Shown here piece by piece: positions 1 to 37,717 of a DNA stretch of 37,717 nt. The notes under the pieces are model-generated. The model ran no database searches, was not told the origin of the DNA, and worked only from the letters and a program-made list of their open reading frames with translations. Position 1 is the first letter of the stretch, and every line of letters begins with the position of its first letter. The translations under genes were made by a program, and so were the position numbers. This DNA comes from Candidatus Thorarchaeota archaeon (lineage in GTDB: Archaea; Asgardarchaeota; Thorarchaeia; Thorarchaeales; Thorarchaeaceae): NCBI GenBank assembly GCA_013388835.1, contig JACAEL010000005.1, forward strand, positions 1-37,717. The letters run 5' to 3'.

Positions 1-714
1 ACTCTGATGTTGCCAAAGAACTCGGCATCCGTGGGCTCACCCCCGTCGATTGGCATAGGAAGCACGCTCAGGGACGTGCGGTGCGTACTCTCGTCGCCAT
101 CGTTTCTGCTTGCAACGTTCGCCACGTTCACGCTGTTTTTTATCCGGACTGGTGTGCGCACCACTCTGGTTCCGCTTTTCGCAGGTAATAACCTCGGGCT
201 TGACACCAGTGCCATCGGCCTGATACTAACGCTTGCCGCCATATCGACTGCCATCACAATGGTGCCGATGGGACGGCTCTCTGACAGAATTGGCCGTAGG
301 AACCCACTGGCTGTCTGCCTGCTACTGACAGCCTTCGCCACACTGCTCATCCCCTTCTCAGTAGACTACCTCACGATATCAGTCAACCTCATTGTCTACG
401 GAGCATTCGTGGGTTTCTCTGGACCTATGGCCGCCTACGTGACTGACCTATCTCCGCCGGACAAGATTGAGGTGTCAATGGGGCTTTATCGGATGATTAG
501 TGACATTGGATTCGTGGTAGGTCCTCTCCTGCTTGGCTATGTCTCCGACATCACTGCAACACCCGTTCCGGGTGAGACGCATATAGGTGCAATCGGAGTT
601 CTGCCATTTGTAGTGGCCGCCGCATTGCTGTTCGTTTCGGGACTCTCTCTCCTGCGTGCTGCGGACCCGGTTCGCCAACGAAGGGACGCACCACAGTCCG
701 AGCCGCACCCCTAG
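1..714 (+). CDS. MFS transporter, C-terminal half (5' end outside window)
   Basis: The frame is open to the window edge, so the gene is 5'-truncated by the window and the ATG at 7 is probably internal. The 237 visible codons make about six hydrophobic helices. The loop after the second of these holds the MFS signature GRLSDRIGRR, which sits between helices 2-3 and, as its repeat, between helices 8-9. Following 'PSFLLATFATFTLFFIRTG' (a helix 7-like start), this fits the C-terminal six-helix half of a drug:H+ antiporter-type major facilitator in the cell membrane. The substrate cannot be told. It ends in TAG with a hydrophilic tail of about 20 residues. Confidence 0.85.
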   Translation, partial: TLMLPKNSASVGSPPSIGIGSTLRDVRCVLSSPSFLLATFATFTLFFIRTGVRTTLVPLFAGNNLGLDTSAIGLILTLAAISTAITMVPMGRLSDRIGRRNPLAVCLLLTAFATLLIPFSVDYLTISVNLIVYGAFVGFSGPMAAYVTDLSPPDKIEVSMGLYRMISDIGFVVGPLLLGYVSDITATPVPGETHIGAIGVLPFVVAAALLFVSGLSLLRAADPVRQRRDAPQSEPHP

Positions 715-946
715 TCCGGAAGGCTGCTTCACAGTCAGCACTCCGAGGTGCACGAGCCGCTGCAGAACGTACCAGTCAAACCTCTTCGACTGTCACTGAA
801 TGGGAAGTTCTATACATCTCTCCCGACAGATGGTCTGATTGTCAGACAAGCCGCCAGTATGATGGCAAGGTGCTCGCCACGAGGCTTCACAAGGATCGGC
901 CGTGTCCGTCACCACAAGTAGTCTCGCGTTTTGAACGACGATGATG
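715..946. other. Intergenic region between MFS gene and zinc-finger gene
   Basis: This is the convergent gap between two genes that end towards each other. The short frames here have no recognisable domain, and I see no repeat or RNA gene. Confidence 0.5.
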
Positions 947-1150
947 CTAACCGAACATCTCTTTGATACACTTGCTACACAGTATCTCGGATGTGCCATC
1001 GCTCTTCAGGACTACCTTCTGGCACTTGGCACACACAGGGCCAAAGCATCGATGACAGAGCACCATCTCTGATACGCGCCGAATCCTTCCGCAGCTGGCG
1101 CACAGGTTCCTTGTCCCTCTGCCCCTGTAGTCAAAGAGAGTTCGGACCAT
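947..1150 (-). CDS. Small zinc-finger protein
   Basis: A 67-residue protein, unrecognised at family level. It has three Cys pairs in order: CASC at about 17-20, CHRC and CAKC around 32-43, and CSKC near 58-61. These are probably two zinc-binding knuckles, as in treble-clef or B-box/RING-like folds. The chosen ATG at 1150 has AAAGGAGG upstream (11-base spacer). The frame stays open to an ATG at 1366, and the extra residues look partly protein-like, so the real start may be further upstream. A start at 1366 would overlap the opposite-strand FtsX relic by 120 bases. It ends in TAG. It could be a small regulator or an adaptor; no function is claimed. Confidence 0.6.
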   Translation of the reverse strand: MVRTLFDYRGRGTRNLCASCGRIRRVSEMVLCHRCFGPVCAKCQKVVLKSDGTSEILCSKCIKEMFG

Positions 1151-1246
1151 TGCGGCCGCGTCCTCCTTTGTAAGGCGGCCCGCTATCACCTCTTCGGAAC
1201 CGCAAACACGACGACGAGCGGCGACATCCCTGCTGACATATACGGT

Positions 1247-2392
1247 ATGGACACCACATCGCCTCAGAGCCTCTTCATGGACATCTTTGCAGGGATAATC
1301 CTCGTACTGGCGTCCTTTGTCGTCCACTCGACAGTGAAACGGCTCGTCGAGTCTCATGCCAGGCATATTGGCGTCACGCGTGCATTGGGATACACCACCT
1401 CAGAGATACAGAGGTCATACCTGATCCCGCTCTGTATGATGGGCTTCGTCCTCACTCTCCTCGGGACACTGGCCCGGATTGCCCTTGGTCCTCTGACCTC
1501 GCAGCTATTCCTCGACTCATACGGACTCTCCTCCGTGCCCACACAGGTGTCCATACCCACTGTTGTCTTGGCACTCATCACGGGACCAATGTCCGTCTTC
1601 ATCGCAGCATATGTGCCAATACGCAGGATCTCTGGATACGAACCGGCGAGGGCCATAAGGGGTCTGGTGATGCAGCCGGTCACTGTAAGATCGATCCTCA
1701 TAGAGAGAGGCCTCCGACTTATCGGTGTGAGGGGGTACATCGTGAAGTACGTGGCGAGGGGCCTGTCACTGAACCGAACAAGGACTGCCCTGATGGTCCT
1801 CGGGATAGCTCTCGGGGCCGGTCTCGCAGGAGCAATGGACCTCACTGCGTCCAATATGGGGTCAAGCATCGACTGGTACATGGATGCAAATGAACACTGG
1901 GACCTGCTCGTGGACTTCGAGAGACCGCTCTCTCTGAACGAGGCACAGTCAGTTCTGTCGCTCGTTCAGGACATAGATCACTACGAACCGTTCCTGAAGA
2001 CCGGTGCGCGGATAGAGGCCCCCTCAGGTATGCGTTTCACAAGTCTGGTCTGCATCGACATGGAGGGCGCGCTCCACACGCTCGATGTGGTCGATGGTAG
2101 TCTGCCTGATAATGGAACCGAGATTGCAATCGCATCCCAGACTTCCATGTATCTTCACATCGGTCTGCATGACTTGGTCAACCTCACACTTGGCAGCACG
2201 ACTGAGAGGCTCGTGGTCTCAGCGCGACTCTCTTGTAGATATACTTCCAAAGAAGTGGGACCGCAGCCGACGGCTCAGCCACTGCTCCATTTCACAGTCA
2301 GAGCCGGTGTAGGCGCTCCGTCGCTGTCGGACGACACGAACGCTTGTGACTCTGCAATACGTCTGACAATGGAGCCAGACGGACTTGGCTGA
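1247..2392 (+). pseudogene. Truncated FtsX/MacB-type ABC permease
   Basis: The frame opens directly on the first helix of an FtsX domain, followed by the family's cytoplasmic signature (HIGVTRALGYTTSEI, residues about 41-55). Two more helices follow, then a fourth at about residues 180-200 that begins the second FtsX half ('SLNRTRTALMVLGIALGAG'). About 130 residues of extracytoplasmic domain come next, and the frame then stops. Duplicated archaeal FtsX permeases are about twice this length, with a large extracellular domain before the first core helix and three more helices at the end. Both ends are missing, and the last ~50 residues are low in family character. I read it as a gene remnant of a lipoprotein-release or antimicrobial-peptide type exporter. 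No ATPase gene is nearby. Confidence 0.6.
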
Positions 2393-2432
2393 GGGACTCG
2401 TCGAGTCTCGGTCCTCGCAGGATGGCGTCGTC

Positions 2433-3263
2433 CTAGTCTGGCACGAACACTCCACTCATCGGTGTCACTTCCAGTCCCTCTGCTCTCAAGCGCTTCACGA
2501 ATGGGGAGATGCCCACCGAGTCTGACGACATGTGTCCTGTGGCGATGAGATTGCCTGAGCCCGAGTATGACTGGAGCTCCTTCAGGTCGCTCTCTCCGAT
2601 GTGCATGTATATCACTGTTGAGACCCCTGCGTCAAAATAGGCCTTTGCAACTCCGGCACCTCCGTTTGTTCCTCCCGCCATTGCCACGACCCATCGCCCC
2701 AAGAGATTGTCAGCTGAGCCCAATGCAACGATCGGTGCAGTGAGTCCCATCTTCAGCTCGGGGAGCTCTTTCATCGCAGCCACAGCATCTTTGACTCTCG
2801 GTTCTTTCACAGACGAGACTGCCTTCTCAATGGCCTCGATGAAGCGCTTCCTGCATATGATGTCAAGAGGGAGATGCACATTCATAAGGGGCATGTTGAG
2901 CAGCTTGGCCGCTGAGACCACCCGGTCATAGTTGCTCACATGTGCATTGAGTCGCACGCTCTCCAGACGGGGGCGAATTGCCTTCTCAGCTATGTGCGGT
3001 GGAACACCCGCTTCAATCATCTGCTGAATCTGCCGCTCGACGACCTTGTCGAACTGAGTCCTTGTGGTGCCTCCCGGTGGATGATGCGCTATCACCAAGT
3101 CGTAGTCGAGTTGTCTGGCAAGCAACAGCTCTGCGGTCTCTATATCTATCCCGAACAGAACCTTCTTCACGTCCCTTCCCGGCACATGAATCCCGGAGTC
3201 CGCCGGAACATGGTCAAGACCAGCCATATCAAGTGCAATCTGCATTATTCGTTCAGTGTCCAT
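2433..3263 (-). CDS. Nif3-like / DUF34 dinuclear-metal protein
   Basis: A 276-residue cytosolic protein of the NIF3/DUF34 family. The segment 'DYDLVIAHHPPGG' is the family's metal-binding HH motif, and 'GNLIATGHMSSDSVGISPF' near the C-terminus supplies the second metal-ligand region. The family binds two metal ions; its cellular role is unsettled, with proposals including GTP-cyclohydrolase-like and metal-chaperone functions. The ATG at 3263 is chosen over one 42 bases upstream because AAAGGAGG sits 8 bases before it. A TATA-like CACTTATGG at about 3301-3309 would start transcription just ahead of that Shine-Dalgarno. The gene stands alone and ends in TAG. Confidence 0.8.
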   Translation of the reverse strand: MDTERIMQIALDMAGLDHVPADSGIHVPGRDVKKVLFGIDIETAELLLARQLDYDLVIAHHPPGGTTRTQFDKVVERQIQQMIEAGVPPHIAEKAIRPRLESVRLNAHVSNYDRVVSAAKLLNMPLMNVHLPLDIICRKRFIEAIEKAVSSVKEPRVKDAVAAMKELPELKMGLTAPIVALGSADNLLGRWVVAMAGGTNGGAGVAKAYFDAGVSTVIYMHIGESDLKELQSYSGSGNLIATGHMSSDSVGISPFVKRLRAEGLEVTPMSGVFVPD

Positions 3264-3496
3264 AGGAACTGCCTCCTTTGATGACCACCGCGTACCGTAG
3301 GCCATAAGTGTACTTGTAAGACTCTGGAACCAGGTGTCCGCTCATGTGGAGAAATGCTCTCCTTCTCGGAGTGGTCTCTTGAGCGAGGATTCTGACTGCG
3401 AGCTAACCGAGTACGGAGTCCTCGACCCGTGCAGACGACTCGGCTGGCCACATAGAGCAGCTTATTAGCACCTCAAGAGTGAATAATGGTGACCCC

Positions 3497-3532
3497 ATGA
3501 GTAAGGGAAGCAGAGGACTGATTCCGAATTGA
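3497..3532 (+). other. Possible 11-codon upstream ORF
   Basis: An ATG at 3497 is preceded by GGTGA with a 4-base spacer, and it lies a few bases after the transcription start expected from the TATA-like CTTATTAG at 3461. It runs 11 codons, and its TGA overlaps the TTG start of the next gene in the four-base TTGA arrangement used for termination-reinitiation. It may be a leader peptide that couples translation, or chance. Confidence 0.35.
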
Positions 3533-3936
3533 GTGAGAAGATCTATGTCATTAGCTGCAGTGAAGACCTGAAGAGCATGGGAATGGACCGAATGAGGACG
3601 GGCATGGAAGGGATGGGTGAGATTGTGTTGTCCCTTGATTGGAGTAAGGTCCGGTTCGTCCCAATAGTGGCTGCTGAGAGAGCTCATTTCAAGGAGGGAG
3701 AGACCAAGATCCTATCAATCCGTAGCATAACCGTCCCCCCTTACGCAATGGTCATCCAATCGTTCTATGGTGTGAATGGCATGGGGCATGCGACCTGCAT
3801 TGGCTCAATGAAGTTTGCCCGTCCGGACAGCGAGAGAGTTGCTGACAAGGCAATGTTCCGCAGCCGACTCGATGCGTCAGTCCTTCCCGGAGACCTACTT
3901 GGACAGGTGTTCATTGTACCGGGAAAGAAGGCGTAG
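3529..3936 (+). CDS. Small conserved archaeal protein (possibly DUF22-like)
   Basis: A 135-residue soluble protein with no signal peptide and no membrane segment. After a ~30-residue N-terminal tail it looks like an all-beta domain. The C-terminal part 'MFRSRLDASVLPGDLLGQVFIV' resembles, from memory, the ending of the archaeal DUF22 family ('...dG.v..GDLLG.l.v'). That assignment is tentative and no function follows from it. No ATG fits near the expected 5' end: a TAA lies in frame at 3502, so the TTG at 3529 is the best start, overlapping the stop of a short upstream ORF. It ends in TAG and is convergent with the DsrH gene. Confidence 0.6.
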   Translation: MSEKIYVISCSEDLKSMGMDRMRTGMEGMGEIVLSLDWSKVRFVPIVAAERAHFKEGETKILSIRSITVPPYAMVIQSFYGVNGMGHATCIGSMKFARPDSERVADKAMFRSRLDASVLPGDLLGQVFIVPGKKA

Positions 3937-3942
3937 CTGTCG

Positions 3943-4245
3943 TTACAACGATAGTGTCTTGTCGTACTCCTCCATGAGGAGACGCACAATTGTAGGATAG
4001 TCCACCTGTGTCACGTCCATGGCCAGTCTGTTTGATAGTCCTCTCTCTTCCAGATGGGTCCTGGAAGCATAGACCGGGACTCTCAAAGAGGCAATGAGTT
4101 TCGAGTGGGGGCATCCCTTGTCTGCCATATAGACGCCGTCTTGAATCAATAGCACACCGACTTCGTTATCTCCTCTGCGGAGAGCGTCCACGGTCTCAGA
4201 CAGATTCATGCAGTCAGTGGACACCACTATTAGGTACTTGCTCAT
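3943..4245 (-). CDS. DsrH/TusB-like sulfur-relay subunit
   Basis: A 100-residue protein of the DsrH/TusB family, last gene of a DsrE-DsrF-DsrH-like operon. The N-terminal strand 'KYLIVVS', the glycine-aspartate turn and 'VGVLLIQDGVYMADKG' match the Rossmann-like DsrE fold, and the end 'VDYPTIVRLLMEEYDKTLSL' matches the family's C-terminal helix. In bacteria TusB sits beside the sulfur-carrying TusD in a heterohexamer handling persulfide for tRNA 2-thiouridine (or sulfide oxidation for DsrEFH). The archaeal pathway is unknown. The ATG is 11 bases after the preceding stop, with AGGAGG (revcomp of 4252-4257) in between. It ends in TAA, unusual for this window. Confidence 0.75.
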   Translation of the reverse strand: MSKYLIVVSTDCMNLSETVDALRRGDNEVGVLLIQDGVYMADKGCPHSKLIASLRVPVYASRTHLEERGLSNRLAMDVTQVDYPTIVRLLMEEYDKTLSL

Positions 4246-4256
4246 GCTCGTTCCTC

Positions 4257-4607
4257 CTAGAATGTGATTATCAGTTCGCTGTCATTGAACAGCCGGGAAA
4301 GTCCCTCCTCATCGAGCACCTCGACGCCATCAGACAGCTCATCGGTGCTGATTCCACGTTCTCTCAGAGACCTCGCACTGACGCATGTACGCCCCTCGAA
4401 GCACTCATAGGTTGACTAGAACATGCGAATCGGGGCGGTATCGATGTTCTTGAGGAGTGCGTATACGCCATCTCCCATGAACAGCATCACTGGCCGATGG
4501 TCCATCCCGAACATGCCAACTGCAGCACGCCAGCCCTCGAAGTTGATGATCTTTCCGAAAGGTCGGCTCTTGATAAGAACCATGACGTTTCTCTCTCTGA
4601 AGTCCAT
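4257..4607 (-). pseudogene. DsrF/TusC-like sulfur-relay subunit with in-frame amber
   Basis: The middle gene of the DsrEFH-like operon. From an ATG at 4607 with AGGAGG 7 bases upstream, 63 codons give the DsrF N-terminal half ('VMVLIKSRPFG', 'PVMLFMGDGVYALLK'). A TAG at 4418-4416 interrupts the frame. The same frame then continues for 52 codons with a clear DsrF/TusC C-terminal half ('CVSARSLRERGISTDEL', 'SELIITF') and ends in TAG at 4259-4257. Together the two halves have the usual DsrF length (~116 residues). No frame change is needed, so one substitution (e.g. TTG, TGG or AAG to TAG) explains it. Readthrough, pyrrolysine, recent inactivation or a sequencing error are all possible. TAG is the commonest stop here, so pyrrolysine is less likely. 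Confidence 0.75.
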
Positions 4608-4618
4608 AGTGATACCTC

Positions 4619-4984
4619 CTAGTGGCCGAGTGTGATGAACCGGTCGCACTGACCTACGATCTCAGCGAACTCGGTGAGTCCCGACACCTCAACACCTTCG
4701 ATGAAGTCACTTCCCTTCTGGTCAAACCCTCTCGCTGATGTGCACAGACCACAGGCCTGAAACTCGACACCCGCATCGGCAAGCTCCTTGAAGCGCTTGT
4801 TCATGGGGACGTCAGGGTCGGGGTCTTGGTTCAGTTTGGCATTGTTCACCCCGTCCACAAACAGAAAGACCTTGACATCGTATCCCTCTTCCAATGCGGC
4901 TCCTGCAAGCTGATAGAGCGTGTGGGAGTTCTGGTATGTGTATGGGCCCGTCATCAGGAGTATGCCGAGCACTTTCTTCTGCAA
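4619..4984 (-). CDS. DsrE/TusD-like sulfur-carrier subunit
   Basis: The first gene of the DsrEFH-like operon, about 121 residues. The fold markers are 'VLGILLMTGPYTYQNSHT' (strand plus sulfate-binding-like turn), 'DVKVFLFVDGVNN', and the active-site loop 'QACGLCTSARG'. That loop holds the persulfide-carrying Cys expected in DsrE/TusD ('C..C..RG'). It would receive sulfane sulfur and pass it on within the cytosol. A TTG at 4984 is preferred because GAGGTGA lies 5 bases before it; a GTG at 4993 is the alternative. A T-rich promoter (revcomp of 5026-5037) precedes it. It ends in TAG, and the next gene starts 11 bases later. Confidence 0.78.
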   Translation of the reverse strand: MQKKVLGILLMTGPYTYQNSHTLYQLAGAALEEGYDVKVFLFVDGVNNAKLNQDPDPDVPMNKRFKELADAGVEFQACGLCTSARGFDQKGSDFIEGVEVSGLTEFAEIVGQCDRFITLGH

Positions 4985-5026
4985 GAATCTCACCTCAGAT
5001 AAGATGACCGAGCGAGTCTATACCGC

Positions 5027-5037
5027 ATTAAAAAACG
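5027..5037 (-). promoter_or_regulatory. TATA-like box for the DsrEFH-like operon
   Basis: Read on the minus strand this is CGTTTTTTAATG. About 26 bases downstream falls near 5005, leaving a short leader that includes the GAGGTGA Shine-Dalgarno. Confidence 0.45.
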
Positions 5038-5277
5038 TTGGTCTGTGTACGTTGATGCTCCTCCAAGTGAATCACTCCGGTCTCTCAACGAGAGACTTGG
5101 TCTCATACGGAAACTGCCAGACGGTCCACGTATTCGCCAGTATGAATTGATGTGATTGAAACCCCGTGCAGCGAGCACGGTCACTCCGAAGATGCCTCAG
5201 TTCAGGCAAGATTGATAAGAACGGTGCATGGAGGGAGCGAACGGGCGCGGAATTGAATTGACCGCGGAGTGGATCGT

Positions 5278-6348
5278 ATGGATTTCATCACAATCCCATG
5301 TACTACTCGAAACGGGGCGAAGCGAGAGTTTGAGTGGGATGCAGATGAGAGTTCCCTTTTGCTCGACAAGTGCGAGATTGTCGAGGTTGACCTGCGTCCT
5401 CTCGCCAATGCGAAGAGTCTAAAGACGCTCAGCATCAGTGCAAACCGGATTGTGCAGATTGACCTGACCCCTCTGGCAGGCTGTGAGGCACTTGAGAGCC
5501 TCAACCTATTCAAGAATCCTCTGACCGCTATAGACCTGACCCCTCTCTCATCCTGTGTTCGACTGCAAGAGCTGAATGTAGGGGCCGGCGCGCTCACAGT
5601 GATTGACCTGACCCCGTTGTCCAGGTGCACGGACCTCAGAAGGCTTCGACTCTTCGGCAATAAGCTCGTCCAAGTTGAGTTGCATCCGTTGGCTGCCTGT
5701 TCGGCGCTTGAGACACTGGAACTCGAGAACAATAGCCTTCACACAATCGACCTGTCGCCATTGAAGAGGTGTGCCCGCTTGGTTCAGCTCAACCTCATGT
5801 ACAACGCTCTTGAGAGAATAGACCTATCGCCGCTCTCCGCGTGTCGGGAGCTGAAGTACCTGTACCTCCAGAGCAATTCACTCAAGTCAATCGACCTGAG
5901 CCCACTGTCTGAATGCTCCAGCCTGACAATCCTGAGGCTTGGAGGAAACGAACTGGCGGCTGTGGACCTTGACCCTCTATCGAAGTGTCGGGGCCTGAGA
6001 AGGCTTGAGCTCGCCATGAATGGCATCGACTCACTTGACCTGACGCCTCTGTCCAGCTGCATGGAGCTCCGCGCGCTTGATGTTGCGGGTAACGCGTTAA
6101 AGACACTGGACCTTGCGCCATTGGCGGAGTGCACTTCACTTGAAGAGCTGTATCTCTTCTCAGACCACCCTCACGAGAATGCGTTCACCGAATTGGACCT
6201 GTCGCCCCTGTTCAGGCTCCGCGACCTTGAGGACCTCGGTCTTCCGGAGAAGGTGGACTTGGTCGCTGATGAGGACCTGAAGAGACTCAAGGCCAAGTCG
6301 CCAGCAGTTGAGGAGTTGATTGAAGAGGAAAGAATCCACTGGAAGTGA
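5278..6348 (+). CDS. Leucine-rich-repeat protein, 24-residue repeats
   Basis: A 356-residue soluble protein made almost wholly of leucine-rich repeats. Ten consecutive units of exactly 24 residues follow the pattern (I/V/L)DL(T/S)PLxxCxxLxxLxLxxNxL. An eleventh is stretched to 29 residues, a degenerate unit ends the solenoid, and a charged helical cap follows. A ~35-residue N-terminal cap 'FITIPCTTRNGAKREFEWDA' precedes the array. Most units keep the Cys at position 9. LRR solenoids bind proteins. With no signal peptide or membrane helix this one should act in the cytosol, perhaps as an adaptor. The ATG at 5278 has GGAG 8 bases upstream, so the GTG at 5269 is less likely. A TATA-like TTGATAAGA lies at 5212-5220. 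It is monocistronic. Confidence 0.88.
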   Translation: MDFITIPCTTRNGAKREFEWDADESSLLLDKCEIVEVDLRPLANAKSLKTLSISANRIVQIDLTPLAGCEALESLNLFKNPLTAIDLTPLSSCVRLQELNVGAGALTVIDLTPLSRCTDLRRLRLFGNKLVQVELHPLAACSALETLELENNSLHTIDLSPLKRCARLVQLNLMYNALERIDLSPLSACRELKYLYLQSNSLKSIDLSPLSECSSLTILRLGGNELAAVDLDPLSKCRGLRRLELAMNGIDSLDLTPLSSCMELRALDVAGNALKTLDLAPLAECTSLEELYLFSDHPHENAFTELDLSPLFRLRDLEDLGLPEKVDLVADEDLKRLKAKSPAVEELIEEERIHWK

Positions 6349-6450
6349 GCAGCGTGCGACCTTGCGGTGTAGGAGCGTCATGCCGAGTCGATGCACGAGT
6401 GGTCTGAGGAATGAGGGCAGATCGGTGGTCCTCCGATGCTAGTTCGAAGT

Positions 6451-6460
6451 CCATATATGC
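6451..6460 (+). promoter_or_regulatory. TATA box for the protein disulfide oxidoreductase gene
   Basis: CCATATATGC lies about 37 bases before the TTG start. The expected transcription start near 6482 leaves a leader of about 10 bases that carries GGTGA. Confidence 0.55.
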
Positions 6461-6492
6461 GTGTGCGATTGCTCCTGACACGGTGAAGCTCA

Positions 6493-7140
6493 TTGGTTGT
6501 CGAGTTTGATGAAGAGACCAAAGAGAAGGTCCGGGAGATGTTCGCTGCTCTCGACCATGATGTCACGATGCACGTATTCATACGGGATCACTCGTGCCTC
6601 TACTGCAATGACACACTTGCAATCGCTCAAGAGGTGGCGGACCTGTCACCCAAGATTCATGCAAAGGTTCACAGAGGGGAGCTCAACACAGAGACTGCTG
6701 CAAGACTTGGAGTCAAGCTGACGCCTGCAATCGTACTCCACGGGAAGGAGCAATACAAGGTCCGCTTCTACGGAATCCCTGCTGGGCATGAGTTTGGGGC
6801 ATTAATCGGGTCGATCGTCGACGTTTCAGCGGGCGTCGTGCCGCTGCCACCCGATGTGATTGAGGATATCAAGGCTATCGACCGGCCAGTGCGCATAAAG
6901 GTCTTCACCACGCCGCAGTGTCCATACTGCCCCGGGATGGTTCGACTGGCACATCAATCAGCGATAGTCAACCCGTTGATTGAGGCTGACATGGTGGAAG
7001 CATTGGAGTTCCAGGAACTGGCCGCGAAACATCAGGTGTATGGCGTGCCGAAGACAGTCTTCAATGAGAGTGTTTCCGTCGAGGGCCTGACTCCACCAGA
7101 AATCTTTGTTGAGAAGTTGTACGATGCTGTGGGGAAGTGA
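6493..7140 (+). CDS. Protein disulfide oxidoreductase (two thioredoxin folds)
   Basis: A 215-residue protein with two thioredoxin-fold halves, as in the archaeal PDO/glutaredoxin-like family (usual length ~220-230). The first active site is CLYC (Cys35, Cys38) and the second CPYC (Cys143, Cys146). The cis-proline loops are 'KLTPAI' (about 75-80) and 'YGVPKT'. Known members reduce, oxidise and isomerise cytosolic protein disulfides and are reduced by a thioredoxin-reductase homologue; one is encoded 380 bases away on the other strand. The start is TTG at 6493, backed by GGTGA 6 bases upstream and the TATA box at 6451. No ATG is available near this position. Confidence 0.88.
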   Translation: MVVEFDEETKEKVREMFAALDHDVTMHVFIRDHSCLYCNDTLAIAQEVADLSPKIHAKVHRGELNTETAARLGVKLTPAIVLHGKEQYKVRFYGIPAGHEFGALIGSIVDVSAGVVPLPPDVIEDIKAIDRPVRIKVFTTPQCPYCPGMVRLAHQSAIVNPLIEADMVEALEFQELAAKHQVYGVPKTVFNESVSVEGLTPPEIFVEKLYDAVGK

Positions 7141-7155
7141 CAGTCACAGACGGCC

Positions 7156-7250
7156 ACACAGCGAACGGACGCATGAGACTGTGTCGAGTGCGGTGGTTGT
7201 CGTCATGCGGTCCGCGCGTTTCGCCACTTGAGCAAGGACCGCGGCACTCG
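7156..7250. ncRNA. Candidate structured element (two abutting stems)
   Basis: ACACAG (7156-7161) pairs with CTGTGT (7179-7184). Immediately after it CGAGTGC (7185-7191) pairs with GCACTCG (7244-7250), enclosing GCGGTCC (7207-7213) with GGACCGC (7236-7242). All pairings are perfect Watson-Crick. The stretch lies just after the PDO stop codon in a gene-free region. It could be a small RNA, a 3' UTR structure or a termination signal. Strand and function are unknown, and it matches no RNA family I know. Confidence 0.35.
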
Positions 7251-7515
7251 GAAACAGAGTCTACCTGACTTGCGCGTGAGTCGAGCGGTCGTTAGCTTGT
7301 GACGTCTGGGATCTGTAATCTCGGACGGGAGAACTGTGACTCAGGCCTTCCGAAGGATTAGTCGAACATGAGGAGTCAGCACACTACCACGCCCTGAGAG
7401 CGACCGCGTTCAGGTGTCTACGGCTGCTTGGCCGGGGACTGGTGCCAGCCTTGACACACACCATAGCGTCAGAGTAACGAACCAATGAAGAGACAAGTCC
7501 GCCGAGTACCAGCGG
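7251..7515. other. Intergenic, no gene seen
   Basis: The rest of the convergent gap between the PDO and thioredoxin-reductase genes. No convincing reading frame, tRNA or repeat; only the small CCTT-CCG-AAGG hairpin near 7347. Confidence 0.5.
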
Positions 7516-8454
7516 TCATGGCTGTTCGCTGCGGGCATAAACAACGGCCTGCTCGCTCACATACTTGTAAGCCTGATAGAAGGCATGGACGCCCTCAGCC
7601 ACGCCGGTTATGGCCTGCTTGAACTCCGTGTCCGCCACATCACCTGCAGCGAACACCCCGGGTACATTGGTCCTGCTTGACCTGTCGATTATGATCTCGC
7701 CCTTGGCATTCACCTTAACGCCAAGCTTCCTTGCCAGTTCAGACTGAGGAATTCCGCCAATTGCGACGAACACCCCATCGACTTTCAAGTGGTTCTGACC
7801 GTTGAACGGTCGGTCCAGCTTCACCCCTGTCACGCGGTCAGTCCCGCTTATCTCCGTGATGTTCGTCTCGGTAAGGACCTGAATCCTCGGTTCTCTCTCA
7901 ATCCGCGCGGCATTGATCGGTTCTGGCCGTATCTTCTTGCCGCGATAGATCATGTACACCTTTGGGCAGTACTTTGCAAGGAGAAGTGCCTCTTTGGCTG
8001 CACTGTCGCTTCCCCCTATGACTGCCACAGTCTTACCGTTGTACAGCGGCGCGTCACACAGAGCGCAGTAGCTGACACCGCGGTTCCTGAACTCGTCGTG
8101 GCCCGGTATCTCGAGCTCCCTGTCCTTCATGCCCGTGGCAAAGAGGACTGTTCGTGCAACGTACGACTTGCTGTCAGTCACGACATAGAAAAACCCGTGT
8201 TCATCCCTGAAGACATCCCGGACGACGGCGACTTCCATGTCGACGGGGTACTCCTGGGCGTGCGCCTTGAGCTTCTCCGCAAGCTCCTTCCCCGTGAGCT
8301 GAATGAACCCGGGATAGTTGGCCACGTCGTCGGTGAGTGTGATTGTCCCGCCATCCACCTCTCCAATCACTGCACAGGAGAGACCGAGACGTGCTGCATA
8401 CATTGACGCGGCGTACCCGGTCACTCCGCACCCTATCACAACGAAGTCATACAC
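7516..8454 (-). CDS. trxB: Thioredoxin reductase-like flavoprotein
   Basis: A 312-residue NAD(P)H/FAD-dependent disulfide reductase, the usual length for low-molecular-weight thioredoxin reductase. The FAD-binding GCGVTGYAA is at about residues 8-16, the redox CALC is Cys130/Cys133, the nucleotide-binding GGSDSAAKEA is near 147, and the second FAD motif is 'GVFAAGDVAD' near 270. It would pass electrons to a thioredoxin-fold partner. The glutaredoxin-like gene directly upstream overlaps its start by 8 bases, and the PDO gene is nearby, so these probably form one disulfide-reduction system. It ends in TGA. NADPH versus NADH preference is not clear from the sequence. Confidence 0.9.
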   Translation of the reverse strand: MYDFVVIGCGVTGYAASMYAARLGLSCAVIGEVDGGTITLTDDVANYPGFIQLTGKELAEKLKAHAQEYPVDMEVAVVRDVFRDEHGFFYVVTDSKSYVARTVLFATGMKDRELEIPGHDEFRNRGVSYCALCDAPLYNGKTVAVIGGSDSAAKEALLLAKYCPKVYMIYRGKKIRPEPINAARIEREPRIQVLTETNITEISGTDRVTGVKLDRPFNGQNHLKVDGVFVAIGGIPQSELARKLGVKVNAKGEIIIDRSSRTNVPGVFAAGDVADTEFKQAITGVAEGVHAFYQAYKYVSEQAVVYARSEQP

Positions 8455-8698
8455 TTCCAGTGCCCTCCAGTTTCCTCTTTAGCCTCCGTTCAACTCTCCT
8501 GTCGAAGCCCACGAACACCTCGCCATCAATGACAGCAACAGGGACTGCACGTTGCTTGCTGACTTCAAATAGCTCCCGGACGACATTGTCACCGTCAAGA
8601 ATGGACTTCTTCTCCATTTCGACACCGTTTGCTGCGAGAAACTCGATGAGCTTTGCAGCGTGCGGACACTGAGGTGCGATGTACACTGTAGCCTTCAT
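8447..8698 (-). CDS. Glutaredoxin/NrdH-like protein with CxxA site
   Basis: An 83-residue thioredoxin-fold protein, beginning with the strand 'MKATVYIAPQCPHAAKLIEF'. The usual CPxC active site reads CPHA, so only the N-terminal Cys11 is kept. A 'VPVAVIDGE' segment supplies the cis-Pro loop, and 'VFVGFDRR' is the typical glutaredoxin ending. Monothiol forms act through mixed disulfides or by binding Fe-S clusters, not by ordinary dithiol exchange. It is co-transcribed with thioredoxin reductase (8-base overlap), so it is probably a substrate or partner of that enzyme. The ATG has an AGAGGAGG about 10 bases upstream. A TATA-like element (revcomp of 8759-8772) lies further up. Confidence 0.78.
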   Translation of the reverse strand: MKATVYIAPQCPHAAKLIEFLAANGVEMEKKSILDGDNVVRELFEVSKQRAVPVAVIDGEVFVGFDRRVERRLKRKLEGTGSV

Positions 8699-8945
8699 GA
8701 GCCTGCCAGCCTCCTCTGTGCGGATTCCAGGAGGTACTCATGAGGGCAACGTGGTCCCGGTTGATATAACTTGCGACCTGTAACCGGCGGCTGTCAACTC
8801 AGGCCTTTGATGAATCCCCTCTTCAGAGGGCATTAGCTCACGGAGCACTCCATTCACGACCGTGCCCCGCTCTGCAACCGCTACTGAACAGTCATAAGCA
8901 CGAACGCACATACCAGTCTGCAAAACAGAATCGATGAGGAGAACG

Positions 8946-9428
8946 ATGGACATGGAAAAGCAAGAGACCCTCAAGTTTATCGATAGGCAGATAGAACTTG
9001 AAGAGAGGATCATCCGGATTGTAGAAGAGGTCACATCCAAGCTTGGAAGCGACTTCGTGAGGGAACTCCTTACAGGCATCAGTCAGGACTCGAAGAAACA
9101 TGCCATCCTTCTGAAGGCTCTACGAAGAGCTGTGGAGAGTCCGACGCCCTTCATTAGTACCAGAAACCGCGACGATGTTGCGAGAGGCATTGACAAACAC
9201 ATCCAGCTCGAAGCGAAGGCCGTGGAGACCTACCAAGAGCTTGCAGACAAGTCGGACAACGAGCAGGTCAAGACCATCGCGCTCATGATACGGGAAGATG
9301 AGATTCGACACCACCAGCTGATGAAGGAGCTTCACAAGACTATCGTGGAACAGGAGACCCTCAGTGAGGACCTGATTTGGGAGCTCATCTGGAAGGACTC
9401 GCCATGGCATGGTAGTCCCGGTGGCTAG
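8946..9428 (+). CDS. Ferritin-like helical protein (rubrerythrin-fold)
   Basis: An all-helical protein of 158-160 residues with charged, Glu- and His-rich helices in a four-helix-bundle pattern. 'IELEERIIRIVEEV', 'SKKHAILLKALRRA', 'IQLEAKAVETYQEL' and 'IREDEIRHHQLMKEL' each place E or ExxH where ferritin-like di-iron proteins carry ligands. It may be a rubrerythrin-type peroxide-handling or iron-binding protein. No rubredoxin domain is present. A second protein with the same style is encoded at 17718. Starts at 8934, 8946 and 8952 are all ATG. AGGAG at 8937-8941 rules out the first as main start but does not separate the other two. It ends in TAG. Confidence 0.75.
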   Translation: MDMEKQETLKFIDRQIELEERIIRIVEEVTSKLGSDFVRELLTGISQDSKKHAILLKALRRAVESPTPFISTRNRDDVARGIDKHIQLEAKAVETYQELADKSDNEQVKTIALMIREDEIRHHQLMKELHKTIVEQETLSEDLIWELIWKDSPWHGSPGG

Positions 9429-9432
9429 GGGA

Positions 9433-9685
9433 GACCTCTCTGACCAGAATCACTCCGTTGTGCAGTGTGGCTTCCTAGATGACACCGAGGTCGGAAAGCT
9501 ATGTCCAAGTGCTGCACAACGGAGGTTGTCCATGCGGACGCAATCATGGTCTGGATGGCCGCGTATTACCACTTGAGCGAATCTGTCCAATGCGAGGCCG
9601 TTAGCAGAGACTCCGAGAGTCATGTGAGTGTGTCTGAAGGATTAGGAGAGAGAGGTCCACTGGTGTGCTGTGACACTCCGTTGTG
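9433..9685. repeat. Nested inverted repeats in an intergenic region
   Basis: A perfect 13-base inverted repeat, CTCCGTTGTGCAG at 9453-9465 and its complement at 9512-9524, sits inside a 9-base one (GACCTCTCT at 9433-9441, AGAGAGGTC at 9649-9657). The 12-mer CACTCCGTTGTG at 9451 recurs directly at 9674-9685. The region lies between the convergent ferritin-like and GTPase genes. It may be a structured RNA, a terminator pair or a small non-autonomous element. The 64-codon plus-strand frame at 9501 has no protein character. Confidence 0.6.
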
Positions 9686-9691
9686 TATGGC

Positions 9692-10234
9692 CTAGTTGGA
9701 GTACTTCTCAAGCTTCCGTGTGAACTTGTAGTCCAAGCTTTCGATTCCAATGCCGGTCTTCGCAGAGATCATCTGAGTTTCAATGCCGTATGGTGAAGCC
9801 AGGCGTGTCATCTCCGCTTCCACCGAGTCGAAACTCCCTCCTAGCAGGTCTATCTTGTTTCCCACTAGGATGAACCGGTCGCCGTCGCCGTTTCGTACAC
9901 GCAGGTTGCTGTTCTCTTCAATCAGTGGAATCCAGTAGCCAAAGATGCTATCCAGTGTGGCGAGTTTGGTGACATCGAAGAAGAGTAGTCCCAGCTTGGC
10001 TCCTCTCACCATTCCCTTGAGACTCTCAATGAATCTCAGCTGGCCCCCAAAGTCCCAGAGGGACAGAACCACCTCACGTCCGTCCGGAAGGACCACCTTC
10101 TTGGTGTCGAAACTTGCGCCGACTGTGGTCTTCAGCAGGGCAGGGTCTGGAAAGATTCCCTTGGTCCATCTGGATGTGAAGCTGGTCTTTCCGCACTCGG
10201 TTTCTCCCAAGACCACCGCCTTCACAATTGTCAT
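9692..10234 (-). CDS. Ras-superfamily small GTPase (operon with membrane proteins)
   Basis: A 180-residue GTPase with a complete motif set: P-loop GETECGKT (10-17), switch-I Thr in 'KTTVGASF' (about 37), WDFGGQ (60-65), NKID (126-129) and SAK (157-159). WDxGGQ is the Arf/MglA-like form of the Rab/Ras WDTAGQ, and the switch-II Gln is kept, so GTP hydrolysis should be normal. There is no C-terminal Cys for prenylation and no N-terminal amphipathic helix, so membrane contact would need a partner. It is the last gene of a five-gene operon containing a longin/roadblock-like protein and two many-pass membrane proteins, and starts 54 bases after the preceding stop with GAGGAA ahead of its ATG. It ends in TAG. 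Confidence 0.9.
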   Translation of the reverse strand: MTIVKAVVLGETECGKTSFTSRWTKGIFPDPALLKTTVGASFDTKKVVLPDGREVVLSLWDFGGQLRFIESLKGMVRGAKLGLLFFDVTKLATLDSIFGYWIPLIEENSNLRVRNGDGDRFILVGNKIDLLGGSFDSVEAEMTRLASPYGIETQMISAKTGIGIESLDYKFTRKLEKYSN

Positions 10235-10288
10235 GGCTCATTCCTCGCGGTCGTTTCGGAGTAGTCGATTCTGTGTCCGCATTTTACT

Positions 10289-11632
10289 CTATTGCTTGCG
10301 AACTCTGGGCCGTAGACGAATCGGACTGCTTGCAGCCAGCATAACTCCGCACAGAACTGTAAGACCTGCGCCAAGAATGGGTCCCAAGTCCTCAATTGTG
10401 AATATCACTATCGCATACATGAGGGCCATAAGCGAGAATACCACGAAGTTACGTCCGGCCCTGCCTGCGCCTGCCGCCCTGAGTCTCTGTGCAACTATCA
10501 GGTAGCCTATGATTCCAATCACAATCATCAGTGCGAGGTAGGGGAAGATGGTGTCGTAGACCCAGCGCCCTCCACGGACGTAGTAGTTCCCAAGGACGAG
10601 AAGGACCGAGCTGAACGAAATCAGTATGAGCCTAAGAGCCGCAAAGGCCTGAGGCTTCAGCAGAGAGTAGTGAGCTGCCATTGTGAAGCACACGACACCT
10701 ACCAGTCCCATGATCCACTCTACGAAGAGTACGGCTTCGGGTTGTGTGCCTAGGGTCTCTATGAGCCCAAAAACGACCGAATGCGATGCAGCAAGCAGAG
10801 CTATCACAATCATCATCACAGCCATGTAGCGCGGGATGCGAGTGCCGCCCTCGGTTGCCTGCTCGACAAAGTACTCCAGAGGCGCGATTGCCACGAGACC
10901 AACAAAGAGCGCACCCAGAGCGAAGAGCCACACGTCAATTATCGACGATGTGAGAAGTGCGCTCATTGCAATTGGGATGCAGGTCAACAAGAGTGCGAAG
11001 AGTGTGAACAGCATGACCGCTCGACGCCATGGCTTCAGTAGGGATCCAAGGACTGAGCCCGAAACGACAACAGGCAAGAAGATGAGCATGAAGGCCTGTT
11101 GCCCCTCTGCGACCAATCCCTGGATTATGGTCGCCCATGACAGAAGAAACGAAACGTTGAGAAGAACGAGACCGACAGTGAACGGGGAGTAGGCGGTCAA
11201 GACCAACCATATGGCCAGGAGAAGGCTTGTGCTGAAGACGACTGCGGTCGCAGCGATCAGTACAGGAGAGGTCTCGGTTGGTGTTGTCGCCGTGAACGCG
11301 ACTGTTAGGGCAGTGACTCCGAGTGTGATCGCGAGGCCCAGCTGGGGCAGCCGCCGACTCGACGTTCCCACATGAATCGCGCAGTTGATCGTGCACAGGA
11401 AGAATGCCATAAGCACTGGCCTTTGCACCACCGTTCCCTGCACGAAGGCTGACATGACGACACTCACGGTCAGGAAAACACAAGCCCCTGCGAAGAGCAG
11501 GAGCGCAACGAACGTGTTGGTGGTGACTCGTTTTCTTATGCCCCTCAGTGTCAGCAAGAAGCTAACAGTTGTCGCTGATATGATTACGACTGAGAGGAGA
11601 GCGCCCACCTGGAATGCAAGGTCGAAGTCCAT
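10289..11632 (-). CDS. Polytopic membrane protein, paralogue B
   Basis: A 447-residue integral membrane protein with about 13-14 hydrophobic helices and very short loops. It matches no transporter family I recognise. It is a diverged copy of the protein encoded just upstream. Shared blocks include 'PLEYFVEQAT...TRIPRYM', 'LLAASHSVVFG', 'LFVEWIMGLVGVVCFTMAA' and 'LGNYYVRGG', in the same order. Conserved polar residues inside helices (the SHS, the E/D-W pair) suggest more than structural filler. It starts 6 bases after the previous stop with AAAGGAGGTG 9 bases before the ATG, so the two are surely co-translated. Its tail is basic ('RLRPRVRKQ'). The role may be as membrane receptor or anchor for the GTPase; that is inference. 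Confidence 0.85.
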   Translation of the reverse strand: MDFDLAFQVGALLSVVIISATTVSFLLTLRGIRKRVTTNTFVALLLFAGACVFLTVSVVMSAFVQGTVVQRPVLMAFFLCTINCAIHVGTSSRRLPQLGLAITLGVTALTVAFTATTPTETSPVLIAATAVVFSTSLLLAIWLVLTAYSPFTVGLVLLNVSFLLSWATIIQGLVAEGQQAFMLIFLPVVVSGSVLGSLLKPWRRAVMLFTLFALLLTCIPIAMSALLTSSIIDVWLFALGALFVGLVAIAPLEYFVEQATEGGTRIPRYMAVMMIVIALLAASHSVVFGLIETLGTQPEAVLFVEWIMGLVGVVCFTMAAHYSLLKPQAFAALRLILISFSSVLLVLGNYYVRGGRWVYDTIFPYLALMIVIGIIGYLIVAQRLRAAGAGRAGRNFVVFSLMALMYAIVIFTIEDLGPILGAGLTVLCGVMLAASSPIRLRPRVRKQ

Positions 11633-11638
11633 CTGTCT

Positions 11639-13045
11639 CTACACCTCCTTTGAGGACCGCTTCAGCAGCCTCATTCTCTTCATCCCGGCCGGGTTGCTTC
11701 CCAGGAGTAGTATGGTCGCCGCACTCATCAGAGTGAGTACGACAAAGAAGGGGATGGAATCGGAGAACATTGCCACGATGCCTATTGCCACTGCTGCCAT
11801 CACAAAGCGGAAAAAGCGTGAGGCTGCGGCCCTTGATCCGGTGCGCCTCATTGAGAGTGACACACGGATGAACATGGCGATGGCGAGAATCATAAGAATG
11901 GCGACGGGGATATAGAGCGGCTGCAGCTCCCATCTTTCGACACCAGCCATGTCTGCCCGCACATAGGGGTGCCCTAAGGTTATGAACACAGAGTCAGCAA
12001 CAACAAAGAAGTCCACGGCGCGACTGATGGACTTGTCGCTGAGTGTTGATGACAAGGAGGCGAGAGTGAAACAGCTGATAGCGAGGACTCCGATCACCCA
12101 GTCAGTGAAGAGCAGACCCAGATCCCAGGGCTGTACGAAGTCTAGCACTTCCATCCAGTCTCCCCCGATGAAGGCATACGAAAAGTCCACGGAGTGAGTG
12201 GATGCAAGTAGTGAGACAAGGATGAGGGTCAACGACAGAAAGACAGGTGTTCTGGCTCTGGTAATGCTTGCCTGATCCAGGAAGTACCCCAGAGGTACCA
12301 TCAGACAGATGGATGCCAGCCCAGCCACGAGTGCGTAGGCAAATACGGGGTACTGCATTGACATGAGCGACCCATAGCATAGCATGGTCATGTTGATCAT
12401 TGCGAAGAAGGAGACACTCAGACTGATGATGTATCTCCAAGGTCTGAGCATCGATACGAGTACCGCCGCAGACACCACCGCCGGCATGAAGACGAGTGGA
12501 AAGTAGTGGGGCGAAGTCTCGAGGACTCTGAGAGAACGAGTTGCAGCAGCAATCATCACCAGATTCGTCAACACAAGAGTGGACACCGAGAATGGAGATG
12601 GGGCGGCTATCACGATTCGGATTGCCAGCAATAGTGAAATGATATAGAGCGATGCGGTCGTTGCAATCAACATCGTATTGGTGAGGTCACTAGGGACGAA
12701 CGCAGAAGCTGTCGCAATGCCACCCAGAATGAGAACTCCTGCCGCAGTTACGCGTCTCCTTATGTCACTTGTTTCAAGGATTTGCAGCTGTGCAAGGATA
12801 AGCATGGCATAGAACAGACCCAGCCAGGCACGATATCTCGTAGAGTCTGGTGGACTTAGCACGAGAGTGACCACAATCATCGGCACAGTGGCGCAGGCTG
12901 CTCCAAAGAAGATGAGTCCTCTTCGAGTGGCCGCGGACACCTTTGTACGGATACGAAGAAACCCGCGGAAGAAGAGCAGGAGCGACCCTGCAAGCAGTAG
13001 AGCTGAAACCACGACTCCTGCAAAGAGCGCATCTGCATAGTCCAT
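11639..13045 (-). CDS. Polytopic membrane protein, paralogue A
   Basis: A 468-residue membrane protein with about 14 helices, first of a tandem pair. The blocks shared with its neighbour are 'PLGYFLDQAS...ARTPVFL', 'LLASTHSVDFS', 'LFTDWVIGVLAISCFTLAS' and 'LGHPYVRAD', giving a fixed pattern (Y-F-x-[DE]-Q-A; A-[ST]-H-S-V; [DE]-W-[IV]-[IM]-G). No ATP-binding, MFS or known receptor signature was seen. The C-terminus is short and basic and faces the cytosol if the helix number is even. The ATG at 13045 has GGAGG 7 bases upstream. It follows the longin/roadblock-like gene by 15 bases and ends in TAG. Family unknown; a dimer of the two paralogues is plausible. Confidence 0.85.
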   Translation of the reverse strand: MDYADALFAGVVVSALLLAGSLLLFFRGFLRIRTKVSAATRRGLIFFGAACATVPMIVVTLVLSPPDSTRYRAWLGLFYAMLILAQLQILETSDIRRRVTAAGVLILGGIATASAFVPSDLTNTMLIATTASLYIISLLLAIRIVIAAPSPFSVSTLVLTNLVMIAAATRSLRVLETSPHYFPLVFMPAVVSAAVLVSMLRPWRYIISLSVSFFAMINMTMLCYGSLMSMQYPVFAYALVAGLASICLMVPLGYFLDQASITRARTPVFLSLTLILVSLLASTHSVDFSYAFIGGDWMEVLDFVQPWDLGLLFTDWVIGVLAISCFTLASLSSTLSDKSISRAVDFFVVADSVFITLGHPYVRADMAGVERWELQPLYIPVAILMILAIAMFIRVSLSMRRTGSRAAASRFFRFVMAAVAIGIVAMFSDSIPFFVVLTLMSAATILLLGSNPAGMKRMRLLKRSSKEV

Positions 13046-13060
13046 GTCAAAGCCTCCGAA

Positions 13061-13432
13061 CTATCTCCAGAGATCTCCAATCTCTTTTCCTCTCTTCTTG
13101 ACGAGGTCATCGATGCTTGAGGACAGTTCCTCGTTGCTGGCCAACGGTCTCTTGACGATTGCCTTCAGTGCGTCGCCAGTTTCGCGTTCCCCATCGCCCT
13201 CGCATATGAAGAGGTGTTCCTTGACCGTTGCATATCCGATGACTCCGCGCTCTGACTTCATGAACATTGGCTGACCCTCGTCCGTTGTCTCAGCATGCTC
13301 AAGTGCCGCCGAAACCAGCTGAACAATGCCGGTCAGAAGGGCGATTCTCTCATCATTTGACTCTTCCCTCGGATAGAGGACAGCCGACTCCATATTCTCG
13401 AGCTTCACCCGTGCCACAAGTCTAATGACCAC
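13061..13432 (-). CDS. Longin/roadblock-like small protein
   Basis: A 123-residue protein whose predicted order of elements is strand-strand-helix-strand-strand-strand-helix-helix: 'VIRLVARV', 'SAVLYPRE', a helix around 26-45, 'PMFMKSERGVIGYATV', 'HLFICEGD', then two helices. That order fits the profilin-like longin fold, or a roadblock/LC7 domain lacking its first helix. Such domains are the usual partners and regulators of small GTPases (MglB with MglA; Rag-Ragulator), and a GTPase closes this operon. The start is GTG at 13432, with GGAGG 10 bases before it, 6 bases after the upstream stop. The fold is inferred by eye and would need a structure comparison. Confidence 0.6.
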   Translation of the reverse strand: MVIRLVARVKLENMESAVLYPREESNDERIALLTGIVQLVSAALEHAETTDEGQPMFMKSERGVIGYATVKEHLFICEGDGERETGDALKAIVKRPLASNEELSSSIDDLVKKRGKEIGDLWR

Positions 13433-13438
13433 TACCTG

Positions 13439-13714
13439 TCAACCTCCAAAGGCTTGCTTGAGCCAGTCAACCTCAGAACCCTTCTTCTTTGAGTCAGACC
13501 TCACGGGGACGACCACATCTCTGATACCCAGTCCGCTCGGTGAGTTGTAGAGCGTCACGAGCAACTCGTGGTCCTTCTCACACTTCACGATAAGGGTGGG
13601 GGACCGTCCCTTGGTGGAGATCTCCTCCTTTATCTTGGCGGCTTCAGTTTCACTCAGGCGAACGACTGCCTTGCTCTTGCATTCTGGACAAGAGAACACT
13701 ATGGTTTCGTCCAT
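13439..13714 (-). CDS. Zinc-ribbon-like small protein heading the GTPase operon
   Basis: A 91-residue protein. It opens with the strand 'ETIVFSCPECKSKAVVRLSE', holding CPEC, then has a lone Cys followed by a possible His ligand in 'LIVKCEKDHELLVTLY', so the site may be C2-C-H or incomplete. The remaining C-terminal part is charged ('VRSDSKKKGSEVDWLKQAFGG'). It resembles small Asgard zinc-ribbon proteins that precede membrane or trafficking genes; no name is assigned. The ATG at 13714 is preferred to one at 13726, because a TATA box centred near 13749 would place transcription start at about 13723, downstream of the longer start. Its TGA is 6 bases from the next start. Confidence 0.65.
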   Translation of the reverse strand: MDETIVFSCPECKSKAVVRLSETEAAKIKEEISTKGRSPTLIVKCEKDHELLVTLYNSPSGLGIRDVVVPVRSDSKKKGSEVDWLKQAFGG

Positions 13715-13744
13715 GGTCCCACACATTAGTGGCCAGCTAAGCGA

Positions 13745-13754
13745 CTATTATAGG
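13745..13754 (-). promoter_or_regulatory. TATA box of the GTPase/membrane-protein operon
   Basis: CCTATAATAG on the minus strand. A start about 26 bases downstream falls near 13723, which decides the first ATG of the operon. The divergent IorA promoter is about 230 bases away. Confidence 0.6.
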
Positions 13755-14029
13755 TTATTTGGATGGTATGGTTCGACCTCGCCATCATGACTAAGACATA
13801 GCATCGGTCACGACGCCTTTATGACACGTTATCTGAGCCGCATAGCTGCAGGGCATATCACACCGAGGGGTTACTCCTCCTACTCCGCGTGAGTGCGTCA
13901 GACCTTCACCATGGTAGTGACTGCTATCAAGTCAGGAAGACTCTGACATGGCGTGTACAGTAGCACCATAGCTCAAGGCTTATTTGTCGCCTATCCGTTG
14001 TTGCAGGGAATCAGGACGGCGAATTCAGA
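13755..14029. other. Divergent promoter region between the GTPase operon and iorA
   Basis: No gene seen. The plus-strand TATA-like GGCTTATTTGT at 13976-13986 would start iorA transcription near 14007, giving a leader of about 23 bases without a strong Shine-Dalgarno. Confidence 0.45.
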
Positions 14030-15934
14030 ATGACTGTTGAGGATATCATTCGTACTGATGGCGGACCCGCTCTGGTTCTCTCCAATGAAGCGGTCGTCCG
14101 AGGTGCTCTCGAGTCAGACGTGAAGGTTGTGGCTTTCTATCCGGGGAGTCCAACCTCTGAGATACTTGACTCGTTCGGTGAGCTCTTGGAGCACTTTGGA
14201 GACTACAAGATGCATATCTCGGCCAACGAGAAAGTGGCACTTGAGACGATAGCGGGTGCCTCCATGGCGGGCGTGCGGTCATTCACGTCGATGAAGAGTG
14301 TTGGCATGAATGTTGCCAGCGACTCAATGTTCAGCATCGCCTACACCGGACTCAGAGCTGGTGCTGTGTGTCTGATAGCGGACGACCCTCATGCTCACTC
14401 CTCGCAGTCAGAACAGGATGGACGTTACTTTGGAGAAGCAGCCTATGTTCCGATGATCGAGCCCTCCACCGCTCAAGAGGCCTACGAGATGACGAAGTGG
14501 GCGTTCGAGGTCTCGGAGCGGCACAGAACGCTTGTGATAATCCGGACGACTACTCGCGTTAACCATCAGAGAGGCGTTGTCCACTTCGGTGAACTCAGGA
14601 GGACTCCCTTTGTCAAGAAGAAGTGGCAGGATGTGAAGGGAGAGTACTTCACCGTCGGGGCTGTTGCAAGAGCGTTAAAGGCCAAGCTGCTGGCGAAGCG
14701 GGACGCACTGCGTGAAGAGTTCGAGAAGAGCTCCTTCAACCGGATAGAACCCGGGGAAGGGAGAGTTGGAATCATCACAGCTGGCGTGTGCTATCTCCAC
14801 TCAAAGGAAGCGATGGACAGTCTGCAGGTGAAGCTGCCAGTCCTGAAGCTGGGCACTCTGCATCCGCTACCGGAGCGTATGATATCTGAGTTCATTGCTA
14901 CACTGGATGCCGTTGTGGTGGTTGAAGAGCTCTCACCGTACCTTGAGACCCGAATCGCTGCTATCGCCAAGGATGCCAGACCCGGTCTCCGTATCTTCGG
15001 AAAGAAGAGCGGTCACTTCAGAGAGATGCTGGAGTACGACGTCCCCATTGTTGAGAAGGCTCTGGCGAAGGTCCTAGGAATGAAGACGAGTCTTGACTAC
15101 GATGCCGTATTGGCCAGGGCAGAGCAGCTTAAGAGGGGACTTCCGGAGAGGAATCCCATCTTCTGTCCGGGATGTCCTCATCGTGGAACCCTCTGGGCGT
15201 TCAGACAGGCACTCGACCGACTCCGAATCAGGAAGGGCATCGTGTTCAACAACGACATTGGGTGCTACTCAATGGCATTCCTCTCACCGAACAGCTTCAG
15301 TGACTCCATGCTTGCAATGGGTGCATCGGTCGGACTCTCCGCAGGAATGCAACTCGTGCTTGAGGACAAGGTCATAGCAATGGTGGGCGACAGCACGCTA
15401 TACCATGCAGCGCTGCCCGGAATAGTCAATCTCATTCATCACAGTGCGAATGTGACACTTTTCGTCCTTGACAATGCTGTCACTGCCATGACAGGCCAGC
15501 AGTTCAACCCCAATAGCCCCTATGATGCTGGAGGAAGGCCGGCAGTCAAGATCAACATGGAGAAGCTGTTCGAAGCACTGGGTGCCAGATCAGTCACGGT
15601 CATCGACCCCTACCAGACCCGGGACTGTATAAAGCCCATAATGGAGGCCATATCAGCGGAAGGATTCAATGTGATAATATCACGTCGGGAGTGTGCGCTG
15701 TATGGCGACCGTGAGAAGAAGAGGCGTGGTGAACCAATCGTGCCAAGCGAGAACGACCGGGATGCATGTCGCAGTATCTATGCGTGCATGAAGGAGTTCT
15801 ACTGTCCGGCTATAGTCGTTGATCCCAATGACCGGAAGATGACAATACAGCAGGACCTCTGTGACGGCTGTCTTGAGTGCAGACAGGTCTGTCCGGTACA
15901 CGCCCCGCATCACGTGGGAGAAGGAGGTCGATAG
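14030..15934 (+). CDS. iorA: Indolepyruvate ferredoxin oxidoreductase, alpha subunit
   Basis: A 634-residue TPP-dependent 2-ketoacid:ferredoxin oxidoreductase subunit of usual length. It oxidises aryl pyruvates (from aromatic amino acids) to aryl-acetyl-CoA and reduces ferredoxin. The order is pyrimidine-binding domain (about 10-170), transketolase C-terminal-like domain (about 240-340), TPP-binding domain with 'FCPGCPHRGT' (near 380), 'GDSTLYHAALPG' and 'DNAVTAMTG' (near 455-490), then a ferredoxin domain. The last [4Fe-4S] motif is complete (Cys611, 614, 617, 621). The preceding one reads C580-x2-I583-x2-C586-x5-C592-P, so its second Cys is Ile. Such a site may hold a [3Fe-4S] cluster. It ends in TAG, one base before the iorB ATG. 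Confidence 0.93.
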   Translation: MTVEDIIRTDGGPALVLSNEAVVRGALESDVKVVAFYPGSPTSEILDSFGELLEHFGDYKMHISANEKVALETIAGASMAGVRSFTSMKSVGMNVASDSMFSIAYTGLRAGAVCLIADDPHAHSSQSEQDGRYFGEAAYVPMIEPSTAQEAYEMTKWAFEVSERHRTLVIIRTTTRVNHQRGVVHFGELRRTPFVKKKWQDVKGEYFTVGAVARALKAKLLAKRDALREEFEKSSFNRIEPGEGRVGIITAGVCYLHSKEAMDSLQVKLPVLKLGTLHPLPERMISEFIATLDAVVVVEELSPYLETRIAAIAKDARPGLRIFGKKSGHFREMLEYDVPIVEKALAKVLGMKTSLDYDAVLARAEQLKRGLPERNPIFCPGCPHRGTLWAFRQALDRLRIRKGIVFNNDIGCYSMAFLSPNSFSDSMLAMGASVGLSAGMQLVLEDKVIAMVGDSTLYHAALPGIVNLIHHSANVTLFVLDNAVTAMTGQQFNPNSPYDAGGRPAVKINMEKLFEALGARSVTVIDPYQTRDCIKPIMEAISAEGFNVIISRRECALYGDREKKRRGEPIVPSENDRDACRSIYACMKEFYCPAIVVDPNDRKMTIQQDLCDGCLECRQVCPVHAPHHVGEGGR

Positions 15935-15935
15935 T

Positions 15936-16565
15936 ATGCACAAAGACACTTACAACATAATCTTCACCGGCGTGGGGGGTCAGGGGCTGATGCTCCTCTC
16001 TGCAGTCCTTGGTAAGGCCGCCCTACTCTCAGGAATGGACGTCATGACAGGCGAACAGCATGGTCTCTCACAGAGAAGCGGTTCAATCTACGTCCACTTC
16101 AGAGTCGGCAGACCGATGTCACCACTCATCCCGTATGGGAAAGCTGACCTGATGATCTCAATGGAGGCAACAGAGGCATTGAGATATGTTGAGTACCTTC
16201 GAGACGGAGGGGTTGTCATCATGAGCAGCAGGGTCATGCCGCCGCCCGGAGAAACTGAGCGGGTCGCGCTGGACAAGAAGAAGACAGAACAGTACTTCAC
16301 AGTCGAGCAAGTACGAGAGAGACTGAGTCAGGTCACATCGAGGCTGGTCGTACTGGACTCGCTTGCTCTTGCAGTTGAGGCAGGCAATCCACGGACAGAG
16401 AACTCGGTCCTCGTGGGTGCAGTGTGTTCATGCCCTGACTTTCCAATCCCTGCTGAGAAGGTGCGAGAGGCACTCTTGGGACTCGTGCCCCCAACTACAA
16501 GGGATGCCAACTCAAGAGCATTTGACCTGGGCATGAATTCTGGAGCAGCTTGTCTCGGGAACTAG
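15936..16565 (+). CDS. iorB: Indolepyruvate ferredoxin oxidoreductase, beta subunit
   Basis: A 209-residue gamma-type subunit that pairs with IorA. 'NIIFTGVGGQGLMLLSAVLG' is the nucleotide-like loop at the start of the pyruvate:ferredoxin oxidoreductase gamma domain, and 'GEQHGLSQRSGSIYVHFRVG' is the family's most conserved stretch. The ATG at 15936 is chosen because GGAGGT lies 7 bases ahead and it follows the iorA stop by one base; the frame is open further upstream inside iorA. IorA and IorB form the cytosolic heterodimer or tetramer. It ends in TAG. Confidence 0.93.
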   Translation: MHKDTYNIIFTGVGGQGLMLLSAVLGKAALLSGMDVMTGEQHGLSQRSGSIYVHFRVGRPMSPLIPYGKADLMISMEATEALRYVEYLRDGGVVIMSSRVMPPPGETERVALDKKKTEQYFTVEQVRERLSQVTSRLVVLDSLALAVEAGNPRTENSVLVGAVCSCPDFPIPAEKVREALLGLVPPTTRDANSRAFDLGMNSGAACLGN

Positions 16566-16588
16566 TGGGACTAGAGGCTCGCACTAGA

Positions 16589-16597
16589 GTTATTAGC
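16589..16597 (+). promoter_or_regulatory. TATA-like box for the flavoprotein gene
   Basis: GTTATTAGC ends 30 bases before the ATG at 16627. The expected start near 16619 leaves almost no leader, so the mRNA is likely leaderless or nearly so. Confidence 0.45.
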
Positions 16598-16626
16598 TTC
16601 TCGCCACAGTTCACGTCTGAACGCGC

Positions 16627-17640
16627 ATGTCCACAGACCGGCATTACGATACCATCATCATAGGCGGTGGACCAGCAGGCTCATCGGCGGCGCTACACCT
16701 TGCCTTCCATGAGCGGTCGGTCCTTGTCCTCGACAGGGGAACGAGCCCGATGGCCTTCCACACCAACAGCATCATGAACTTCGCTGCTGGCCCCACCTAT
16801 TCAGAGGGTCGAACACTCCTCAGGCAGCTGCAGGGCCTTGCTCGATCGGCAGGAGCGCGTTTTCTGGCTGGCGATGTGGTCGAGGTCTCCGGCAGGTATC
16901 CGGAGTTCAAGGTACGTACCGACCACAGCTACAGAACGTCAGACCGAGCAGAGTACAGAGCGAAGACCCTTCTGATAGCCACGGGGACGGCAAGGAAGCA
17001 TCCCAAGGTCAAGGGCCTGTGGAGAGGATGGCTACCAGTTGCAAACGTGGGCAATGCCGCCTTCTACTGTCCCGACTGCGAGGCGCCGCTGTGTAAGGGC
17101 AAGAAGGTCTTGGTCGTCAACGCGGGTACTGTAGGCAGTGCACTCCATGTTGCCAACTCACTGTCCAGATTCACCAAGGACATTGAGATTCTCATGACTG
17201 AAGATGCATACATACCGCTTGAGAGTCAGGACCTCTCTGTGCTGGATAAGTCTCCTTTCCCTTGGCACCGCGGTACAATTGCAGCAGTCGACTTTCCACG
17301 GCCGGGCCGGGTTCAGTCCGTGACACTCAACACCGGACAGAGACTGAAGGCTGAGGTCTTCTTTGTGGCGCATGTCGCCGAACCGAGGTCTCAACTTGCC
17401 CAGTCTATCGGTGTACAGGTGGACCAGAGAGGGGCCGTGCTCACAGACCATCGGGGAAAGACGAACATTGAGGGAGTCTGGGCCGCAGGTGATGTGCGTC
17501 CAATCACACAGCAGGTCGCCATGGCTGTAGGCACAGGCAACTACGCGGCTCTCATGATTAACCAGTTCCTTGGCAATGACTATGAGTCTGAACAGTCATT
17601 TGATCATCCTGACCACCGGTCTCCTCTTCACATGGATTAA
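16627..17640 (+). CDS. Thioredoxin-reductase-like FAD oxidoreductase
   Basis: A 337-residue pyridine-nucleotide-disulfide oxidoreductase related to, but clearly diverged from, thioredoxin reductase. The FAD motif IIGGGPAGSSAA is at about 11-22, and the second FAD motif 'GVWAAGDVRP' is near 290. The redox pair is CPDC (Cys148, Cys151) with a third Cys at 156 ('CEAPLC'). The NAD(P) loop is weak: 'VVNAGTVGSA' replaces GxGxxA. Partners are unknown. It follows IorAB and precedes ferritin-like and thioredoxin-like genes, so it may link ferredoxin or NAD(P)H reducing power to thiols. It has its own promoter and ends in TAA. Confidence 0.82.
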   Translation: MSTDRHYDTIIIGGGPAGSSAALHLAFHERSVLVLDRGTSPMAFHTNSIMNFAAGPTYSEGRTLLRQLQGLARSAGARFLAGDVVEVSGRYPEFKVRTDHSYRTSDRAEYRAKTLLIATGTARKHPKVKGLWRGWLPVANVGNAAFYCPDCEAPLCKGKKVLVVNAGTVGSALHVANSLSRFTKDIEILMTEDAYIPLESQDLSVLDKSPFPWHRGTIAAVDFPRPGRVQSVTLNTGQRLKAEVFFVAHVAEPRSQLAQSIGVQVDQRGAVLTDHRGKTNIEGVWAAGDVRPITQQVAMAVGTGNYAALMINQFLGNDYESEQSFDHPDHRSPLHMD

Positions 17641-17664
17641 TCAAGACAGATACCAAACTAAACC

Positions 17665-17672
17665 ATTATAAG
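17665..17672 (+). promoter_or_regulatory. TATA box for the second ferritin-like gene
   Basis: ATTATAAG, preceded by AACC. The expected start near 17694 leaves a leader of ~24 bases holding GGTGG 6 bases before the ATG at 17718. Confidence 0.55.
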
Positions 17673-17717
17673 AGCAGTTTAATATCGTTAAATCACGCCT
17701 GACGCAGGTGGTTGGAA

Positions 17718-18200
17718 ATGGCGAACAAGACGACGGAGATCATTGAACTGCTGAAGAAGCAGATTGACGTGGAGAATGAAGCACTCAAGCAGATCTCGGA
17801 AGGTGAGAGCAATGCGACCGAGGCGGCAGTACGACTGGTGTACTTGGACATGCGACTCGACACTTGGAAGCACATCAAGTTCCTCGAGGGCGTTATGGAG
17901 GTGCTGTCCAATGCGCCCTGCGACGAGTGGATGGCCAAGGTGGCAAGATACACAGACAGGGTGAAGCTTGAGCGGATGTTGCGCCATATCATTGCGCAGG
18001 AGAACAGCATGGCCCGTATCTCGAGGGATGCTGCGAAGTTGATGGACGACCCGTTGGGAAAGATACTGATAGAGCATCTGAAAGAGGACGAAGAACGCCA
18101 TGAGCGAGACCTTGAGAAGATAATCAAGCTGATGAAGCAGTTGCCGCTTCAGCCGAAGAAGGGGCGGCTGGGTTCAGACATACCGTGTCCAGAGGACTAG
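17718..18200 (+). CDS. Ferritin-like helical protein
   Basis: A 160-residue helical protein with ferritin/rubrerythrin-like helices. 'QIDVENEALKQI', 'LDMRLDTWKHIKFLEGVM', 'IIAQENSMARISRDAAKL' and 'HLKEDEERHERDLEKI' put E and ExxH residues on consecutive helices, as expected for a di-iron bundle. It has the length and layout of the protein at 8946, though identity looks low. The family scavenges peroxide or stores iron. The ATG at 17718 is preferred to the TTG six bases upstream because GGTGG sits 6 bases before it. The tail carries one Cys. It is followed by the thioredoxin-like gene after 26 bases, so the two may be co-transcribed. It ends in TAG. Confidence 0.75.
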   Translation: MANKTTEIIELLKKQIDVENEALKQISEGESNATEAAVRLVYLDMRLDTWKHIKFLEGVMEVLSNAPCDEWMAKVARYTDRVKLERMLRHIIAQENSMARISRDAAKLMDDPLGKILIEHLKEDEERHERDLEKIIKLMKQLPLQPKKGRLGSDIPCPED

Positions 18201-18226
18201 GCAGTTCACAAGAGGGTGTCACTTGA

Positions 18227-18706
18227 GTGCCAACACTAGCTGATGTAGATCCGAATTGTCTGTGTTGTCAGGAGTACATTGAGAGGATGGCCCCGGCCTA
18301 CCGCGGTGGCTTCCTGAGACAGCAGCAAGAGTACAAGCTCGACGCTCAGGTCGTTGATAAGCTTCGACCTCTGATCGGCGACTACTCGCTGGTGGTAGTC
18401 TTCGCTGACTGGTGTGGCGATGCCCGAAAGGCTGTGCCGGTCCTTGCCCTTCTTGAGAAGGAGCTGGGCATCAAGATACGTGCTCTGGGGGGCATGACCA
18501 AGCCGCCGTACGGATCCCCCAAGCTCTGGGCAGTGCCTCCGAGCCCGGAGGAGGTTGAACGATTCGAGATAACAAGCAGTCCTACGCTGCTGGTGTTCGA
18601 CCGTGAAGGACGAGAGATTGGTAGGATGAAGACACGACCGAGGATGACCTCGTCAGTGGAGGCAGAGATACTGAAGATAATCGAGGACAGCAGAAGAACC
18701 GGATAG
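18227..18706 (+). CDS. Thioredoxin-like protein with WCGDA active site
   Basis: A 159-residue thioredoxin-fold protein without signal peptide. 'SLVVVFADWCGDARKAVPVL' is the active-site helix: the position of the second Cys is Ala66, leaving only Cys63. The cis-Pro loop is 'ITSSPTLLVFD'. The N-terminal tail adds a Cys cluster, NCLCC (about 10-14), that could act as an extra thiol or metal site. Related thioredoxin-family proteins have WCxDC. Loss of the resolving Cys points to a mixed-disulfide or persulfide role, or use of the N-terminal cysteines instead. The GTG start at 18227 has GAGGGTG 8 bases upstream. It follows the ferritin-like gene and ends in TAG. Confidence 0.75.
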   Translation: MPTLADVDPNCLCCQEYIERMAPAYRGGFLRQQQEYKLDAQVVDKLRPLIGDYSLVVVFADWCGDARKAVPVLALLEKELGIKIRALGGMTKPPYGSPKLWAVPPSPEEVERFEITSSPTLLVFDREGREIGRMKTRPRMTSSVEAEILKIIEDSRRTG

Positions 18707-18850
18707 CGCAGTGCTGCTGACTACTGCACAGTGCCAGTTACAGATGAGCCACAGCCAATATGCGCCAGTCCGAGACTCTGCCTCGGTTACACAGGAGTTC
18801 GCGACCACCTGACGATGGTCGATAGAATGGATAGATGTGTGGTGGCCAAG

Positions 18851-19003
18851 ATGGTAAGAACCGTGTATCTGTGCGAGGAGTGCGGATTGATGTACAGTGA
18901 GAAGAAGTGGGCTGATGCGTGCGAGGAGTGGTGCAGAGTTCACAAGTCGTGTAACATCGAGATTACGAAGCACGCTGTCAACAGACCACGTCTGTCAGTT
19001 TGA
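18851..19003 (+). CDS. Small Cys-rich conserved archaeal protein
   Basis: A 50-residue protein of the pattern CxECGLxYxxKxWAxxCExWCxxHxSCNxEIxxHAV. From memory this pattern is common in small archaeal proteins of unknown function and probably binds zinc or another metal. The ATG at 18851 has GGTGG 5 bases upstream and puts the conserved region at the N-terminus. An ATG at 18827 adds 8 residues, and the frame is open to 18731. It is likely a real small gene, not an artefact, because the Cys/His/Trp spacing is so regular. No function is assigned. Confidence 0.65.
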   Translation: MVRTVYLCEECGLMYSEKKWADACEEWCRVHKSCNIEITKHAVNRPRLSV

Positions 19004-19151
19004 CTGCTGGCTGATGCTCCCGACGCATGCTAGTCCGCCAGACAGACTCCTGACGTGCAAGCATGTTCATGGGCGAGAGTATGTTGCCAGCGAGGTGCAT
19101 AGATTGAACTTATCTGTTCACCTCATCTGAGTAGTAGTCGGAGTTGACAGA

Positions 19152-20180
19152 ATGAGACTCACCGATGCGCAGAAGGAGCGCTACTCCCGCATGCTCGCAT
19201 TGAACGGTTTCACTGAGGACGACATGCGTTCACTACTAGACGCACATGTCACAGTGGTGGGTGCGGGTGGTCTGGGAAGTCCCGCTCTCCGTATGTTGAC
19301 TGCAATGGGTTTCGGACTCATAAGAATCATCGACCGAGATGTGGTTGAGCTTTCGAACATTCAGAGACAGACCGTATTCAATACCCGTGACATCGACAGA
19401 CCTAAGGCGGAGGCTGCAGCCGACAACCTTGCTCTTCTGAATCCGGATGTTCAGTTCGACCCCGTGGTCGCGTCGCTGGATGCTGACAATGCCGAGCGAC
19501 TACTTGCCGGTTCGGATGTAATTGTTGATGGACTGGACTCGTTTACCTCCAGGTACGCCGTCAACAGAGCGAGCATATCTCTAGGAATACCGTATATCTA
19601 TGCTGGTGCAATCGAGAGCTATGGCAATTGCACGACCTTTGTGCCCGGTGTGACGGGATGCTTCAGGTGTCTCGTAGGAGAGCTTGAGGACCGACCAGAG
19701 CAATCGTGCGCAGCAGTGGGAGTCAGTCCAGATGTTCTGTCTCTAATTGCGTCAGTCGAGGTCAGAGAGGCTCTTCTACTGAGCACGCACCGCGAGCCGT
19801 TGCTGAAAGGGCGACTGTTTGCGGCCGACATGTCAACACTGACCATGGAAACATTCGCGATAGGTCGAGACCATAACTGCCCAGAGTGTTCGCTGAGCGG
19901 GCCACAGACGTCCCCCGAGACTGGGCGCGCTTCTGTCACTGCGATGTGTTCGGGGGCCTTCTGCATCACGCCCCGCGAGAGAACTACTGTCAACCTGGAA
20001 CAGCTCTCTGAGCGGCTGAGAAAGAAGCACCGTGTGCAGCTTATGCAAGAGTCGTTGAGTGTCTTCATGGACGCGCCCCAGAAGATCACTGTCATGCGTC
20101 AGGGGATTGCGATTGCACGAGGATTCCGTACGGGTGACGAAGCTCTGAGGAAGTACTTCGAGCTGTTCGTCGATGAGTGA
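19152..20180 (+). CDS. E1-like (ThiF/MoeB/HesA) adenylyltransferase with C-terminal extension
   Basis: A 342-residue enzyme that should adenylate the C-terminal glycine of a small sulfur-carrier or ubiquitin-like protein. The nucleotide loop GAGGLGSP is at 37-44, 'DRDVVELSNIQRQ' at 61-73 and 'VDGLDSFTSRYAVN' near 125-138. The structural zinc site is Cys170/Cys173 with Cys243/Cys246, and the acceptor Cys186 is in 'SCAAVGV'. MoeB and ThiF end near residue 250. Here ~95 residues follow ('MCSGAFCITPRERTTVNLEQL' and a ubiquitin/ThiS-like strand pattern). No ThiS/MoaD/Urm1 gene is in the window. A TATA-like CTTATC near 19110 precedes it. It ends in TGA. Confidence 0.88.
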   Translation: MRLTDAQKERYSRMLALNGFTEDDMRSLLDAHVTVVGAGGLGSPALRMLTAMGFGLIRIIDRDVVELSNIQRQTVFNTRDIDRPKAEAAADNLALLNPDVQFDPVVASLDADNAERLLAGSDVIVDGLDSFTSRYAVNRASISLGIPYIYAGAIESYGNCTTFVPGVTGCFRCLVGELEDRPEQSCAAVGVSPDVLSLIASVEVREALLLSTHREPLLKGRLFAADMSTLTMETFAIGRDHNCPECSLSGPQTSPETGRASVTAMCSGAFCITPRERTTVNLEQLSERLRKKHRVQLMQESLSVFMDAPQKITVMRQGIAIARGFRTGDEALRKYFELFVDE

Positions 20181-20262
20181 GGGACAGCCCTTGGCCGGAG
20201 GGCTGGTTCCGCCAAAGAGACTGCGTGGCGTTATGACTGGACTATCTTGTCTGCTATGCATA

Positions 20263-21447
20263 TCATCGGCTGTACTCCATGGCGAGGCGCTTCAGCACTC
20301 CTACCATTGAGGCAGTGTGGCGGTCAGAGGCCTCCGAGATCAGTTCAGTCGCCAATGTCTGTGAGGTCTTGCTCCTGCGACCAATCTCAAACAGGAGGTC
20401 GGTGAGCCCGCTCGTGAACAGACGCTGAGCCATGAGCATCGGTCTCATGTTCTTGCCGAAGTCAGAATACCACGCTCTGTCATATTCCAGCAGGGCGCGT
20501 CTTGAGATCGAGTCCTGTGTGAGGCACCGGTTGACAACCACCGCAGCATGTCTCGCTGCCCTCATTGCATAGGCTATGCCTCCTCCAGTCAGAGGACTGA
20601 CCATTCCAGCAGAGTCGCCCACGAGCAGGAGCCCGTCTGTCACTGCACTCGAGAGTGGTCCCCCTGTGGGAACAAGTGCGCCTCTTGCAGAGGAGATGTC
20701 CGCGCTTCTTGGTAGAAGTCCGTCGTTCATTAGCAGCCTGGTGAAGGAGAGGAATCGAGCAGGAAGGCCCTTGGCTCGCCGGGCCACGACTCCAAGACCT
20801 ACGTTTACCGTGTTGCTCTTGGGAAATGCCCAGCCGTATCCGGGGAGACCTCCCACATTGGCGTAGAAGTGATATCTCCTGTCATCGCCAAACGCGCCGT
20901 CAAGGAAGTCGCTGGACACGGGTATCTCTGCCACTCTGCAGGCCGTGACCTGTGAGCTCCCCCATCGATTGTTCAGCCCACTCGCTCTTGCGCAGATACT
21001 CGCAACGCCGTCTGCCCCAATCACAACTCGTCCCCGGATCGTTCTGCCGTCTGTGAGCCCGACCTCGGTGTGGCCGGCACCAGTCTTCAGATGATGGACC
21101 GGTCTGCCAACCATGGGTTCGGCTCCCGCGCTCACTGCCTCTTCGAACAGCACGAGGTCAAACTCAGTCCTGAGTGCCACAGCCATGTCCAATCGTCCTT
21201 GGAGCACCACCCGTCGATTCGGTGAGTGAATCACACCAGTTCGGCATACGCCCTCAACGAAGTCTTGCTTCCTGCGCTCAAGATACGGGAAGTCGTGTAA
21301 CAGAGTGGGTGAGAAGCCGCCTCCACATGGCTTGTCCCGTGGGAACTTCAGTCTGTCGAGTAGCGCGACCGAAGCCCCCGCTCGCGCCAAGTGTCTGGCA
21401 CATGTGGCTCCGGCAGGACCGGCTCCGACAACAATGACGTCGAACAT
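20263..21447 (-). CDS. Geranylgeranyl-reductase-family flavoprotein
   Basis: A 394-residue FAD-dependent reductase. The FAD loop VVGAGPAGATCARHLA is at 6-21, 'FPRDKPCGGG' (Cys41) is the family's hallmark near the flavin, 'RVVIGADGVASICAR' lies mid-protein, and 'LLLVGDSAGMVSPLTGGGI' is the second FAD/substrate motif. Archaeal members saturate the geranylgeranyl chains of membrane ether lipids. More distant members reduce other prenyl groups, so the exact substrate is uncertain. The start is unclear: the motif-adjacent ATG at 21447 has no Shine-Dalgarno, and ATGs at 21483, 21507 and 21567 are open. It ends in TGA. Confidence 0.82.
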   Translation of the reverse strand: MFDVIVVGAGPAGATCARHLARAGASVALLDRLKFPRDKPCGGGFSPTLLHDFPYLERRKQDFVEGVCRTGVIHSPNRRVVLQGRLDMAVALRTEFDLVLFEEAVSAGAEPMVGRPVHHLKTGAGHTEVGLTDGRTIRGRVVIGADGVASICARASGLNNRWGSSQVTACRVAEIPVSSDFLDGAFGDDRRYHFYANVGGLPGYGWAFPKSNTVNVGLGVVARRAKGLPARFLSFTRLLMNDGLLPRSADISSARGALVPTGGPLSSAVTDGLLLVGDSAGMVSPLTGGGIAYAMRAARHAAVVVNRCLTQDSISRRALLEYDRAWYSDFGKNMRPMLMAQRLFTSGLTDLLFEIGRRSKTSQTLATELISEASDRHTASMVGVLKRLAMEYSR

Positions 21448-21565
21448 GATTGAGTCCGTCGTCGCTACCAGACGGTTCTTCATCCTGCCGGTCTCGGGAC
21501 CAGCCATTGTGCTTTGGACATCGCCAATCTGCTTCTTAGTGATGTTCGCATTATGAATCATCTGC

Positions 21566-22003
21566 ATGCATCGCTCGTTCAGTGCTCATCTGGGAATATC
21601 ATTGAGAAAGCTCAGACGCTCGTTCAGATCACACTTGGTACTGGTCCTCCTCATAGCTGAGATGCCCATACTCATAGGTGCGATTGCAATTGACCAGTCT
21701 GTGGTGAGAGAGGGAGTCTACGCCGGCTTCGCGCTTGTTGAGCAGCAGACCCAAGACGACCTCGTGGCATCGCTCAATGTACTGGACGACTCTATGAAGG
21801 TCTTGGGTGAGTCCTACAGGCCTTCTCTAGAGATTGCGTTTCAAGTGTTCGTTGACGAGTATCTGCTAGCAAGCAAGAACCCCCAGCGAAGATATGGCGG
21901 TATCTCATTTCACATAGTCAAGAGCGCGCTTGAAAAGTATGGGGCCGCATCAGTGGGGAAGATAGGGTCACAGGACACACGGTGTTGGGTGCGCTCTTCG
22001 TGA
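21566..22003 (+). pseudogene. N-terminal relic of a membrane sensor protein
   Basis: A 145-codon frame starts with a basic stretch and one membrane helix ('LVLVLLIAEMPILIGAIAI', about 25-45). It continues as a helical extracytoplasmic segment ('VEQQTQDDLVASLNVLDDSMKVLGESYRP'), as at the start of membrane histidine kinases or chemoreceptor-like sensors. It then stops with an unrelated-looking tail ('GSQDTRCWVRSS'). No second membrane helix and no signalling domain follow. It is best read as a truncated sensor gene; a short single-pass protein cannot be excluded. It starts head-to-head with the geranylgeranyl-reductase-like gene. Confidence 0.45.
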
Positions 22004-22070
22004 TTGCGTTGCCTTGCCTAGAGGAGTCCTCTTCGCGACGCCGCCAGCGATAGCCCATGGTGGAGAGTCC

Positions 22071-23417
22071 TCAGGGCTGCAAGAACCTCTGTGCGAGAAG
22101 ATAGTACGCCTTGATGGTCAGCTCTAGGGTCCTGAGGGGTACCCTCTCGTTGTCTCCATGGGGCAGTCTGAGGATCTCACTGATCCCTATCTCCTCGGAG
22201 TGAAGTGCGAAACCGTAGCTGTTGGTCCCAAAGGCACGTCGGAAGAACCGTGAATCGGTGGCGCCTGTGAGTATCATGGGCACGAGTCTGGACGCACCTC
22301 CAGTCAGCTCCGAGACCACCTCCTGCATGATGGTCACGAGAGGCGTTTCAAGGCTGCTCATGCTTCCGGGAGAGAAGTCACCACCCTGATCGATTGGCAC
22401 TCGTTCAATTGTCACATCCTGAGCAAGTTCTCCGAGAGCAGTCACGATCTGAGAGCGCACATACTCTTCGTCCTGTCCGGGCAAGATGCGGATGTCAAGG
22501 TCCACTTTGGCCCTGCCGGGAATCACGTTTGTCTTGGTACCTCCGGCGCACACGTTCGGCGAGATTGTCATCTGTGAGAGTGCGTGCAGGAATCTGGCGA
22601 GAGCTGGATTTCGCTTGGACAGCAACTTGAGGCTCAGTCCTAGTGTGTGGCTGTTGGAGACCATCAGTCGTGAGACTCTACCAACTTCCATTCCCCCAAC
22701 AAGCGGCTTCAGAAACTGCGATGTCCGAGCGGGCTGGTAGGCTGCCAGTCTCTTCACTCCTTCCGCCATGCGAGTGATTGCATTAGGGACACCGAATGGC
22801 ATACTGCCATGACCTTCGGTGCCCGTGAATGTCAGTCTGGTCCACGCAGTACCCTTCTCTCCATACCACAGGACTGCTCGGTCATGGGCCACAGGTTCCC
22901 CACCGGGTTCTGTGACCAGATAGTCCACCTTGACGCGCTCAGGATGATGCTTTATCATCCACAGCGCACCTGCCTCCCCCGCGCACTCCTCATCAGACAC
23001 TATCAGTAGCTTTAGCGTTCCTTTCGGTCGAAACCCATCATTGTGGAGGTGCGCAAAGGCGACAGTCTGGGCGGCGACGATGTACAGCATGTCCAAAGCT
23101 CCCCGTCCCCAGACGCAGCCTTCCTCCACTACTCCCCCAAAGGGAGGATAGCGCCATCTTGACTCGTCTTGAACTGGGACGACGTCAACGTGTGCAGGAC
23201 CGAGCATGAGACTTGGAGCAGACGTGTCCCCTCTTATCTCCGCTAAGAGGTTACCTCTGTTTGGAGATGACTCGAAGACCTCAGACTGTATTCCTTGTGA
23301 GTCGAGATACTTCTCTACAGTCCTGATGTTTCGCATCTCATCACCGGGTGGGTTTACACAACGGTTCCTGATCATCTCTTGAAGCAGACCAACTGCATCA
23401 TCTAGCACTTCACGCAC
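22071..23417 (-). CDS. M20-family metallopeptidase
   Basis: A 448-residue enzyme of the M20 (ArgE/DapE/carboxypeptidase G2) family. It carries the metal-site blocks 'GPAHVDVVPV' (His/Asp), 'WGRGALDM' (bridging Asp), 'SDEECAGEAGA' (general base Glu), 'LVTEPGG' and 'LPHGDNE' (last His). The lid domain begins with 'FTGTEGHGSMP'. It hydrolyses an amide bond of a peptide or N-acyl amino acid; the substrate is not predictable. The GTG at 23417 is chosen because AAGGAG lies 5 bases before it and it begins right at the helix that opens this family. The frame is open to 23561, but that stretch is not protein-like. It ends in TGA. Confidence 0.85.
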   Translation of the reverse strand: MREVLDDAVGLLQEMIRNRCVNPPGDEMRNIRTVEKYLDSQGIQSEVFESSPNRGNLLAEIRGDTSAPSLMLGPAHVDVVPVQDESRWRYPPFGGVVEEGCVWGRGALDMLYIVAAQTVAFAHLHNDGFRPKGTLKLLIVSDEECAGEAGALWMIKHHPERVKVDYLVTEPGGEPVAHDRAVLWYGEKGTAWTRLTFTGTEGHGSMPFGVPNAITRMAEGVKRLAAYQPARTSQFLKPLVGGMEVGRVSRLMVSNSHTLGLSLKLLSKRNPALARFLHALSQMTISPNVCAGGTKTNVIPGRAKVDLDIRILPGQDEEYVRSQIVTALGELAQDVTIERVPIDQGGDFSPGSMSSLETPLVTIMQEVVSELTGGASRLVPMILTGATDSRFFRRAFGTNSYGFALHSEEIGISEILRLPHGDNERVPLRTLELTIKAYYLLAQRFLQP

Positions 23418-23929
23418 CTGGGCTCCTTGATTACGCTGCTGTAATAAAGGAATACGGAGCAGACGAGTCAGGACTGAACGTCCTCCTAATGGCATGAAGA
23501 CAGGTATCTCTTGCCGTGATGCGCGCACTCGCACTGGCAGAAGACCGATGGCTGTCCGCAAGGAGGGCGGACCGCTTGGAGAGAAGACAGAGGAAGCCGG
23601 CGATACTCTTCTTTGGGTCTATTTGTCGGGGGTCTTGCGCAGCGGGCGGCTCTGTGTGGCGAAAAGCGAGATGGCCAAGTCAATGGAGCGCCCTCAGACG
23701 ATAGACAGTCAGAAGGAAACGCGACCTTGCGTGTTAGCGCATTCTGTTGACATGATGGCTCAACTCAGGATGCAAGACTTGCGCACCAGAATGCTTATGT
23801 CGTGCGATATCACAGACGTGATGCATCCGAGTTGTGTGCCACGGCTGGGTCACTGAACAATCAAGGGGGACCCGGAGGACTCCATCTGCAGTCCGCAATA
23901 AGCCGTGTCGGCCGCACCGAGGGTGAACA
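23418..23929. other. Divergent intergenic region, nothing recognised
   Basis: About 510 bases between the M20 peptidase and the histidine kinase. A 120-codon plus-strand frame (23494-23856) has no domain or hydrophobic pattern and starts inside the peptidase leader, so it is not called. TTTATTAC on the minus strand at 23441-23450 is a possible TATA box, though rather close to the peptidase start. Confidence 0.4.
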
Positions 23930-25603
23930 ATGGTGATGCTACGGATACGAGCAGGTCTACGCGCAGCGATAGATCAGTTCTTTTCGCTGACCGCACTGAC
24001 GCCAGAGAGGAAGCGGGCCATGCACGAACTCTTGGCTGCGGCTTTCATCCTCTTCGCTGCAGCGACACTCGTGTCTGTCTGTGTACTGTACTTCGTGACA
24101 CCACCCCTGATATCAGAAGCCGACTTCACTCGACTGTCTGCGATATCCATCATCGCCATGGTTGGATTCACTGTGTCGGTGTTTCTTAATCGACATGGGA
24201 TGAGGCGAATGGGACCAGCATTGTTCCTCCTTGTGGTCATCCTAGTCGTGTTGCTGGGTGACAATCCGGAAGAGGTTGCAACTGGAAGGTCTCTAATCTA
24301 CTTTGTAATCCCTATAATGACAGCTGGCATTCTCATCTCTCCTCGGGCCGCCTTTGGTGGCGCAGCGGCATCAGGATTGGCCGTGTCCGCCGCGGGTCTT
24401 CAGGCTGGACTCTTCCCGAGCATTCCCGCAATCACAGCCTACTTTGCGCTGGCGGTGATCATGTGGGGCTGGGGGAAGAGCCTAGAGGATGCGCTGGTGG
24501 CGCTGGGGGAAAGAGAGCAATGGTATCGCTTTCTGACGGAAAGTGCTAGGGACGCCATCATCGCTACGAGCATGGACCTGAAAACAACCTACGTGAGCCC
24601 TGCCGTGAAGTCGCTGTTTGGATACGATCCAGAAGAGGTCACGGGCCGAGCAGTGACAGACTTTGTGACCCCCGAGTCGGCTGAGCTTCTCGCTAAGGAG
24701 CTAGCAGCAACTCTGTCAGCTGACACCTCAGGGACGTACTATCAGCATGAATGGGCACCATTGGACCTTGACGCAGTCCGGCGCGATGGAAGCATCGCCC
24801 ACGTGGAGGTGTCAAGAGAAGTGATGCGCGACAACGAAGGCAAGGCTGTCGGATTTCTTGCTGTCGCCCGAGACGTCTCAGAACGAATGGCTGCGAAGAA
24901 ACAGCTAGAGCGGGCGTACTCTCTCGCCTCATTCTACAACAACATTCTTGCACACGATCTGTCTGCAATGCTGCAGTCGACGGTCATGGGAATCGAGCTC
25001 ACGCTGACATCAAGTGCTCTCCCAAAGCACTATCGAGGACACCTCGAGGACGCTCTGGCTCAGGCCCAAGCCTGTGCGTCGCTGGTGCAGAACGTGCGTA
25101 AACACTCTCGTCTGATTGAGGAGCGTCCGCAATTGGTTCGGACCGACCCTTCTGTGGCACTGACCAGTGCGATAGAGCGGGTGAAGCGGAGCTATCCGGG
25201 AAGAGACATAGACATCCGTGTAAGCATGAAGTCTCAGAATCTCTCGGTGATGGCGGACGAGTTTCTTGAGGAGCTGCTGTTTAATCTCCTGCACAACTCA
25301 GTGAAGGCTGACACTCACTCTTCTGTCGTCATAGATGTCGCGGTGAGTAGGACGGAGCATGGTCAGGCGTTAATCACAGTAGACGACCATGGCAGCGGCA
25401 TGGACGATGAAATGAAGAAGTCGGTCATGAGCGTTGAAAGCACAGGGTCTACACAACATGGACTGGGTTTGCGTCTTGTCAGTCAGATTGTTCAGAGATA
25501 TGGCGGGACATTCTCCTTTGCTGACAGAGTCGCCGGGGACCACACTCAGGGCACAAGGGCTATAGTGCAGATCCCTCTGGCACCGCAGAAGGAGGTCTCT
25601 TAG
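23930..25603 (+). CDS. Membrane PAS-domain histidine kinase
   Basis: A 557-residue sensor kinase. Six membrane helices lie in about 33-181, resembling a multi-pass sensor module. A PAS domain follows (about 196-315: 'WYRFLTESARDAIIATS' to 'GFLAVARDVSERM'). The phosphoacceptor region 'NNILAHDLSAMLQ' puts His342 before Asp-Leu (HDL, not the bacterial HE). The HATPase domain has an N box (Asn452/Asn456 in 'LLFNLLHNSVKA'), a G1 box DDHGSGM (485-491) and a G2 box GLGLRLVSQI (511-520). It should autophosphorylate in response to a membrane or PAS signal. No response regulator gene is adjacent. The ATG at 23930 or 23936 follows GGGTGA. It ends in TAG. Confidence 0.88.
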   Translation: MVMLRIRAGLRAAIDQFFSLTALTPERKRAMHELLAAAFILFAAATLVSVCVLYFVTPPLISEADFTRLSAISIIAMVGFTVSVFLNRHGMRRMGPALFLLVVILVVLLGDNPEEVATGRSLIYFVIPIMTAGILISPRAAFGGAAASGLAVSAAGLQAGLFPSIPAITAYFALAVIMWGWGKSLEDALVALGEREQWYRFLTESARDAIIATSMDLKTTYVSPAVKSLFGYDPEEVTGRAVTDFVTPESAELLAKELAATLSADTSGTYYQHEWAPLDLDAVRRDGSIAHVEVSREVMRDNEGKAVGFLAVARDVSERMAAKKQLERAYSLASFYNNILAHDLSAMLQSTVMGIELTLTSSALPKHYRGHLEDALAQAQACASLVQNVRKHSRLIEERPQLVRTDPSVALTSAIERVKRSYPGRDIDIRVSMKSQNLSVMADEFLEELLFNLLHNSVKADTHSSVVIDVAVSRTEHGQALITVDDHGSGMDDEMKKSVMSVESTGSTQHGLGLRLVSQIVQRYGGTFSFADRVAGDHTQGTRAIVQIPLAPQKEVS

Positions 25604-25636
25604 GCTGAGAGCTCGACACGACGTAGGCTGGTAGTA

Positions 25637-25646
25637 CCACTTAAGT
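25637..25646 (+). promoter_or_regulatory. TATA-like element for the MFS/BT1-like gene
   Basis: CCACTTAAGT. The expected start near 25669 is only 2 bases from the ATG at 25671, suggesting a leaderless mRNA. Confidence 0.4.
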
Positions 25647-25670
25647 GCTGGTCCGTCTGTTGAATTGCCC

Positions 25671-26921
25671 ATGTCCTCTGACTCCTTCACTTCGTCTCCC
25701 GAGAATGTCTGGAGAGACCGCTACCTGGCAATACAGGGTCTCTTCTACTTTGCACAGGGTGTCGCCATGGGTGCGCTGCTGTTCTTCCCCGCATTCCTTG
25801 ACACTTTGCTCATCTCTCCCTTTGAGAGAATCGTGATTCAGGCCGTGATATGGCTCCCATGGTATCTCAAGATTGCATTCGGGCTCCTCTCTGACAACTT
25901 GCCAATTGGGCGATTTGGAAGAAGAAAGCCCTATGTGTTTATGGCTGGGGTGCTTGGCATCATCGGCTGGGTCACCCTCCCCATGCACCAAGCCTTCGGC
26001 CCCCTCGTCGTCGTCTCAGGAATCCTTGCGTCCTTTGGTACAAGCATGAGCGACGCGACAATCGACGCACTTGCCGTCGACATCACACCGGCAAGACGGA
26101 GAGGGGCTATGCAGGGCGCCTCTTGGGGTTCGCGAGGAATCGGCTTCGGCATCTCCGCCATAGCCGTAGGTCTTCTTGCGGAAGGAGGTCAGTGGGTCAT
26201 CATCTACTCAGTGCCCGGAGTGGTAGTCAGCTTCTCGTGCTTCCTCATCCTTCTCTTCAAGGAGAACCCACTCCCGCCAGATTTCAAACGCGTGAGCATG
26301 TCTGTGTACTCCAGTGTCTTCAGACAGAAGAACGTCCTCATCTGCTTGCTCTTTCAGCTGTTCGCGGGAGCAGGTATCGCGATTCTTGCACTCATGCAGA
26401 CACTGCTTCAAGAGGGTCTTGGTTTCGACCAGATCACGATTGGGATCGTCTTTGCCTTCTTCTCCGTTGGCATGTTTCTTGGTGCGGTAGTGTTCGGTGT
26501 GCTGGGGGACAAGTTGTCAGTGAGAGTCACTCTGCCATCTCTGACAGTTGCCTATGCCATAGTGATATTGGCCATTCTGATCATGGACACCGCGAACACC
26601 ACAATGGTCACAGCGTTCTTCTGCATCGTAGGAGTCGTCAATGGCGGGTACGAGGCAACGCAGATGCGAATCTCTATGGATAACTCGCCTGTCGTTGTCT
26701 CCGGGACGGTCTACAACCTCTACAACTCCGTTTCGAATGTCGGGCAGCTTGCCATTGGTGCAATCGCGATAGCAGCACTAGTAGAGGTCATCGGAGACTA
26801 TCGAATAGGCTGGCAGCTTGCAATTGTCTTCCTGGTGATAGCGCTGGTCGTGGGTCTGAGACTGCTCAGGACGCAGGAGTCTGTGGACACTCCCGAGCCG
26901 GGACTCCCTCTTGCTCCCTAG
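25671..26921 (+). CDS. MFS transporter, BT1/SLC45-like
   Basis: A 416-residue transporter with 12 predicted helices. 'WLPWYLKIAFGLLSDNLPI' followed by 'GRFGRRKPYVF' between helices 2 and 3 resembles the PW-K-GLLSD-RRPY signature of the folate-biopterin (BT1) and SLC45-type branches of the major facilitator superfamily. 'SMSDATIDALAVDITPARRRGAMQG' is the helix 4-5 signature, where these branches sense substrate. The substrate could be a pterin, a sugar or something else. The ATG at 25671 fits the promoter spacing better than the TTG six bases upstream. It follows the histidine kinase by 67 bases and ends in TAG. Confidence 0.85.
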   Translation: MSSDSFTSSPENVWRDRYLAIQGLFYFAQGVAMGALLFFPAFLDTLLISPFERIVIQAVIWLPWYLKIAFGLLSDNLPIGRFGRRKPYVFMAGVLGIIGWVTLPMHQAFGPLVVVSGILASFGTSMSDATIDALAVDITPARRRGAMQGASWGSRGIGFGISAIAVGLLAEGGQWVIIYSVPGVVVSFSCFLILLFKENPLPPDFKRVSMSVYSSVFRQKNVLICLLFQLFAGAGIAILALMQTLLQEGLGFDQITIGIVFAFFSVGMFLGAVVFGVLGDKLSVRVTLPSLTVAYAIVILAILIMDTANTTMVTAFFCIVGVVNGGYEATQMRISMDNSPVVVSGTVYNLYNSVSNVGQLAIGAIAIAALVEVIGDYRIGWQLAIVFLVIALVVGLRLLRTQESVDTPEPGLPLAP

Positions 26922-27033
26922 TGCATGTATCGGGTCTGCCAGTGGTCATTACACTCCGCCCATCTGCAGGCCGCATCTCAGTCGTATGGGCCCACTCTCT
27001 TGTGGTCCGACCGCCCCGGAGCCATCACAGATT

Positions 27034-27065
27034 ATGTTATATATTATAAACTAGCATATAATAAC
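27034..27065 (+). promoter_or_regulatory. A+T-rich promoter of the second GTPase gene
   Basis: Two TATA-like boxes, TTATATATTATAAA and CATATAATAAC, lie in a stretch that is far more A+T-rich than its surroundings. The first would start transcription near 27069, giving a leader of about 28 bases that holds GAGGTG. The second would start it on the Shine-Dalgarno itself. Confidence 0.6.
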
Positions 27066-27096
27066 ATTGGTCGGATTCAGTCCGAGGTGCGGAGAC

Positions 27097-27672
27097 GTGG
27101 ACTCATACATCTACAAGGTGTGCGTCGTTGGCGACCCAGGGGTCGGAAAGAGCGCGACCGTTCTCATGTGGTCGTCCGGGTCGTTTCACCAGGAGTATCA
27201 GCTGACTGTGGGAGTGCAGCACTTTACAAGGAGCCTCAACATATCCAGCAACGCGGGTGTCCTGAGCGTGAAACTGATTCTGTGGGACATCGGCGGACAG
27301 GCGACCTTCAAGATGATTCGGCCGATGTTCTACAAGGCTGCACGAGGGGTGGTTGTCATGTTTGACCTGACCAACAGAGCTTCCTTCGAGGGTGTCACCA
27401 ACTGGATTCGAGAGGCTGACTCGAGCATTGGGCGAAGGGTGCCAATCGTTCTGGTAGGCAACAAGGCGGACCTTCCATCCCAGGTCACAATCGACGAGGT
27501 GAAGCGTCTTGCTCAACAGATTGGCGCAGTGCCTGTTGTGTCAAGCGCCAAGACAGGGTCTAATGTAGCAGACATATTCCAGATCGTGGCGGAGATGATT
27601 AGCCAAGAGAACGAGACCCTGACAACGGCTGCCGAAATGCATCCCGCTCGCACTATCAGCGCTGGAAGCTAA
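27097..27672 (+). CDS. Rab/Ras-like small GTPase
   Basis: A 191-residue GTPase with all five motifs: GDPGVGKS (12-19), switch-I Thr37 in 'QLTVGVQHF', WDIGGQ (63-68), NKAD (122-125) and SAK (150-152). Overall it reads as Rab-like ('MFYKAARGVVVMFDLTNRASFEGV...W'), but the switch-II start is WDIGGQ, not WDTAGQ. It keeps the catalytic Gln. The C-terminal ~20 residues are flexible and lack Cys, so no prenylation is expected. A GTG at 27097 with GAGGTG 7 bases upstream is the start; a TTG at 27067 is the alternative. It is monocistronic, with a strong A+T-rich promoter. It ends in TAA. Confidence 0.9.
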   Translation: MDSYIYKVCVVGDPGVGKSATVLMWSSGSFHQEYQLTVGVQHFTRSLNISSNAGVLSVKLILWDIGGQATFKMIRPMFYKAARGVVVMFDLTNRASFEGVTNWIREADSSIGRRVPIVLVGNKADLPSQVTIDEVKRLAQQIGAVPVVSSAKTGSNVADIFQIVAEMISQENETLTTAAEMHPARTISAGS

Positions 27673-28004
27673 GTCTGGCCCATCACGCGTACTGAGTGTG
27701 CTTGGTACCATGGACGTGCACACCAGCATAGAGGTCTCGTCGAAACATCTCGCACTCAGCCCATGTCTTCGGAGGTACGCCTCTGCAGCCTGAGTCTTCC
27801 GTCACTGTGGCAGACCTGGAAGAGCAATACCAGTCCCATCATCCCGGGAGTCGCATGACTTCGATTGGTCTCTCCATTAAGTGACGAATGCTTGTGTGTC
27901 ACTCACCAGTCACAATCTGGCGACAAGTTGTGTGTCTGTCCGGTGCTGCAGTAGTACGCACGACATATCTTCAAGGGAAATACTGTCAGAGATGAGTCGC
28001 ACTC
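27673..28004. other. Intergenic, promoter only
   Basis: No gene or repeat seen in about 330 bases. CATATCTTC at 27964-27972 could be the TATA-like element of the next gene (expected start near 27993, leader ~12 bases). Confidence 0.4.
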
Positions 28005-28751
28005 ATGTCTGGATCAGAGCACATCGATGCACACACCCCACTCAGGTCAGTCCTTGTTTCCGACGCCTTTGCGGAACGTCTGACTGAGTGTCATTCAGGT
28101 CCGCTTCTTGTCGCCGACTTCGCCTCTGGGGAGAACCATGAAGTGCCTCTCTTCGTTGCGACGCTCCATGAGCACGTCAGATTGAATGACGGAGAATCCT
28201 CAATGCCTGTGACATATTGCCTTGATGCACACGTCCTGCGGCTTGAGAGTCTCTTCTACAAGCTCCAAGAGTCGGGAGTACTCGAGTCGTCAAGAGTTGT
28301 TGAAGCACGCTTCGAGACCATGTTGCATCAGGCAAGATTCCCGGAGGTGCAGAAGGACTACCTCACGTCCCGCGAGCATGCACTGACAGCAGTGGACACC
28401 ACGATTCTGGAGTCGGGTCGTCTTACAGAAGGGGTCTTCGACATTGCGTTTCTCAACAATGACGTCCTTGGATACCTGTTCGAGTACTATGCGCATTATG
28501 CAGACGCAGAGAGAAGCCTACGTCAGATGCGCGCTACCATTGTAAGCCGCGGTCTCCTGGTAGTCACACAGCCGTGCCTCCTGTACACAATCGACAACAT
28601 GGAGGTCCTGTCGGCGGCGGGTTTCAGCTACCTTGAAGGGTATGACATCGACTGGTCTAGTCGCACTGTTCGTAGGCTTGAGACTCCAAGCCACACGGAG
28701 TCGTGGGACAGAGCGAGGCATTACAGATTCTTGCTGTTTGAAGCCGTGTGA
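28005..28751 (+). CDS. Possible SAM-dependent methyltransferase-like protein
   Basis: A 248-residue soluble protein with a Rossmann-like outline. 'GPLLVADFASGENHEVPLFV' looks like motif I of class I methyltransferases (VxDxxxGxG, here with Ser-Gly-Glu), 'MPVTYCLDAHVLRLESL' resembles the acidic end of strand 2, 'FDIAFLNNDVLGYL' motif IV, and 'RGLLVVTQPCLLYTIDNM' the strand after it. Identity with any subfamily is not clear, and motif I is imperfect, so an enzyme without SAM is possible. There is no signal peptide. It lies between the GTPase and a membrane protein of unknown function, each apparently with its own promoter. It ends in TGA. Confidence 0.55.
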   Translation: MSGSEHIDAHTPLRSVLVSDAFAERLTECHSGPLLVADFASGENHEVPLFVATLHEHVRLNDGESSMPVTYCLDAHVLRLESLFYKLQESGVLESSRVVEARFETMLHQARFPEVQKDYLTSREHALTAVDTTILESGRLTEGVFDIAFLNNDVLGYLFEYYAHYADAERSLRQMRATIVSRGLLVVTQPCLLYTIDNMEVLSAAGFSYLEGYDIDWSSRTVRRLETPSHTESWDRARHYRFLLFEAV

Positions 28752-28770
28752 TCATGGTCGAATCAGAAGG

Positions 28771-28779
28771 GCTTATGAG
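28771..28779 (+). promoter_or_regulatory. TATA-like box for the membrane protein gene
   Basis: GCTTATGAG, with an expected start near 28802, about 4 bases from the ATG at 28806; a leaderless mRNA is likely. Confidence 0.4.
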
Positions 28780-28805
28780 CAAGACCGCCGGGCCAGCTGG
28801 GCAAG

Positions 28806-30476
28806 ATGAGTTCCTCGGGACCAACACCGGAATCTGGTGACCGCTCCTCTCCGCCAGTCTCAAGACTCTCGACGCGACTGGCGCAAGTGCTAGTGCTGAG
28901 GGAGAGAGCGATTGCATGTCTGGAACAACGAACGCGAGTGTGGAGAGTCATCAACTCTCTGGTCCTTGTAGCGCTGGCACTGAACATTGTGCTTGTCCTC
29001 TACGCTATGACTTCGGTCGTTGTCCGGCAGACGCTTGTCGGGGCCAGCCTCATTGACTCCACACCCGTGGGCTTCTACATATTGCCCCTCTTCATCGCAC
29101 TACCATCAGTTCTCTTGGGATATCATCGCTCAAGATCAGGTCTCTTCGTTGTAGTAATACTGGTGTTGTCCGTTCTGGTCCTGTCACCGTTGACTGTGTT
29201 GGTGCACGGCTTCGTGCCGTTTGCTGTGTTGAGTATCGTTGCCATCATTGTGGTTGTGCTGACGGGCAGATTCAGACCAAAGGGGTCAGTGCGCCGTTTG
29301 GGTGTACGTGGACTGTCTTGGCTCATAGTCCTGAATCTGCTTGGATTGACGTTCCCTGTCTCCATCTACGTGATGGGTGCAGTGCCGATTGCTCAGGTCT
29401 CGTGGCAAGGGGATGGTCAAGTCTATCTCAGCGTGCCTCTCTCGGACTTCGAGTACGCCTTCGTAGACATAGCTCCATCGAGTGGACTCGTTGACGAGCT
29501 CGAGTCGGCGGGGTTTGGAGTCGACCTGAGGGTTCGCCCGTCCGATAATGTCTCATGGGGTCGGCTGGAGACCTGGCTTGCTGCCATCAACAGCAGCGCG
29601 ATTCCATTTGTTGTCACGCTTGACTCCGAGCGGCAGTCGCTTGTTGATGTGAACCCGCTGCACCTTGGAAGTGACTGGCTGCTTGAGCAGATCTTTGATG
29701 CTCACACAGACTCGGTGAGTCGGCTCGGGGCAGTGCTCTCCGCTGTGAACATCGACCGTAGCCGCGGCAGTGTAAGGTTTGACATGTGTCTGTCCGAGAG
29801 CGAGTGGTCGGCGTTCATGAGCGCTGCACGGAGTGTGAGCCTGGACGGCTTCGGGCGCTTGGTCAGGTCATCCATCGAGCGCATCAATGCGACAACCATC
29901 GCAAGCCATTGGGCTGCCCTAGTCTCTCTCGCACATGGTATCGGGATGAGCTGTCAAGCTCTTGTGGAGTCTCTTGTGCTGGATGACCTGTGCGACGATG
30001 ACACGCTGTTCATGACGATATGCGGAGTGACAGCAGACTCTCTGCGCAGTCTTGACTCGGTGTGTGTACACTCTTCCAGGACCAGATACTCGCTGCACAT
30101 GCTCGGAGATGTGGGCGAATACCTTGCACACTCAGTGTCCCTCTCTGCTGGTCATGGTTCACCCCATGTGAACTCGTCAGGACTCGTTCTTGGTGTCGCG
30201 GGTGCCGTGACGGATCTGTTGGGGCGACCCAATCCCGTGTACGACACCCTCGAGCAGCTGGCTTCAGACGTGCTAATATCGCTTGGTAATGGTGCCCGTG
30301 AGGTCACGGTCGAGAGTCTCTCCTCTCTGAGGCTCAGCTTCGGGAACAACTCTCTGGGGAGCCTCAAGGCGCTTCTGACACCAATGGTGCAGCAGCCGGT
30401 GACATACACGTTCAGGATATACGCTCTGAGGGCAGTAATGATGGCAATCGACTCGTTCGATGTCCTCCTGCTCTAG
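28806..30476 (+). CDS. Five-helix membrane protein with large C-terminal domain
   Basis: A 556-residue protein, not recognised. A hydrophilic N-terminal tail and an amphipathic helix lead to five hydrophobic helices (about 48-75, 86-106, 111-132, 137-154, 170-194). A soluble domain of ~360 residues follows. That domain alternates short strands ('YAFVDIAPSSGLVDELESAG', 'FGVDLRVRP', 'IPFVVTLDSE', 'LGAVLSAVNID') with helices in a way that suggests an alpha/beta (possibly TIM-barrel) fold with acidic residues at strand ends, as in glycosidases. That is inference only. With five helices, the C-terminal domain would face outside if the basic N-terminus is inside. It ends in TAG, 9 bases from the convergent neighbour. 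Confidence 0.7.
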   Translation: MSSSGPTPESGDRSSPPVSRLSTRLAQVLVLRERAIACLEQRTRVWRVINSLVLVALALNIVLVLYAMTSVVVRQTLVGASLIDSTPVGFYILPLFIALPSVLLGYHRSRSGLFVVVILVLSVLVLSPLTVLVHGFVPFAVLSIVAIIVVVLTGRFRPKGSVRRLGVRGLSWLIVLNLLGLTFPVSIYVMGAVPIAQVSWQGDGQVYLSVPLSDFEYAFVDIAPSSGLVDELESAGFGVDLRVRPSDNVSWGRLETWLAAINSSAIPFVVTLDSERQSLVDVNPLHLGSDWLLEQIFDAHTDSVSRLGAVLSAVNIDRSRGSVRFDMCLSESEWSAFMSAARSVSLDGFGRLVRSSIERINATTIASHWAALVSLAHGIGMSCQALVESLVLDDLCDDDTLFMTICGVTADSLRSLDSVCVHSSRTRYSLHMLGDVGEYLAHSVSLSAGHGSPHVNSSGLVLGVAGAVTDLLGRPNPVYDTLEQLASDVLISLGNGAREVTVESLSSLRLSFGNNSLGSLKALLTPMVQQPVTYTFRIYALRAVMMAIDSFDVLLL

Positions 30477-30485
30477 AACGCATAC

Positions 30486-31400
30486 TCACGATGGCTGTCT
30501 GATGTAGACCTCGAAGACACCGGACCAGATGTCACTGGTGGACTCGGTCTTTATCAGCAGATCTCCTCCAAAGTTGACGCCTGCAGGTCTTGCCGGACTC
30601 TTCTTCCAGACGTCGGAGAAGATGACAGAGTGCAGATTGTTCTGGAAGTCGCTTGTTATCGTTCTCAGATGGCTGTCGATGTATGACTCAGTTATGCCCA
30701 TTCCTGCCAGGTCGGTTGTGGTTCTGAACAGCCTCTCCTCGTGCACTGCCCCCATCCGATTGTCAAAAGTGTAGCCGATTCCGCCCACAAGATGAAAAAC
30801 CGAGTGCGGGACTCTGTACTCCTCGCCAGTGACAAGAATGTCTTGGTTGCTGAGAAGGATGTACTGAGGAGCAGCAACCATGAATGGTATTGAAGCTGCT
30901 TCTACCGCAACCTCGTCGAGTTTCAGGTCCACCGTGAGGAATTCCTGCAAGGTCTTCACTTTTCGGTCGAATCTGAATGGATCAAGTGTCCCAGAATGCA
31001 CGACGTTGCGGGCCTTTCGAACAAGCATGTCAACGATTCGTTGCACCTTCTTGAGAAAGGCGAGTCTAGCCTCTCTTGACTCGAGCAATTCGCCTGCGGA
31101 CACGACGAGACGAAGGAACTGCAGGCCCCCGGCATCAGACAGAAGGGTCCTGCTCAGATAGGATTCACCGCCCGCCTCGAGGAAGCCCTCCTTCTTGGCG
31201 ACCGCCTCCGGAATAGGTCCGTTGACGTAGACCTGTTTCATGTTCTTGTCTTTCTTGGCCTTGAAAAACAACCCAACGTCGAGTCCAGCGTGAGGCATGT
31301 CGGTCAATTGTCTAACAAAGGGGCCGTCGGGCACGATCTCCTTGGCCTTCGCCCGTGCATAGACTTGACTGTACTTTGAGAACAGATCCGCTTTGGACAT
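30486..31400 (-). CDS. Unrecognised 304-residue soluble protein
   Basis: No family recognised. The N-terminal ~80 residues are basic ('VYARAKAKEIVP', 'FFKAKKDKNMKQVYVNG'). The middle is helical ('AGELLESREARLAFLKKVQRI', 'KVKTLQEFLTVDLKLDEVAVEAAS'). The last third is richer in strands and ends 'SGVFEVYIRQPS'. There is no signal peptide, membrane helix, Cys pair or P-loop. The ATG at 31400 lies about 16 bases after the start expected from the minus-strand TATA-like GATAATAAC (31438-31446). It ends in TGA. The neighbours (a membrane protein convergently, an IS relic upstream) give no functional hint. Confidence 0.7.
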   Translation of the reverse strand: MSKADLFSKYSQVYARAKAKEIVPDGPFVRQLTDMPHAGLDVGLFFKAKKDKNMKQVYVNGPIPEAVAKKEGFLEAGGESYLSRTLLSDAGGLQFLRLVVSAGELLESREARLAFLKKVQRIVDMLVRKARNVVHSGTLDPFRFDRKVKTLQEFLTVDLKLDEVAVEAASIPFMVAAPQYILLSNQDILVTGEEYRVPHSVFHLVGGIGYTFDNRMGAVHEERLFRTTTDLAGMGITESYIDSHLRTITSDFQNNLHSVIFSDVWKKSPARPAGVNFGGDLLIKTESTSDIWSGVFEVYIRQPS

Positions 31401-31469
31401 GGGTAGCCCAGCCTTGCTGACTCAGTACTCTCTCCTGTTATTATCTCTTCTCTTCACGAGGACTCTGTT

Positions 31470-31840
31470 GCATAATTCACGGTCGAGGGGGAGAAGCCCG
31501 TCGAATCGACCGCCGCTCTTCTGGGCGGAGCTCGCTCTCGTGTGTGCGACCATCCATTACATCTTGTTTGGGAAGGGTCTGTGTGTCGATCCTCTTGAGC
31601 GAACCTTGGACCCGTGAGTAGTGACGTGGTCTTGACAGTCCGAGTCGCGACAGGACTGTCGGGTTGAGTCTGAGTTGCGCGACGAACTGGCGATGGCGCA
31701 GACCGGAGTCGAACTTGAGGGTGAGGAGGACCGCAAGGGAGGGTCCACAGTGGGAACTCCGTGGGTCTGCCCAACGACCTCCTCTGAGACCGAATGGTAT
31801 TCCCAAGCCAAATATGCACGTCAAGCATGAATAGCTGATG
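31470..31840 (-). pseudogene. Truncated IS5-like transposase relic, copy 1
   Basis: On the minus strand, frames here give only the N-terminal part of a DDE transposase. 'SLAVLLTLKFDSGLRHRQFVAQLRLNPT' (split here to keep it short: the key block is RHRQFVAQLRLNP) is followed by 'VLSRLGLSRPRHYSRVQGSL'. This corresponds to the N-terminal helical region of archaeal IS5/IS4-like enzymes. The block RQFxAxxRLxPxxLS recurs in the relic at 35090-35870. No catalytic D-D-E region remains. The gene-free stretch 31401-32007 otherwise holds the promoter of the exported protein. Confidence 0.55.
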
Positions 31841-31960
31841 ACGAGCTCTGGTTGTGTCGTACACTCTATTGTACTCCATACGTGGACGTCACGACCGGAC
31901 CGTCCTATGCCTCTGAGTGTTACACTAACGACCTTTTCAACGGGGCCACGGTAGTCAGAA

Positions 31961-31970
31961 GACATATAAG
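31961..31970 (+). promoter_or_regulatory. TATA box for the exported metzincin-like gene
   Basis: GACATATAAG. The expected start near 31992 leaves a leader of about 16 bases before the ATG at 32008 that begins the signal peptide. This supports the signal-peptide frame as the true 5' end. Confidence 0.6.
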
Positions 31971-32007
31971 GAGGCGCTAGCAACCGGCGTACAGGGATAG
32001 AGTTTCC

Positions 32008-34391
32008 ATGGTCCGAAGGGGTAGATTCACATCTCGGTTCGGACGTAGCATCATTGCTGTGCTTGTGTGCTTCATCTTCACTCTATCGTCCCCCGGCTTA
32101 GAGTCAGGCCCTGCGACGGCCGGCCAGTTGGAAGACACCGGCGGGGCCACAGTCGCCACGGAGGGGGGGGGGGAAGGGTGGATGGACTTGCCCCGTTCCA
32201 GTCGGTACACGAGGAGTCAGACACTGCACCGGCCGACATCGAGGCGATGAGACCATCAGCGATTGAGAGGGCTGTGCGCGAGTATGTTGAGACCGAGTGG
32301 AACACCCAGACCTCTGAGTCACTGGAGGCAGTCAGGAACAACAGCACTGCCAGGTCACCGGAGGAGACTCTGGACACGGTACCCGACAGCTCGGGTCCGA
32401 GGGGGGCGGACACCTCAGGCAACGACACGGTAGCCACGGAGGGCATGGTACTCACGTCGGGTCCAGGCACAGGCACTGTGCTCTATGAGGACGCCTGCGA
32501 CTCTGCATCGGGGTGGACACCAGTGGACGCATCGTGGGGCGGACAACTCCCCATGACCAAGCTACAGACGGGCATCAGCCTGCTGGTTGATGCAGGACGG
32601 TACAAGAGCGGCAGCATCCCGTCTGATCCTGCATTCTCACACGGTCCGATGTGGACCAAGCAGCTTGCAAGTCCTTCGTGGTTTCATGAGGGACTGGACC
32701 TCGAGGTGTCACTACAACACCAGTATGTATACGGAAAGATGGGGGACGTGGGAGTCGTCGTCTACGACTACTACAAGAACATCGTCTTCCAGGCCTACGT
32801 GGTGGACGCATGGTACGGTACCCGTAGCGATGTGTTTGTCCTGTACAGAATGTCTCCGTTCAATGGTGGCTGGACATACTCGAACTATGTCACTATGAGC
32901 GGGAGCTGGAGCGGCACAGTCCGAGTCTGGTATGACCGGGCGCAAGATGCGGTCAAGGCCACAGTCCTTGGTGTCTCGTTCGTGCTCCGTACGGACCCCA
33001 TTGAGGCCGAGCTGAGCAGGTTAGCGGCCTATGTGGCCGTCTACTTTGCCAACAAAGAGTCATACAACTACGACTCGAAGTTCATCGACCACATCAAGAC
33101 GACGGAGGACACGTCACCTGAGACAGCGTATCCCGCTGAGCCTCTGAGCCCAGCGATGGAAGGACACTGGTTCCCGAGACAGGGGTATTCCAGACTGTAC
33201 TTCGCTGTGTATCAGCCATACACTGACTACTACTTTAACCTCTGGATTCGGGTCAAGGTGGATCAGGACACGTTCAACCGGAGGATGAAGGTCCTTGTTG
33301 ATGGAGTGGAGTATTACTCGGGCACGATTCTCAAGTCCACTGGGTTCGACGGTGCAGTGTCCGTGTTGGGAGGTGGCACAAGAAGAGTGGTCATCCAGAT
33401 TGACTGGGGCGACTATGTGGAGAAGGGGTGGAAGCTCGAATACTTCTGTGCCAAGCGTGTTAACGGCGAACCACTGAGCATGGTCGGGGAGTACTTTCCG
33501 CAGCTCAACCCCTCCAGACTCGCCTACAGAGCGGTATCGGGAACCGACACCAGGACAAGCATCAAGATGGAGGCGGACCAGGACCCATATCCCCGAGACC
33601 TCACCGTCTACGTCGATGGCGTGGTGAAGTCCTCCATGACCGGGGTCGCCTTCGCCTACGAGGTGAATCTGGGCGACTACCCTGACGGGTCGGTACACGA
33701 GGTCGTTCTTCAGCTGACCTACGGCGGTTATGCTGAGTGGGGCAAGATACTCAGCATCAATCGTGTACACCGGTTCAGAGGCGCCGTGGAGATCGACTAC
33801 ATGGAGGGGCATTGTCCGACGCAGGAGGACCTCGATGTGTTAGAAGCATACTACGTGAACATGTACTATGACAGGGTGGAGTTCCATTTGGACGACCAGA
33901 TTCCATTTCTTGATTGTTTCCACACGGATTACGGACCAGACTACGACTTCCTCGTACAGTATCGTGACCATGACACTACCAGTGACTTGAAGTGGGAGTG
34001 GATGGTCTTCTGCAACCTTGTTGCAATCCCGCGCCCCGTATCTGGATATGAACTAGTCGGTGGTGCTCACTATTATGAGAACAAGGGGATATTCATTGGT
34101 GACTCCTCACTCATGGAGGAAGCTGTCGTTCTCTCCACCCTATTCTGCATGAATCCACTGGTCTGGGCACCATACTTCCTTACTGCTTGCAGGCGGGTCA
34201 CGATGATGCACGAGTATGGACATCATATATGGATAGTGGACGTCAACTCAGCGTTCTCTGAGATCTACTGTCCGGATATGTCGTGTACGATGGCTCTAGG
34301 GTATGAACGCCTTCTGTTTAATCCGTTCTCCTGCACGTATCCATACTACTGCGAGCATCACTGGTCGATGCGTAGATGGCCGGGATGGTGA
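32008..34391 (+). CDS. Exported metzincin-like protein, frame broken at a G11 tract
   Basis: Read from the ATG at 32008, the protein begins with a clear signal peptide ('RFGRSIIAVLVCFIFTLSSPG'). It runs to a tract of 11 G (32163-32173), after which that frame ends at 32250. From the tract onward another frame is open to 34391. One added G (or two fewer) joins both into ~794 residues. The order is signal peptide, acidic low-complexity linker (to ~150), a beta-rich lectin-like domain (~150-360), two tandem ~100-residue beta repeats each starting '(E/G)xxxFP' (~390-610), and a C-terminal zincin region. The latter has HEYGHH (735-740), Asp745 six residues after the second His, and CPDMSCTM (755-762), a Cx4CxM like the Met-turn of archaemetzincins. 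Probable extracellular metalloprotease; activity is inferred. Confidence 0.75.
32163..32173 (+). repeat. Homopolymer run of 11 G inside the exported-protein gene
   Basis: Eleven consecutive G bases, the longest homopolymer seen in the window. It lies exactly where the coding frame changes, about 52 codons after the signal-peptide ATG. Such tracts change length by slippage. Confidence 0.9.
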
Positions 34392-34392
34392 C

Positions 34393-34872
34393 ATGCTCAT
34401 GTATGCAGATTCCTATACGCATCACCCATTCTTGCTCGTCGGGGGATACGCCTCGCTCGCATGCCTTGTCCTATGGCTTCTGCTGCGGGGCAAGACCTCT
34501 CGAGTCCGCCTAGTTGTCTACATGTCCGGTGCAATCATCCTGTCTACTAGTGGAAGCCTGATAGTCATGTACAGACTCCGAGACCTAATCGTTCTTAGTC
34601 CAATGATTCCTGTGCTGGCCCTGTATGTCTTCTTCGCAGTCTGGTCTGCGTTTCGATATAGACCGGACGGGACAGTGGACACAGACACACTGGCCAGCGG
34701 CCGGCACATACGCGCGTTCTTCGAAGTGGCAGTCTTGTATCTCGTGTGGAATGTGCTCTTCGTTGCTCTCACATGGCAATCGACAGTCTACGACATGGTC
34801 AGCCTCTTTGCGGTCCTGATAGGGCGACTACTCCTTGAGGTCTGGATGCAGAGGAGGAAGCCGACGACATAG
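34393..34872 (+). CDS. Small four-helix membrane protein coupled to the metzincin-like gene
   Basis: A 159-residue integral membrane protein with four hydrophobic helices: 'FLLVGGYASLACLVLWLLL' (~11-29), 'VRLVVYMSGAIILSTSGSL', 'LSPMIPVLALYVFFAVWSA' and 'FFEVAVLYLVWNVLFVALTW', plus a hydrophobic C-terminal stretch. No family recognised. The ATG at 34393 lies one base after the TGA of the metzincin-like gene, with GGTGA over the junction, so it is translationally coupled. The longer frame, open to 34303, would overlap that gene and adds no plausible residues. It may help export, anchor or protect against the protease, but nothing in the sequence decides. It ends in TAG. Confidence 0.75.
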   Translation: MLMYADSYTHHPFLLVGGYASLACLVLWLLLRGKTSRVRLVVYMSGAIILSTSGSLIVMYRLRDLIVLSPMIPVLALYVFFAVWSAFRYRPDGTVDTDTLASGRHIRAFFEVAVLYLVWNVLFVALTWQSTVYDMVSLFAVLIGRLLLEVWMQRRKPTT

Positions 34873-34926
34873 GGATTCAAGTTCTGGCTTCTGCAACAGA
34901 CTCCTTCACGAGTGCCTGCATAGAAG

Positions 34927-35052
34927 GGCCCCTCACTGAATGGGCGATGTGTGAGGGGGCCTGTCCGAAACCGGAATGGCCCGGACAAGGTGCACGAAGC
35001 ACAGGCAGAGGGGAGGTAGACGGTAGAAAGGCCTGTTCAAGCCGCCTGAACA
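34927..35052. ncRNA. Candidate structured RNA (four hairpins in a row)
   Basis: Four stems follow one another. They are GGCCCCTCAC (34927-34936) with GTGAGGGGGCC (34951-34961, one bulged G), TGTCCG (34962-34967) with CGGACA (34982-34987), GTGC (34990-34993) with GCAC (34999-35002) over a 5-base loop, and TGTTCA (35034-35039) with TGAACA (35047-35052). The first two abut. The region has no reading frame and follows a gene end. I looked for RNase P and SRP RNA signatures and did not find them. It could be an RNA gene, a 3' UTR fold, or the end of the IS relic. Confidence 0.4.
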
Positions 35053-35089
35053 CCGGTCCTCGTCGATGTCATGCCGACACCTGCAGGGA

Positions 35090-35870
35090 AGAATGAGGCG
35101 TAGGAGAGTCTCATTTCATACCTCCCCATCATCGAGGAAACGCTATGGATGCCCGGGACCAGTCGGCCGTCCTCGAACCGGACTGACTTATCACTCGCGT
35201 CGAGCCTTGGAATATGGAAGGCGTCGACGAGTTCACGGGCGAGAGAGTGGACCTCCCCGATTCGCTATTTGTACGCCTCCTGAGTGCCACAGGTGAGGAG
35301 GACACTGAGGACGAGCAGGAAACCGGTAACACTCCTCAACCAAGCAGGTCGCCTCCGAAGCATCATTTGCCCGCTGATCTACCATGTTTCGTCCTCACCC
35401 GGACCGCGTGGACCAGCCAGCACTGAGTCGGTGTTCACAAGGACGTGGACGTAGAGAGCGTGGGACGACCTCTTCCTGCGACGATTCATGCGGACCTCGG
35501 TCCACACTCCTCCCGACTGGTAAGACAACCTCGTGGCGTCCACGGCGACATCGCGTTGAGGAGGTAGCTGGCTCACAAGTCATCTGCACAGAGCGTGGAG
35601 AAGAGAGGTGTCGACATGACGGAGTGCCTCGTGGAGCCTCGAGTCGCTCGGTGGACGAGGCAGACCTAGGCAGAGAGAATGTTGGGAGTGAGTCTGAACA
35701 GAGCTGTGAACTGCCGGTAGCTGGAGAATGCCCAAGCGTATGATACTGAACCATTACAAACCTTACATTGGTCCGGCAGTCGATGCATGTCAATGAATGA
35801 TTGTTGACTGTCGTCTTCGGTGTGATGTGTTGTGGGGAACGCAGGAACACCACACCGTTCCTTTTGCACC
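35090..35870 (-). pseudogene. Frameshifted IS5-like DDE transposase relic, copy 2
   Basis: Pieces of one transposase appear in different minus-strand frames in the right order. First comes 'SSYRQFTALFRLTPNILSA' (near 35690) from the N-terminal region. Next is 'DVAVDATRLSYQSGGVW' with 'HALYVHVLVNTDSVLAG' (35400-35560), the first catalytic Asp region. Then 'NDASEATCLVEEC' (near 35330) and 'HSLARELVDAFHIPRLDAS' (near 35210) match the C-terminal catalytic half. At least three frameshifts and one stop lie between the pieces. It is non-functional, homologous to the relic at 31470-31840 and in the same orientation. No terminal inverted repeats were identified. Confidence 0.6.
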
Positions 35871-36128
35871 GATTATGAGCAGACGTCGATGAGATGTGGT
35901 CGTCCCGCAGTCTACCGTAGTCACAGGGGAACGAGGCAGCTGGACTCTCGACTTGCCGAGTTGTTACACTTGCTCCTTCTTAGTAGAGATCTTCATGAGG
36001 TATCGTGCTTGATGCGGCCTGACCAACGAAGCGTTTCCGCAACCTATTAAAGACAGCTGGCTGGCCATCCTTGTCTCAGGCAGGTCACATAGTGAGTCAT
36101 GCATCTGCTGAGACGGACGGTGTGATGA
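35871..36128. other. Intergenic, no gene seen
   Basis: No convincing frame on either strand. CCTATTAAAG at about 36043-36052 is a TATA-like element that would give the next gene a leader of about 50 bases. Confidence 0.4.
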
Positions 36129-36431
36129 ATGGACCGTAGACGAAAGGGCGTGGCGTGCACTCTGATTGGTGCTGCACTCTTTCTCTTTTCCCTTGTATTT
36201 GTCTTGCCCGTACCTGAGCTCTATCTGGGGTCTCTTGTGACGATGTTCATCGGCGTGGTCCTGATTGGTATAGGTGGCGCCGTCGCAAAGGGTCTTGACT
36301 ATGGCTTGGACGAGTCCGTTCCGAAGTGCTACTACTGCGGCGGGACTGGGAGGATAGAAGGCATTGACCGTCCGGAGTCCTGTCCCAGATGCGGGGGAAC
36401 CGGTCTTGGCAGGCCAGATGACCGTCCCTGA
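36129..36431 (+). CDS. Two-helix membrane protein with DnaJ-type zinc motifs
   Basis: A 100-residue protein. A basic N-terminus (DRRRKG) is followed by two hydrophobic helices (about 8-28 and 31-53), a short linker, and a cytosolic tail with two CxxCxGTG units: Cys67/Cys70 and Cys85/Cys88 ('CYYCGGTGRI', 'CPRCGGTGLG'). Two such units make one zinc centre of the DnaJ cysteine-rich domain, which has four units; no J domain is present. It might bind unfolded or thiol-containing proteins at the membrane. The ATG at 36129 has GGTG upstream. It ends in TGA. Not assigned to a named family. Confidence 0.75.
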   Translation: MDRRRKGVACTLIGAALFLFSLVFVLPVPELYLGSLVTMFIGVVLIGIGGAVAKGLDYGLDESVPKCYYCGGTGRIEGIDRPESCPRCGGTGLGRPDDRP

Positions 36432-36495
36432 GATGTCTTGCAGGATGGTTCGCCGTCCTCTCTCTTCCGTAGCTGCTAGAGGGCAGGCATTCTTC

Positions 36496-36633
36496 ATGAC
36501 ACATGGGGGAGCCAGAACACTCATATCGGTGTCTTTCTGGCTGATAGTGGCAACCCCTGTGACTCTTCTGTTCGAGCGAGTCAGACAGGAGTGTCCGACA
36601 CTTGCTACCGACCCACACGCGGGTGACCAATGA
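36496..36633 (+). CDS. Possible 45-residue single-pass membrane protein
   Basis: A short frame begins at ATG 36496 with one hydrophobic helix ('LISVSFWLIVATPVTLLF') flanked by Arg on both sides. Its TGA overlaps the ATG of the next gene in the ATGA arrangement that signals translational coupling. The frame extends upstream into the preceding gene without protein character. It may be a real small protein or chance. Confidence 0.3.
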   Translation: MTHGGARTLISVSFWLIVATPVTLLFERVRQECPTLATDPHAGDQ

Positions 36634-37322
36634 TGCGACCTCTAGTGATTGGGCATCGTGGTGCTCCTCGGCAGGCACCAGAGAACACCATTAGAAGCTT
36701 TGAAACAGCATATAGTGCTGGAGCGGACTGGGTCGAGCTGGACGTTCAGCAGACGTCAGATGGTCGTCTTGTGTGCATACACGACTATGATCTCACGAGG
36801 CTGTGTGGAGTCGAGGTTCAGGTCGCGGAGACCGACTATGCGGAGCTGTCCAAATACGACATTGGAAGCGGTGAGCGCGTGCCACTCCTTTCACAGGTGT
36901 TGGACCTCTGCACGGGAGCACGAGGGGTGAATGTCGAGCTCAAAGTGCCAGGGGTAGAGATAGAGGTGGCGGAGCTCTTGCGAGAGAGAGGTCTGGTGAA
37001 ACGATCCATCGTGTCGTCATTCTTCCATGCGGCGTTAGTGACCATGCATGAAGTGGCGCCTGAGGTCAAGACGGCAATCCTGTATAACAGCCCCATGGAG
37101 GACCCGGTAGAGGCCGCTTTGAGAGTTCACGCGTCAGCAGTCAATCCTCCTGTTGATACACTGGACAGGCGCCTCGTGGACCGTGCTCATGAACGTGGAC
37201 TCAGAGTCTATCCATGGACTGTGAACGATGAGGCAGGGATGCTGCGCCTCGTCTCGTGGGGTACAGATGGAATCATCACGGATGTCCCTGATGTTTGTGC
37301 CAGGGCTGTGAGAGCGCCGTAG
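36630..37322 (+). CDS. Glycerophosphodiester phosphodiesterase
   Basis: A 230-residue TIM-barrel enzyme of the GDPD family, the usual length for soluble members. It hydrolyses glycerophosphodiesters to glycerol phosphate and an alcohol. The catalytic and metal residues are visible: 'GHRGAP' (His9, Arg10), 'APENTIRSF', Glu36-x-Asp38 in 'WVELDVQ', and His51 in 'VCIHDYDLTRL'. The later barrel strands 'GVNVELKVPG' (Glu-Leu-Lys), 'PWTVND' and 'GTDGIITDVPD' are all typical. No signal peptide is present, so it acts in the cytosol, probably in lipid headgroup turnover. GGTGA precedes the tandem ATGs at 36630/36633. It ends in TAG. Confidence 0.92.
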   Translation: MMRPLVIGHRGAPRQAPENTIRSFETAYSAGADWVELDVQQTSDGRLVCIHDYDLTRLCGVEVQVAETDYAELSKYDIGSGERVPLLSQVLDLCTGARGVNVELKVPGVEIEVAELLRERGLVKRSIVSSFFHAALVTMHEVAPEVKTAILYNSPMEDPVEAALRVHASAVNPPVDTLDRRLVDRAHERGLRVYPWTVNDEAGMLRLVSWGTDGIITDVPDVCARAVRAP

Positions 37323-37717
37323 TCTGATCCGTCGGACTTCCTACAGTGTTCAGACACGCAGGTGGCGACGTACCATTCGTTACGATGATCTGTTCCCGGA
37401 CGGGACGAAGAGCGCATTGGAATCGATGATGGTCCCTGTAGTGTTGGTTCTTGTCTTCAGATTCTGCAATCGTGACTGCCTTCGGTTTGTGGCTCTCAGG
37501 TGCTGCCCAGCGACTTCAAGAAGCTGAGTATCCTCGGGTAGACCTGATGCCTGATAGGGTTAGCAGCAGCTGCCCAGAAGTCGGACAATCTTGGACATCA
37601 CTGCGTGGTGCATATACACCTCCGTGCGGGAACGGAGAGCTCGAGGTCAGCTCGACACCTCATGAGACCTCTTCTCGAGGAGTGACCCCAGTGCCGATTC
37701 CTGGGAGTGACAAGACT
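37323..37717. other. Window end, nothing recognised
   Basis: About 395 bases with no convincing frame, RNA gene or repeat. The short hairpin-like GAGCTCGAGGTCAGCTCGA near 37637 is weak. Confidence 0.4.

Follow-up and report, generated by a model that had tools for sequence, protein, structure and literature searches.

Five closely spaced genes on a contig from a Thorarchaeota genome, of which only the last encodes a product with a Pfam identity above the cutoff (a small GTPase), raise the question of whether they form one functional module and, if so, what a pair of many-pass membrane proteins does in the same operon as the GTPase. The contig was analysed at its full length (37,717 nucleotides, from now on referred to as the window) and belongs to a genome of the Asgard family labelled f1 (Thorarchaeota). 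The reading preferred here, to which we give a probability of about 0.6, is that the products of the operon make up a membrane-anchored signalling unit around a small GTPase, in which a membrane sensor sets the nucleotide state of this Ras-like protein. The content, order and co-occurrence of the genes are observed and the function is inferred from them.

Layout and conservation of the gene cluster

The genes are located on the minus strand and run as one unit from 13714 to 9692, beginning with a zinc-ribbon protein (91 aa, 13439..13714) and a longin-like small protein (123 aa, GTG start, 13061..13432), continuing with a membrane protein, memA (468 aa, 11639..13045), and its tandem paralogue memB (447 aa, 10289..11632), and ending with a Ras-superfamily small GTPase (180 aa, 9692..10234). 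All five open reading frames were recovered as an earlier note on this DNA had described them, with its spacings of 6, 15 and 6 bases, and to these a gap of 54 bases between memB and the GTPase gene, absent from that note, can be added. The note had also placed a Shine-Dalgarno sequence before nearly every start, which is correct for memA and memB (both GGAGG-type) and for the GTPase gene (a weaker GAGG), but no such sequence is evident at the first gene. Redox genes are found on both sides of the operon (8447-9428 and 14030-17640 in the window), encoding a glutaredoxin-like protein, a rubrerythrin-like protein, IorAB and an FAD/NAD oxidoreductase, and several of them are conserved at the locus in other Thorarchaeota; those closest to the operon are oriented away from it.

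When searching a set of 228 Asgard genomes, relatives of memA were found in 21, all of family f1, and a profile of the 123-aa protein and one of the membrane protein each matched the identical set of 21, leaving the remaining 207 without a match. The cassette GTPase is present only in genomes that also carry the membrane gene. The order zinc ribbon, longin-like protein, membrane protein is kept in 22 out of 22 cassettes (type I), with intergenic gaps of -4 to 66 bases, and the GTPase gene comes next in 19; the three cassettes without a following GTPase consist of two at contig ends and one tandem cassette in genome G195 that shares the GTPase of the next one. No genome with scattered cassette genes was found among the 228. 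The proposal of a five-gene operon whose members stay together in related genomes therefore stands for the window as far as the single unit is concerned, and for the linkage in general, but the conserved core has four genes and not five: zinc ribbon, longin-like protein, membrane protein and GTPase. A genome-wide peptide-pattern scan with memA revealed no relatives, and a scan with patterns from the alignment of the longin-like protein gave 18 loci, most of them labelled Thorarchaeota, two from MAGs with the label Lokiarchaeota and some with no label more specific than 'archaeon'.

A further gene set, here named type II loci, was found through weak matches of the zinc-ribbon profile. These loci contain a zinc ribbon, a small roadblock/longin-type protein, a membrane protein of 450-500 residues and a Ras-like GTPase; the zinc ribbon and the small protein are adjacent to the type II membrane gene in 24 of 24 cases and the GTPase in 22 of 24. 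For the zinc-ribbon calls a permissive cutoff of E 0.01 was applied within each locus, and the weakest call has E 0.004. Three type II loci are located in other Asgard families (f2, f12 and f24), and in the genome of the window itself (G000) contig C18 carries two type II cassettes arranged back to back (locus L119, 3501-5685 on the minus strand and 6006-9110 on the plus strand). At this locus a GTPase gene is situated between the two cassettes, and two more Ras-like GTPases are encoded within 6 kb. A type II cassette in genome G218 (L122:2746-5845) harbours a second small roadblock-like gene after the GTPase, making a five-gene unit.

Many of the type I cassettes are found at one ancestral locus, flanked by the rubrerythrin-like gene and iorAB, and because of these shared surroundings part of the linkage has to be ascribed to common descent. 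Taken further, the same observation would mean that the genes are neighbours through inherited synteny only and work separately, in the same way as iorAB, the rubrerythrin-like gene and others accompany many type I cassettes. Synteny can account for the data only in part, as the genes directly adjoining the unit are mostly oriented away from it, genus g7 (L045, L046) has an intact cassette at a different locus, the composition recurs in the type II loci of other Asgard families and the presence and absence of the genes match exactly. That the genes are merely inherited neighbours is for these reasons barely credible.

The GTPase, the longin-like protein and the zinc-ribbon protein

The product of 9692..10234 matches Pfam Ras above the cutoff (E 2.1e-21), and its best match in the PDB is a Thorarchaeota Rab (7ezb, E 1.3e-14), its closest solved structures being Rabs. 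The motifs of a GTPase were identified as G1 (GETECGKTS), the switch I residue T37, G3 (DFGGQ), G4 (NKID) and G5 (SAK), and in an alignment of 19 cassette GTPases the residues K16, T37, Q65 (the catalytic Gln), N126-K127, D129 and S157-A158 are invariant. Judged by its sequence, the protein thus meets the criteria of the Ras superfamily, that is G1-G5, the P-loop Lys, the switch I Thr and the catalytic Gln. Rabs in the eukaryotic sense carry one or more prenylated cysteines at the C-terminus. The absence of a lipidation cysteine, which had been claimed for the window protein, extends to all 19 aligned GTPases, none of which has a cysteine near the C-terminus, and an assignment as a Rab in that sense was rejected accordingly. 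A Rag/Gtr identity was likewise rejected, since the match to Gtr1_RagA is below the cutoff (E 0.0052) and the protein, at 180 aa, ends after the G domain.

No Pfam match was found for the 123-aa protein, nor any match to a curated longin or Roadblock-LC7 sequence profile; the best hit of the Robl_LC7 profile reaches only E 0.077 and concerns two out of 22 members of the family. An AlphaFold2 model made with 22 relatives (pLDDT 86) showed the order β-β-α-β-β-β-α-α, and this arrangement, without an N-terminal helix and with two C-terminal helices, is that of a longin (PMC10933270). When the model was run through Foldseek against the PDB the top matches were Ragulator, which ranks first, dynein roadblock, the longin of Sec22b, MglB and Asgard roadblocks, with probabilities near 1 but weak E values (5e-3) and TM-scores near 0.5. 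The earlier note had called the protein longin/roadblock-like and had named an unrelated fold as what would refute this; the predicted order is that of a longin and the top matches are all of that fold, and the protein is hence regarded as longin-like by predicted fold and not by sequence family. The alignment of relatives revealed two conserved motifs, FMKSxxGVIGY and the C-terminal GKEIGDLW.

The small proteins of the type II loci show weak matches to the FUZ/MON1/HPS1 longin domain (E 0.0018 to 0.06), and no profile similarity could be detected between the small proteins of the two types. In the GTPase tree the type I and type II proteins form separate clades and are not sisters, and a simple co-inheritance of all four genes by the two types was for that reason discarded. 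As the small proteins are without similarity and the GTPases belong to different clades, parts of the unit may have been exchanged. Either these partners diverged rapidly, or different members of the two superfamilies were recruited by the membrane protein on more than one occasion; the second is not proven and would, if true, be the stronger evidence for function.

The first gene encodes a protein with the putative zinc ligands CPxC...Cx3H (C13, C16, C49 and H53, in the numbering of a 95-aa open reading frame), a conserved GRSPT sequence and a C-terminal tail DW[LV]xxxFGG. The start at 13714 is favoured by its relatives over the longer reading frame from 13726, and Pfam Zn_ribbon_Brz gave a weak match in all 20 relatives.

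The membrane proteins and their relatives

memA and memB are about 28% identical (blastp), so that the suggestion of two homologous paralogues could be verified. They are many-pass proteins as suggested, with 15 helices each rather than the ~14 proposed: the AlphaFold2 model of memA (pLDDT 90.9, pTM 0.90) has 15 long helices. The charges of the loops alternate and the profile supports a topology with the N-terminus outside and the C-terminus inside; the loops facing the cytosol, among them 200-204 (LRPWR), 262-267 and 401-405, are positively charged and on the whole the better conserved ones. Conservation in the family peaks at H284, further conserved positions being D2, Q258, W203-R204, P267, D315-W316, G319 and P452. 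The motifs H-S-V and [DE]-W, noticed earlier in the two window proteins, are in other words genuine family features, with H284 at the top and Q258, W203, D315 and W316 among the next.

Searches for relatives of the membrane proteins in Pfam, NCBIfam and the PDB, any transporter or enzyme family included, were negative, and PDB profile searches with alignments A2 and A6 gave nothing useful. Foldseek returned no significant full-length match for memA, the best having E 0.2 and the TM-score to the query being at most 0.32 among the top 50. The top matches are mostly 7TM receptors and rhodopsins (E of at least 0.2, TM-scores below 0.5), none of which covers the protein. GPCRs and other 7TM receptors consist of a seven-helix bundle with the N-terminus outside and act by ligand-driven nucleotide exchange on a G protein. 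A GPCR identity, raised by the Foldseek list, was not adopted, as no match was significant, and for want of a significant full-length match a sensor fold of memA is not established.

The comparison of type I and type II membrane proteins by hhalign revealed an end-to-end homology (445 columns, prob 97.5%, E 8.5e-12), and the two halves of the type II protein are homologous to each other over 159 columns (prob 96.9%, E 1.7e-10). For the comparison of the two types, controls with reversed profiles and with unrelated MFS transporters gave E values of at least 0.05, and an artefact of helix composition was rejected. The type II protein is, as inferred from its homologous halves, two seven-helix units joined by one helix. 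A direct repeat test inside the type I protein was not significant (prob 12%), and the internal repeat of memA and memB consequently rests on their homology to type II.

Proteins of about 265 residues corresponding to a single unit were found in the Asgard families f13-f16, a single genome (G080) having up to ten matches; these proteins match both units of type II, the second (E 1e-13) better than the first (E 2e-6). The single-unit gene is located, in 16 of 22 loci, directly behind a gene for a small soluble protein of ~133 residues (for example L204:134-1317, L205:3464-4665, L249:2693-3906, L252:2402-5087 and others), and no GTPase was detected with the pair at the single-unit loci. The ~133-aa protein starts with a likely helix followed by a VAIVDVN strand, like a roadblock protein, which is a matter of pattern only without evidence of fold. 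A profile comparison with the type I small protein was empty, and shared descent is claimed neither for it nor for the type II small proteins. A possible variant was noted in genome G129 of family f20 (L156:486-2674), where the gene for a 243-aa seven-helix protein and a roadblock-like gene are arranged divergently, with an Arf/MglA-like GTPase after the latter. The superfamily, absent from Pfam and the PDB, thus offers a growth path from one to two seven-helix units across several Asgard families.

In the tree the memB genes form one clade (support 100/99), and since they do so one duplication would have made the pair; the tandem arrangement of memA and memB is by this phylogeny a single later duplication in the lineage that unites the window with six further genomes. 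The membrane gene is duplicated next to a single GTPase gene in the window and in genomes G188 and G195. Identities to the window proteins are 24-40% for the membrane protein (compared with memA) and 57-74% for the GTPase, making the membrane protein the fastest evolving part.

These features bear on the role of the membrane protein. The main alternative to a sensor is an effector gated by the GTPase, such as a transporter, a lipid scramblase or an envelope enzyme, with the longin-like protein as GAP or GEF. The many helices, the buried conserved polar residues H284, Q258 and D315 and an internal duplication of nearly the whole protein would all suit it, these features being common in transporters too. 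Its weak points are the lack of similarity to the transporter and enzyme families searched above, the pairing of the single-unit relatives with a small soluble protein and no detected GTPase, and the manner of evolution: the membrane protein changes fastest and has been multiplied beside a GTPase that remains in one copy, which favours a sensor over an effector. The effector is not excluded, and we consider it rather unlikely.

A different role again is that of a membrane landmark or trafficking module, in which the 15-helix protein is a passive dock that places the GTPase on patches or protrusions in a Rab-like manner. In eukaryotes longin proteins serve Rab traffic, and both the Rabs among the closest structures and the missing membrane anchor of the GTPase would agree with such a role. 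A passive anchor, however, would not require 15 helices and a set of buried, conserved polar residues, nor duplications recurring in individual lineages, and the landmark is accordingly judged quite improbable.

A putative membrane-to-GTPase switch and its relation to known systems

Returning to the signalling unit, the preferred reading, the 15-helix protein would sense something at or in the membrane and its cytosolic face would dock the longin-like protein, with the zinc-ribbon protein as an adaptor. The docked assembly could then recruit the GTPase, which is without a lipid anchor of its own, and set its GDP/GTP state, after which the GTP-bound form would carry the signal onward; the tandem of memA and memB may act as a paired or alternative sensor feeding one GTPase. 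The physical complex, the binding among the proteins, the sensor role, the direction of the signal and the existence of a ligand are all inferences, without interaction data or a complex model behind them.

The closest known systems were compared part by part. An actinobacterial conservon (CvnA-D) is a four-gene operon of a membrane sensor kinase, a roadblock protein, a small protein and a Ras-like GTPase (PMC13343842; PMC4316618), and its products are, according to Komatsu 2006 as cited in PMC4316618, a membrane-associated complex resembling G-protein-coupled regulation. The Asgard unit is alike in being a conserved four-gene operon that combines a Ras-like GTPase with a membrane protein (the putative sensor), a protein of roadblock fold and one more small protein. 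It differs in its membrane protein, which has 15 helices and lacks a kinase domain (CvnA, by comparison, is a histidine kinase whose transmembrane helices are few), in that a zinc ribbon takes the place of CvnC, and in that the small protein has the predicted order of a longin instead of a roadblock and the GTPase is Ras/Rab-like. Conservon identity was rejected, there being no kinase (HATPase) domain in 29 membrane proteins and no CvnC.

The eukaryotic Rag–Ragulator system is similar in that a Ras-superfamily GTPase is held at a membrane by roadblock-fold proteins which report a polytopic sensor, and SLC38A9 is a membrane sensor of that system. Unlike it, the Asgard unit has neither a Rag heterodimer nor a C-terminal roadblock domain and contains a single longin-like protein, and its membrane protein is unrelated by sequence or PDB fold search. 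In MglA/MglB, too, the gene of a Ras-like GTPase is located near that of a small roadblock/longin-superfold protein, MglB being the GAP/GEF of its paired GTPase. MglB is, however, a roadblock protein with an N-terminal helix in a unit without a membrane protein, while the Asgard unit has the predicted longin topology and the 15-helix protein is always present.

The Rab, roadblock and longin proteins already described from Asgard archaea belong to the same phylum and superfamilies (PMC10933270), and the Thorarchaeota Rab 7ezb is also without a lipidated tail. As a rule, the small GTPase genes of MK-D1 do not share operons with genes for roadblock, longin or TRAPPC3 proteins, and genome layout was of little help for pairing GTPases with regulators (PMC10933270); the GTPase and longin-like genes described here do share an operon, together with a membrane protein. 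No published description of the system was found in the literature searched, which left subscription journals and preprints mostly outside. The statement that no described system has this composition is so far upheld, conservons and Rag–Ragulator being the closest and the defining parts of both being absent. The Asgard gene module itself is real and recurrent, it has apparently not been described before, and it includes a new superfamily of membrane proteins; its function is inferred.

More tentatively, the module could be an Asgard-own form of receptor-coupled small-G-protein signalling, in which a seven-helix lineage was first paired only with a small roadblock/longin-type protein and was later doubled and became fixed in operons alongside a Ras-like GTPase and a zinc ribbon serving as adaptor. 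The result would be receptor-G-protein-like and unrelated by descent to known receptors. This history is possible, and we regard it as doubtful. Should the partners bind one another and nucleotide exchange be under the control of the membrane protein, the operon would represent membrane-receptor-to-Ras signalling in the archaea closest to eukaryotes.

Asgard genomes contain dozens of small GTPases and the pairing of regulator and GTPase is hard to assign; here the operon provides a genetically fixed set of GTPase, longin-like partner and membrane partner that is open to direct expression and testing. Elsewhere in the window two long open reading frames of 556 and 774 aa (28806-30476 and 32067-34391, both on the plus strand) are without a Pfam match. 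The contig also encodes a second Ras-family GTPase at 27067-27672 on the plus strand (Pfam Ras, E 3.6e-39), ~30% identical to the cassette GTPase and located near genes for a PAS histidine kinase (23930-25603) and an MFS transporter.
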